Source: Cymodocea nodosa
Taxonomy: Eukaryota; Streptophyta; Magnoliopsida; Alismatales; Cymodoceaceae
Direction of reading: 5' to 3'
Assembly: GCA_036874045.1 (NCBI GenBank)
Contig: CM072335.1
Span: 15,024,001 to 15,088,000 of the forward strand
DNA: 64,000 bases
In this document: in pieces, positions 1 through 64,000 of the stretch
How positions within the stretch are numbered: position 1 is the first letter of the stretch
Layout: each line of letters begins with the position of its first letter
Program-made: the position numbers and the translations under genes
Notes under the pieces: generated by a model
What the model was told of the DNA's origin: nothing
Databases searched by the model: none
Seen by the model: only the letters and a program-made list of their open reading frames with translations

Positions 1-687
1 GTCTCTATTGAGTGCTAGATTTGAGCTCGACGCCTATGCTGTGCTTGCATCGTGTATTTTGTGGAATTCAGTTCTGTAAATTTTTCTTGCTAGTGTAACG
101 GATCTACTTTCAAGGCGCGCTTATTTCGTAGCATTTCATGAAGATTTGACGGAGATTTGATTTTTGAACCGAAGGTGCGTTTTTGGAAAGTTTCCATAAC
201 CGTCTGCGCCCCTTTCTTAAATAAGATATTTCCAGCGTTTTAAGTTGATTTAATCCACGAAATCACTGTCATTTTAAAGATATTCTGAGGATCTTTCCAA
301 CCATTATTTATTCTAGATTTTTAAACATTTAAGTTGGAAGTTATTAGAGTTAAAATTCAAGCATAAATTCTGTGATTTCTGGATTAATACTCATTGATTT
401 CTTAAATATCTTATCATAACTAATTGGATTTTGGAGTAATCTTATAAACCTTAATTGTGCTACGAATTTTGTATATTAATATTAAGTAATTAGATTTTAA
501 TTATGAATTAGTTTAATGTGGATATTTAATTGGATAATCATTTTAATAAAATTATTTAAGACAAACTCCTTGTGGATTCGACCCATACTTGCACATGCTT
601 ATTACAATGGGCACCGTGCGCTTGCGGTTATAAATGTAAAATTTGCGCTTTTACCGTTTAATTTAACAACACATAAAAGCGTTTACA
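1..687 (+). repeat. GyA 5' LTR, 3' part only
   Basis: Aligns without net gaps to 11723-12409 and ends in TTTACA just before the primer-binding site. It includes the conserved end of Athila-type LTRs (a GGATTCGACCC-like block followed by TACTTGCAC, near 573-600). Confidence 0.9.
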
Positions 688-693
688 AGTTTT

Positions 694-712
694 TGGTGCC
701 GTTGTCGAGGAG
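694..712 (+). promoter_or_regulatory. GyA primer-binding site, Asp-tRNA type
   Basis: TGGTGCCGTTGTCGAGGAG starts six bases after the LTR end. It is a decayed form of the TGGCGCCGTTGCCGGGGA site typical of Athila elements, which pairs with the 3' end of a plant tRNA (Asp type, from family knowledge). Confidence 0.75.
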
Positions 713-1400
713 TTTTGGTGCTTTAAAATGATTTATTAAGATGATTTGCAAGATTTAATATCCTTTAAATTGTTTTAGTTTTATTTGTTTTCTTGTTGAG
801 TTGTTATTTTTCTTTGTTTGTTTGCAAAGAAATAGATACATGGATTGGCCGTTCTATGTGTTCAATTCTTTGTTAACTGAATTGCTTGTTACATGTTTAA
901 TTCAAGTTTATGATTTGGTGACAAGTAGCTTAATGGAGTAATGATAATCTTTGCGTACAAATTCTTAAGACAGAATCTGTCTATCTGTAAATTTAAATTT
1001 TTTGATGTGCACGAGATTAGAAATCATTTTTATGATATTTTTCCTGAAATAATCGGTTTATGTGATTTCTTTTGAGTACTTATGCATAAAATTCTGATTA
1101 GTATGTTAAAAGATAAAAATCTTAGAAAACAGGGATGTTTTACAGAATTCTGGATAAGTTTCTGTTAATGAATTTTGAAAATATGATATTATTAAAGTAT
1201 GTAAAATTTAATTCAGTGATTTTTTCTAGAAAGTAGATGAAATTATCTTTCCAACGAGTATTTATATGCTTCATTTGAATTTATATATATTTCTGTGTGA
1301 ATTTTTAAAGTTGGCATATCTGATTTAACCAATATTATGAAAATCAGATAGTCAGGGATATAATTGTCCGAACACTTCATGAAAAACTCCAACAGTTACA

Positions 1401-2005
1401 CCTTACTATCCGAGTTTTCCCAAAAATCGGATAGTTAGGGTGAGCTATCCGATATCTATCGGATGGTTATTTTCTGGTGCAGAATAGTTTTATCTGAACT
1501 CTTATATTTGAAACTGCAGATACAAATTTGAATAAAACTTATTTTTGAAATTTTTTTATAAAACTGCACGAGTTTAATTTTCCAACAAGGTATTATACGT
1601 TGTATTTGGACTTATATACATTTCTAGAGAATTTTTCTAAGATGATGTGTTCTGCAGATTACGAATTTGTGTTGTCTTAGGTTTTACATAATTTTGATAA
1701 CACTTCAGTTTTGGAAATTTTTATCTCTGATTTTTTATAAAAACTAGAATTAATTACCTTTCAGAAAAGTATTTAATTGTAAATTTTGGAGCTGTATAAA
1801 TTTCTGTGTGATTTTTTCAAGTTGAGATATTTAGCTTTCAACCAAATCGGAAGGTTTCCCTCTAACCTTCCAAAATTTTTTTGCCATTTCGGAAGATTAG
1901 GTAGTTAACCTTTCGAAATCTTCATATTCTTTTGTTTTTCAGAAGGTTAACCAATAACCTTCCGAAACTTTTGCCTTTCCAGAAGGTTAGCCACCTAACC
2001 TTCTG
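1401..2005 (+). repeat. array of short hairpins in GyA leader
   Basis: Two kinds of inverted repeat. Around 1401-1466 the arms are CTATCCGA/TCGGATAG. At about 1848-1872, 1889-1917, 1940-1964 and 1980-2005 the arms are variants of AGAAGGTTAG/CTAACCTTCT. The last is perfect: CAGAAGGTTAG (1980-1990) and CTAACCTTCTG (1995-2005) with a four-base loop. The four hairpins of the second kind follow each other every 40-50 bases. Confidence 0.8.
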
Positions 2006-2385
2006 AACTCTCTATGAGTGCAGTTTTTCTGATATTTCTCTTTATCTACATGCTTATAATCGAAACTGCAATTAAATTTTGAGTTAAAAATTATTTTTAT
2101 AATTTTTCCTTGAAACTACAGTAGTTTATCTTTCAAACAAGATATCATACGTTGTATTTGGATTTGTATACATTTCTTGGGAATTTTTCTAAGATGACAT
2201 GTTCTGCAGATTATGAATTCTGAGTTATCTGAGTTTCACCTGATTTTGACAACGTTTCAGTTTTGGGAATTTTTTGTCTCTGATTTTTCTTAGAAACTAA
2301 AAGTAATTACCTTTCAGAAGAGTATTTATTTGTGAATTTAAATGCTATATGAATTTCTATAGAAAACTTTTAAGCTAAGGTAGTA
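1551..2385 (+). repeat. imperfect direct repeat in GyA leader (two copies of about 290 bp)
   Basis: The stretch from about 1551 to 1850 is repeated from about 2104 to 2385 with scattered changes. Shared landmarks are ATACGTTGTATTTGGA, GTTCTGCAGATTA and AATTACCTTTCAGAA. The CCTTCCGA-type hairpins lie between the copies. A weaker third relative may begin near 1230. Confidence 0.7.
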
Positions 2386-2685
2386 TAGTTTAGTTTTAGA
2401 AATTCCATGACTACTTGGTTTAGATGAAACTTAGATTATATACAAAGTTTGCGAGATATATGCTTTGCTGTTTGTATCTAGAATTTAGTGGCATGATAAT
2501 AGAATAGTCACTGAATGAATCTACGAAAAATTAAGTTTCAAGTAAAAGAAAAAATAATTGTTTATCAATTTTTCTATTATGTTGCAGATTTGCTTAAATC
2601 ACTTGAAGATTGTGCTTGATTGAATACATTCGGTTCGTTCATTTAGTTGAAAATTTGCATGCCATTCTGGATTTTAAATTATAAT

Positions 2686-3135
2686 ATGGATGAATTTAGT
2701 TTTGATTTGACACCTACATGTTCTAAATGCAAATTGAATAATCACGTTGATGTTGATTGCCCATTTTATATGCTAAATAGCAAAGTATGTTCTAGTTCTA
2801 ATGTTAGCCTATCTATGCCAAATTTAAATTATAATGCTGATGCTTATGACACTAGTAGCTATAGTTGTGAAATTAAAATGGAAAAGCCTATAGGAAATAT
2901 TTCCTATGCTGAATCTTCAGTAAATTTAGCTAAGGCAATTGCTGAACTTAACACCTCTATGGATTTATTAAACTTAGCAAAAGCCTCTAGTGCCCCCATT
3001 GACATAGATGGTTATGAAAACATAGATTTAAGATCAACATCCTTGGTTGAGGATGAATCAATTGAAACTTATGTTGCTTTAAGGTCCAGGAGAGAGGTGA
3101 GCATTCCTGAAAAGAAACTCCTTCTCTTGTACTGA
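2686..3135 (+). pseudogene. GyA small CCHC zinc-knuckle ORF upstream of protease
   Basis: ATG at 2686 was preferred because the frame before it lacks an earlier convincing start. It encodes about 149 residues. A perfect CX2CX4HX4C knuckle (CSKCKLNNHVDVDC) lies at 2719-2760; the rest is polar with no capsid domain. Such knuckles bind RNA in Gag, so this looks like the tail of a Gag or the N-terminal linker of a Gag-Pol fusion. It ends in frame 1 while protease is in frame 2, so a frameshift or an unrecognised join lies between 3135 and 3323. GyB has an equivalent small CCHC ORF at the same place, so the short form is probably a lineage trait and not a simple deletion. Confidence 0.65.
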
Positions 3136-3322
3136 TGAGTGTTCCTATAGATGATTTAGGTTCTTCCAATCAACTAAATAAAGAATCTGAAAATGAAATT
3201 TTATTAGGTGATGAAAAGGTAAAGGTAAGTTATCCGAGGTAAGTATCCCTTTAGAAAGCCAACCTACCCATTTTCCCCATAGATTAAGAACTCCACATAG
3301 GGATATTGATCAGAATATTAAG

Positions 3323-4414
3323 ATGAGAGAAATCTTTGAACAGGTTAGTATTAACATTCCATTACTAGATGCAATAGAGCAAATACCTGCCTATGCCAAG
3401 TTTTTAAAGGAATTATGTACAAAGAAGCGAGCTAGGAAGACACCTATGAAAGTGTGCTTAGCTAAATTCATTAGTGCCTATTTCTGCCAAGACTTGCCTA
3501 AGAAGTTTAGTGATCCAAGTACTCCAACCATTTCTTGTACAATTGGAGATACCTATTTTGATAGAGCATTGATAGATTTAGGAGCAGGAGTAAATGTTAT
3601 GTCATCTGGTGTTTATGTGAACCTAGGACTTAATGGTATTCAACCCACTAAGGTTCTCATTCAACTAGCTGACCATTCTTTTAGAACTCCCTTAGGAGTT
3701 GTTGAGAATATATTGATTAAGATTAAAGATTTTGTCTATCCCATAGACTTTATTGTCTTAGAAAATCAACCTTCACCTGGTAGAAAGCAGAATGTGCCCC
3801 TTATTCTAGGAATACCCTTCCTAGCCACAGTAGATGTATATATAGGATGTAGAGATGGGTCTATGCAAATAACATATGGTGATGCTAAGGTTGATTTAAA
3901 TATTTTTAAATCTCACCCAGACGTTAAAATTTTAGATAATGAAAATTTTAATGTAAGCTTATTAAGCATTATGGATGAAGGTGAGGGGGTAGAAAATTAT
4001 AGTTTATCCGAAGATGAAGATTATCCACCTATAGAATATGAGGTTGATCTAGCACATATCCATGACTTAGATGATGACATTGGTGATAGTGATAATATTT
4101 TTGAATTAAATTACATAGAGCCTTTAGAAAGAGATTTAGGAGAGATTAAGAAACCATCTATTGTAGAACCATCTTCTCTTGAACTAAAACCCTTGCCTCA
4201 AGACCTTAAGTATGCCTATTTGGGAAAAGAGAACACCTTGCTAGTTATTTTGTCTTCCCATCTTTCTAGAGAACAAGAAGAGAAGTTAGTAATTTTAAAA
4301 GAACATAAGGAGGCCATTGGTTGGATCATGGTTGACATCAAAGGAATTGACCCTAGTTTATGTCAACATAGAATTCATTTGAATAATGACATTACACCTT
4401 CTAGGGACCCATAG
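3323..4414 (+). pseudogene. GyA Pol: protease domain and linker
   Basis: About 363 codons. The first 75 residues are the conserved pre-protease linker (SINIPLLDAIEQIPAYAKFL, then KKFSDPSTPTISCTIGD). The retropepsin motif IDLGAGVNVMSS near 3570-3605 carries the catalytic Asp and corresponds to the usual DLGASINLMP of Athila proteases. LILGIPFLATVDVYI near 3799-3843 is the second conserved block. The frame stops at a TAG (4412-4414) where relatives have CAG, inside the conserved PQRRLNP motif at the start of reverse transcriptase, so protease and reverse transcriptase were one polyprotein. An acidic linker follows the protease. Confidence 0.88.
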
Positions 4415-4441
4415 AGAAGATTAAACCCAAACATAAAAGAT

Positions 4442-5881
4442 GTGGTTAGAAAAGAAATTATTAAGTGGCTAGATCATGACATCATTTATCCTATTTCTGA
4501 TAGTCCTTGGGTTAGCCCTATTCAGGTTGTCCCAAAGAAATCTAATATTACAGTTGTAGAAAATAACAATCATGAACTAGTCCCTACTAGAGTGCAAACA
4601 GGATGTCGAGTGTGTATTGATTATAGAAAACTAAATACCGCCACTAGGAAAGACCATTTTCCCTTGCCTTTTATGGATCAAATGTTAGAGAAGTTAGCTG
4701 GGCAAGAATATTATTGTTTCCTAGATGGTTATTCTGGATATAACCAAATTCCTGTAGCACCTTGTGACCAAGAGAAAACCACATTCACATGTCCTTTTGG
4801 TACTTTTGCATTCTGGCGCATGCCCTTTGGTTTGTGTAATGCTCCTACAACTTTTCAAAGGTGTATGACTGGAATCTTTTCGGACATGATTGATAACTTC
4901 TTAGAGATTTTTATGGATGATTTCTCTATGTCAGGTTCTTCCTTTGATGTGTGTCTTAAGAATTTAGAATTGGTTTTAAAAAGATGTATAGAGAAAAATT
5001 TGGTTTTAAATTGGGAGAAATGCCACTTCATGGTGCAACATGGAATTGTGTTGGGCCATGTTGTTTCTAAGAATGGGTTGGAAGTAGATAAAGCCAAAGT
5101 AGACTTGATAGACAACCTACCACCCCCTAAATCTGTTAAGGATATAAGAGCTTTTTTGGGTCATGTTGGGTTCTATAAACGATTTATTAAGGATTTTAGT
5201 AAGATTGCCCGTCCTTTAACTAGTTTATTATCAAAGGATCATAAGTTTGAATTCTCTGGAGAATGTCAAGATGCCTTTGATAAGCTTAAGGGAGTCCTCA
5301 CCTCAGCCCCTATTGTGTATCCACCCGATTGGTCTCAACCATTCAAGTTGATGTGTGATGCATCGGATTATGCAATTGGTGCTGTGTTGGGGCAAAGAAT
5401 TGATAAATTACTTAAGGTAATCTATTATGCTACTAAAACTCTTAATGCAGCCCAATTGAACTATACAGTTATAGAGAAAGAATTTTTAGCTATAGTTTTT
5501 TCTCTTGAGAAGTTTAGATCTTATTTGCTAGGCTCTAAGGTTATCATTTTCACTGATCATTCTGCCATTAAATATTTATTAGCTAAAAAAGATGCTAAGG
5601 CTAGATTAGTTAGATAGATTCTTCTCTTGCAAGAATTTGATATTGAGATAAAAGATAAGAACGGATGTGAGAACGTAGTTGTCGACCACTTGTCTCGTAT
5701 TGTCACGCCTGAAGGGGAGTTACCCATTGATGAATCATTTCCTGATGAGCAGTTGATGGCTATAACTCCAATCCCTTGGTTTGCAAATATTGTGAATTAT
5801 CTTGTGACAAAACGACTACTTGGCAATTGGTCAAGGCAAGATATTAAGAGATTTTTAGCTAGGGCCAAAGAATTTTACTAG
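4442..5881 (+). pseudogene. GyA Pol: reverse transcriptase and RNase H
   Basis: The same frame continues from protease. Reverse transcriptase shows the WVSPIQVVPKK block, VCIDYRKLN, the FLDGYSGYNQI block with the first catalytic Asp, FGLCNAPTTFQRCM, and FMDD near 4909-4920 with the catalytic pair. The connection and RNase H follow: LMCDASDYAIGAVLG (Asp), [20 protein letters not shown] (Glu) and FTDHSAIKYLL (Asp). A TAG at 5615-5617 replaces the Trp of the [10 protein letters not shown] motif, and a TAG at 5879-5881 replaces the Trp of a YFWDDPYL-type motif. Both are single-base changes, and no frameshift is needed across this region. The enzyme would copy element RNA to DNA inside virus-like particles; this copy cannot make it intact. 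Confidence 0.9.
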
Positions 5882-5914
5882 GATGACCCCTATCTTTATA
5901 AGTTAGGCCTTGAT

Positions 5915-7010
5915 TTGATTTTGAGGAGATGCATCCTAGATATGGAAATTGATAGTGTGCTATCTTTTTGTCATGACCAACCTACTAGTGGTCATCTTAA
6001 CCCTATTAAGACTGCAACTAAAGTTCTTCAATGTGGTTTTTTCTGGCCCACATTGCATAAAGATTTATACTTCTATGTTAAGAATTGTAGAGATTGTCAA
6101 AAAGCGGGAAGATTGACTAGAAGAAATATGATGCCGCTTACACCAATTATTGAAGTTGAAGTATTTGACGTGTGGGGTATTGATTTCATGGGACCCTTCC
6201 CTAATTCTGGAGGTTATTTGTATATTCTATTAGCTATTGATTATGTGTCCAAATGGGTTGAAGCTATTACCACACGGACTTGTGATTCTAAGGTAGTAAT
6301 AAATTTTATTAAGAGCAACATTTTTGCTAGATTTGGCATTCCTAGAGCAATCATTAGTGATAGGGGAACACACTTTAATAATAGAAGTTTTGAAGTATTA
6401 ATGAAAAAATTTGGAGTAAACCATAAAATGACAACCCCCTATCACCCACAAACCAATGGACAAGTAGAGAATGCCAATAAGCAAATTAAGCAAATTTTGG
6501 AAAAGATAGTTGGAAAGACAAGAAAAGATTGGGCAAAAAAGTTAGATGAGGCATTATGGGCTTATCGGACTGCTTTTAAGTCTGTTTTAAATATGTCTCC
6601 ATATAGAGTAGTGTTTGGAAAGGCATGTCATTTACTAGTAGAGCTTGAGTATAAGGCAAGATGGGCTATTCAAAGACTCAACTTAGATTTAAAGGCTGCT
6701 AGTAAGAAAAGAAATTTTTAATTGACTGAATTAGAAGAAATACAGAGAGAGGCATATGAGGATTCACGGATAGCTAAAGAAAAGAGTAAAGTATTTCATG
6801 ATAGCAAGCTCTTCTGTAAGAATTTTGAAGTAGGCAGCAGGTATTATTGTAGAATTCTAGACTACATCTATTTCTTGGTAAGTTAAGATCACGGTGGATA
6901 GGACCTTTTGTGGTAAAAAGTATGTTTCCTCATGGAGTAGTGGAGATTGAAAACCCTAAGAGTGGGGAAGTTTCTAAGGTCAATGGCCACCGTTTAAAAC
7001 CTTTCTTGTA
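5915..7010 (+). pseudogene. GyA Pol: integrase
   Basis: The N-terminal HHCC zinc motif is visible (His in FCHDQPTSGHL, then CRDC near 6088-6099). The DDE core has Asp in VWGIDFMGPFP (about 6170-6200), Asp in IISDRGTHF (about 6350-6376) and Glu in GQVENANKQIKQ (about 6460). A TAA at 6719-6721 replaces a Gln codon. Near 6836 one base is lost, after which the C-terminal part ([12 protein letters not shown], then [11 protein letters not shown]) reads in a neighbouring frame up to the natural stop near 7008-7010. Integrase inserts the cDNA and leaves 5-bp target duplications. Confidence 0.88.
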
Positions 7011-7282
7011 GCAAAGATTATTTGGCCATGGAGAGAATATTGTTTTAATTGATGCTCTCTATGTTGAATCTGATAATTAGTGCTCTTTTATTTTTCTTTT
7101 TATTAGTTTTAGATGTAATTACTCTTATTTCTTTTTGTTGATTTTGTCATTATGTAAATCTTGTTTTTCAATTATGTACTTACCTATCTAACATGCAGGT
7201 GTTGGGATCAGAGACTATTCCACTGTAAGTGTCATTTGTACCTTTTTCTATCAAAATATTTCTTTTGTGATATTGTTAGTGT

Positions 7283-8677
7283 ATGCAATCTTCTAAGTGG
7301 GTGAGAGATAGTGCATCTAGATTAATTAGACAAACCCCTTTAGAAGAAGTTAGTGTGTTAGAAGAGCCTGTAAGGATGGGAGACCAAGGTAGAAACCAAC
7401 AATTACCTTCTCTTGAGGACATCTGTTATCCTCAAATACATGACCATCCCTCTTGTCTTGTTTTGCCATAGGTAGATGGACATAAATTTCAATTGCATAT
7501 GAATTATGTCAATCAGTTGCCTAGATTTCATGGACTAGATAAGGAAGATGCATATGCATTCCTGAATGACTTTAATGATGTTTGCAACATGATTAATCTA
7601 CCTGAAGTGCCTGTTGATGCAATAAAGTTGAGATTTATTCCTTTCGCTCTTCGAGATGATGCGAAACTATGGTTGAACACCCTTCCTATTAATTCCATTT
7701 GTACTTGGACTGATTTTTGTGATGTTTTTATTAAGAAATTCCATCCTTTGCATAAGACCATTCAAGCTAAGAATGCTATTCTAAACATCTGTCAGCAAAC
7801 CAATGAACCTTTTTGGAAATATTTTAAACGTTTCAATAGACTAGTGGCAAGATGTCCTAATCATGGTCTACCTAAATCAAGACAGTTTCAAGTAATCTAT
7901 GAAGGATTGGATTATCAGACCAAGTTGATGTTAGAATCTGTATGTCCTAGACAATTCATGAGATTAGATGAAGTCAGTGAATGGGATAGACTTGTGGACC
8001 TTGCTAAGAGAACAATGGAAATGGAAAGTTCATCAAATAGAACATTTGACAGAACTTTGGCAAGGGGAATGCACACAGTAGACCCCATGGTAGGCATGGA
8101 AGCTAGGATGTCGTCCATGGTTAAAAAAGTAGAAGATTTGATTATAAGTCAACAAAAGGGAAAAGATAAAGTGATTGAAGTCAAGTGTATAGCATGTGGA
8201 ATTCCTAGGCACATCATGGAAGAATGCCTTGCAATGCAAGGACAACAGTTTGAGGAAGTCAATGCCATTGGTATGGGACAAAGGTCATTCCAACCGTCAT
8301 CACACTATACCTTGGGATGGAGAAACCATCCCAATTTTTCGTGGCGACAACCGAAAGCACCTGGAAACCGTACTGAGCATCATGGACCCACTCAGCCAAA
8401 TTTAAGTGATAGAATGTCCATTTTAGAGAAAAGATTTACTGAAATGGAGAAAGGGATTCAATCCCTAATTCAAGTTAGCAGACAAGTATATCCCATTTTA
8501 GCTAGCCATGACCAAATCATTAAGGGATTAGAAGCAAAGTTTGATAGGTTGTCTACTTCATCTAGAGGTAGAGCACGGGGAGAATTACCAAGTAACACTG
8601 TACCAAATCCCCGCTTGGCAGGTGTGCATTTGGCACAAGGAGAGACTTCAGGAACTAACCCTTCACCATCTGTATGA
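7283..8677 (+). pseudogene. GyA Gag (capsid plus CCHC), placed downstream of integrase
   Basis: ATG at 7283 opens a 464-residue frame broken once, by TAG at 7472-7474 (one base from CAG). Residues after FHGLDKEDAYAFLNDF match the plant retrotransposon Gag domain (Retrotrans_gag family): FALRDDAKLWLNTLP, TWTDFCDVFIKKFHP, then FKRFNRLVARCPNHGLP. A CCHC knuckle, CX2CX4HX4C, is at 8186-8227 (CIACGIPRHIMEEC). The C-terminus has a coiled-coil-like stretch and a polar tail. This is the structural protein that packages RNA, and it is normally the first gene. Here it follows integrase by about 270 bases with no LTR between them. It shares a frame with pol. How it would be translated from the genomic RNA is unclear; splice-like signals precede it. 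Confidence 0.88.
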
Positions 8678-10220
8678 GTAGATATAAAAAAAAAACAAAA
8701 ACAAAAATTCCTTTTTGTTAGTATTTTTATTCTTAATTGCATGCTATAGTTCTGTTTATATAAATTTCTTTTCTGTTTTGATATGTTTGTTAGTTTTGTA
8801 GTTATTATTTTTCTTCATCAAGCAATACGCACTCTTCACCTTATTTCTATATGATGCATTTGAATGATACATGTATTGAACATTATTTCTTCAGCATACT
8901 ACTCAATCTCCATTGTATGTTTTAGGAATAATGCAATTTAAATTTATACAGTGCATATGGATTGCATGCTAGGTATGGGGGTGTAATCTTTTCTTGCTTG
9001 TCATGGTTTGTTTCTTTTGTTTTTATTTTCTTCATGCCTTTTATCTTATTACCTAAATGATTTCTTTTACATTGGGGACAATGTAAAATTTAGGTATGGG
9101 GGGGAGGCATTTGACGACAGTTTTTTTCGATTTTGTACTTTTTCTTGTTTATTTTGTTTTATAAATGCTCATATGCCCTAATGGATAAAGTTCTTTTAGG
9201 TATAATTGAGATCTAAAAGTGAATCATTTAGGAAAGAAACCTTGAACCGTAAGGGGAGGAGAAGAATAAAATTCAAAACCATCCATATTTTTGAGCTTAT
9301 ATGTAGTATTGCACTTACATGAGACCTTGACTAGGAAGGAACCACTCCTCTTGAAGGGAAACTTAGGTAAAAACTTAGGAATATACCTTGGGGTTGTCCT
9401 ATGAGAAGGGTAGAATAAAATGGCTAAGGTAAAATTGCCCATTCCTACACAATGATGTGGGAGGCACTCTTAAGGGTAGAGGGCTAGGGAGAGAAAAAAA
9501 AAAAAAACAAGAAAAATGAAAAAAAAAGAAAAAGAAAAGAAAAAGTAGAAGAGACATTGATTACTTGTTCTTACAAAAGCTACTGAGTAATCGGTCAACT
9601 TTCCCCTAAGTAAGGGATTGTGGTTGCATAAAAAGGTGTTAGAGTAGGAGGTAATAAAAAAGAGAGAAAAAAGAATGAAAAAAAAGAGAGAGTCAAAATA
9701 AAAGGATAATGGACTCAAAGATAGACCTTTGGGATTACCTAGGTAACTTGGAGGGAGTTGAGTAGGTTATTTCTTAGTCTTGGCCAATTTCACATACACC
9801 TATTTATATAGTACTTTACTTTCTTAAGATGGAAATTGAATGATTATTTGAATCCAATCTAGAAAGGTGAGAGGTGATTGAATAAAGGTGAAGCTAATAG
9901 GTCAAGACTACTTAAGAGCAACTTTATCCATGTTTAGGAAACCAAGAGCATATTTTTGTTGTTTTTATCTTTTAATTGTGTTGTTTTATGTTATGTTTTG
10001 GATTTTGTGGGTATATCCGCTGAAAACCCTTTGGAGACATAACTCCACCACTAAGGTGACCTAGGGGTTTAAAGGCTTGCTACACATGCTAAGTGTAGTC
10101 GTGATCCCTACGAAAGTGGCCTAGGTTAGTTTTATTTTTGTTATTTATTTCTTAGTTCGTTTGTTTTTTATTGAATGAGCTTTTATATGGGCTTTGTGTT
10201 ATCATTGTTTAGTTTTAGTC
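8678..10220 (+). other. GyA 3' noncoding region
   Basis: No convincing ORF. It holds a polypurine-like AGGTATGGGGGTG at 8971-8983, the hairpin/polypurine cassette at 9065-9106, and two A/G-rich tracts (about 9487-9555 and 9650-9710). Open frames on the minus strand here only reflect low-complexity sequence. Long purine-rich 3' regions are common in Athila-like elements. Confidence 0.7.
9065..9106 (+). promoter_or_regulatory. GyA upstream hairpin plus polypurine-like tract
   Basis: Perfect inverted repeat TTTTACATTG (9065-9074) / CAATGTAAAA (9079-9088) with loop GGGA, followed by TTTAGGTATGGGGGGGAGG. It resembles the true polypurine tract 1.15 kb further on, and the same pair of cassettes occurs in GyB. 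Confidence 0.7.
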
Positions 10221-10256
10221 CTTTGCTAAGGGACTAGCAAAGACTAGGTATGGGGG
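10221..10256 (+). promoter_or_regulatory. GyA polypurine tract with preceding hairpin
   Basis: Inverted repeat CTTTGCTA (10221-10228) / TAGCAAAG (10235-10242) with loop AGGGAC, then ACTAGGTATGGGGG directly before the LTR. The tract primes plus-strand DNA synthesis. Confidence 0.8.
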
Positions 10257-12409
10257 TGTGTAAAGTATCAATTTGTGCATTTTATATATGTTAATTCATG
10301 CATGTTAAGGATTATAAGTCATCATTATATATGTTCTTATAAAGGATTACATGAAAATCATATTTTTAGATATATGCATGAATTAGGGATTAAATAGTTG
10401 ATAATGTACAAATTTATCCTTTATCAATTAAACACCTAGTCAATAGCCCTTGTATTAGACATAATTCTTATAATTCTTCAATGTATGACTTTATATACAT
10501 TGTATGATTGCCAAATCACTTAAATATGATGTTAAACTAAAGAATTTTAAGTAATTCATGTATGTACATGTGAAAAAGTTGTAGACCAAAACCTTCCTAA
10601 TTTGGCAACTTTACATATATGGCAACTCATGCATGCATGTATACTATATTTGCATCATATGATTTATATTCAATGTATATGTGCATCCAACTTGGTTTTG
10701 AGTTTTATAGGTCAATAAATCATGAAATCAAGGTAGATTAAAGAGGAAAAAACGTGGGCCATTGGATGCAACTTATTGGAGCCCAAGCAACAAAAGCCTA
10801 GAGTATTTAAAGTGTTTAACCACTCAATTCTAGGCTATCTCCTCCTCTTCCAACACATTGCAACTGGCGGTTCCAGTCATTCCAGCATCTTCATCTGGAA
10901 AGTTCCATCTTCCCCTTGATCTTGAACAAGCTCCCTTCAAGAATGGTGAGCTTTGGCGTCTTCCACTCCTCCTAGAAGACACCTTCTCTTCAATTCAGAC
11001 GTCCATACGTTAGGATCTCCTTAGGCATTCATCTTGGTGGATTGGGAGGCTCATGTGACTGATTTGGAGTGGAGCAAAAGGTTACGATCTTTAGGGTTGA
11101 GTCATCAGAAGCACCATTCTTAGATGTGGAAGCCAAAGTTGTGGGTCTTGGAGGCAAGATCTTAAGGACGTGCACCACTCTTCTTCAAGGCAACCTTAGA
11201 AGCTTCACTTGGACATGCTACAGTTGGTGATAGCCTTGTGGAGCATCGATTTCAAGGACTTTGGGGAGTCATTGCTTGAAGAAATGTGGAGGATTAAAAG
11301 GTATGATGGAAATGAGAGATCCTCATACTAGTTTTCATGTTTTACAATTTTATATGTATGAGTATAGTTTGAGTATGTGGAAGAACGAAATTCTATGCAT
11401 AAATCTTTGTTTCAAATGTTCTAAATTAAAGATTATATATTGTTTTGATGTTAATTGATATAAGAATTGAGTTCATATCATATGTTTCGTGTGAATGAAT
11501 GTGATGATGTGAATTGTGAAGGCAGTTTTCCATTTCTTAAATGGCTAGAATGTTAGTAGCTTTTCTTCAAATTGTATGCACTTGTTTGTCATCTCTAAAT
11601 TCTGTTTTTTGTTTCTTTTTGTAAGTATAATGAGTGTAGAACAAGTTTACAAAGTTTTAGAATATTTTAGAATGTTTTTCGAAGCTTTTTGATTTTATTT
11701 TGTGAAGGTATCAACATTTTGAGTCTCTATTGAGTGCTAGTTTTGAGCTCGACGCCTGTGCTGTGCTTGCGTCATGTATTTTGTGGAATTCAGTTCTGTA
11801 AATTTTCCTTGTTAGTGTAATGGATCTACTTTCAAGGCGCGCTTATTTTGTACCATTTCATGAAGATTTGACGGAGATTTGATTTTTGAACCGAAGGTAC
11901 GTTTGTGGAAAGTTTCCATAACCATCTGCGCCCCTTTCTTAAATAAGATATTGCCAGCGTTTTAAGTTGATTTAATCCACAAAATCACTGTCATTTTAAA
12001 GATATTCCGAGGATCTTTCCAACCATTATTTATTCTGGATTTTTAAACGTTCAAGTTGGAAGTTATTAGAGTTAAAAGTCAAGCATAAATTCTGTGATTT
12101 CTAGATTAATACTCATTGATTTCTTAAATATTTAATCGTAACTAATTGGATTTTGGGGTAATCTTATAAACCTTAATTGTGCTATGAATTTTGTATATTA
12201 ATATTAAGTAATTAGAGTTTAATTATGAATTAGTTTAATGTGGATATTTAATTGGATAATCATTTTAATAAAATTATTTAAGACAAACTCCTTATGGATT
12301 GGACTCGTACTTGCACATGCTTATTACAATGGGCACCATGCGCTTGCGGTTATAAATGTAAAATTTGTGCTTTTTCCGTTTAATTTAATAACACATAAAA
12401 GCATTTACA
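10257..12409 (+). repeat. GyA 3' LTR
   Basis: About 2153 bp, from TGTGTAAAGTATC to GCATTTACA (TG...CA ends). The last 687 bases match the window start. The left border could be 10259 instead of 10257. No long ORF is credible inside. Confidence 0.88.
10804..10812 (+). promoter_or_regulatory. candidate TATA box of GyA LTR
   Basis: TATTTAAAG lies about 550 bases into the LTR. The related solo LTR at 19240-21861 has TATTTAAAG at the matching place on its strand, which supports a core promoter. Confidence 0.5.
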
Positions 12410-13496
12410 ATACCCTTCCAATTTCTTGGGTTTTTCGGAGGCTTAGCCATGTAACTCTCCGAAAATCAATAGTAACCTATCGAAAAGTTACTTAAGTCTT
12501 TCTGCCATGTAGGATTTTAGATCGTGCATATGAGCTGTCATTCAATCGAATACTTGCAGTTGTAACTTACTGAACTGTCCTTTGACTGTTGGATAGCTAC
12601 AGTAACCCTTCGAAATCCTTCTTTAAGTTTTCGACTGCTTTCTTATTTCAGCACGTGCATAATAGAATAACTTAAGTTTCGAATGGTTATAATTGTAACT
12701 CATCGAAACTCTTCAAATTTCAGATAGTTAGCTTTCTACCTTTCCGAAAAGTCTTTTAAACTTCTGTTCTAGATTTGCATGTGGGAAATTCACTAACTTA
12801 AGTTTCGTATAGTTGGCTTCCCTAACCTTTCAAAATTCTTGACCTTTTGGATAGTTAGCGCCTTAACTCTCTGATCATTTAGTCAACTTCTTTTAAAACT
12901 CTTCGAAGACTTTTTATATCTGAATAGTTACTCTTCTAACTATTCAATAGTGCTTTGGCTGCTTTGAACTGATTCTTCGGATACTTGAACCTGTAACTAT
13001 CTGATTTTCTTATGGCTCTATAATAGCAATTTCTGAACCATCTGTATCAACTTCTGCTCTTTTGCTGAACTGTCTATACTATGAAATACAATTTATTACC
13101 TCACATAGGTTTTTACATTATCGAAACACAAGGGTCCTAACATTTTATGCTTTAATGAAGGAATCTACATAATTTCAGCAAATTAACGTTAATTTAGTAC
13201 ATTTCTGAACTGTTAGTAAATTACAGGCTTCGAAATTCCTAAGTATTCGAATTTTATGTATTTCGAAGAGTTATGTTTAATGTACTGGACAATTATGTTT
13301 TAAACAAATATTTTATTATTTCTTGGAATACACGTGTTGAAACCTTAATGTATGACATAAGTGGATTTTCGGTAAGTTATTTTCTAACTATCCAAAATGC
13401 ATCTGAGTATCGGATAGTTAAGGTTTGTAAGTCTCCGAATTATCTGAACTCGTTAAGTTAGATTTATGCATGTGTTGAATTTAAATGCTTTAGTAT
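12410..13496 (+). repeat. GyC: left part of a diverged GyB-like LTR
   Basis: From about 13140 the sequence matches the GyB LTR (compare 44350-45005): TTTCTGAACTGT, ACACGTGT, GCATCTGAGTATCGGATAGTTA and GAATTTAAATGCTTTAGTA in the same order. Bases 12410-13140 do not align well but are full of the same kind of phrases (ACTATCCGA, CTTCGAAA, TTACTTAAGT), so they may belong to the same old element. There is no coding sequence. GyA abuts it on the left and CoT interrupts it on the right. Confidence 0.7.
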
Positions 13497-13866
13497 TGTG
13501 ATGTGTGTGTCTTTCATCAAGTATATGTATATGTCATTGTATATGGTTGTATTTCTTTGATAATTTGTATAGGGGCAAATTGGTCTTTTGGGTATCACCC
13601 ATCGTTGCCCCTATATAAGGGGTCATCCTCGTCTAAGGGAGGCCAACAAGCCAAATCCCTAGATTTCGTTCTCCCCCTTCTTTGTACCAGCAACCATACA
13701 GCAAGGTATCACGATAGATTGATCACCCGTGGACATACCTGTGCTGGGGAACCACGTAAATTTGTTGTTCTTCTAAATTCTCCACTCGCATTCCTCTCAT
13801 CCACGTTGATCTCTTCTCCATGCCACCCCTAGATGCTCCACGTTTGTTTGATCTTTCCGCACAACA
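13497..13866 (+). repeat. CoT 5' LTR
   Basis: Starts TGTGATGTGTGTG and ends CCGCACAACA. Identical in length to the 3' LTR (18409-18778). It contains the TATA-box hairpin. A frame that is open through the LTR spans the TATA box and is not a gene. Confidence 0.93.
13568..13622 (+). promoter_or_regulatory. CoT TATA box embedded in nested inverted repeats
   Basis: TATATAAG at 13612-13619 lies in CCCCTATATAAGGGG (13608-13622). An 11-bp perfect inverted repeat, TATAGGGGCAA (13568-13578) / TTGCCCCTATA (13605-13615), encloses an inner GGGTATCACCC hairpin. The arms are conserved in the 3' LTR (about 18480-18534). Confidence 0.7.
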
Positions 13867-13868
13867 AT

Positions 13869-13880
13869 TGGTATCAGAGC
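13869..13880 (+). promoter_or_regulatory. CoT primer-binding site, initiator Met-tRNA
   Basis: TGGTATCAGAGC two bases after the LTR end, the standard copia primer site. Confidence 0.9.
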
Positions 13881-14404
13881 GAGGTTGGACATCTCCAGGT
13901 TTGCATCTGAAGTTTCGAAGAGTTTCATCAAGGTTCAAGCCATTTCCGCAAGGGATCTCTCCATTGCCGTAACTACCGTTGTCGTCGGCGCTAGTCTACA
14001 CACTCCGACACCAACTCGTGCACCTTCCTCGTTTGTGCTCCATTGCATCTCAAATTTTGAGGACGTGTTGTAAGCTTCCTGAACTTCCTTCCTTTAAAAT
14101 TTCGTGGTCAGAAGTTTTGTATTCAGAGAGATACAGCGGGAGGCATCTGACTAGGGCACAACAGTTTTCTAGACAAGTGACTTGTTGATTGTCAGAATTT
14201 GGGCATTTTGTGATTGTGGTTTTGTGCTTGGTTTATGCGAGTATTTGCTACTATTTTGTACTAAGTAGTGTGTTTGGCTTGTGGCTGATTGCATTTCGTT
14301 GAAATCAGTAGTTTCAGTAGCATATTGTTGTTGAGATATTACTTGCTATTGTGTACCTTACCGCAGAATTGTGTGTATTGCTGGTTGTTTGTTGTTTTAA
14401 AAAC
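13881..14404 (+). other. CoT leader
   Basis: Noncoding leader between primer site and Gag start. Short open frames here have no recognisable content. Confidence 0.6.
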
Positions 14405-15241
14405 ATGAATACTTCGAAGTTGAAGATAGAAAAGTTTGATGGTAAGAATAGCTTCAGCTTATGACAAATTAAGATGAAAGCACTTCTAAAGCAATAAGGT
14501 ATTTGGGCTCCTTTAAGTAAGGAAACTACTCTGAACAGAAATTCGCTAGAGTTTGAATTGTAGGAGGAGAAAGCTCACTCCACCATCTTGTTGTGTTTGT
14601 CTAATGAAGTTATAATAGAAGTTGTTGATGAATCTACCTCTTTAGGTCTTTGATAGAAACTTGAGTCATTGTATATGACTAAATCTTTAACAAACAAATT
14701 GTTGTCAAAGCAAAGACTATTCTCTTTAAAGATGATAGAAGGTGTACCTCTCAAGCAGCATTTAGATCAGCTAAATGCTATTCTGATGGAACTCAAGAAT
14801 ATTGGAGTAATCATAGAAGATGAAGATGTAGCTCTTATCTTGCTTTGTTCACTCCCATTGAGTTATGAAAACTTTGTTCAGTCCTGTGTAGTTGGAAGAA
14901 ATTCAATTACACTAGAGGAAGTGAGGTCTAGCCTTCATTCTAGGGAGCTCAAGCACATGGTGCATGGTAGAAACGAGGCAAGTGGTGTTGGCCTCTTAGC
15001 TTAGCAGTAAGAGAATAGGGGAAGAAGCTAGAGACAAGGTGGAGGGAAGAATAGAAGTAGAAGCAAGTCGAAGGGCAAGTACTCTAGGGATACTTGCCAT
15101 TACTGTAAGGAGAAAGGACATTGAAAATCACATTGTCCCAAGCTTTTGAACAAAGGAAAGGCTGCTGTAGCAGAAACTAGTTCTGCATCAGGTGATGATT
15201 TTTCTCCTACAGTTTGTTGCAGTGCCTATTCTGATGATCAG
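14405..15241 (+). pseudogene. CoT Gag
   Basis: ATG at 14405 begins NTSKLKIEKFDGKNSF, the typical start of copia Gag. The capsid region includes LESLYMTKSLTNKLLSKQRL and LPLSYENFV. A CCHC knuckle (CHYCKEKGH, then C) lies near 15092-15133, followed by a Ser-rich linker. It is in one frame with everything downstream. The ten in-frame stops up to 15244 (TGA, TAA, TAG, TGA, TAG, TAG, TAA, TAG, TGA, TAG in order) are each one C-to-T or G-to-A change from TGG, CAG, CAA or CGA. There are no frameshifts. Gag would form the particle shell and bind RNA. Confidence 0.82.
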
Positions 15242-15247
15242 TAGATT

Positions 15248-16492
15248 ATGGACTCAGGAGCTTCACATCATATGACTCCTACTAGAGAGTATTTTGACAC
15301 CTACGAGCAAGTGGAGGGTGGTCAAGTGACCTTGGCCAATGATGATGTGTGTTCTAGAGTTGGTGTGGGCACTATAAAATTTAAACTACATGATGGCACA
15401 GTTAGAATTCTGGAGGATGTTTGGCACGTCCCAAAGCTTGGAAAAAGTCTGATCTCACTAATGGCCCTTGATGCTAAGGGTTATAGATATACAGGTGGTG
15501 AGGGGAAGATTAGCATACTAAAAGGCTTATTAGTTGTTATGAAGGGAACCAAATCTGGTCCCTTATATATTTTGCAAGGCACTCCAATTATTGGCGCAGC
15601 TACATCAGTTATATCTAGTCAGCAAGATTTTTCTGTCATGTGGCACTCAAGGATGGGTCATTTAGGGCAGAAAGGAATACAGAAACTGAGTAGTCTGGGC
15701 AAGTTTGATGGACACAAGGTTGCTTGTATTGACATGTGTAAGCATTGTGTTTTTGGCAAACAGAAAAGAGTGTCATTTGCACGCAGTCAGCACAGCTCCA
15801 AGGGAGTTCTTGATTATATTTATGCTGATTGTTGGGGGCCTTCACGTCAGCCTTCTATAGTAGGTTCCAGATATTTTCTTTCTATCATTGATTATCATTC
15901 AAGGATGAACTGGGTTTTCTTTTTGACACACAAAAGTGAAGCTTTTTCTTGCTTCAAGCATTGGAAAAAGCAGGTAGAAAACCAAACAGATAGAAAGGTA
16001 AAATATCTTAAAACTAATAATGGTCTTGAGTTTTATTCTCAAGAATTTGATAACTTTTGTAAAGATGAAGGCATTACATGGTATAACACTGTTATGTATA
16101 CCCCTTAGCAAAATAGAGTGTCTGAAAGATTGAACAGAACACTCCTACAAAAGGCATGTTGTATGCTGTCTCATGCAGGTTTGAGCAAAAAGTTTTGGGC
16201 AGAGGCTATTAACACAGCTTCCTATCTGGTGAACAGGTCCTCTTCTAGTGCCTTAGATGGGAAGATACCTCTTGAGATATGGTTGAAAAGATCTGCTAGT
16301 TATTCAAAGCTCATAATTTTTAGATGTCTAGCTTACTATCATGTGAACAATGGCAAGTTAGAACCACGTGCCAAGAAAGGCACATTTGTGGGTTATGGTG
16401 TTGGTGTAAAGGGATACAGGATATATGATATTGAGTCTTACAAAGTAATATATAGCTGTGATGTTACTTTTGATGAGAATTCTCTTTTGTAG
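15248..16492 (+). pseudogene. CoT Pol: protease and integrase
   Basis: MDSGASHHMTPTREYF (15248 on) is the copia protease active-site block, with its Trp codon just upstream changed to TAG. Integrase begins with the HHCC domain (MWHSRMGHLGQKGIQKL, then CKHCVFGKQKRVSF). The DDE residues are Asp in YADCWGPSR, Asp-to-Asn in LKTNNGLEFYS (relatives have RSDNG, so this catalytic residue looks lost) and Glu in VSERLNRTLLQKA. TAG at 16106-16108 interrupts the conserved TPQQNGVSER motif. The C-terminal block has FVGYGVGVKGYRIYD. Expressed as part of one polyprotein. Confidence 0.88.
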
Positions 16493-16648
16493 GCAACAGA
16501 TAGACTAGCAGGTGAAACACTAGAAGTTGAGCACACCCTTCCTAAACAGATGGAGATAGATAACGCACAGTAGCCGCCTATCACTGATCAAGTTGAAATT
16601 AGAGAAACTTCATTTGAAACTCAGGAAAATGAAATTGAGGAGGAAGAG

Positions 16649-18340
16649 GTGGAGCAACCACCACCAAGAACCATTGGCAAAGATCGTCCTAGAAGAGACG
16701 TTAGACCTTCGATTAGATATGGCTATGATAGTTTGGTTGCTTTTACCTTACAGATAGCAGTTGAGGTGGAGGATTCTGTTGATCCACCTACATATGAAGC
16801 TGCAATGAAAGATTCAGAAGCTGGTCTTTGGATGTTTGCTATGGAGGAGGAACTCCAATCTCTCCATAAGAACAAGACTTGGGAACTAGTGAAACGTCCA
16901 AAGAACACAAATATTGTTGGTTGCAAATGGGTCTATAAGAGGAAGATTGGGACTCAAGGCAACGCAGGTGTGCAACATAAGGCAAGATTAGTCGCCAAAG
17001 GTTATTCACAGCGAGAAGGAGTTGACTTCAATGAGGTATTTGCTCCTGTTGTACGTCATACATCTATTAGAATTTTGTTATCTATTGCTGCAGCACAAAA
17101 TTTAGAATTGGAACAGCTAGATGTAAAGACGTCCTTCTTGCATGGTGAGTTAGAAGAAGATATTTGGATGGAACAACCAATAGGGTTTGTGGTGAAAGGC
17201 AAATCTAATTGGGTGTGCAAATTAAAGAAGTCCTTGTATGGACTTAAACAATCACCATGCCAATGGTACAAGAGGTTTAATGCCTTTATAGTTAAAGTTG
17301 GTTTTAGACGCAGCAACTATGATTCATGTGTATATGTTAAAACTCTTGATAAGAATACACATGTTTATTTGTTATTGTATGTTGATGATATTCTTATAGC
17401 TGTGAAGAATATCGAAGTGATACAGGAGCTGAAGGACACATTAAAATCAGAATTTGATATAAAGTATCTTGGTCCAGCTGACAGAATTCTTGGAATGGAG
17501 ATTAAGCGTGAAAGAAATTTTGGTAAGCTATTTTTGAATCAACAGAAGTATATTGAAAAGATCCTTAGCAGATTTGGTATGGCTTCATGCAAAGCCATTA
17601 GCATGCCTTATGACAGAAATGTCAAGTTGTCATCTGCGATGTGTCCACAAACTGATTCTGAAAAGCTTGATATGCAACGAGTTCCTTATGCATAGGCAAT
17701 TGGAAGTCTTATGTATGCTATGGTATGCACTAGGCCTGATTTGGCATATCCTTTGAGTGTTGTTAGTAGGTTCATGTCCAATCTGGCCAGGGAACATTGG
17801 AAAGTAGTTAAAATGATATTCAGATATTTGAAAGGAACTCCAGGTGTTGGCTTGATGTATGCAACAGATCAGGGTTGTACTATCGCTGGTTATACAAACT
17901 CAGGCTATGCAGGTGATGTTGACAGAAGGAGATCATTATCTGGTTATGTCTTTACATTTGCAGGTTCTATTGTGAGTTGGAAATCAACTCTTCAGCCTAC
18001 AGTATCTCTGTCCACAACTAAGGCTGAATATGTGGCTATGACAGAAGCTACAAAGGAAGGGATTTGGTTGAAAGGCTTACTTGGAGACTTTGGTTGGCGC
18101 ATTGATAAAGTTGATATCTTCTGTGATAGTCTTAGCGCTATTTGTCTCTCCAAAGATAATGTCTTTCATGATAGAACTAAGCATATTGATGTTAAGTATC
18201 ACTTCCTCAGGAATGAAGACAGGATAAAGATTATGAAGGTTAACACAAAGGACAACCTGGCTGATATGTTTACAAAGGGCGTTGTTGAAAGCAAGTTCAA
18301 GCATTGCTTGGACTTACTCAACGTCTATTGCTGCTGCTGA
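16649..18340 (+). pseudogene. CoT Pol: reverse transcriptase and RNase H
   Basis: Same frame as Gag. Reverse transcriptase runs from TWELVKRPKNTNIVGCKWVY through KARLVAKGYSQREGVDF, LEQLDVKTSFLHGELEEDIW and LYGLKQSPCQWYKRF to YVDD at 17378-17389. A TAG at 17693-17695 interrupts the PYA.AIGSLMYAM motif. RNase H follows with GYTNSGYAGDVDRRRSLSGY, STTKAEYVAMTEATKE and LSAICLSKD. The RNase H motif reads NSGYAGD where relatives have DSDWAGD, so an active-site Asp is probably lost. The frame ends naturally at 18338-18340. Confidence 0.9.
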
Positions 18341-18408
18341 CCCACACTAGGTCTTGGTGATCTATCACCTGTTCGTGGTGAAGATTGATGAAAGACAAGG
18401 TGGAGATT

Positions 18409-18778
18409 TGTGATGTGTGTGTCTTCCATCAATTATATGTATATGTCATTGTATATGGTTGTATTTCTTTGATAATTTGTATAGGGGCAAATTTGTCTTT
18501 TGGGTATCACCCATCGTTGCCCCTATATAAGGGGTCATCCTCGTCCAAGGGAGGCCAACAAGCCAAATCCCTAGATTTCGTTCTCCCCCTTCTTTGTACC
18601 AGCAACCATACAGCAAGGAATCACGATAGATTGATCACCCGTGGACGTACCTATGTTGGGGTACCACGTAAATTTGTTGTTCTTCCGAATTCTCCACTTG
18701 CATTCCTCTCATCCACGTTGATCTCTTCTCCATGCCACCCCTAGATGCTCCACGTTTGTTTGATCTTTCCGCACAACA
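18409..18778 (+). repeat. CoT 3' LTR, with polypurine tract before it
   Basis: 370 bp, preceded by the polypurine tract AAGACAAGGTGGAGATT (18392-18408). Ends CCGCACAACA and is followed by the AGTAT target duplication. Confidence 0.93.
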
Positions 18779-19146
18779 AGTATATCACGTGAGATGCACA
18801 TGTATAACTCGTTAAGTTAGCATAACTATACACATTGAGTTACATGAATACACACTAAGGTAACGCGTTATATTAGCAGCTTATTTCTTTATTGCACGTG
18901 TTTTATAGTTAAATCAATGAAGTAAGTTCGTTGACTTATCTGTAACTCCACGAACCATATATTTTCTAATATGCCACTGTAGTAGTTACAGAAACAAGAC
19001 ATCCGAAGGAAAACCATGATTACACATATCATGTAGGAATTCACTCGTGGAATGAAGAAGAAATACCATCGTTGATATGAATGAAGGAAATCCAACCGAT
19101 CATTTAAGCAGAAGTAGTTACGATAGAAAATATATAAAAGAAGAGG
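18779..19146 (+). repeat. GyC LTR continues, to its TATA box
   Basis: Continues the GyB-like LTR broken at 13496: TATCACGTGAGATGCACATG, then CTCGTTAAGTTAGCATAAC, as in GyB at 57530 on. TATAAAAG at 19133-19140 matches the GyB LTR TATA box at 57799-57806. It ends at 19146, where SirA-type LTR sequence begins. Confidence 0.75.
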
Positions 19147-19239
19147 TGTAAGATCGTATGACAACACAAGAAGGGGTGAATTGTGTTTTTCAACATTTTC
19201 GATTATAATTGAGACTTCAAAACTCAAAACCAAGTCGAG
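18874..19239 (+). repeat. 366-bp direct repeat, copy 1
   Basis: Matches 21864-22229 at a constant offset of 2990, with about 11 substitutions and no gaps. It contains the end of the GyC piece plus the first 93 bases of a minus-strand Sirevirus LTR (from 19147). Confidence 0.88.
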
Positions 19240-21861
19240 TGTAAGAAAATTTGTTGTATTTAGAATTAAAACATGAAAATCCAAAATTTTACATTTATAA
19301 ACCGCAAGCGCACGGTACCTATTGTATTAAGCATATGCAAGAGCGGGTCGATCCACAAGAAGCTTGTCTTAAACGAATTCAAGGAAATAAATGCTTAGCA
19401 AAATATTCACATCACTAAAATCTTGATAAAAAATTTAATTACATATTAATAGGTAATAATTACATAAATACGATAAAGAGTTTAAGTATCGTCATAAATC
19501 TAAGAAGCTCCTAAGGTTAAACCTTAGGAAACTCAAGAAAATTAATGAGTTTCGTCTCTGAAATTACAGAAATTAAGCTCTACTTTTAACTCTCCTTACA
19601 TCCAACCTGGACATTGAAAAATCCAAAGAAAATATTGGTTAGAAAGATCCTCGAGTTATCTTCGAAATGACAGTAATTTCATAGACTAAATCATTATAAA
19701 AGTCTATAAGTGTTAGATTTACTGACAGGGCGCAGAACCATTATGTAAACTTTCCAAAAACGCACCTTTGGTGAAAAAATCATAACTCGGTCAAAACTCC
19801 ATGAAATCTGGGGAAATCAGAGGGCTTTGAACACAGACTCGTACTACTAATATGGAAAATTGATAGAAAATCTTTCCATAAAGGTTTTAGTGTAGGCAAC
19901 ACTCAGGCGTCGAGAACTGAAATTGGCAGCCGAATAGGAATTCAAAACTACTACGACCTCTGATATAAAAAATCAAAAACCAACGAAATACATTCTAAAA
20001 AAATACAAAATTTACATGACTGTAATCTACACGAAATTTCTTACAAAATAGAATCAAGAAACACTAAAAAAATCTACCAAAACCATCTTGTATAAAAGGA
20101 GTAACGTAGGGCAGGATTCTGTTTGGCTAGAATCCGGAACTACAAAAATCTGCTCCCTTCCTAACTTGTTCTCCGAAATCACAGAAAATATCTCTACTTA
20201 TTATAACGATTTCTCCCAACATAGGAATTGAAAAATCATGTAAAAATATGAATTGGAAAGGGTTTCAAGTTATCTAAAGGTACACAGTGATTTTACAGTC
20301 TAAATTGTCTTCAATTGAAAATAATATTAAGCCCTAGTAAGGAGTGCAAAACGATCTTGAAATAATGCAAAACGCGCACTCACAGTAAAAACTCAAGAAA
20401 TTTATCAATTATTCATTAAAATCTCTGAAATCATTACTGAACGAAATTATGCTTACCAATCTAATAATACCAATTTACAGATCTTAAAAACATACTGCAC
20501 AGAGGGAGAAATCACATTAGACATTTCCACAAAACTATTGATCGAAAATGTGATTTCAGACTGAGAATACACTCTTTGTATAAAATAGAAAAATCAAACC
20601 AAACATGCTCAAAAAATTAAACAAAATATACAGAAAGAATCGTATTTTATTTCTCTACAAAAAAGGATTAAGAATCGATGAAAAACATTGAGAAAAACTT
20701 GATTTACAAAGAAAACAACACAAGTTCTGTCTTTACAGTAAACGAACACCTTGACTACATGTATTCACATATCTACACGAAAATCATTCATTTTCATAAG
20801 CAAGTTTCATTAAACGAACTAAGAGTTTTACAACATAAAAATAAAGATTATACTACTAAAAATAAACCTAAACATGCAAAGACATATGCAATACACAAAC
20901 AACATCAAACACAATGATAAGACACAACATATGCAAACATAATGTTAGTTTTTTGGTCAACCCACTCCAAGTTATACCTTTAAATCTCCAACACCTTGAA
21001 GTAAGCTCCTGAAGTTGGCCTCCCTCACGTCCTCAAGACTCCAACATGGCCTGTCACACCACGTTTTCCTCTTGAAATACTAAGGGGCTTCAAGATTTCA
21101 CCAAAGGATGAAGGCAACAAGCTTCCTTCTCATGGACGTCCACCAACCATGCCCTAGTTGGCTCCTTCCTTGCTTTCTCCACGCATATCACCTCCAAATC
21201 GAATGAAGAGGCCTGTCCACAAGAGGTTCCTACTGTCCTCCATGCAAGAAAGTTGTACACCGAAGAAGAAGGGGAGTTGCACCCAACAAAATCACCTTCT
21301 TTGCATCCACGTCCTTCCTTGGAGCTTCCACGAACACGCCTCCCTTGGGTCCAACTTGCTCTCTCCATGCACCACCGAAATCAGCAACATCAGAGAGGAA
21401 GTGACTTGCTTCCAAGGAGCTTTGGCCGCCGGTAATCCAAGGAGAAGAAGGAGCCACATTTTTGCTTGGAGAGGAGAAGACAAAACCTAGTTTTGGGTTG
21501 TCCTTCCCTTTAAATAGACTTGGTAGTTGATCTCTTCCTTGGTAGATCCAACGGTTGAGATTCATCCATCTTATTTCCTTTAGATAACCTTTAAAACTTA
21601 AGCAAACAAATTAAAATATAACAAGAAGAAAACATCTAAGACATCTAAGTAAATAATCATTATTCATTCCCATGATCATTAAGTCAATAATCAACAAAAG
21701 GGCTAAGTTGTGCAAATTTAAGTCATTAAATCCAATAATCATGCATACTCATGTAAATGCCTATGTGATGATATTTCAATTATAATCGTGCATTATTTAA
21801 CATTTAATTCATAAGAAGCACAAATAATATCACATAAAAATGCACAATTTTACTCCTTACA
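19240..21861 (-). repeat. solo LTR of a GyA-like Ty3 element, minus strand
   Basis: Reads on the minus strand from TGTAAGGAGTAAAATTGTGC to TTTCTTACA (TG...CA). Its 3' end carries the Athila LTR landmarks seen in GyA: GGATCGACCCGCTCTTGCA and GTGCGCTTGCGG. Its start resembles the GyA LTR start (TGTAAAGTATCAATTTGTGC). It is 2622 bp long, with no internal element region. A TATTTAAAG-like core promoter lies about 350 bases from its start, where the GyA LTR has one at about 550. It lacks a 5-bp target duplication: flanks are TCGAG and AATAG. Open frames on both strands between 21090 and 21565 are not credible genes. Confidence 0.82.
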
Positions 21862-21863
21862 AA

Positions 21864-22229
21864 TAGCAGCTTATTTCTTTATTACACGTGTTTTATAGTT
21901 AAATCAACGAAGTAAGTTCGTTGACTTATCTGTAACTCCATGAACCATATATTTTCTAATATGCCACTGTAGTAGTTACAGAAACAAGACATCCGAAGGA
22001 AAACCATGATTACACATATCATGTAGGAATTCACTCGTGGAATGAAGAAGAAATACCATCGTTGATATGAATGAAGGAAATCCAACCGATCATTTAAGCA
22101 GAAGTAGTTACAATAGAAAAAATATAAAAGAAGAGGTGTAGGATCGTATGGCAACACAAGAAGGGGTGAATTGTATTTTTCAACATTTTCGATTATAATT
22201 GAAACATCAAAACTCAAAAACAAGTCGAG
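21864..22229 (+). repeat. 366-bp direct repeat, copy 2
   Basis: Second copy of 18874-19239. It runs directly into the intact SirA LTR, so this copy keeps the original GyC-SirA junction and copy 1 stops 93 bases into the SirA LTR. Confidence 0.88.
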
Positions 22230-23667
22230 ACACTATTTTCATAAAATCATTTTTATTCAAGGTTTCAATTATAATATATAATTCAATTCTCCTCAGAAAT
22301 TGTAGATGCAATTATATATCGATACCATGTTTCATCTATACAATTTCATAACTACAAATAGAGAAAACTAATTGGCAGAATTTAAAACATTTCTCCTGGT
22401 TTGAGATCTTTCTTCTTCTTCTTCTTTTTCTTCTTCAACAATTCTTTAATGGTGAATATCTGACTTTCTTTACTTCACCGAATTTGCTTTCTTCTGATAC
22501 TTCAGATCTTCAATAACATAAATCTTACCTTTTTCTGCTTTACTGAATTTTCTTCCACCTGAGATCTTTTCCCCAAAAGGTGTTTTTGATCCTTAAAAAG
22601 ATTTTTTGTTTGGTGTGTAGGGATAACTGATCAACGAGAATTCTATGCCTTTTATATTGTATCTTCATTTCATGCATATCCTCCACATTTAATCACTACT
22701 AGTTTTCCACTTCTTCACGTCTTCTCTTTTTCCTTCATCGAAATACACACGTTCTAACCCACGTTTACATTTTGAATTTTCTTTAATCATCAATCCTAGA
22801 TCTCTGAAAATTTTCTTACAAAATAAACTTTCTCATCCAAAATTTTTCATCAAGTGTAATAAGAAGTCGTTACTTTAATGTTAACTAAATGAGTAAAACA
22901 AGTAGATATAACTTAACATTTCTAACTTAACGAGTTCCTCATGTGCCAACTCACGTGACAAGTACTATAGCTAACTCAACGAACTAAGTTCGTGGTGTTA
23001 CGCTAACTCAATGAACTAGTTTTGTGGTGTTACGATAACTCAATGAACCATCTCCGTTGTGTTACAGATAACTCAACGAACTAGTGATAAACAAATATTT
23101 TTATAATAAGAATTTTACCACGTGCAAAACTAACAACTTAAGTTTATAACACTAACCTAACGCATTGCCTTAGTGTTCAATATAGCAACTCAATGCGTTT
23201 AGTTATGTTAACTTAACGAGTTAAACATGTGCACCTCACGTGATACAATATATCATTCGTAACTTTTAATTCACCACATGTACAATACTAACTTAACTAG
23301 TTTGTCTCTTCTTTTACTCACTAACTTAACGAGTTCTCACGTGACCTATTTTAACCTTTAAGCCTCTAACTTAACAAGTTGTTTAAACGTGCACTATTCA
23401 TGATACAGAAAATATAACTTTAAAACATATCATGTTTTTCAATAAAAACACATGTTAACTTAACGTTTGGTTAAATGAGAAATTACTGCAACGAAATGAC
23501 TAGTTATTAACTTAGTATAATTTCAGATCCAATACAGATAAGTTTTTATATCAATAAACTTTTTTTTGTATTAATTGATGTTTTTAATTTCTTTTCATAA
23601 GCAATAATAATTGAGTAAATATGATTACTTTCATTCAGCACACATCATCAAAACAAAATACTCAACA
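22137..23667 (-). repeat. SirA 3' LTR
   Basis: 1531 bp, with ends TGTAGGATCGTATGG and ATACTCAACA on the plus strand, as in all Sirevirus LTRs here. A complement of the polypurine tract follows (TCTCTACCTTTTTGATG, 23669-23685). It is rich in AACTTAACGAG and AACTCAACGAA phrases. Confidence 0.9.
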
Positions 23668-24200
23668 ATCTCTACCTTTTTGATGATGACAAAACCATAT
23701 TAAATCAATTATGAAATATATTTAACTCAATAAAGCACATTCGTTGGGTTAATTTTTAATTCAACAAACAAGTTTGTTGACTTAAGTTCACTTAAGCTTA
23801 TTTATACTATTTGTGTAAAAATTCACCTTTCAGAATTAAAACTTTCAGATGTCAATAATTACATAAGTATCTTTCAGATTTTTAATAACCACATAATTAT
23901 CTTTCAAATTACATTAGCATCTATCATAACCACTTAAATATTATCTCTCTTTATAATATATGCAATTAAAATCATAATCATCTTCTACATTTGAATTTTT
24001 AACATTTTACATTTCTCCCCCTTTTTGTCATTAATCAAAAAGATGATTACATAGTATATAAACCAAGAGATATATTTACAGCTAAACTTTCTATAAACAT
24101 AAATAAGAATTGAACCATTTACAGAAAAATGTATTGTTCAATAAATCAAACAATAAATACAAACATTACATTTTGTATTCAGATACAAGCAGACAAACAT
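23668..24200 (-). other. SirA 3' noncoding region
   Basis: Between polypurine tract and third-ORF stop. It includes the conserved AACAAACAAGTTTGTTGA palindrome-like block near 23762 and complements of GGGGGAGAAATG near 24011-24022. No gene. Confidence 0.65.
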
Positions 24201-25404
24201 TTATCTATCCCTCCGAAGTATATTACTTATAGCATTACATATTTTATCTCCTAGATGCCTAATATCATTTCTAATGTCATTAAGCACATCATCTAGGTCA
24301 GGAGGTAGCTGGGATTGCTGTTCTGCTTGAACTAAATAACTTGGTTGTTGTGGTTGTATCTACTCTATACATTCTGTTAATTGTTATTATTGTTGTTGAG
24401 GTTGATGCATAGCCTAGAATTTTTGCAAATCTTTTACACTAAAAGCTCTCATGCCTTTAGTTTCAAAGGGCCAGTCAGATAAATTTAATTGGTTTGTAAG
24501 AAGTCTACATACAGCATCACCAAAAAATAACTTTGAACTCATATGCTGTAGTTGATAAATGAAAACATCAAACCAATTGATTTGAATTCTATTCAACAAA
24601 CCATAAGTTGCATATAAACAGCTTCTGCTGACTTCCAATGTCCAACTCTCTGAAATAAATTGGCATGCAATATATTTGCAATAAACCTTGCCTCTACATT
24701 CAGATTTTCCATTAATCTCATTTCAATATATACATCTGGAATCTTTAATAGTGAGTGAATGTTCCATTCCAATTGTCTAATCATGTCAAATCTGTTAATT
24801 ACAACAACACCTTCATTCTTCAATCCTAAAACTTCAAAAAATAATTCAAGAGACAATGTGAACTCCTGTTGATTTATTTGAGTTTTCAATATATTGTCAT
24901 TCTTGATGAGATTGGTATAGAAGGCTGTAATAAGCTCTTTGTAAATAGATGAGTTTCAGATCTTGAATAAGGCCTTGAAACTCAAATCTTAATTTACTAG
25001 CAAGATAAAATAAACTAGCAAGATAAAATAAACTCAAATCTAATAAACTAGCAAGGTAAAATAAAGTCTCATTATCTTCATCAGTTTCAATATGCTCAGA
25101 ACTAATGAGTTTATTAGATGCACTAAAAGCCACAATGTCTAGACATACATTGTCTTTTAGAAATAAATGCTCATCTAATTTTTCTTTTCCAACAGACTTT
25201 GTTTCCTTAGACATGATTTTTCTGATTTTTCTTCTTTTATAACACTTCTATTTCTCCTCTTCAATTATTATTGTTTTCTTTTGAAATGATTCCATAAAAG
25301 TTTTCTGGTTTAATTCTTCTAAGGCACTTTCTATTGCTACTACCTTTTGAAGACCTTCAACTTTGGAAGATTTATATTCTGAATTATATTAATCTATTTT
25401 GGAC
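24201..25404 (-). pseudogene. SirA third ORF remnant, internally deleted
   Basis: Minus strand. The C-terminal half is clear: LSLELFFEVLGLKNEGVVV, RLMENLNVEARFIANILHAN, NRIQINWFDVFIYQLQHM and LNLSDWPFETKGMRAFSVKD. The N-terminal third, which in SirB is Arg/Gly-rich, is missing: sequence upstream of about 25385 is already spacer. A second deletion joins DNETLFYLAS to RFEFQGLI. At that joint an 18-base unit containing CTAGCAAGATAAAATAAA is repeated about three times (24999-25065). See the SirB copy for function and family. Confidence 0.8.
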
Positions 25405-26479
25405 ATTGTTATTCCTCCCCCTACAAATATACTTCAAATATATTCAATTACATGTAAAATATATTTGTATAAAATAGATGTTAATTATAACTACACTTTA
25501 AATTTTCTTTTCAAATGATTTCTGCCATCCTTAATTCATCATAAATGATTTCAAGAATCAACTTCATTCGTATATGAATCAAAACATAACTTTAAACTTA
25601 ATATGATTAACTCAAGGAGAATAAAAGAATGTATCTCAAATAAACATAGTCAAAAGTACTAATGTTGATTCAATAAATCAATAGTCATATTGGTAGAAAC
25701 TATATTCGATTCAAAGATATCTGTAGTTAATGAAACAACTTTTTCTTTTCAAAACAATAAATATTGATAATTTCCTTTAAAAGTTAGTTTGAAAAGTTTG
25801 AATCATACAAGAGCTTTCTAATGTACTTGTGTAATGAGCTTTCAGTCAACAATCCCAGATCTGATCAGGACCTTAAGTTGCCAGATTTAAAGAATCCTTT
25901 TATCAAGACAACAATCCTTACATACCTATCTACTCAAGTACAAAAGACTCATGATCAAACTGATCAATAAACTCTCAAAGATTTTCACTTTGTAAGCACT
26001 TTTCATTTTAAGCATAATATATATGTATTCCATTAATACAAATGCAATAAAACACAAATCTCATACAATTTTTACGTCTATGATTTTACTGAAAATATGA
26101 ATCAGTTTCAATAAGCTCATACTTTTGATTAGAAGTTTAAGATGATTTACATATAAATTATTCTACAAGTTTAATCAATCAAGTCAAATTCATGCATGAT
26201 CATATGTACTATCATTGATCCAAAGAAAAAATTTAATCAAAATTTTAGGATTCGAGAAGTATTTAATGTTTTTCATTTACACTTCCACTTAAAATTTTGA
26301 AAACCATCAAACTTAACAAAATACTTAAAATCAATAAGATACTACTATAATATTACAATAAATACATAGTATCTTATGCAGCAGTTTAGATATTACTTAG
26401 ATATTTATGATAAGTATATAATATCTATGAGGTAAACAACATCATCACCAAAATTTATCTTTTGTGGAGTCTAAGCATT
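25405..26479 (-). other. SirA spacer between RNase H and third ORF
   Basis: Noncoding spacer homologous to 42955-44272 (SirB), 38031-39600 (SirC) and, remarkably, to 55640-56640 in GyB. The most conserved core is at about 25793-25980. Confidence 0.75.
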
Positions 26480-26734
26480 TTACACATCACATAGCCTACA
26501 TATACCCAAATTTAATCTTATGTTGCAGAATGTATTTTCATCTAGAGGTTTTGTAAATATATTAGCTAATTGATTTTTACTAGACACAAATCCTAATTTA
26601 ATTTTTCCTTTCATTACGTTATCTCTTAGAAAATGATGTCTAACCTCTATATGCTTTGCTCTAGAATGCAATAAATCTCAGTTGTATCATAAGATAATCC
26701 AAAGTCTTCTAAAGTTTGCCTTATCCACAAAATT
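26480..26734 (-). pseudogene. SirA RNase H, C-terminal end
   Basis: Minus strand: SRAKHIEVRHHFLRDNVMKG, then SSKNQLANIFTKPLDENTF, the standard end of copia RNase H. About 55 bases of the CDSSSAINLS region are deleted near 26673. The segment breaks at 26734 in the QILWIR motif because of SirB; the preceding residues are at 63595 on. Confidence 0.88.
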
Positions 26735-28227
26735 TGTCGAGTATTTTGTTTTGATGATGTGTGCTGAATGAAAATAATCATATTTGCTCAATTACTATTG
26801 CTTGTGAAAGGAAATTAAGTACAACAATTAATACAGAAAAAGCTTACTAATATAAATACGTGTCTGTATTAGATCTGAAATTATACTAAGTTAGTAACTA
26901 GTCGTTTCATTGCATTAATTTCTCATTTAACTAAATGTTAAGTTAACGTGTGTTTTTATTGAAAAGCATGATATGTTTTAAAGTTATATCTTCTGTATCA
27001 TAAACAGTGCATGTTTAGACAACTCGTTAAGTTAGAGTGTTATTCATATAGAGGTCACGTGAGAACTTATTAAGTTAGAGGCTTAAAGGTTAAAATAGGT
27101 CACATGAGAACTCGTTAAGTTAGTGAGTAAAAGAAGAGACGAACTCATTAAGTTAGTATTGTACATGTAGTGAAATTATAAGTTACGAATGTTATATTGT
27201 ATCACATGAGGTGCACATGTTTAACTCATTAAGTTAACATAACTAAACGCGTTGAGTTGCTATATTGAACACTAAGGCAACATGTTAGGTTAGCGTTATA
27301 AAACTTAAGTTGTTATTTTTGCACATGGTAAAATTCTTATTATAAAAACATTTGTTTATTACTACTTCGTTGAGTTAGTGTAACACCACATACTTAGTTT
27401 GTTGAGTTAGTGTTACTCGTTTAGTTAACATTAAAGTAACGACTTCTTATTACACTTGATGAAAAATTTTGGATGAGAAAGTTTATTTTGCAGGAAATTT
27501 TTTAGAGATCCAGGATTGATGATTAAAGAAAATTCGAAATGTAAACGTGGGTTAGAACGTGTGTATTTTGATAAAGGAAAAAGAAAAGACGTGAAGAAGT
27601 GGAAAATTGGTAGTGATTAAACGTGGAGGATATACATGAAATGAAGATACAATATAAAAGGCATAGAATTCTCATTGATCAGTTATCCCTGCACACCAAA
27701 AGAAAAGTCTTTTTAGGGATCAAAAACACCTCTTCTGGGAAAAACTCTCAAGTGGAAGAAAATTCAGTGAAGCATAAAAAGTTAAAATATATGTCACTGA
27801 AGATTTGAAGTATCAGATGGAAGAAAATTTAGTGAAGTAGAAAAGGTCAGATTTATGTCACTGAAGATTTAAAGTATCAGAAGAAAGTAAATTCGGTGAA
27901 GCAGAGAAAGACTAGATATTCGTCATTGAAGAATTGATGAAGAAGAAGAAGAAAGATCTCAAATAGGGATAAATGTTTTAAATTCCGCAAATTAGTTTTC
28001 TCTGTTTGTAGTTATGAAATTGTATAGATGAAACATGGTATCAATATATAATTGCATCTACAATTTCTGAGGAGAATTGAATTGTATATTGTAATTGAAA
28101 CCTTGAATAAAAATGATTTTATGAAAACAATGTCTCGACTTGTTTTTGAGTTTTAAAGTTTCAATTAAAATCGAAAATGTTGAAAAACACAATTCACCAC
28201 CCTCTTGTGTAGCCATACGATCCTACA
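26735..28227 (+). repeat. SirB 5' LTR
   Basis: 1493 bp. TATAAAAG at 27653-27660 is the likely TATA box. Compared with the 3' LTR it lacks about 73 bases around 27407 and has an extra phrase near 27126-27160. A 61-codon frame at 27623 is open in all LTR copies but begins upstream of the TATA box. Confidence 0.9.
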
Positions 28228-28229
28228 AG

Positions 28230-28241
28230 TGGTATCAGAGC
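28230..28241 (+). promoter_or_regulatory. SirB primer-binding site, initiator Met-tRNA
   Basis: TGGTATCAGAGC two bases after the LTR end (CCTACA). Confidence 0.92.
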
Positions 28242-28426
28242 TTTGTTAATAATCTTTGATATAAAATCGATACCAACTTATTTAATATCATTGCTTATTC
28301 TACCTTCCTTGTTTTTAAACAGAAATTAATATCTAAGCATATATTTAACTTTCTTGATTTAAGGCTAAAGTTGTTTTAAAGTTTTAGACTGTTTAAAATC
28401 AAATAGGTTGAAAAATATAAGGTAAG

Positions 28427-29800
28427 ATGGCTACTGGAAATGGTAATTTTTCTTTGTATGAAGGCCAAAATCTTAATTGTCCTCCTTTATTTGATGGAAT
28501 ACATTTTGAATATTGGAAATATAGGATGACAGTTTTTATTCAAAGTATAGATCATAAGTTATGGTTCATGATTTCTAAACCATATACTACGTTAACTACT
28601 CCTTATAATACTTGGACAATTACTAAAAAAGAAAATAAAACTCTGAATGCTAAGAGCTTAAATATTTTATTTTGTACATTGAGTTATGAATAATTCGGTA
28701 AAGTGTCGGTATATAAATCTGCTTATGAGGTGTGGCATGCATTAGAAGTTTCACATGAAGGTACTTCTCAAGTTAAAGAGACTAAAATAAACATGTTAAT
28801 TCATAAGTATGAACTCTTTAGGATGCATGAAGACGAAAGTATTTCTGAGATGTTTTCCAGATTTCTTGATATCATAAACTCTTTAAAATGCTTAGGAAAG
28901 AATTTTGAATTGAAGGATTTGGTGAGGAAAATTCTCAGATCCCTAAGTTCTAAATGGTCTTAAAAAGTAACATCAATTATGGAATCACGGGATTTAAATG
29001 TTTATACCATGAATGAATTGATAGGAAATTTAACAGCTTATGAAGTTCAATTAAATGAATTACTGAGTCAAAACAAACTAAAAATGAAGAAAGAAATAGC
29101 CTTTGAAATTAATTCAGATTCTGATATATCTACTAATTTTGATGAGGATTTGATCTTGCTAACTAGGAAATTCAAGAAAGCATGGAAAGCTAGGAAACAG
29201 CAAAGGAACAAAAATGATAAACCCTCAACGTCAAAATCACTGAATGACAAGAATTCTTCATCTAGAAAGTATGTATGTTACAATTGTAAGAAACCTGGAC
29301 ATCTTTCTCTAGATTGTCCTATAAGAATAAATGAAAAGCATAGTAGGACAAATCAGAAGAAGATGGCTCAAAAAACTCAGAAAAAGTTTTACAAGAAAAA
29401 GGCTTTGAAGGTCACTTGGGATGACATGTCTGAAAAGTTTGAATATGAGGAATCATCATCAAAATCTTCACATTCAGAAGAAGAACCAGAGTTAGAAGAC
29501 GTTGCTCATGTGTGCTTCATGATAGATGAGTCTGAGGTAATATTTGATCTTGAAAGTCATTCAAATTTTAACTTTGATGAATTATTATGTGCTTATCATG
29601 CATTATTACAAAAACATAAAGTTTGTAAATTGGAAAATAAGAATATCAGAAACTCTTTATCCATTGTGGAAGAAGAAAATTGTTTCCTATCTACTACTTT
29701 AGAAAAGTTTAAACGTGATAATAAAAATCATGCTAGAGATTTGCATAAATTTAGATTTAATAAATGTCTTGCACAAACAAATATAGAATACAAATGCTAA
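28427..29800 (+). pseudogene. SirB Gag
   Basis: ATG at 28427. It starts ATGNGNFSLYEGQNLNCPPL, then FDGIHFEYWKYRM, the N-terminal motif of Sirevirus/copia Gag. The capsid-like region follows (VWHALEVSHEGTSQVKETKI, then FELKDLVRKILRSL). A CCHC knuckle (CYNCKKPGHLSLDC) is at 29276-29317, flanked by Lys-rich sequence and an acidic Ser/Glu stretch. TAA at 28691-28693 and TAA at 28961-28963 break the frame; the rest stays in frame 2 to 29800. Gag assembles the particle and binds RNA. Confidence 0.85.
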
Positions 29801-29880
29801 AAAATTAAAGATAGAATCGGAAAATGAAATGTTGAGAAAAAAATATCAATGATCTTGAGTTAGAGATTGATAAATTAAAA

Positions 29881-30680
29881 ATGAGAGAGCTAGATTTAAA
29901 TTCTACCATTGAGAAATGGAATTTAAGTCAAATTAAGTTAGTCAAACTAACTAGTACCCCTACGATGTCATATAAATTTAGCTTAGGATTTTATTATCCT
30001 GAATATCCTAAATCTCAAGCCAATAAAAGATTTATTAGTTGCAGCTCAAGTAAATCTAAGACTAAAATTCCTTTTATCATGAAACAAGGTAATAAATATG
30101 TAGAAGTAGGTAATTCAAGGGATGAATCATGTAGTAATAATATAAATCAATGTGATTTGTCTAAATGTACTTCTAACATGACTATTAACGTTTCTAAAAA
30201 TATTGTTTCTTGTTTTGGAAATTCAGTTTCTAATGTTTCTAAAATTTCAAACAAATGTAGTAAACTGAAAATTCAGAAACTTGAGCATGTAATTCAAAAC
30301 ACAAGTGTTAGACCAATTACTCATTCTGCATGTGATATATCTAAAAATTCTTGTGTAGAAAAAGATTTTGTATATATTGAAAATGTTAATACAAGTACAA
30401 AATCTTGGTATGAACTTACTAAAATGTATGAGCATGACCAAAATAAATTAACATCTGATAAAAATCGGCTTGGTCTTGGTTATACTACATCTGAAAACAA
30501 AAAGAATGATTATAAGAGCAATAATGCTATAAGTATGATGCTAATGATAAGTCTATAGCACTTACAACTAATAAGAATGTAAATGATAATGTTAAACTGC
30601 TTTTAAACAAAAAGAAGAAATATGCGTTTAATGAACTTGATCCTCAACAACATTGGGTACCAAGAAAAAGTTTTTCTTAA
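29881..30680 (+). pseudogene. SirB Gag-Pol linker region
   Basis: A 225-codon frame (29881-30558), Lys/Asn/Ser-rich, with no recognised domain, then a shifted frame with ANDKSIALTTNKNVNDNVKL and ELDPQHWVPRKSFS ending at TAA (30678-30680). A frameshift lies near 30535 and another near 29800-29880. The PQHWVP motif commonly precedes protease in this lineage. The TAA is in frame with protease. Confidence 0.65.
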
Positions 30681-30695
30681 TTTGTTTTGCAGGAG

Positions 30696-31787
30696 GAAAC
30701 AACATCAAAATGGATCTTGGACAATGGAGCATCAAGTCACATGACCGTACAGAAAAGTCTACTATGAAATTTTACAAATACCACTAAAGGAAGTGTAACA
30801 TTTGGAAACAAAAGCAAGGATAAAATCATAGGTGTGGGTAATGTTCAAATAACTCTGACTTGTGTTATTTTGAATGTACTATATGTAGAAAACCTAGGAT
30901 TTAATTTGCTAAGTGTTATAAAACTAACTAAAAATGGATATTATGTATTGTTTGAAGATAATGTATGCAAAATTATTGATAAAAATACAAATGAACTTAA
31001 GTTTATTGCTAAAAGAAAAGGTAATGTATGTATTTTATCTTTACCTTCTAGTGTAGTTGATTTAAATTCATATTTGCTAGCTGAAACTAGTGATGCATAT
31101 TTGTGGCATAGAAGGATCGGGCATATAAATATGAAACTGTTACATAAACTATCTAGAAAACATTTAGTGAGAGGTTTACCAAAGATTAAATACTCAAAGG
31201 ACTTTATGTGTGATGCATGTGAGTTAGGTAAACTTCACATAAACTCTTTTAAATCCAAAACTAATATTTCAAGCAAGAGAGTCTTAGAACTTATACATAT
31301 GGATCTATTTGGACCAACAAGAATCATGAGCCTTGGTGGTAAACGGTATGTATTTGTTTTAGTAGATGACTTCTCTACATACACTTGGGTATATTTTCTA
31401 GCATCTAAGATAGAAGTTTTTGAAAAGTTTAAAATGTTTTGCAATCTTGTTCAAAATGAATAAAGTGTCTCTGTTCAAAAACTTAGGAATGATCATGGTA
31501 CTAAATTTGATAATGATCAAATGAATAATTACTGTATAGATCACGACATTAATCACATATTTTCTTTTCCAAGAGTACCGTCTCAAAATGGTGTTGTTGA
31601 GAGAAAGGATAGATCACTTCAGGAAATGGCCAGAACTATGTTGAATGAACATAAGTTACCTCAAAATCTTTGGGTTGAAGTAGTAAATAGAACTTGTTAT
31701 GTTATTAATAGAAGTCACTTAAGACCTCGTGTTAATAAAACTCCTTTGAAATTATGTTTAATAGGGTTCCAAAAATTTCCTATATGA
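30696..31787 (+). pseudogene. SirB Pol: protease and integrase
   Basis: Protease: KWILDNGASSHMT at 30708 on. The usual DSGA is DNGA here (Ser codon changed G to A), keeping the catalytic Asp. Integrase: HHCC domain (LWHRRIGHINMKLLHKLSRK, then CDACELGK), Asp in IHMDLFGPTR, Asp in LRNDHGTKFD and Glu in NGVVERKDRSLQEMARTML. One in-frame stop (TAA at 31461-31463) and one TAG-free protease gap with a TGA near 30764 break the frame. A frameshift near 31750 leads to the next segment. Confidence 0.88.
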
Positions 31788-33648
31788 AACCATTTGGCTG
31801 CAAGTGTTTTATTCTTAATACTAAGGATAAAAGGGATAAATTTCAAGCCAAAGCAGATGAAGGAATTTTTGTAGGTTACTCTACTAGAAGTAAAGCCTAT
31901 AGAGTATATAACAAGACTTCTAGAACTATTGAAGAAACCCTCCATGTAAGCTTCAATGAAAATTCTTTTAGAGAATCTTAATCTAAAGATGATAATGATG
32001 ATTTGATCAATTTCCCAAAAGATTTAGAGATCAATAAAGAGATTGAAGATTTATCTGAGAAAATCAAAAATATGAACTTAAATGATCAAACTAATGATGA
32101 AAGTGATGGACTTTCAGATGTTGATGAGAATATTGAGGAAAATCAGAGAAATTGGCGTTATTCTTCATCACATCCCATTACTCAAGTCATTGGTAATATT
32201 AATGAGGGAGTTAAAACTAGAGCTTTAGTAAATTTAAGTAGTATGAGTATGTTTGTTTCTATGGTGGAATCAAGGAATATAGAAGAAGCATTATCTAATG
32301 AAAATTGGATAGTGGCAATGCAAGAAGAACTAAATCAATTCATCAAATATGATATTTGGGAATTAGTCTCTCCACTAGAAAATCAGTCCATAGTAGGTAC
32401 AAAGTGGATCTTTAAAAACAAAACTAATGAGACTGGTCAAGTTATAAGAAACAAAGCTAGATTAGTTGCACAAGGGTATACACAGGAAGAAGGACTAGAT
32501 TATGATGAAACATTTGCTCTTGTGGCTAGGTTAGAAAGTACTAGAATATTATTGGCCTATGCTTGTTATATGGATTTTAAATTATATCAAATGGATGTAA
32601 AGAGTGCATTTCTAAACAGTTTAATTAATGAAGAAGTTTATGTGAAACAACCACCTGGATTTGAAGATATTAAAAATCTTGACGTTGTGTATAAATTGAA
32701 GAAAGCCTTATATGGTTTGAAGCAAGCAACTAGATCATGGTATGAAAGATTATCTACTTTTCTAATAGAACAAGGTTATATCATGGGAAGAGTAGATCAT
32801 AATCTATTTATCGAAAGAGATGGCAAAGATCAAATTGTTGTTCAAATATATGTGGATGATATAATCTTTGGAGCAACCTTTGATAAACTAATAAAAATAT
32901 TTTCTAAAGAGATGACTAGTCAATTTTAAATGAGTATGATAGGAGAACTTTCATATTTTCTAGGACTTCAAATTAAACAAATGGATAAAGGTATATTTTT
33001 AAATCAGAAAAAATATGCAAATGAAATGATTAAGAAATTTAATTTTAATGATACAAGGATTCGAGGAACTCCTATGAGTACTTCTTTAAAGTTAGATATT
33101 GATGACATAGGAAAATCAATAGATCAAAGAAAATACAGAAGTATGATTGGTTCTTTACTTTATTTGACAGCTAGTAAACCTGAAATATGTTTGCTGTGTG
33201 TGCTTGTGCTAGATTTCAATCTAATCCTAAAGAATCACCCTCAATTGCGGTTAAAAGAATATTTAGATATATACAAAAGACTAAAAATTTCAGACTATAT
33301 TATTCTATGGATAGTTCAGTAGATCTTATAGGATATATTGATGCTGATTACATAGGATCTAAATCTGATAGAAAGAGTACCAGTGGCACATGTCAATTAT
33401 TGGGAAATAATTTGGTGTCATGGTTTAGTAAAAAGCAAAACTGTGTAGCACTTTCTACTACAGAAGCTGAATATGTTGCTGCTGCACTGTGTTGCACTCA
33501 GATTTTGTGGATAAGGAAAACTTTAGAAGACTTTAGATTATTTTATGATACAACTGAGATTTATTGTGACAGTAATTCTAAAATAAATCTTTCCGAAAAT
33601 CCTATATTACATTCTAGAGTAAAGCATATAGAGGTTAGACATCATTTT
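31754..33648 (+). pseudogene. SirB Pol: integrase end, reverse transcriptase and most of RNase H
   Basis: Starts with the integrase C-terminal block (FGCKCFILNTKDKRDKF, FVGYSTRSKAYRVYN). Reverse transcriptase includes WELVSPLENQSIVGTKWIFK, ARLVAQGYTQEEGLDYDETF, YQMDVKSAFLNSLINEEVYV, LYGLKQATRSWYERL and YVDD at 32849-32860. RNase H has LIGYIDADYIGSKSDRKSTS, KKQNCVALSTTEAEYVAAA and IYCDSNSKINLSE. TAA at 31979-31981, TAA at 32927-32929 and a frameshift near 33187 are visible. SirC cuts the frame at 33648, after VRHHF; the remaining codons are at 42800-42954. Confidence 0.9.
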
Positions 33649-35263
33649 TGTAAGATCGTATGGCTACACAAGAGGGGGGTGAATTGTGTATTTTTAATAT
33701 TTTCTGAAATATAATTGAAACTTTAAAACTCAAAAACAAGTCGAGACATTGTTTTCATAAAATCATTTTTATTCAAGGTTTCAATTACAATATACAATTC
33801 AATTCTCCTCAGAAATTGTAGATGTAATTATATTTCAATACCATGTATCATCTAAACAATTTCATAACTACAAATAGAGAAAACTAATTTACGAAATTTA
33901 AAACTTTTCTCCCTGTTTGAGATCTTTCTTCTTCATCTTTTTCTTCTTCAGCAATTCTTCAGTAACGAATATCTTGTCTTTTCATGCTTCACCGAATTTG
34001 CTTTCTTCTAATACTTCAAATCTTCAGTGACGAAAATCTTACCTTTTTATGCTTCACTGAACTTTCTTCCACTTGAGAGATTTTCCCGAGAAGGTCTTTT
34101 TGATCCCTGAAAAAGATTTTTCTTTTGGTGTGTAGGGATGTTTTGATCCTTGAAAAGATTTTTCGTTTTGTGTGCAAGGATTAATTGATCAACGAGAATT
34201 CTATGCCTTTTATACTGTATCTTCAATTCATGCATATCCTTCACGTTTAACCACTACCAGTTTTCCACTTCTCCACGTCTTTCCTTTTTCCTTCATCGAA
34301 ACACACACGTTCTAACCCACGTTTATATTTCAAATTTTCTTTAATCATTAGTCTTGAATCTCTGAAAAATTCCCTGCAAAATAACATTTCTCGTCCAAAA
34401 GTTTTTTTTCATCAGTGTAATAAGAAGTCGTTACTTTAATGTTAACTAAACGAGTAACATAAGTATATATATAACTTAATGTTTCTAACTTAACGAGTTC
34501 CTCATGTGCCATTTCATGTGACAAGTACTGTAGCTAACTCAACGAACTAAGTCTGTGGTGTTATGCTATCTCAACGAACCATCTCCGTTGTGTTATGATA
34601 ACTCAACGAACCATTTCCGTTGTGTTATGATATCTCAACAAACCAGTAATACACAAATGTTTTTATAATAAGAATTTTACCACGTGCAAAAAATAACAAC
34701 TTAAGTTTATAACGTTAACCTAACGCGTTGCCTTAGTGTTCAATATAGCAACTCAACGTGTTTAGTTATGTTAACTTAACGAGTTAAACATGTGCACCTC
34801 ACGTGATACAATACAACATTCGTAACTTATACTTTCACCACGTATATAACACTCACTTAACGAGTTCGTCTCTTCTTTTACTCACTAACTTAACGAGTTA
34901 TCACGTAACCTATTTTAACCTTTAAGCCTCTAACTTAACGAGTTCTCACGTGACATCTATACAAACAAAACTCTAACTTAACGAGTTGTCTAAACGTGCA
35001 CTGTTCATGATACAGAAGATATAACATTAAAACATATCATGCTTTTCAATAAAAACACACGTTAACTTAACGTTTAGCTAAATGAGAAATTAATGCAATG
35101 AAACGACTAGATATTAACTTCAGATCCAATACAGACAAATATTTATATCAGTAAGGTTTTTCTGTATTAATTGATGATTTTATTTCTTTTCACAAGCAAT
35201 AGTAATTGAGCAAATATGATTATTTTCATTCAGCACACATCATCAAAACAAAAATACTCAACA
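33649..35263 (-). repeat. SirC 3' LTR
   Basis: 1615 bp, plus-strand ends TGTAAGATCGTATGG and ATACTCAACA. The polypurine tract complement (ATCTCCCCCTTTTTGATG) follows at 35264. Confidence 0.92.
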
Positions 35264-35764
35264 ATCTCCCCCTTTTTGATGATGACAAAACCATATTAAA
35301 TCACTTATAAAATATGTTTAACTCAACAAAGCACCTTCGTTGGGTTAACTTTTAATTCAACAAACTTGTTTGTTGACTTAAGTTCACTTAAGCTTATTTT
35401 TATTGTTTGTGTAAATTTTACCTCTCAGAACTAAAACTCACAGATGTCAATAATTATATAATTATCAGTTTTCTAATTATCATTTGTCAGATTACAATAA
35501 CCATTTAAATAGCATCTCCTTTTATAATATATATATGCAATTAAGATCATAATCATCTTTTTATAATATTTCTCCCCCTTTTTGTCATTAATAAAAAAGA
35601 TAATTACAGAGAATATATATATGTATATAAGAGATATAATTACAACAACTCTTTCTGTAAACAAGAATAATAATTGAAGACATTTACAGAAAAATGTATT
35701 GTTCAATCAAATCAAATAAGTAATACAAACATTACATTTTGTATTCAGAAACAAACAAAAACAG
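35264..35764 (-). other. SirC 3' noncoding region
   Basis: Same layout as in SirA and SirB: polypurine tract, palindrome CAACAAACTTGTTTGTTG (about 35367), complement of GGGGGAGAAA (about 35571-35580). Nothing coding. Confidence 0.65.
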
Positions 35765-38030
35765 TTATCGACCCCTCCAAAGTATATCACTTATAGCATT
35801 ACATATTTTATCTCCTAGATGCCTAATATCATTTTTAATGTCGTTAAGCACTGCATCTAGGTCAGGAGGTAGCTGGGTTTGCTGTTCTGCTTGAACTGAA
35901 TAACTTTATTGTTGTTGTTGTATATGGTCTGTATCAGGTTGTTGTTGTTGTTGTCGTTGAGGTTTATGCAAGGCCTGGAATTTTTGCAAATCTTTGACAC
36001 TAAATGCTCTCATGCCTTTAGTTTTAGAGGGCCAATTGGATAAATTCAATTGGCTTGCAAGGATTCTACATACAGCATCACCATAAAATAACCTTGAACT
36101 CATATGCTGTAGTTGAGACATAAAAACATCAAACCAATTTATTTGAATTCTATTCAGCAAGCTATAAGTTGCATATAAACAACTTCTGCTAACTTCCATA
36201 TTGTGTCCAACTCTCTGAAATTAATTTGCATGCAATATATTTGCAATAAACTTTGCCTCTACATTTAGATTTTCCATTAATCTCATTTCAGAATATACAT
36301 CTGGAATTTTTGATAAAGACTAAATGTTCCATTCCAGTTGTCTTATTATGTCAAATTTGTTGGTAACAACAACACCTTCATTCTTTAATCCTAAAACTTC
36401 AAAAATTAACTCAGGAGACAACATAAACTCCTGTTCATGTATTTGAGTTTTCAGAAAATTTCCATTATTGACCAGATTGCTATAAAAAGCTGCAATAAGC
36501 TTTGTGTATTGCTTCCATTTCGTTCCTACTGGCAAGAATTTAATGAGGCCTTGAAACTCAAACAGATCTCTTATGTCCATCAAATTTCTGAATTTTATGG
36601 GACGAGCATGCAGAATCTGACATGTAATCAGATTATTGTATTTCTGCAATGCTTCTTCAGATCTAAAATGAACTGCATTACCTTGAATTTTTAATATTGT
36701 ACACAAAGAAGGTGATACCTGAAGCCGTGATTCAAAGTTTAATTCATCTTCAGGAACCTCTTCTGAAAAATGAATGTCATGTTGTTCCTCTTCCAAAATA
36801 TTATCTTGAAGCTACTCAGGTAAGCTTGATTCTTCAGCTTCAACAGTGTTAGGAACATTGTCAATATTCTCAACATTCATCTGTTCAGTCTCTATAGAAT
36901 GTTCAGAGTACAATTTTTCCACAAATTCTACAGCTAGTGTATCTGTCTATAATTGTTCATTTTGTTCAACAGATATTTCCATTGATTCATGCTGTGAATT
37001 CTCAAACTCTGCTTCTATAGATTCTATAGAAGGCTGGTTAACTTTTAGCTCTTCTAGAGTCTTAACATTTTCAATATCTGCTACTCTAGACAATTCAGCT
37101 TTTGAACTAGTTACTACCTCAACATTGTCAATTATATCTGCAATAACTTGTTCAATGTCAGGTGCCTGATGCTCTGATTTATCAATTTCTGCATCATCAG
37201 GACTTGTACTAATAGAAAAACTTGAGCTCATATTTTACTTGGATTTCTTCTCAAGTTTTCTAACAAGGAAAAATAAAGTCTCATTATCTTCATCAGTTTC
37301 AATGTGTTCGGAACTGATGAGTTTATCAGATGCACAATAAGGTACAATGTCTAGACATACATTGTCCTTTGGAAATAAATTTTCATCTAATTTTCCTTTT
37401 TCAAAAGACTTTGTTTCCTTAGACATAATTTTTCTGACTTTCCTTCTTCTATAATATTTCTGTTTCTTCTTTTCAAGCATTGCTGTTTTCTTTTCAAATT
37501 GCTCTATAAAAGTTTTTTGCTTTAATTCTTCTAAGGCACTTTCTATTGCAACAGCCTTTCGAAGACTATCAACTTTTGTTTTGTCTACAGCAATATCTGA
37601 TTCTACTTGTTTTGAATATAAAGGAGTAGGGATAGCTGATTCATGCTCTTCCTCAAATGCATGTAGTCTTGTACCGTTTATAGGAGTTTGAGGAGTTCTA
37701 TTTGATGAACCTACACCTTTTCCAAATATTTTGCATACTGTTCCAAAAATGCAATCTCAGCACATTTCATTATGTATTCTCTATCATATTTACTTTGAAT
37801 ACCCATGTATGTAATACTTGCATCAGTATGTTGAAGTTCTTGTCTAACTTCATCTAATATATCTTGAGAAAAGAAGTAATCTCTATAAAGTTATTCTAAC
37901 CTTTTGTCCACTCGAAATATTTTATTGAACCAAGTACGTGGAACTTCATCATTCTCTATTTCTTTTCCTTGTGCATCTCTTCTGTTTTGCCTTTTCCTCT
38001 GCCATGACCTTTGTAGAACTTGGAGACCAT
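35765..38030 (-). pseudogene. SirC third ORF
   Basis: Minus strand, from ATG at 38030 to stop 35765-35767. Nearly full length compared with SirB, with scattered stops and at least one 1-base deletion near 37995, in the Arg/Gly/Lys-rich start. Visible blocks: LISSEHIETDEDNETLFFLV, DIEQVIADIIDNVEVVTSSK, IRDLFEFQGLIKFLPVGTKW, LSPELIFEVLGLKNEGVVVT, NRIQINWFDVFMSQLQHM and a Gln-rich tract. It shows which residues are original where SirB carries stops (for example LQKYNNL where SirB has a TAG). Confidence 0.85.
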
Positions 38031-39600
38031 CGTCGCAGGTTGTAACAGCAACAAGTGGGAAAGATTTTTTTGACAAAGTTTACAAATAACCTAAGTTCCC
38101 ATGTAATAAGTGTTTAAATAGGGTTTTTAGGCGTACAACTCAACGTAAAGAGAAGTCGGGTTTAGAAATTAAATAAATATTGAATAAAGTTTATTCAATC
38201 AAGGTACCCAAAATATTCAAGTATAACTCGTTGAGTTAACTAACCTAACGAGTAAAACGCTGTCTAGAGGCCGTTTTACACGTTACCTTATCTAACATAA
38301 CGTCTAGTTAGTACACTTAAAACAATTTTCGGATGCTTCCAACTGAAACGTTTCGAAAACAACACACATGCTAAACTTAACATTATCTTGAGAACATTGT
38401 AAACTATTTGAACATTTTGTCCTTTGAATCTAAAATAGTTTATTTGTCTTTTTAAATTATTTCATCAAGATTTTAAGAGGACATTAATTCAAATTAACTA
38501 AGATTTGTATTCTAAATTATATTAATCTGTTTTCGACATTGTTAATCCTCCCCCTACAAATATACTTCAAATATATTCAATCAAAATACAAAATATACTT
38601 GTAGTGACAATAGATATTAAGTATAACTATACTGTTACATTTTCTTTTCAGAGACTTCCGTTATCCTGACATCATCAAAAATGATTTCCATAATCAATTC
38701 CTACTGTATATGAATCAAAACACAACTTTGAACTCAATTCGATTAATTCAAGGAGAATAAAAGAATGTATCTCAAATAAACGTTTTCAAAAGTACTAATG
38801 TTGATTCAATAAATCAGTAGTCATATTGGTATAAACTATATGTGATTCAAAAATATCTATAATTAATGAAACAACTTTTTCTTTTCAAAACAGTAAATAT
38901 TGATAATTTTCTTTAAAAGTTAGTTTGAAAAGCTTGAATCATACAAGGGCTTTCTAATGTACCTGTGTAATGAGCTTTCAGTCAACAATCCCAGATCTGA
39001 TTAGGACCTTAGGTTGCCAGATTTAAAGAATCCTTTTTCTGGACAACAATCCTTACATACCTATCTGCTCAAGTACAAAAGGCTCGTGATCAAACTGATC
39101 AATAAACTCTCAAAGATTTTCACTTTCTAAGCACTTTTCATTTTAAGCACAGTATATATGTATTCCATTAATACAGATGCAATAAAACACAAATCTCATA
39201 CAATTTTTACTTCTATGATTGTACTGAGAATATAAATCAGTTTCAATAAGCTTATACTTTTGATTAACAGTTTAAGATGAGTTACATATAACTTATTCTA
39301 CAAGTTTAATCAATTAAGTCAAATTTATGCATGATCATATGCATTTTCCTTGATTCAAAGAAAACATTTAATCAAAATTTCAAAATGTCAGAAGTATTTA
39401 ATGTTTTTCATTTATACTTCCACTTAAAATCGTAAAAACTATTAAAATTGATAAACTACTTAAAATCAATAAGATACTACTATGATTTTACAATAAATAC
39501 ATAGTATCTTAAGCAGCAGTTTAGATATTACTTTAGATATTTATAATAAGTATATAATATCTATGAGGTGAACAACATCATCAATAATATTTATCTTTTT
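38031..39600 (-). other. SirC spacer between RNase H and third ORF
   Basis: Noncoding. It contains the uninterrupted version of the site where GyB landed in SirB (near 38265-38290: GTAAAAC then GGCCTCTAGAC on the minus strand), the complement of TTTGTAGGGGGAGGATTAAC (about 38544-38563), and the conserved core at about 38930-39117. The source of the 57-base filler at 40724 is 38128-38184. Confidence 0.75.
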
Positions 39601-40723
39601 ATGTGGAGTTTAATCATTTTACACATCACATAGCCTACAAATACCTAAATTTAATCTAATGTTGCAGAATGTATTTTCATCTAGAGGTTTTGTAAATATA
39701 TCAGCTAATTGATTTTTACTAGACACAAATTCTAATTTAATTTTTCCTTTAATTACGTTATCTCTTAGAAATGATGTCTAACCTCTATATGCTTTGCTCT
39801 TGAATGTAATACAGAATTTTTGGAAAGATTTATTGCAGAACTACTGTCACAATAAATCTCAGTTGTATGATAAGATAATCCAAAATCTTCTAAAGTTTGC
39901 CTTATCCACAGAATCTGAGTGCAACACAGTGCAGCAGCAACATATTCAGCTTCTGTAGTAGAAAGTGCTACACAGTTTTGCTTTTTACTAAACCATGACA
40001 CCAAATTATTTCCCAATAATTGACATGTGCCACTGGTACTCTTTCTATCAGATTTAGATCCTGCATAATCAGCATCAGTATATCCTATAAGATCTATTGA
40101 ACTATCCTTAGAATAATACAATCTGATATTTTTAGTTCCTTGTATATATCTAAATATTCTTTTAATTGCAATTAAGTGTGATTCTTTAGGATTAGATTGA
40201 AATCTAGCACAAACACACACAGCAAATATAATATCAGGTCTACTAGCAGTCAAATAAAGTAAAGAACCAATCATACTCCTGTATTTTCTTTGATCTATAG
40301 ATTTTCCTATGTCATCAATATCTAACTTTAAAGTAGTACTCATAGGAGTTCCTCGAATCCTTGTATCATTAAAATTAAATTTCTTAAGCATTTCATCTGC
40401 ATATTTTTCTTGATTTAAAAATATACCTTTATCCATTTGCTTAATTTGAAGTCCTAGAAAATATGAAAGTTCTCCTATCATACTCATTTCAAACTGATTA
40501 GTCATCTCTTCAGAGAATATTTCTATCAACTTATCAAAGGTTGCTCCAGAGATTATATCATCCACGTATATTTGAACAACAATCTGATCTTTACCATCTC
40601 TCTTAATAAATAGAGTATGATCCACTTTTCCCATGATATAGCCTTTTTCTATTAAAAAAGTAGACAATCTTTCATATCATGATCTAGGTGCTTGCTTCAA
40701 ACCATATAAGGCTTTCTTCAATT
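39601..40723 (-). pseudogene. SirC reverse transcriptase (C-terminal half) and RNase H
   Basis: Minus strand. It starts at LKKALYGLKQAPRS (a TGA replaces the Trp of SWYERL), then IQIYVDDIISGATF with YVDD, ELSYFLGLQIKQMDKGIFL and IGSLLYLTASRPDIIFAVC. RNase H: YTDADYAGSKSDRKSTSGTC, NCVALSTTEAEYVAAALCC and IYCDSSSAINLSKNSVLHSR. A 1-base loss after VRHHF shifts the tail (SSKNQLADIFTKPLDENTF). The upstream joint removes the fingers region. Confidence 0.9.
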
Positions 40724-40780
40724 TAGGCATATAACTCAACGTGAAGAGAAGTCGAGTTTAGAAATTAAATAAATATTGAA
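40724..40780 (-). repeat. 57-bp filler at SirC deletion joint 1
   Basis: Near copy of 38128-38184, same orientation, placed between the integrase fragment and reverse transcriptase. Compared with SirB it replaces roughly 1.3 kb (SirB 31372 to 32693). TAAA is shared at the reverse transcriptase side. Confidence 0.85.
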
Positions 40781-41201
40781 GTCATCTACTAAAACAAATA
40801 CATACCGTTTACCACCAAGACTTATGATTCTTGTTGGTCCAAATAGATCCATATGTATAAGTTCTAAGACTCTCTTGCTTGAAATATCAGTTTTGGATTT
40901 AAAAGAGTTTTTGTGAAGTTTACCTAACTCACATGCATCACACATAAAGTTCTTTGAGTATTTAATCTTTGGTAAACCTCTCACTAAATGTTTTCTAGAT
41001 AGTTTATGTAACAGTCTTATATTTATATGCCCAATCCTTCTATGCCATAGATATGCATCACTAGTTTTAGCTAGCAAACATGAATTTAAATCAACTACAT
41101 CAGAAGGTAAAGATAAAATACATACAGAACCTTTTCTTTTAGCAATAAACTTAATTTCATCTGTATTTTTATCAATTATTTTGCATACATTATCTTCAAA
41201 C
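40781..41201 (-). pseudogene. SirC integrase N-terminal fragment
   Basis: Minus strand: FEDNVCKIIDKNTDEIKFIA, LWHRRIGHINIRLLHKLSRK, CDACELGKLHKNSF, HMDLFGPTRIISLGGKRYVF and VLVDDF, after which the filler begins. It keeps the HHCC zinc domain and the first catalytic Asp only. Confidence 0.88.
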
Positions 41202-41250
41202 ACAACATGACATTCATTTTGCAGAAGAGGTTCCTGAAGATGAATTAAGC
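41202..41250 (+). repeat. inverted filler from the third ORF at SirC deletion joint 2
   Basis: About 49 bases matching the third ORF (encoding HDIHFAEEVPEDELSS-like residues on the plus strand; compare 36737-36784 on the minus strand and 60438-60490 in SirB). It is inverted relative to SirC and sits next to the primer site, replacing all of Gag and protease. Confidence 0.82.
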
Positions 41251-41260
41251 TCTAATACCA
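41249..41260 (-). promoter_or_regulatory. SirC primer-binding site
   Basis: Minus-strand TGGTATTAGAGC, one base from the initiator Met-tRNA site, two bases from the LTR. Confidence 0.85.
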
Positions 41261-41262
41261 CT

Positions 41263-42799
41263 TGTAGGATCGTATGGCTACACAAGAGGGGGGTGAATTG
41301 TGTATTTTTAATATTTTTTGAAATATAATTGAAACTTTAAAACTCAAAAACAAGTCGAGACATTGTTTTCATAAAATCATTTTTATTCAAGATTTCAATT
41401 ACAATATACAATTCAATTCTCCTCAGAAATTGTAGATGCAATTATATTTCGATACCATGTATCATCTAAACAATTTCATAACTACAAACAGAGAAAACTA
41501 ATTTGCGAAATTTAAAACTTTTCTCCCTGTTTGAGATCTTTCTTCTTCTTCTTTTTCTTCTTCAGCAATTCTTCAGTGACGAATATCTTGTCTTTTCATG
41601 CTTCACCGAATTTGCTTTCTTCTAATACTTCAAATCTTCAATGATGAAAATCTTACCTTTTTATGCTTCACTGAACTTTCTTCCACTTGAGAGATTTTCC
41701 CGAGAAGGTCTTTTTGATCCCTGAAAAAGATTTTTCTTTTGGTGTGTAGGGATGTTTTGATCCTTGAAAAGATTTTTCGTTTTGTGTGCAAGGATTAATT
41801 GATCAACAATAATTCTATGCCTTTTATACTGTATCTTCATTTCATGCATATCCTTCACGTTTAACCACTACCAGTTTTCCACTTCTCCACGTCTTTCCTT
41901 TTTCCTTCATCGAAACACACACGTTCTAACCCACGTTTATATTTCGAATTTTCTTTAAGCATTAGTCTTGGATCTCTGAAAAATTTCCTACAAAATAAAC
42001 TTTCTCGTCCAAAAGTTTTTTTCATCAATGTAATAAGAAGTCGTTACTTTAATGTTAACTAAACGAGTAACATAAGTATATATATAACTTAATGAGTTCC
42101 TCATGTGCCATTTCACGTGACAAGTACTGTAGCTAACTCAACGAACTATTTCCGTTGTGTTATGATATCTCAACGAACCAGTAATACACAAATATTTTTA
42201 TAATAAGAATTTTACCACGTGCAAAAAATAACAACTTAAGTTTATAACGCTAACCTAACGCGTTGCCTTAGTGTTCAATATAGTAACTCAACGCGTTTAG
42301 TTATGTTAACTTAACGAGTTAAACATGTGCACCTCACGTGATACAATACAACATTCGTAACTTATAATTTCACCACGTGTATAACACTAACTTAACGAGT
42401 TCGTCTCTTCTTTTACTCACTAACTTAACGAGTTATCACGTGACCTATTTTAACCTTTAAGCCTCTAACTTAACGAGTTCTCACGTGACCTCTATACAAA
42501 CAAAACTCTAACTTAACGAGTTGTCTAAACGTGCACTGTTCATGATACAGAAGATATAACATTAAAACATATCATGCTTTTCAATAAAAACACACGTTAA
42601 CTTAACATTTAGCTAAATGAGAAATTAATGCAACGAAACGACTAGTTATTAACTTCAGATCCAATACAAACAAGTATTTATATCAGTAAGGTTTTTCTGT
42701 ATTAATTGATGATTTTAATTTCTTTTCACAAGCAATAGTAATTGAGCAAAAATGATTATTTTCATTCAGCACACATCATCAAAACAAAAATACTCAACA
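41263..42799 (-). repeat. SirC 5' LTR
   Basis: 1537 bp. It pairs with 33649-35263; the 3' copy has extra AACTCAACGAACCA-type phrases near 34565-34640. Followed by the ATTTT target duplication at 42800. Confidence 0.92.
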
Positions 42800-42954
42800 A
42801 TTTTCTAAGAGATAACGTAATTAAAGGAAAAATTAAATTAGGATTTGTGTCTAGTAAAAATCAATTAGCTGATATATTTACAAAACCTCTAGACGAAAAT
42901 ACATTCTGCAATACAAGATTAAATTTGGGTATTTGTAGGCTATGTTATGTGTAA
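42800..42954 (+). pseudogene. SirB RNase H, C-terminal end after SirC
   Basis: After the ATTTT duplication the frame resumes: FLRDNVIKGKIKLGF, SSKNQLADIFTKPLDENTF, LGICRLCYV, then stop. Joining 33648 to 42805 restores the RNase H end. Confidence 0.92.
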
Positions 42955-44272
42955 AATGCTTAAACTCTACAAAAAGATAAATATTATTGATGATGTTGTT
43001 CACCTCATAGATATTATATACTTATCATAAGTATCTAAGTAATATCTAAACAGCTGCATTAGATACTATATATTTATTGTAAAATCATAGTAGTATTTTA
43101 TTGATTTTACGTAGTTTATCAATTTTAAGTGGAAGTGTAAATGAAAAACATTAAATACTTCTGAAATTCTGAAATTTTGATTAAGTGTTTTCTTTGAATT
43201 AATGAAAGTGCATATGATCATGCATAAATTTGACTTGATTAATTAAACTTATAGAATAATTTATATGTAAATCATTTTAAACTGTTAATCAAAAGTATGA
43301 GCTTATTGAAACTATTTCATATTTTCAGTAAAATCATAGAAGTAAAAATTGTATGAGATTTGTGTTTTATTGCGTTTGTATGAATGGAATACATATATAC
43401 TGTGCTTAAAATGAAAAGTGCTTATAAAGTGAAAATCTTTGAGAGGTTATTGATTAGTTCAATCATGAGCCTTTTGTACTTGAGTAGATAGGTATGTAAG
43501 GATTGTTGTCTTGAAAAAGGATTCTTTAAATCTGGCAACTTAAGGTCCTAATCAGATCTGGGATTGTTGACTGAAAGCTCATTACACGGGTACATTAGAA
43601 AGCTCTTGTATGATTCAAGCTTTTCAAACTAACTTTTAAAGAAAATTATCAATATTTACTATTTTGAAAAGAAAAAGTTGTTTCATTAATTATAGATATC
43701 TTTGAATCGAATATAGTTTTTACCAATATGACTATTGATTTATTGGATCAATATTAGTACTTTTGAAAACATTTATTTGAGATACATTCTTTTATTCTCC
43801 TTGAATTAATCATATTGAGTTCAAAGTTATGTTTTGATTCATATATAGTAGGAATTAATTTTGGAAATCATTTTTGATAAATTCAAGGTAACAGAAGTTT
43901 ATAAAAAGAAAATTTAAAAGTATAGTTATACTTAACATCTATTGTTATACAAGTATATTTTGTATGTTATTAATATATAAGAAGTATATTTGTAGGGGGA
44001 GGATTAACAATGTCCAAAACAGATTAATATAATTCAGAATACAAATCTTAGTTAATATGAATTTAAGTCCTCTTAAGATCTTGATGAAACAATTTAAAAA
44101 GACAAACAAACTATTTTAGATTCATAAAAAGAGAATGTTAGAATAGTTTACAATGTTCTCAAGATAATGTTAAGTGTAGCGTGTGTGTTGTCTTCGGAAG
44201 GAAGCATTCGAAACTTGATTTTAGTAAAGTATACTAACTGAACATTATGTTATATAAGGTAACATGTAAAAC
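42955..44272 (+). other. SirB spacer between RNase H and third ORF (left part)
   Basis: Noncoding. It contains a core of about 190 bases (43434-43626) conserved in all Sireviruses here and in GyB, a donor-like GTATGTAAGG at 43492, and TTTGTAGGGGGAGGATTAAC at about 43990-44009, whose TAG could serve as acceptor and whose purine run resembles an internal polypurine tract. GyB interrupts it at 44272; it resumes at 58950-59189. Confidence 0.75.
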
Positions 44273-46460
44273 TACATATTATTAACGGTTAAATGATTGT
44301 TAATTGCATAATATTTAGTTTATCATATAAGAATTAAGCCATTATTTATAATTGCACTGTTATATGCTTTAATTGAAGAATCTGCTTAATTTTGGGGAAT
44401 TAATGTCAATTTAGTATATTTCTGAACTGTCGGTAAGTTGTAGGCTATGAAATTCTTAAGTATCCGAATTTTCTGATAATTTAGACAGTTATGTTTAACA
44501 TACCGAACATATTCAGACAGTTATGTTTAACAGACCGAACATGTATCGAATAGTTATGTTTAAATTGCTGAACAGTTATGTTTTGAGAGAATATTTTATT
44601 ATTTCCTGAAGTACACGTGTCAAAACCATAATGCATGACTTAAGTGAACTTTCGGTGAGTTATCTATAACTATCCGAAATTGCAGTTGGGCATCAGATAG
44701 TTATCCCTATAACTCTCCGAAATCTCTTATTATTTGTATAATAGCTGAGGATACGTGTCATGTTCTGGTAAAGTGACTTAAGTAGATTTTCGGTGAGTTA
44801 GCTGTAACTATCCAAAATGCATCTGAGCATCGAATAGTTAGACCTGTAACTCTTCGAAATGTTATTTCATGATTAAACTGCTGCTGACACGTGTCGAGAT
44901 TTGGTAGATTTACTTAAGTTATATATTGGTGAGTTATTTGTAACTATCCGAAATGCATCTGAGCATCGGATAGTTAAGTTTATGCACGTGTTGAATTTAA
45001 ATGCTTTAGTATATCACGTGAGATGCACATGTTTAACTCGTTAAGTTAGTATAATTGTACGTGTTGAGTTACATGAATACACACTAAGACAACACGTTAT
45101 GTTAGCAGCTTATTTCTTTATATTTTCTAATATGCCACTGTAGCGGTTACAGGAACAAATAGTTGGAAGAGAAAAAAACCACGTTTGCATGTATCGCGTA
45201 GGAGAAGAAAGCATCACCGTTGATATGAATGAAGGAAATCCAACTGACCATTCAAGCAGAAGCAGTTACTACTGAAGAAATATAAAAGAAAAGAAGAAAA
45301 AAGAAGGTGTGATTGATGGGCGGACAGTGTGTGTAAAGGAGGATCAACGTCGCAATTCTCAGAAGTACCACACCAACCATCATCATCACTACCATAATCA
45401 CCAACCATCGGAGGTCTGTGAAGATACTTGCCTGATGTTGGGTCGATTCCGAGCTAAACACAGTGTCTGACAACCACTGTGAGGAGTGATCGCGTCGCGG
45501 GAAGGGAAGCCATTTTCACCAAGTGCCAACTCATTTTTCAGGAGATCGTAAAGCTTTTAGCCTTGGCTTCGGGTTGATGCCTGTATGCTGAAGAGGAGAT
45601 CATCTTGCAATTCTGGACTCGCGATTCTATAGGGAGAGGAGACAAAATTGTAAGTGGTTTAATTTTCAGTGGTGTAATCGCATTGCAAGTAGTGTCGGAA
45701 GTATTTACTGTCGAGTGAGATTACTTTACATTTCACCTTTCGCCCATTTCCATGTTCATATTAAAACAAAAATACCAAAAACAATTTATCTATGTTTGTA
45801 TGTTGTATTTGAGTGTTGTATTGTTTGTGTTGTATCGTTATTAATGTTATCTTTGTCAGTGTTGTGATTGTTTTATGTTATTTTAGTTTTACAGTTTACT
45901 GAAATTGGTTCGTTCAAAAGACTTAAAGATTTTAATGGTTACTGTTTGAATTATCTGAATGTTAGTATTGCTTAATGATAAATCCAATGTTAATTAACAT
46001 TAAAAAGCTTAATTGATGTTATTTACAATCTATGGAATCGCCCAATGGTTGGCCGAATTCCTCTGTAAATAGCAGTATTAAAAAGAAAAGACAAGCTCGT
46101 GGAGTTAACTTAAGTCCACGAGGTTAGTCCATTGAGTTAGCCATAACTAAACGAACTTAGTCCGTTGAGTTAACTGTAATTCAACAGAGAGCTTATTGAA
46201 TATATAAATTTGATTGTTAACAAACGAACAGTTTTGAAATTCTTCAGCAATTCCCTATGGGATCGACCTGTACTTGCACACTGATACAATAGACATTGTG
46301 CACTTGCAATTAAAGTACAAATTGGAATTAATATCTAAATTGTATTAAAGGTTGTTTGTTTACTTCTAAAAGAGAGAATAGGCATAAAGATAAATTAACT
46401 AAGTAAAAACAAAAGTAACAAATCCAAGTTTTCTAGTGTAGTGCTGGGAAAACACAAACA
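44273..46460 (+). repeat. GyB 5' LTR, first 17 bases missing
   Basis: Matches 56791-58949. It contains TATAAAAG at 45281-45288, hairpin phrases (44667-44703, 44808-44843, 44941-44976), and the Athila end block (GGGATCGACCTGTACTTGCA). It has about 33 extra bases near 46141 (an extra ACTAAACGAAC/CCGTTGAGTTA phrase) relative to the 3' LTR. Ends AACACAAACA. Confidence 0.9.
44941..44976 (+). repeat. perfect hairpin phrase in GyB LTR
   Basis: TAACTATCCGA (44941-44951) / TCGGATAGTTA (44966-44976), 14-base loop. Imperfect sisters lie at 44667-44703 and 44808-44843, and equivalents in the 3' LTR and in GyC. Confidence 0.8.
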
Positions 46461-46467
46461 AGTTTTA

Positions 46468-46486
46468 TGGCGCCATTGCTGGGGAA
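46468..46486 (+). promoter_or_regulatory. GyB primer-binding site, Asp-tRNA type
   Basis: TGGCGCCATTGCTGGGGAA, seven bases after the LTR end; close to the Athila consensus. Confidence 0.85.
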
Positions 46487-46491
46487 TTGAA

Positions 46492-46713
46492 ATGACTAGA
46501 ATTGAATTGAATAGATATAAGCAACTGTTAGAGCTGTTTTGTTTTAATAGCCAGAGTTGTGTGTTTTCTCCTGTAATTGAGAATATGGCATATACTTATG
46601 CTCAAAGATTTCTGAAACCTGTAATTAGCATATGTGAATTCTGCAATTCTGAAGGACACGACATTTCTGACTGTTTGAAATTGAGACGTTTAGATCCCAT
46701 GAACAACAAATGA
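46492..46713 (+). CDS. GyB small CCHC ORF
   Basis: ATG at 46492, only five bases after the primer site, so there is no room for a capsid gene upstream. It encodes 73 residues with a perfect CX2CX4HX4C knuckle, CEFCNSEGHDISDC (46633-46674), then a basic tail. The stop TGA (46711-46713) overlaps the next ATG (46710-46712) as ATGA. This is equivalent to the CCHC ORF of GyA at 2686. The knuckle suggests RNA binding, as in nucleocapsid. It is intact, unlike most of the element. Confidence 0.65.
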   Translation: MTRIELNRYKQLLELFCFNSQSCVFSPVIENMAYTYAQRFLKPVISICEFCNSEGHDISDCLKLRRLDPMNNK

Positions 46714-48370
46714 GTTATCCTCAATATAATAGAGGTGAGTATGAGAATCCTATAGTTTACTCAACTGATAGTCAGTATAGAATGTGTAATATGTTAAGAG
46801 ACACTGAAGTTTGGGATAGGTATGATAGATTGGAACATAGTATAGAGCAAAATTTGGACAAACTGGAATACTTTATGTGTCAACAACAAGAAGTCAACCA
46901 ATTAAACTATAAGGAAGCATATTTAGAACCTAAAAAGGATATAATTTACGAAACTGAAAAAACCAAAATGAAAATTGATCAAAAATTGAATGCAATGAAA
47001 TTAGATGATTTGGAAACAAAATTAAAAGCATTAGACGAATATACAATGAAAATACAAGTTATGCAACAGGACAATGAAAATTATAATGTTATAAACCTGC
47101 ATAATTTGCAAAATATACAACAAACAGAAAATACTAATGTAAGAGAATTTAAAGAATGCACTTTAAAACTAAAAACAATTGAAGATCATAATCACAAAAA
47201 TGATATGCAAAAACATCATGAGAATAACTAAAATCTAGAAGATGTATGTGTAACATTAAGATATGGAACTGATATACCACCAAGAACTCAAAATGAAAAT
47301 GATATGAAGGTGGATAAGAGTAAAAATCAAAATGATAATGAAAATGTAATAGCTGAAAAACTAGAAATCACTGAAGAACAATCTGAATCTGTGAATGAAG
47401 CTAAAAATGATCAAACAAATCAACTAAAAGAAAAAGAGTCTTTGAAATCAAAATCTTTAGCACCCTATCTTGAAATATTACAACAAACAATACCTGAAAA
47501 ACAAGAAAAAATCAGAGAAATTTTTGAAAAAGTACATGTTAACATTCCTTTGTTAGATCTATTACAGAAAATGACACCTTGTGCTAAATTTCTTAAGGAT
47601 TGGTGTAATAAGAAAAGAGAGTGAAAAGTTCTTAGAAAGGTCTTTTTAGCTGAGCAAAGTAGTTCCCTATTTCTGCCACAAATTCCTAAAAAGTTATCTG
47701 ATCTTGGAATCTCTGTTATATCATGCACCATAAGAAATACCATTCTAGAAAGAACATTAATAGACTTAGGTGCAGTTATAAATGTTATGCCAAGTGATAT
47801 ATTTGTATCCTTAAGATTAGAAGGCTTAACTCCTACTAGTACGGTTATTCAATTAGCTGATAAAAGTATAAGATACCCTAGAGGAAAAATAGAGGATGTC
47901 ATAATTAAAATAAAAAACTTTAAATATCCTATTGATATTGTAATTTTGGATTCCCAACAAATTAAGCATAAAAATAGTGATACATCTTTAATTTTGGGAA
48001 GCTCATTTTTAGCAACATCAGGGGCTGTTATAAATTGTAAGACTGAAGTAATGAAGTTAGCATATGGTAATGAGGATACTCAATTAAATATTTTCAAATC
48101 AGAAAGGTTTGAAGAGTTAAAAATGTCTTTACATACCATAGACTTTTTAGAGGATGAAGGAGATATGTTAGATGATGTGATTCAAGAAGAATTAAATAGG
48201 CAAATCAATTCTGAAATTTTAGAAGAAAGTGAAAGCATAAATATAGAAGGAGATCTGGAAGAAATTCATTTAAAAGATGATGATGTTCAATTAGGAGCTC
48301 TAGCTTCTGAATGGCAGCATTTAGAATTAAAACTTTTACCTCCTGAATTAACCTATATGTTTCTGTAAGA
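46710..48370 (+). pseudogene. GyB Pol: N-terminal coiled-coil linker and protease
   Basis: Frame 3 from ATG 46710. The first 170 residues are charged and likely coiled coil (LEHSIEQNLDKLEYF, LETKLKALDEYTMKIQV). A TAA at 47229-47231 and a TGA at 47622-47624 interrupt it. The pre-protease block is KVHVNIPLLDLLQKMTPCAK. The protease motif is LIDLGAVINVMPSDIF (about 47759-47806) with the catalytic Asp, then LILGSSFLATSGAVIN. An acidic linker ends at TAA (48366-48368). Same arrangement as GyA 2686-4414, with a longer coiled-coil part. Confidence 0.82.
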
Positions 48371-48380
48371 TAAACGAACC

Positions 48381-49920
48381 TGTCCAATCATTATTGCTTC
48401 AGATTTAAAAGAGGATCAAATAGCTAAATTAAAAGATGTAGTAAAAAGTTATAAAGAAGCGATAGGATGGACTATGACTGATATAAAAGGGTTAAGTTCA
48501 ACTTTATGCTGTCACCACATATATTTAGAAGAGAATGCTAAACCTATTAGAATTCCTGAGAGGAGATTAAATCCAAACCTTAAGGAAGTAGTCAGGAAGG
48601 AAATAGTTAAATGGTTAGATAATGATATAATATATCCGATTTCTGATAGCTCGTGGGTTAGTCCAATCCATGTAGTTCCCAAGAAATCAGGATTAACAGT
48701 TATTAGGAATGAAAGTCAAGACTTGATACCTACTAGAATTCAATCAGGCTGGAGAGTATGTATAGACTATAGAAAGCTGAATGCTGTGACTAGGAAAGAT
48801 CATTTTCCCTTACCTTTTATAGATCAAATGCTGGAAAGATTAGCAGGGCAAAAATATTTTTGTTTCCTAGACGGGTATTCAGGGTATAATCAAATTCTAG
48901 TAGCATTAGAGGATCAAGAGAAAACAACTTTCACCTGTCCTAATGGAACTTATGCTTTTAAGAGAATGTCATTTGGATTATGCAATGCGCTAGCTACCTT
49001 TCAAAGGTGTATGTAGGGCATATTTACTGGAATGACTGAAGATTTTTTAGAAATATTTATGGATGATTTTACTGTATATGGCAACTCATATGAAGTTTGT
49101 TTAAGCAATTTAGACCAAATATTAAAGCGCTGTGTGGAAAAAAATCTGGTTTTAAATTGGGAAAAATGTCACTTCATGGTTAAACAAGGAATAGTCTTAG
49201 GGCATGTTGTTTCTAAGAAAGGGTTGGAAGTAGATAAAGCTAAAATAGAAGTAATTTCTAATCTACCAAAATCTAAATCAGAAAAAGATATTAGATCATT
49301 TCTAGGACATACTAGTTTTTATAGAAGATTTATTAAAGACTTTAGCAATAGCTAGACCTTTAACTAATCTATTAAAAGATGTTCCATTTAACTTTGATAA
49401 AAATTGCAAAGAAGTATTTTTCAGACTTAAGACTAGCTTAATTTCAACTCCTATAATTCAAGCACCTGATTGGAACTATCCATTTGAATTAATGTGCGAT
49501 GCTTTTGATTTTATTGTAGGAGCAGTGTTAGGACAGAAGATAGGAAAATCTCCTAGAGTGATTTATTATGCAAGCAAAACCTTAAATGATTTTCAAGTTA
49601 ATTACAGAACTACTGAAAAAGAATTATTAGCTGTTGTGTTTGCTTTAGAAAAGTTTAGATCATATCTGATTGGAGCTAAAGTAATAGTATACACGGATCA
49701 TTCAGCTTTAAAACATCTAATAAAGAAAAAAGAAACTAAACCTAGATTGAACCGATGGATATTATTATTACAAGAATTTGATCTTGAAATTAAAGATAAA
49801 AAAGGTTGGGAGAATGTTGTAGTAGATAATTTATCAAGATTACAAATAGAAAAATCAAATATTGAAATTAAGGATAATTTTCCTGATGAACAATTAATGA
49901 CCATCAACACAATGCCTTAG
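48381..49920 (+). pseudogene. GyB Pol: reverse transcriptase and RNase H
   Basis: PERRLNPNLKEVVRKEIVKW, WVSPIHVVPKKSG, VCIDYRKLNAVTRKDHFPLP, FLDGYSGYNQI, FGLCNALATFQRCM, a TAG at 49014-49016, then FMDD at 49056-49067. A frameshift in the KDFSNS stretch near 49345-49355 moves the rest to another frame. RNase [51 protein letters not shown] and [24 protein letters not shown] at 49918-49920 ends the segment where relatives have a Trp. Confidence 0.9.
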
Positions 49921-49989
49921 TATGCAGACATAGTTAATTACTTAGTTACTAGTTTAACACCTAAGGGTTGGAATAGACAGGATAAGAAA

Positions 49990-51215
49990 TTGTTTTTCTC
50001 AAGAGTAAAATATTACTATTGGGAAGACCCATACTTATTTAAGAAATGTCTTGATTTGGTTTTAAGGAGGTGTGTTCCAAAAACTGAATATCCGAGCATA
50101 TTGTCTTTCTGTCATGACCAAGCTTGTGGAGGGCATTTTGGTTCAGGGAAAACTGCTGCAAAAATTCTGCAATGTAGGTTTTATTGGCCAACACTATTCA
50201 AAGATGCTCATAAATATTGCTTAAGTTGTTTAAGATGTCAACAAATAGGAAGAATGTCAAAGAGGAATATGATGCCTCTTAATCCTATTGTTGAGGTTGA
50301 AATCTTTGATGTGTGGGGAATAGATTTTATGGGTCCATTTCCTATGTCTAATCAATTTAATTACATATTGTTGGGGGTGGATTATGTATCTAAATGGATA
50401 GAAGTTATTCCTACAAAAACTAATGATAACAAAGTGGTAATACAATTTATAAGAACAAATATATTTGCCAGATTTGGAATACCTAAAGCTATTATCAGTG
50501 ATAGAGGAACTCATTTCTATAATAGAAGTTTTGAAGCCTTAATGAAGAAATATGGAGTAAACCATAAAATTGCAACATCATATCATCCGCAAACAAGTGG
50601 ACAAGTAGAAAGTGCAAACAAACAAATTAAATTAATCTTAGAAAAAGTAGTAAATCCTACTAGAATAGTTGGGCTAATAGATTGATAGATGCACTTTGAG
50701 CTTATAGAACTACTTATAAAACGAGCTTAGGTATGTCACCTTTTAGGCTAGTATATGGAAAAAGTTGTCATTTACCTGCTAAAATAGAACATAAAGCTTA
50801 TTCGGCATTAAAAACATTGAACACTAATTTAAATCAAGTTGTTGAAAATAGAAGAATGCAATTAATTGAATTAGAAGAATTTAGAAATGAAGCTTATTCG
50901 AATACTGTAAGAGAAAAAGAAAAAATTAAATTTTGGCATGATAGAAAAATTATTCCTAAAAGCTTTGAAATAGGACAAGTATATCTTTATATGGCTAGAC
51001 TCCATAACCATCTAGGAAAATTAAAATCTAGATGGGCAGGACCTTACATAGTTCGAAATATTTATCCTTATGGAGCTATTGAAATTGAAAATCCTAAAAA
51101 TCAGAATATATTTAAAGTAAATGGACAAAGACTGAAACCTATTCTGAAAACACCAAAAAGCTCCTTTGGAATTATAGAAGAAGATAGAGTAGAGGACTAC
51201 TCGAGTTTTACTTAG
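49990..51215 (+). pseudogene. GyB Pol: integrase
   Basis: HHCC zinc domain (FCHDQACGGHFGSGKTA, CLSCLRCQQIGRM). DDE core: Asp in VWGIDFMGPFP, Asp in IISDRGTHF and Glu in GQVESANKQIK. A second frameshift and stops lie near 50670-50700, in the WANRLDDALWAYRTTY region. Then MSPFRLVYGKSCHLPAKIEH, KLKSRWAGPYIVRNIYPYGA and IFKVNGQRLKPIL. Ends naturally at 51213-51215. Clearly the same family as GyA integrase. Confidence 0.9.
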
Positions 51216-51811
51216 TAAGAAATCAGTTTTTATGTTTATATATATATATAAAATAAAAAAATATTAAAAATATATATATATTTATAAAATATAAAAATTG
51301 TTGCGGTTCAACCGATTGGATCCATCGGTATGACCGGAACATAAAAAATATGTATATTAATTTTTAGAAAAAATGCTAATTTTACCGAAACATAGTATCG
51401 GTTCAACCGAAAGAAAAATAAAAAAATAAAAAAATATTTAGGTCTAACCGAAACATAGTATCAGTTAAACTGGTAAAAAATAGAAAAACTATTATCTGTA
51501 ATATTTTTATTATTATATTTGCTTGTACAGGGGGTCCGTTGAGTTACGCTTAACTCAACGAGCTTACTCCGTTGAGTCTTGAGTTAGTCAATAAGCTTAT
51601 TCCGTTGAGTTAACTGTAACTCAATGGAGTACTGTAGCTAAGACCGCGGATAAAATAGTAACAGTTGGTTCGAGAAATGACCCGATTACCCGCCTAAACT
51701 TAGGGCTTATTTAAACTAAAACCTAGGGTTTTGGGGGCATTATCCAACAAATCATTTAGAATCTAGAACAATAGAAATCAGAGCGATTCCGTGTTGTTGT
51801 GTAACTCCACG
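51216..51811 (+). other. GyB region between integrase and third ORF
   Basis: Noncoding, with phrase arrays. Near 51300-51480 there are repeats of CCGAAACATAGTATCGGTT and CGGTTCAACCG. Near 51531-51640 there are CCGTTGAGTTA/TAACTCAACG inverted repeats. A TA-microsatellite lies at 51237-51250. Confidence 0.7.
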
Positions 51812-54019
51812 ATGAGGAAGATGAAGTCTGAATTCTAGGAAGAGGCATTGGACACCGCATAGTTTCTAAAGGAATCTGAAGAATGACACACGCGATAGAA
51901 GATCAAGAATACAACAAGAGAGAAAGAGCTACAAAAGGTAGAATCAGAACTCTTTAACTTGAGGAAAGTTTTAGTTGAGTTAGAAATACAAATACCACAG
52001 ATAATGGAGACACGAATTAGAGTGGCTATTGAAATTGCAGTAAGTAAAGAAAGAAAGATACAGCCAAACAATGAAGTAGCCCTAGAATTAATTCAATGTA
52101 AGTCCCGGCTCTAGTTCAAAAGACGAATCTGTAGACGAGCTAGCTAGGTAATATGGGAGCAGCAACGAGCAAGAGAACAGGAGGAGCCGACTACTGAAAG
52201 ACTTGTTCCTAAGGAACAGCAGCTAGGACCTTCAGTTCCACCATTTAAGTCGTTGGCACGAGCAGAAATGATGGGGCCTTCGATTGAAGAAGAGTTAAAG
52301 GAATTTCAAACACTGGTTCATGTTGGGAAAAACCAAGGAGAATCAGAAGATTTGGTAGTGGCTAAAGCACACCTAGTGTTTGATGCACATTACAAAAAGA
52401 GAGCTGCAGAAAAGTTGAAAGCCCAATATAAAATCAAAATGGAATAGCATCAAGAAGCTACTGCCAAACCTACTACAAAAGGAGATGAAGCTGGTCCTTC
52501 GAGACCAGTAATTATAGAAAAAGTTTAACAGGAAGAGCCAGTACTTGTGGCTCGAAGGCTTGCAGAGCCTACTTTTGTAGATTTAATTTTAGAAGATGAA
52601 GAGGAAGAACATGCACAATTAATCAGAAAAAGGAAAGGAAAAGAAAAAGTGCCTGAATATGAGGAAATTAAATTTGAAGTACCAATTTTTATAGGGCTTG
52701 TGGAGCAAATTTTTATTAACCTACTATCCGATTCTGAGGAGGAGCAAGAGGAGCTGTAGTAGTAGGAGCAAAGAAAAGAAGAAAATCAAGCTGAAATTAG
52801 TCTACAACCTGTACAAGAAGAAACAGAAATTAAGGTAGAAACTAAATTGCCCGTGACTCCATCCCAATCTATTACAGAATCAGAAAGAATAGTAACAAAA
52901 CAGATTGGTAGTTAGGAGGAAAAAGAAAGAGTAGAAAATGAAGAGGCTGAAAGAAGCCATTTGGACAAAAATAATTTTACAGATTCCACTGAAGAACAAG
53001 AAACTCTTCAGCAATTTATGGAGAGAAATCAAGACAGAGTGGAGAGTTCTACCAGCTCACCACCACAAACAGAAACAGAAATTTAGGAATCTATTGAAAA
53101 TGTTCAAATGCAACCTATGTTAGAGGAAGAGCAAGTACAAACCCCTCTGGAACAACAAAGTCACCTTCTTGACCCAACTGAAACAATAATTTTGAATGAA
53201 GTACATTTTTGTAGTCAGGAAGCTTATACTAATTACCAAGAAATAAGGAGTTACGACATTATTTATAGTAGACTAGTAAATTGGGATGGAATACAAGAAA
53301 TCAAAGATTTATTTGAATTCCAAGGTCTACTGCAATTCATTTCTCAAGAAAGAGGGCATGGAGTATATGAGAATTTAATGCCCTATTTTTATGCAAATTT
53401 AAGAGAAGGAGAAAGAGGATTAATTTCCAACGTAGAGGAAGCTAATGTACAGATAACACCAGAACTTCTCCACAACATTTTTGGTTTAAAGAATGAAGGA
53501 ATAAAAATTTTGGAAGATACAACTGCCGTCGAGTGGACTAAACAGGAAATTAAGGACTGTTTAGCTATCAATCCTGGTGTACCATTATTAAACAGATTGA
53601 AGCATTTAAATGGTAAAGCACACATGGTATCTAACATTCTGATTAAGAATGTCTATCAACGGCAGGGCCATGATATAGAATTAAGTCAATTTGTCAAATG
53701 GGCCACATATGCAGTTGTAAATAAGATCCAAATAAATTGGTCTATAGTTTTTATCTCTAAGCTGAAAACAGTGAAGAAGAAATTATTTTATGGAGATTTG
53801 ATTCCACTGCTAATGGTGGACTGTATCGATTTCACGAAATGGACATCAAAAAGGATCAGATCAAGAACCATTTCAGTGAAAGAATACAAAAATTTTGTAG
53901 CTGCAGAACTAGCTGTACCTTTTGGAGGAATTACAAGAGCAGTAGAGAGGATTAATCAATTAGAACTTCAATTAGAAAAACTCTAGAAGGAAGTAGATGA
54001 ACTTAGGAATAGAGATTAA
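51812..54019 (+). pseudogene. GyB third ORF, homologous to the Sirevirus third ORF
   Basis: One frame from ATG 51812 to TAA 54017-54019, about 735 codons, with many in-frame stops before 53108 and then 292 open codons. The N-terminal half is Glu/Lys-rich and low complexity (SDSEEEQEEL). The C-terminal domain (from about 53190) reads IQEIKDLFEFQGLLQFI, MPYFYANLREGERGL, ITPELLHNIFGLKNEGIKI, NVYQRQGHDIELSQFVKW and NKIQINWSIVFISKLKTV, then a coiled-coil end. Block for block it matches SirB 59190-61469. It resembles the domain annotated in plants as 'putative plant transposon protein', sometimes called envelope-like; I see no signal peptide or membrane segment. Function unknown. Confidence 0.82.
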
Positions 54020-54967
54020 ATTGTATTGTTCATCTACTTGTGTAAAATTGTATGAAATTGTATGATGTACTTGTAATGTAATTGATTCATATTAATGAAT
54101 GTAAATTTTTCAGATGCAATTTTCATACGTATTTTGGATGTGAAATGAATGGAATTTATTGAATATTATGTAATTTGTGGAACTTTAAGAATGAGTATGT
54201 AACAGATTTACAATTTACTGAATGACATGATAACTGCTTAAAAATTTCTACATGTTGTAAGGTAAAATGTAAATTCTGCATAACATAAAATGACCTGCAA
54301 GTTAAATCTTTATATAATATTCAGATTTAAACGTATTTTAATTAGAATGATGCATTAATGACATAGATTTAACTTTATTTCAGTTAGCAGAATGAAAAAG
54401 AGAAAAAAGAACAGAGAGGAACTTACGAGAGTAAAACTTAGAAGTTGCCAAGTGTTAACTCAACGAAGTAAGTCCATTGAGTTAAACGTAACTCCACGAG
54501 GTTAGTAATATATTATAAGGTCACTCCGTTGAGTTATCTGTAACTCAACGAAGTTAGTCCGTGGAGTTAGCAACAGTAATCGACTGTGTTCTATTGAGTT
54601 ATCTGTAACATAACGAGGTTAGTTCGTGGATTAAGCAGAACAGTTATTCTTTTAACCACGAACGAAACTTCGTTGGTTTAGCGGTTACCAAAATTTAAAA
54701 TTAGTAGTGGTACACGTACCCATAAAAATAGGAACCACGATGCACGTTGCAAGCCATGTTCTTGCAATGAGATTTATTCACTTTATGGATGTGTAGTATA
54801 TATATAACACAGAATGTTATTTACGAGTTACCAGCACTTTTAAAAGAAAGGAGAATGCGTTGAAGGAACTAAAAGGAGAAGCAGCTGATTCAACTTTATC
54901 TGACAACAAATATTTATTGAATGGAAAGCTTCAGACTGGTATGTAATTAATATTCTGTTATTTATTT
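54020..54967 (+). other. GyB noncoding region after the third ORF
   Basis: AT-rich. Near 54450-54690 it carries an array of TTGAGTTATCTGTAACTCAA-type inverted phrases and GTTAGTCCGTGGAGTTAG. A donor-like GTATGT lies at 54939, shortly before the small ORF. Confidence 0.65.
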
Positions 54968-55186
54968 ATGAGCACATGGACTCGTTCTCTAAGCACTAAA
55001 AGATTAGTAAGAACACCTACCCAGGAATTTTCATTGCAGAGGAGTATTGAAAAATTTTCTGAACTAAACTTTAACGAAATTCTTTGGGGTGTAGCTAACC
55101 TTTCTTTAAAAGAGAACGTAGAGATGACTACTCCAGTAGAAAAACCATTAAAACTTATTCTAGGAAATCAACTAGCTCGCTTGTGA
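54968..55186 (+). CDS. GyB 72-residue ORF, possible Gag N-terminus remnant
   Basis: ATG 54968 to TGA 55184-55186. The start, WTRSLSTKRLVRTPTQEFSL, resembles the start of the displaced GyA Gag, WVRDSASRLIRQTPLEEVSV (7298 on), and the ORF sits at the corresponding place before the first polypurine cassette. The rest, LGNQLARL at the end, has no capsid domain. It is either a truncated Gag or an unrelated short ORF. The resemblance is short and judged by eye. Confidence 0.4.
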   Translation: MSTWTRSLSTKRLVRTPTQEFSLQRSIEKFSELNFNEILWGVANLSLKENVEMTTPVEKPLKLILGNQLARL

Positions 55187-55639
55187 GCCACCAAAGGCAT
55201 AAGAGCTTGGGTTCCACACAAGACACTGATTTATTAATATCTATTAAATATTATTTTGTTTTATATTTTTCTTTTATCTATGAATGAAAAGTTTTTCAAA
55301 ATCAAAAATCAGAATATGTAGAAGGAGATACAAATGAAACAAGATATGTAACTAATTACTCATCCTAAATTTTAAATCAAGCAAAACTGTATACATGTCT
55401 GCTACAATTACTGTACTTATTGTCAAATCTTTTACATTGAAGGCAATGCAAAATGTAGGTATGGGGGGGAGGTAATTGAAATAACAGTCATGTAAGTTTG
55501 TTAATTAAAGGAATTAAAATGGTACTGCAAAGTTTTGAGGAAATTGAAAATTTTTATGAACTTGGTGTAACTATCCGATAAATGAGATTGTAAAATTTTT
55601 ATAAACTGCTTGAATGTTATATTTAGAAGGCTATATAAG
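55187..55639 (+). other. GyB 3' region with upstream hairpin/polypurine cassette
   Basis: Inverted repeat TTTTACATTG (55430-55439) / CAATGCAAAA (55444-55453), one mismatch, then AGGTATGGGGGGGAGG from 55457. Same design as GyA 9065-9106. Otherwise no feature seen. Confidence 0.65.
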
Positions 55640-56640
55640 ATGCTATTGAATTTACTATTTATGCAAATCTAGATATAGTATCTTATGTTTTTCTGAATTT
55701 CATGAGTTTAACAGTTTCACGATTTTAAAATGAAATCAGAATGCTTAATGAAAAAATCAGTAAATTATCTGAAGTCCTGAAAGAACTGAGATGTGAATTC
55801 TAGATTAAATGAACCACATATGATTAAAGATACATTTAATTTGACTGATTGAACTTGTAGAATGATTTATGTGTAGATCTTATTAACTACAGAAAAAGTA
55901 TGAGCTTATTGTTATGGATTCATATTTTCAGTAAATGATAGAAGCAAGACTATATGAGATTGGTGTTTTACTGCATCTGTATTAATGAAATATGTACATA
56001 TATAGTATGTGATTAATGTTTTGTTTTGTGTTTGTAGTATTTTAAATAAAATAAAAAAGAGAAAATTTTGAGAGTTTATTGACTTGTTTGATCACGAGCC
56101 TTTTGTACTTGAGCAGATAGGTATGTAAGGATTGTTGACCTGAAAAAGGACTCTTGAAATCTGGCAACCTAAGATCCTGATCAGATTTGAGATTGTTGAC
56201 TGAAAGCTCGTTACATGGGTACATTAGAAAGCTCTTGTATGATTCAAGCTTGTCAAATTAACTTTTAAAGTACAAATATATATATATATATATACATATA
56301 CTGTTCTGAAAAGATACAAGTATTTTGTGAAATACAAATATCTTATGAATCGAGTATATTTTCTGTTATCTAGAATTGCTGTAATATGAATCTAGAATTG
56401 ACTTTTGAAGTTGTTTAATGGAGATACAATTCTTTATTCTACTTGTCTTAATCAAATTGAATTGGATTGTACTTTGATTCATATGTTGTTGAAATTTCTT
56501 CTAGCAATCTTATTGGAAAATTTATGATGACAGATGATGAAAAGAAGAACAAACGATAATATAATTAACACCTATGTGATGATGATATGCTTTGTATGTA
56601 ATTTACATATATTCTAAGTATATTTGCAGGTTGATTACTG
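55640..56640 (+). repeat. Sirevirus-like noncoding module in GyB
   Basis: Homologous to the spacer between RNase H and third ORF of the Sireviruses (SirB about 43040-43995). The core 56094-56272 differs from SirB 43466-43642 at about 15 of 177 positions. It includes donor-like GTATGTAAGG at 56121 and acceptor-like TATATTTGCAG ending at 56639. No ORF. Confidence 0.85.
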
Positions 56641-56735
56641 AAACATACAGAATATATTTTTATGCTAAATAGGAAAAACGAAAGGGGAAGAATTAATTCT
56701 AGCACTTTTAAAAAAACCAATTAATTAGATCTTAG

Positions 56736-56773
56736 TTTGCTAAGGGACTAGCAAAATTTAGGTATGGGGGAAG
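56736..56773 (+). promoter_or_regulatory. GyB polypurine tract with hairpin
   Basis: TTTGCTA (56736-56742) / TAGCAAA (56749-56755) around AGGGAC, then TTTAGGTATGGGGGAAG up to the LTR start TGTTTAG at 56774. Same cassette as in GyA 10221-10256. Confidence 0.75.
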
Positions 56774-58949
56774 TGTTTAGAATGAAAAAGTGCATATTAT
56801 TAACGGTTAAATGATGGTTAATTGCATAATATTTAGCTTATCATATAAGAATTAAGTCATTATGTTATAATTGCACTGTTATATACCTTAATTGAAGAAT
56901 CTGCTTAATTTTGGGGAATTAATGTTAATTTAGTACATTTTGAACTGTCGGTAAGTTGCAAGCTGTGAAATTCTTAAATATCCGAATTTTCTGATAATTC
57001 GGACAGTTATGTTTAACATACCGATCATATTCGAAGAGTTATGTTTAACAGACCGAACATGTATCGGATAGTTATGTTTAAATTGCCAAACAGTTATATT
57101 TTGAGAGAATATTTTATTATTTCTTGAAGTACACGTGTCGAAACCATAATGCATGACTTAAGTGAACTTTCGGTGAGTTGTGTATAACTATCCGAAATTG
57201 CAACTGGGCATCGGATAGTTATCTCTATAACTCTCCAAAATCTCTTTTTATTTGTATAATAGCTGAGGACACGTGTTATGTTCTGGTGAAGTGACTTAAA
57301 TGGATTTTCGGTGAGTTAGCTGTAACTATCCGAAATGCATCTAAGCATTGAATAGTTACACCTGTAACTCTCCGAAATGTTATTTTATGATTAAACTGTT
57401 GTTGACATGTGTCAAGATCTGGTAGATTTACTTAAGTTATATATCGGTGAGTTATTTGTAACTATCCGAAATGCATCTGAGCATCGAATAGTTAAGTTTA
57501 TGCACATGTTGAATTTAAATGCTTTAGTATATCACGTGAGATGCACATGTTTAACTCGTTAAGTTAGCATAACTGTACGCGTTGAGTTACATGAATACAC
57601 ACTAAGGCAACACGTTATGTTAGCAGCTTATTTCTTTATATTTTCTAATATGCCACTGTAGCGGTTGTAGGAATAGACAGTTGGAAGAGAAAAAAACCAC
57701 GTTTGCACGTATCGCGTAGGAGAAGAAAGCATCGCCGTTGATATGAATGAAGGAAATTCAATCGACCATTCAAGTAGAAGCAGTTACTACTGACAAAATA
57801 TAAAAGAAAAGAAAAAAAAAGAAGAAGGTGTGATCGATGGGCGGACAGTGTGTGCAGAGGAGGATCAACGTCGCAATTCTCTAAAGTACCACACCAACCA
57901 TCATCACCATCACCAAAATCACCAATCATCGGAGGTCTGTGAGGATACTTGCCTAATGTCGGGTCGATTCCAAGCTAAACACAGTGCCTAACAACCATTG
58001 TGAGGAGTGATCGCGTCGTGGGAAGGAAAGCCATTTTCACCAAGTGCCGACTCATATTTTAGGAGATCGTAAAGCTTTTAGCCTTGGCTTCAGGTTGATG
58101 CCTGTATGCTGAAGAGGAGATCATCTTGCAATTCTGGACTCGCGATTCTATAAGGAGAGGAGACAGAATTGTAAGTGGTTTAATTTTCTGTTGTGTAATC
58201 GCGTTGCAAGTAGTGTCGGAAGTATTTACTGTCATGTGAGATTACTTTACATTTCACCTTTCGCCCATTTCAATGTTTATATTAAAACAAAAATACCAAA
58301 AACAATTTATGTATGTTTGTATGTTGTATTTGAGTGTTGTATTGTTTGTGTTGTATCGTAATTAATGTTATCTTTGTTAGTGTTGTGATTGTTTTATGTT
58401 ATTTTAGTTTTACAGTTTACTGAAATTAGTTCGTTCAAAAGACTTAAAGATTTTAATGGTTACTGTTTGAATTATCTAAATGTTAGTATTGCTTAATGAT
58501 AAATCCAATGTTAACTAACATTAAAAAGCTTAATTGATGTTATTTACAATCTGTGGAATCGCCCAATGGTTGGCCGAATTCCTCTATAAATAGCAGTATT
58601 AAAAAGAAAAAACAGGCTCGTAGAGTTAACTTAAGTCCACGAGGTTAGTCCGTTGAGTTAACTGTAATTCAAAGGAGAGCTTATTGAATATATAAATTTG
58701 ATTGTTAACAAATGAATAGTTCTCAAGTTCTTCAACAATTCCCTATGGGATCGACCTATACTTGCACACTGATATAATAGACACTGTGCACTTGCAGTTA
58801 AAGTACAAATTGGAATTAATATCTAAATTGTATTAAAGGTTGTTTGTTTACTTCTAAAAGAGAGAATAGGCATAAAGATAAATTAACTAAGTAAAAACAG
58901 AAGTAACAAATCCAAGTTTTTCTAGTGTGGTGCTGGGAAAACACAAACA
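56774..58949 (+). repeat. GyB 3' LTR
   Basis: 2176 bp from TGTTTAGAATG to ACACAAACA, followed by TGCAT. TATAAAAG at 57799-57806. It contains the Sirevirus-like promoter segment 57530-57625. Confidence 0.88.
57530..57625 (+). promoter_or_regulatory. LTR segment shared by GyB and the Sireviruses
   Basis: Begins TATCACGTGAGATGCACATG and runs through CTCGTTAAGTTAG and CACTAAGGCAAC to TTAGCAGC. SirB 27200-27297 shows the same order with about 15 differences in 96. It lies about 170-270 bases upstream of the GyB TATA box. Confidence 0.75.
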
Positions 58950-59189
58950 TGCATCTAGACAATGTTTTACTCATTAGGTTGGTTAACTCAATGAGTTATA
59001 CTTGAATATTTCGGGTACCATGATTGAATAAACTTTATTCAATATTCATTTAAAATCCAAACCCGACTTCTATACACATTGTGTTATTCGCCTAAAACCC
59101 TATTTAAACACTTATTACACGGGCACTTAGGTTATTCGTAAACTTTGTCAAAAAAAATCTCTCGCTTGTTGCTGTTACAACCTGCGACG
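58950..59189 (+). other. SirB spacer, right part, up to third ORF
   Basis: Resumes after GyB with TGCATCTAGAC and matches SirC 38031-38290 in reverse. Noncoding. Confidence 0.8.
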
Positions 59190-61469
59190 ATGGTCTTCAA
59201 GTTATACAAAGGTCGTGGCAGAGGAAAAGGCAAAAGCAGAGGAAATGCAAAAGGAAAAGAAATAAATATTGATGAAGTTTCATGCACTTGGTTCAAGAAA
59301 ATACTTCGAGTGGACAAAAGGTTAGCACAAATTTATAGTGAATACTTCTTTCCTCAAGGTATACTAGATGAAGTTAGACAAGAGCTTCAAAATACTGATG
59401 CAAATATTACATACATGAGTATTCGAAGTAAATATGATAGAGAATACAGAATGAAATGTGCTAAGATTGCATTTCTCAAACAGTATACAAAATATATGGA
59501 AAAAGGTGTAGGTTCATCAAATAGAATTCCTCAAACTCCTCTGAGTGGTACACGACTACGTGCATTTGAGGAAGAACATGAATCTGCTATACCTACTCCT
59601 TTGTATTCAAAAGAAGTAGAATCAAATATTACTGTAGATAAAAGAAAAGTTGAAGGTCTTTGAAAGGCAGTTGCAATAAAAAGTGCCTTAGAAGAATTAA
59701 AGCAGAAAACTTTTATGGAACAATTTGAAAAGAAAACAGCAATACTTGAAGAGAAGAAACAAAAGTGTTATGGAAGAAGGAAAATTAGAAAAATTATGAC
59801 TAAGGAAACAAAGTCTACTGAAAAAGGAAAATCGAGTGAGCATTTATTTCCAAAGGACAATGTATGTCTAGACATTGTACCTTATAGTGCATTTGATAAA
59901 CTCATCAGTTCTGAGCATATTGAAACTGATGAAGATAATGAGACTTTATTTTCCCTTGCTAGAAAACTTGAGAAGAAATCCAAGTCAAATATGAGCTCAA
60001 GTTTTTCTATTAGTACAAGTCCTGATGATGTAGAAATTGAAAAATTAGAGCATCAGGCACATGACATTAAACAAATTATTGCAGATATAATTGACAATGT
60101 TGAGGCAGTAACTAGTTCACAGGCTGAATTGTCTAGAGTAGCGGATATTGAAAAAGTTAAGACTCCAGAAGAGCTGAATGTCAACTAGCCTTCTTCAGAA
60201 TCTATAGAAGTAGAGTCTGAGAATTCATAGTATGTATCAATGGAGATATCTGTTGAACAAAATGAACAATTACAAACAGATACACTAGTTGTAGAATTTG
60301 TGGAAAAATTGAACTCTGATCATTCTATAGAGACTGAACAGATGAATGTAGAGCATAATGAAGATGTTCCTTACACTATTGAAGCTGAAGAATCAAGTGT
60401 ACATAAGCAGCTTCAAGAAAATATTTTCACAAAGGAACAACATGACATTCATTTTAAAGAAGAAGTTCCTGAAGATGAATTAAACTCTATATCACGGCTT
60501 CAGGTATCACCTTCTTTGTGTACAGTATTACAAATTCATGCTAATTCAATTCATTTTATATTTGAGGAAGTAATGTAGAAATATAATAATCTAATTACAT
60601 GTCAGATTCTACATGCTCGACCAATAAAATTCAGAAATTTGATTAATATGAGAGATCTATTTGAGTATCAAGGCCTCATTCAATTCTTGCCAGTTGGAAC
60701 AAAATGGAAACAGTACACATAGCTTATTACAACTTTTTATAGCAATCTGGTCAAGAATGAAAATATACTGAAAACTCAAATAAATAAACAGGAGTTAATA
60801 TTGTCTCCTGAATTAATTTTTGAAGTTTTGGGATTAAAGAATGAAGGTGTTGTTGTTACAAACAGATTTTACAAGATCAGACAACTAGAATGGAACATTC
60901 TGTCTTTATCAAAAATTCCAGATGTATATACTAAAATGAGATTAATGGAAAATTTAAATGTAGAGGCAAGATTTATTGCAAATATATTGCATGCCAATTT
61001 ATTTCAGAGAGTCGGACACAATATGGAAGTCAGCAGAAGCTGTTTATATGCTACTTATGGTCTGCTGAATAGAATTCAAATCAATTGATTTGATGTTTTT
61101 ACTTCTCAACTACAGCATATGAATTCAAAGTTATTTTTTGGTGATGTTGTATGTAGACTCCTTGCAAGCCAATTGAATTTATCTGACTGGCCCTCTAAAA
61201 CTAAAGGCATGAGAGCTTTTAGTATAAAAGATTTGCAAAAATTCCAAGCCTTACATCAACCTCATCAACAACAACAACAACAACAACAACCAACAGATTG
61301 TACAGAACAGATTCGACCACAACAACCAAGTTATTCAATTCAAGCAGAACAACAACCCTAGATACCTCCTGACCTAGATGATGTGCTTAATGACATCAGA
61401 AATGATATTAGGCATCTAGGAGATAAAATCTGTAATGCTATAAGTGATATACTTAGGAGGAATAGATAA
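59190..61469 (+). pseudogene. SirB third ORF (envelope position)
   Basis: ATG at 59190, preferred because SirC keeps an ATG at the same place; stop TAA 61467-61469; 759 codons in one frame with about eight stops, most of them one transition from CAG, CGA or TGG. N-terminus is Arg/Gly/Lys-rich (YKGRGRGKGKSRG), so possibly nucleic-acid binding. The middle is acidic (HIETDEDNETLF) with coiled-coil character. The C-terminal domain reads MRDLFEYQGLIQFLPVGTKW, LSPELIFEVLGLKNEGVVVT, RLMENLNVEARFIANILHAN and NRIQINW (Trp codon now TGA). A poly-Gln tract and LNDIRNDIRHLGDKICNAIS end it. The position matches the Sirevirus envelope-like gene, but I see no signal peptide or membrane segment. Function unknown. 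Confidence 0.85.
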
Positions 61470-62059
61470 CTGTCTGTTTACTTGTATTTGAATACAAAAT
61501 GTAATGTTTGTATGCATTATTTGATTCATTGAACAATACATTTTTCTGTAAATGTTTACAATTCTTATTATTGTTTATAGAAAGCGTTGTTGTAAATATG
61601 TCTCTTACTATATATACTATGTAATCATTTTTTTTGATTAATGACAAAAAGGGGGAGAAATGTTATAAAAGAAGATGATTATGATTTTAATTACATATAT
61701 TATAAAGGGAGATGATATTTATATGGTTATTGTAATTTGACAAATGATAATGTAATTTGAAAGAAAATTATATGGTTATTGTGATCTGACAGATGATAAT
61801 GTAATCTGAAAGAAAATTATATGGTTATTGAATTATATAATGAAAGGGGGAGAAATGATACTTATGTAATTATTGACATTTGAAAGTTTTATTTTTGAGA
61901 GGTGAAATTTACACAAACAATAGAAATAAGCTTAAGTGAACTTAAGTCAACAAACTTGTTTGTTGAATTAAAAGTTAACCCAATGAAGGTGCTTTGTTGA
62001 GTTAAATATATTTCATAATTGATTTAATATGATTTTGTCATCATCAAAAAGGGGGAGAT
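61470..62059 (+). other. SirB 3' noncoding region and polypurine tracts
   Basis: Contains three similar purine tracts: AAAAAGGGGGAGAAATG at 61646-61662, AAAGGGGGAGAAATG at 61843-61857, and the LTR-adjacent AAAAAGGGGGAGAT at 62046-62059, which is the functional polypurine tract. A 20-bp palindrome with a TT centre lies at 61947-61966 and is conserved in SirC. Confidence 0.75.
61721..61830 (+). repeat. 49-bp tandem repeat in SirB 3' region
   Basis: About 2.2 copies of a unit starting ATATGGTTATTG and ending GAAAGAAAATT (61721-61769, 61770-61818, partial 61819-61830). SirA and SirC seem to have single copies. Confidence 0.75.
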
Positions 62060-63594
62060 TGTTGAGTATTTTGTTTTGATGATGTGTGCTGAATGAAAAT
62101 AATCATATTTGCTCAATTACTATTGCTTGTGAAAGGAAATTAAGTACATCAATTAATAAAGAAAAAGCTTACTGATATAAATACGTGTCTGTATTGGATC
62201 TGAAATTATACTAAGTTAGTAACTAGTCGCTTTATTGCATTAATTTCTCATTTAACTAAATGTTAAGTTAACGTGTGTTTTTATTGAAAATCATGATATG
62301 TTTTAAAGTTATATCTTCTGTATCATGAATAATGCACGTTTAGACAACTCGTTAAGTTAGAGTGTTATTCGTATAGAGGTCACGTGAGAACTCGTTAAGT
62401 TAGAGGCTTAAAGGTTAAAATAGGTCACGTGAGAACTCGTTAAGTTAGTGTTGTACACATGCTGAAATTATAAGTTACTGTATCACATGAGGTGCACATG
62501 TTTAACTTGTTAAGTTAACATAACTAAACACATTGAGTTGCTATATTAAATACTAAGGCAACACATTAGGTTAGCGTTATAAAACTTAAGTTGTTATTTT
62601 TGCACGTGGTAAAATTCTTATTACAAAAACATTTGTTTATTACTGGTTCGTTGAGTTAGCATAACACCACGGACTTAGTTCGTTGAGTTAGCTACAGTAC
62701 TTGTCACGTGAGTTGGCACATGAGAAACTCGTTAAGTTAGAAACATTAAGTTATATATCTACTTGTGTTACTCGTTTAGTTAACATTAAAGTAACGACTT
62801 CTTATTACACTTGATGAAAAATTTTGGATGAGAAAGTTTATTTTGTAGGAAATTTTTTAAAGATCCAGGATTGATGATTAAAGAAAATTCTAAATGTAAA
62901 CGTGGGTTGGAACGTGTGTATTTCAGTGAAGGAAAAAGAAAAGACGTGAAGAAGTGGAAAACTGGTTGTGATTAAACGTGGAGAATATGCATGAAATAAA
63001 GATACAGTATAAAAGACATAGAATTCTCGTTGATCAGTTATCCCTGCACACCAAAAGAAAAATCTTTTCAATGATCAAAAACACCTCTTCAGGGAAAAGC
63101 TCTCAAGTGGAAGAAAATTCAGTGAAGCATAAAAAGGTAAGATATATGTCACTAAAGATTTGTAGTATCAGATGGAACAAAATCTAGTGAAGCAGAAAAG
63201 GTCAGATTTATGTCACTGAAGATTTAAAGTATCAAAAGAAAGCAAATTCGGTGAAGCAGAGAAAGACTAGATATTCGTCACTGAAGAATTGCTAAAGAAG
63301 AAAGAGAAGAAGAAGAAGAAAGATCTCAAACAGAGAGAAATGTTTTAAATTCTGTAAATTAGTTTTTTCTGTTTGTAGTTATGAAATTGTATAGATGAAA
63401 CATGGTATCGATATATAATTGCATCTACAATTTTTGAGGAGAATTGAATTATATATTGTAATTGAAACCTTGAATAAAAATGATTTTATGAAAACAGTGT
63501 CTCGACTTGTTTTTGAGTTTTAAAGTTTCGATTAAAATCGAAAATGTTGAAAAACACAATTCACCCCCCTCTTGTGTAGCCACACGATCCTATA
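62060..63594 (+). repeat. SirB 3' LTR
   Basis: 1535 bp from TGTTGAGTATT to GATCCTATA (the usual CCTACA end has one C-to-T change), followed by the AAATC target duplication. Confidence 0.92.
62381..62710 (+). promoter_or_regulatory. G-box cluster in SirB LTR
   Basis: CACGTG occurs at 62381-62386, 62426-62431, 62603-62608 and 62705-62710. The first two are part of a tandem phrase, CACGTGAGAACTCGTTAAGT. CACGTG is the core bound by plant bZIP and bHLH factors. Regulatory function is an inference. Confidence 0.5.
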
Positions 63595-64000
63595 AAATCT
63601 GAGTGCAACATAATGCAGTAGCAACATATTCAGCTTCAGTGGTTGAAAGTGCTACACAGTTTTGCTTTTTACTAAACCATGACACCAAATTATTTCCCAA
63701 TAATTGACATGTGTCATTGGTACTCTTTCTATCAGATTTAGATCCTACGTAATCAACATCAATATATCCTATAAGATCTATTGAACTATTCCTAGAATAA
63801 TACAGTTTGAAATTTTTAGTTCCTTGTATATATCTAAATATTCTTTTAACAGCAATTGAGTGTGATTCTTTAGGATTAGATTGAAATCTAGCACAAGCAC
63901 AGACAGCAAAAATAATATCAAGTCTACTAGCTGTCAAATAAAGTAAAGAACCAATCATACTTCTATATTTTCTTTGATTTATTGATTTTCTTATGTCATC
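63595..64000 (-). pseudogene. SirA reverse transcriptase end and RNase H, right of SirB
   Basis: Minus strand: DIRKSINQRKYRSMIGSLLY, SRLDIIFAVCACARFQSNP, YIDVDYVGSKSDRKSTNDTC, KKQNCVALSTTEAEYVATAL and CCTQIL, stopping where SirB begins. It continues SirA from 26734; the rest of SirA lies beyond the window. Substitutions such as DVDYVGS for DADYAGS suggest decay. Confidence 0.9.

Follow-up and report, generated by a model that had tools for sequence, protein, structure and literature searches.

A noncoding module of ~800 bp proved to be common to GyB, a Ty3/gypsy retrotransposon, and to SirA, SirB, and SirC, three Sireviruses of the Ty1/copia superfamily, all located in a 64-kb window, which is the whole stretch of DNA analysed. 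The module is shared by many copies of both families, and its ~180-bp core is constrained on replicating lineages. We put at roughly 60% the probability that a Sirevirus cis module was acquired once by the ancestor of GyB, probably via a template switch, and was kept for the role of its core in replication. LTR retrotransposon superfamilies are usually handled as separate lineages; here, noncoding sequence present at thousands of places and kept under selection in both families is common to two of them, and LTR sequence has crossed the border as well.

Elements of the window and the shared module

Within GyB, Pfam placed RVT_1 at 48369-49016, followed by H2C2 and rve at 49921-50685, which corresponds to the gypsy order of reverse transcriptase (RT) and then integrase; pol as a whole (48369..51215, +) spans several frames. 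The element has LTRs of ~2.2 kb, a third ORF between pol and the 3′ LTR, and a TGGCGCC primer-binding site at 46468, of a type that we take to be Athila-like, and it is for this layout that GyB is labelled an Athila-like Ty3/gypsy element. The 5′ LTR (44264..46460, +; by eye without ~22 bp at its start) is 93.6% identical in the longest block to the 3′ LTR (56774..58949, +), which was delimited by self-BLAST. SirA, SirB, and SirC were assigned to the Sireviruses by their copia-type RT or domain order, polypurine tract (PPT) octamer, and extra ORF after pol, the last as in envelope-containing members of the group. RVT_2, the copia-type RT, was found in SirC (Pfam, E 1.6e-19), and in the SirB ORFs the integrase was read by eye upstream of RT/RNase H (30768..33647, +), in the Ty1/copia order, the region being broken at 33647 by SirC. 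Sireviruses are recognised by a PPT octamer that precedes the 3′ LTR by 10 bp and has several copies in the linker (PMC2829016, available text). This octamer, AGGGGGAG, occurs at 43994, 61650, 61845, and 62050 in SirB, at 38555, 35579, and 35273 in SirC, and at 25422 and 24022 in SirA; the copy at 62050 lies 10 bp before the 3′ LTR, a distance checked in SirB only. GyB is inserted into SirB, whose own module lies ~270 bp upstream of the insertion.

Full alignment of the GyB module (55817..56630, +), located between the third ORF and the 3′ LTR, with that of SirB (43211..43996, +), located between RNase H and the third ORF, yielded 73.0% identity over 836 columns (433 bits, E 3.5e-123), and alignment with the SirC module (38553..39341, −) yielded 72.9% over 833 columns. 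Self-BLAST of the window linked GyB with all three Sireviruses, including SirA and SirC as the original prediction had held, the SirA copy (25420..26207, −) being recovered as two blocks, 25420-25991 and 26013-26207. First-order shuffling of the GyB stretch (n = 200) never exceeded 38.3 bits, against 433 for the real sequence, which confirms that the match is significant and real. The prediction had placed the GyB match at 55640-56640; the homology itself stands, but identity between GyB and the Sireviruses, in 50-column windows, falls to 0.27-0.64 upstream of ~55817, and the alignment ends at 56630 owing to a ~26-base gap in the window's GyB copy. In three older GyB-type copies (L037, L075, and L047), the sequence is alignable beyond the Sirevirus internal PPT. 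The core, within the limits first proposed (SirB, 43466..43642, +; GyB, 56094..56272, +), was realigned with 162 matches, 15 mismatches, and two gap columns, which reproduces the earlier count of 15 differences in 177, near 91% identity. The reading of the match as homologous noncoding sequence across the Ty3/gypsy and Ty1/copia superfamilies, far closer than their proteins, is thereby supported, with superfamilies assigned from domain order and many copies of each.

Genome-wide, a core motif returned 7,130 matches and its reversed control none. The first 30 exact matches on C1, out of these 7,130, were assigned by position to GyB-type elements (22) or Sireviruses (eight), none lying outside both families. 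Another 30 GyB-type 3′ ends on C1, picked by the PPT/LTR junction with no use of the core, all carried the module, which was incomplete in four. It is thus internal to GyB and no flanking artefact, as had been claimed, and a nested Sirevirus fragment confined to the window's GyB is rejected. An exact core match followed downstream in 14 of the 29 exact Sirevirus RNase H sites of the range listed; eight of the other 15 were read, among which five had the whole sampled stretch, two had part of it, and one was interrupted by a Sirevirus LTR. The module is thus carried by many Sirevirus and GyB-type copies of the genome. Viral contigs searched for the core returned no matches. Repeat annotation based on nucleotide similarity can confuse superfamilies as a result of such sharing.

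Constraint on the core and its candidate functions

Rates were computed as changes per column and compared between the flanks and the core, the latter without the columns of the search pattern. The stem branch between the families gave 0.041 for the core versus 0.178 for the flanks. Along inner branches, the values were 0.082 versus 0.314 in GyB (Fisher p about 4e-9) and 0.006 versus 0.073 in the Sireviruses (Fisher p about 3e-4), in tests that take branch length × columns as counts and with homoplasy added by recurrent C-to-T decay; inside each family, the core is thus ~4 to 12 times slower than the flanks. Terminal branches gave 1.19 versus 1.00 in GyB and 0.41 versus 0.35 in the Sireviruses, so that in dead copies the core changes as fast as the flanks or faster. 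A first sample, chosen by the core, showed a weaker within-family effect (p 0.07 for GyB alone, 0.13 for the Sireviruses alone, and 0.009 combined). The core is constrained on replicating lineages, recent copying alone is insufficient, and its near-91% identity reflects constraint more than recent transfer. Recent gene conversion of the core is disfavoured, since only the stem would be shortened by it, and the core is slow on the inner branches of each family as well.

Such a pattern suggests a cis-acting function. In the same sense, the core precedes the third ORF in the Sireviruses and follows it in GyB, and is therefore unlikely to be the promoter of that ORF in both; a signal carried by the full-length RNA, or a DNA element of enhancer type, would fit both positions. 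Some 180 constrained bases common to otherwise different families would mark out, as a natural footprint, a cis signal of retrotransposons, and the noncoding requirements of these elements thereby become directly testable. Predicted RNA folding of the core was no better than that of shuffles (z −0.28 in GyB and +0.50 in SirB), that is, the fold stabler than shuffled sequence expected of a CTE-kind RNA export element was not seen. Rfam reported no family over the window at gathering score and two far below it under a lax threshold.

Two further readings of the core were weighed. Donor-like and acceptor-like sequences occupy matching places in the copies of the window, the core having AG directly before GTATGTAAG and the module ending in TTTG[CT]AG, as if the module were a spliced intron. 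However, the spliced junction, searched for GyB only, had no match in 375 Mb with up to three mismatches allowed, and the acceptor-like end coincides with the gap edge in the window's GyB and with the PPT edge in the Sireviruses, which makes splicing extremely improbable. We also regard it as quite unlikely that the core represents an exon or small ORF read in antisense (71 codons, 56045-56257, −, in GyB) whose conserved function is the encoded peptide. No stop interrupts the antisense frame across the core in the window's GyB and SirA or in the Sirevirus copies L030 and L036, and, in the tight core, eight of nine majority differences between families fall at antisense third codon positions (binomial p 0.001, uncorrected). 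Yet in the wider core the figure is eight of 12, which does not differ from that of singletons (p 0.12), and variants common within families are even over the three antisense codon positions (27, 28, and 25). Furthermore, the frame is broken in the window's SirB and SirC copies, is preceded by a stop in the in-register rows among the 57 of 68 rows listed, and has no Pfam match. Of note, W-box-like TTGAC and GTTRAGTTA motifs were counted and were not taken as evidence of function.

Origin of the module and of the shared LTR sequence

The module ends at the internal AGGGGGAG PPT in SirB (43994..44001, +), SirC, and SirA, and older GyB-type copies have a degenerate counterpart of the Sirevirus tract at the same end. 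GyA, a related gypsy element of the same window, has no match to the module or to the third ORF. The internal PPT of the Sireviruses, together with its decayed GyB-type version, favours one ancient transfer, whose direction from Sirevirus to gypsy is suggested by the PPT octamer in this one plant genome.

The likeliest account combines template switching with selection on a cis-acting signal. The module would originally have been a cis-acting control part of the Sirevirus linker, just upstream of the internal PPT, and would have been gained once by the ancestor of the GyB family, most likely when RT switched between Sirevirus and gypsy RNAs that were expressed or packaged together. The ~180-bp core would have been kept in both families because each element needs it during replication, and GyB subfamilies would later have gained Sirevirus LTR sequence in their own LTRs. 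Either copia and gypsy RNAs meet in replication, it is implied, or DNA recombination is frequent enough for heritable chimeras.

LTR sequence has been exchanged as well, as GyB LTRs carry a Sirevirus LTR segment. A segment of the window's GyB 3′ LTR (57518..57624, +) is homologous in the same sense to Sirevirus LTRs (85% over 107 bp versus the SirC 5′ LTR), and self-BLAST located its 5′ LTR copy at 45000-45106 and the corresponding segment of the SirB 5′ LTR at 27188..27294 (+). In the closest cases, main blocks are 94-95% identical. Overall identity with the SirC 5′ LTR is 93-94% for the patches of the GyB-type copies L011 and L014 (single blocks, 93-98%), Sirevirus LTRs being 90-97% identical among themselves; L014 alone is uninformative on patch inheritance because its 5′ LTR lacks the patch region. 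The patch junction gave 147 matches and its control none, and, in the 100 listed of these 147, pairs of junctions separated by 8-17 kb numbered 14 on the same strand versus none on opposite strands. In the two elements checked, the patch is present in both LTRs, and the GyB PPT and module precede the 3′ LTR. The two GyB rows formed a clade of their own (branch 0.039) in the seven-row patch tree, so the patch is not placed inside Sirevirus diversity.

Recombination of nested copies at the DNA level could give the same mosaics, and we consider it possible, if doubtful, that recombination or gene conversion of nested or neighbouring copies moved the sequence and that the chimera was then amplified. 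Sireviruses and GyB are nested here, GyB lying inside SirB, and GyB patches differ in closeness to the Sireviruses, as repeated local conversion predicts: the L084 patch has blocks 94-100% identical to them, whereas the best Sirevirus match of the L086/L087 patch is 81-82% (82% for L086). Against this, trees of core and flank with 41 rows each placed GyB and Sirevirus rows on either side of one branch (support 99/96 and 100/100), as expected of a module with a single origin, and one clade per family means no sign of repeated module conversion. The patch found in both LTRs of two elements must have passed through reverse transcription, although a DNA-level origin is still compatible with it. 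Separate capture by both families of a third sequence, be it a fragment of a host gene or a further mobile element, is very unlikely. An F-box ORF adjoins the module in another GyB copy, a sign that the GyB family probably does capture sequence, and a well-conserved core between flanks that are not resembles an exon with introns. But the homology runs over ~800 bp and extends, in older GyB-type copies, to a purine-rich stretch that matches the Sirevirus PPT region, none of the 30 positional loci (the first exact C1 matches) lay outside both families, and inert fragments would not show within-family constraint.

The third ORF and related systems

The third ORF of GyB (53087..53986, +) is homologous to that of the Sireviruses (32% over 275 amino acids, E 7.5e-43); the corresponding SirB region (59142..61250, +) lies downstream of the GyB insertion and has broken frames. 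Among 814 candidate relatives in a protein collection, none reached E 0.001, and solved structures gave no match at E 1; the structure model, with a mean pLDDT of 36, was too poor for a fold search. Pfam found nothing at 0.001 on the third-ORF pieces, bar one Sirevirus piece with a Transposase_32 match of 20.8 bits, below the cut-off of 45. A trans-acting partner of the core is thus unsupported. Homologous third ORFs, a cis core under constraint, and shared LTR segments might together place the copia and gypsy lineages under common control, which we hold to be unlikely. If this were so, transcripts of either family could be controlled, de-silenced, or mobilised via the same protein-site pair, and LTR exchange would hold both control systems matched. 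The VANC anti-silencing proteins of VANDAL transposons may be likened to such protein-site control.

Among known systems, diverged Athila families of Arabidopsis swap segments to yield new lineages, which then multiply (Marco and Marin 2008, PMC2410132). Exchange followed by multiplication resembles the present case; in the available text of that study, however, both partners are Athila and the parts are gag, pol, env, and LTRs, whereas the elements compared here come from separate superfamilies and have a noncoding module and LTR sequence as the parts involved. Template switching in reverse transcription has produced composite plant retrotransposons (Sabot and Schulman 2007, PMC1950507), described in the accessible part as two Angela-like (Copia) complexes in Triticeae, in contrast to a module across two superfamilies. 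Extra ORFs, sense and antisense, have been reported between pol and the 3′ LTR of plant LTR retrotransposons (Vicient and Casacuberta 2020, PMC7264820), which is where the third ORF of GyB is sited; unlike here, homologous copia and gypsy third ORFs go unmentioned in the available text, and the main text contains neither 'F-box' nor 'Sirevirus'. The open-access literature, as far as available, yielded no report of copia-gypsy sequence sharing, and a prior one may exist in the subscription journals, which are mostly outside it. Conserved noncoding motifs of Sireviruses comprise PPTs, an inverted repeat, and LTR repeats, and an extra PPT is mentioned for Athila4 and Calypso (Bousios et al. 2010, PMC2829016); the accessible portion describes neither a ~180-bp core module nor any sequence common with Ty3/gypsy. 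Consistent with the Sireviruses of that study, SirB has AGGGGGAG 10 bp before the 3′ LTR, in the linker, and before the third ORF.

Architecture of the nest and spread of the module

By self-alignment, ORFs and Pfam, the window proved to be a nest of LTR elements, in which the Sirevirus SirA (minus strand) is interrupted by SirB (plus). SirB is in turn interrupted twice: SirC (minus) lies inside its RNase H, and the Ty3/gypsy element GyB (plus), Athila-like in layout, lies downstream of its module. The Sireviruses have the copia order, with integrase (identified by eye) preceding RT/RNase H, plus a third ORF (ORF3). GyB has the gypsy order, with its third ORF at 53087–53986, the noncoding module between this ORF and the 3' LTR, and LTRs of ~2.2 kb that are 93.6% identical across the longest block. 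The insertions of SirB into SirA (26733/63590) and of SirC into SirB (33647/42802) both fall within RNase H, at points inferred from self-alignment to lie ~145 bp apart in element coordinates. Inspection by eye of 44264–44290 and 58930–58970 indicated that the GyB 5' LTR lacks ~22 bp at its start and revealed no clean target-site duplication, TACAT versus TGCAT at most. In GyA (3215–8677), another Ty3/gypsy element, a gag-like ORF (by eye) is found downstream of pol instead of upstream.

The GyB module (55817–56630) was aligned with that of SirB (43211–43996) over 836 columns at 73.0% identity and 433 bits, against a maximum of 38.3 bits in 200 trials with shuffled sequence, which establishes the homology. 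The SirC alignment, of 833 columns, showed 72.9% identity. The original prediction had counted about 15 differences between the SirB and GyB cores (43466–43642 and 56094–56272), and alignment returned the same figure: 15 mismatches against 162 matching columns, plus 2 columns with gaps. Upstream of ~55817, identity was 0.27–0.64 per 50-column window.

The module is spread well beyond one copy in the genome containing the window (374.6 Mb, 28 contigs), where a 28-base core motif with up to 3 mismatches gave 3,540 + 3,590 matches (control, 0). The first exact matches on one contig yielded thirty loci (L009–L038), 8 of Sirevirus type and 22 of GyB type, with none in any other setting. Three of them (L031, L032 and L033) are near-identical GyB 3' ends at ~7.75-kb spacing, as in a tandem array. 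To avoid selection via the core, a second sample of 30 GyB-type 3' ends was picked by the junction of polypurine tract (PPT) and LTR (2,077 + 2,049 matches; control, 0), and all 30 carried the module, incomplete in L054, L066, L069 and L074. Several of these had already been sampled in the first set; 58 of 68 rows were distinct over 56000–56500. A Sirevirus RNase H motif gave 1,406 + 1,402 matches (control, 0), and an exact core match lay 500–800 bp downstream of 14 of the 29 exact sites within the range of the core matches listed. Eight of the other 15 sites were read: the whole sampled stretch was kept in five (L076, L077, L080, L081 and L082), partly kept in L078, reduced to a short remnant in L083 and broken by a Sirevirus LTR in L079.

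Constraint on the core

Across 41 rows, GyB and Sireviruses showed firm majority differences at 6 of 178 core columns. The corresponding counts for the flanks were 39 of 244 columns on the 5' side and 83 of 347 on the 3' side. Core and flank trees alike split the two families by one branch. Branch lengths were then compared, with the topology fixed, for 28 GyB rows (27 picked without the core plus the window GyB; L069, L070 and L074 omitted) and 11 Sirevirus rows (8 picked by the core motif, with motif columns removed, plus 3 from the window). Per column, the core changed by 0.041 on the stem, against 0.178 for the flank; on inner branches the figures were 0.082 versus 0.314 in GyB and 0.006 versus 0.073 in Sireviruses, whereas terminal branches showed 1.19 versus 1.00 (GyB) and 0.41 versus 0.35 (Sirevirus). 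The core of dead copies thus decays as fast as the flanks, and replicating lineages keep it under constraint. The first, core-picked sample pointed in the same direction, with weaker support within families; p values for constraint, for which branch length times columns was taken as counts, are approximate.

Module ends, probable direction of transfer and LTR exchange

In SirA, SirB and SirC, the module leads into a AGGGGGAG octamer upstream of the third ORF, which PMC2829016 gives as the Sirevirus PPT motif. Three GyB-type copies of older branches (L037, L075 and L047) keep a degenerate purine-rich counterpart of this tract plus further aligned bases, in place of which the window GyB has a gap of ~26 bases. 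GyA, whose pol is 72–76% identical to that of GyB in three blocks, gave no match to the module in self-alignment and none to the third ORF. The simplest reading of these sequences is that the module passed from a Sirevirus linker to a GyB ancestor. Template switching would be the probable route of exchange between the families. In one open-access library, we found no paper announcing such copia–gypsy sharing.

The LTRs of GyB and the Sireviruses also have in common a ~107-bp segment in the same sense, at 85% identity. The GyB-type loci L011 and L014 carry a longer patch, 93–94% identical overall to the SirC 5' LTR and 88–93% to the remaining four Sirevirus LTRs; among themselves, these LTRs are 90–97% identical. 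A small patch tree places the two GyB rows in a clade of their own and therefore does not nest them inside the Sireviruses. A GyB-to-Sirevirus LTR junction had 147 genome matches (control, 0), and among the 100 listed there were 14 same-strand pairs 8–17 kb apart and no opposite-strand pair, a same-strand count reached by 1 of 2,000 strand shuffles. Two pairs were read, and both LTRs of each element are chimeric, the 3' LTR being preceded by the GyB PPT and module. One patch (L084/L085) is nearest to SirC, with blocks at 94–100%, and the other (L086/L087) to SirA, at 81–82%; this differing closeness may reflect repeated exchange or a long history. A small repeat of ~80–100 bp, which also aligns with itself in inverted orientation, is present in several elements (GyB LTR at about 1839–1915, GyB linker, Sirevirus LTRs); it yields extra weak LTR matches, which were left out of the exchange evidence.

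Single-sense GTTRAGTTA motifs occur in the window LTRs, 5–9 per Sirevirus LTR and 3 per GyB LTR, as do CACGTG boxes, and both are missing from the GyA LTR stretch 11723–12410. A 366-bp duplication at 97% identity (18874–19239 and 21864–22229, ~2.6 kb between copies) covers a fragment of a GyB-type LTR and the end of a Sirevirus LTR.

Possible roles of the core and the third ORFs

The module keeps a constant sense orientation with respect to ORF3, but its relative position differs between Sireviruses and GyB, so a common role of the core as ORF3 promoter is unlikely. A cis-acting role would suit this arrangement, as a signal on full-length RNA or an enhancer. The GyB core holds GATTGTTGAC twice and GAAAGCTC twice, a doubling such as protein-binding sites may show. 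The RNA fold of the core was ordinary, and splicing of the module found no support. An antisense frame of 71 codons is open through the core (56045–56257, minus strand); between-family differences in it favour third codon positions, whereas within-family variants do not.

GyB ORF3 matched the SirC third-ORF region at 32% over 275 residues (E 7.5e-43), a much greater divergence than that of the noncoding core. As a guess, a trans-acting role of ORF3 would account for the retention of both ORF3 and core in the two families.

One GyB copy (L043:6669–7601, continuing in L010) has, between ORF3 and module, a fourth ORF region that is absent from the window GyB and encodes an F-box (PF00646, E 2e-7, 31.1 bits against a cut-off of 20.5; only this copy was scanned). 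By analogy with polerovirus P0, which acts on host silencing factors, its product might do likewise. Another GyB copy, in L039/L011, matches this region at 92%, and the ~500 bp directly before the common junction are present in 24 of 25 GyB-type loci.
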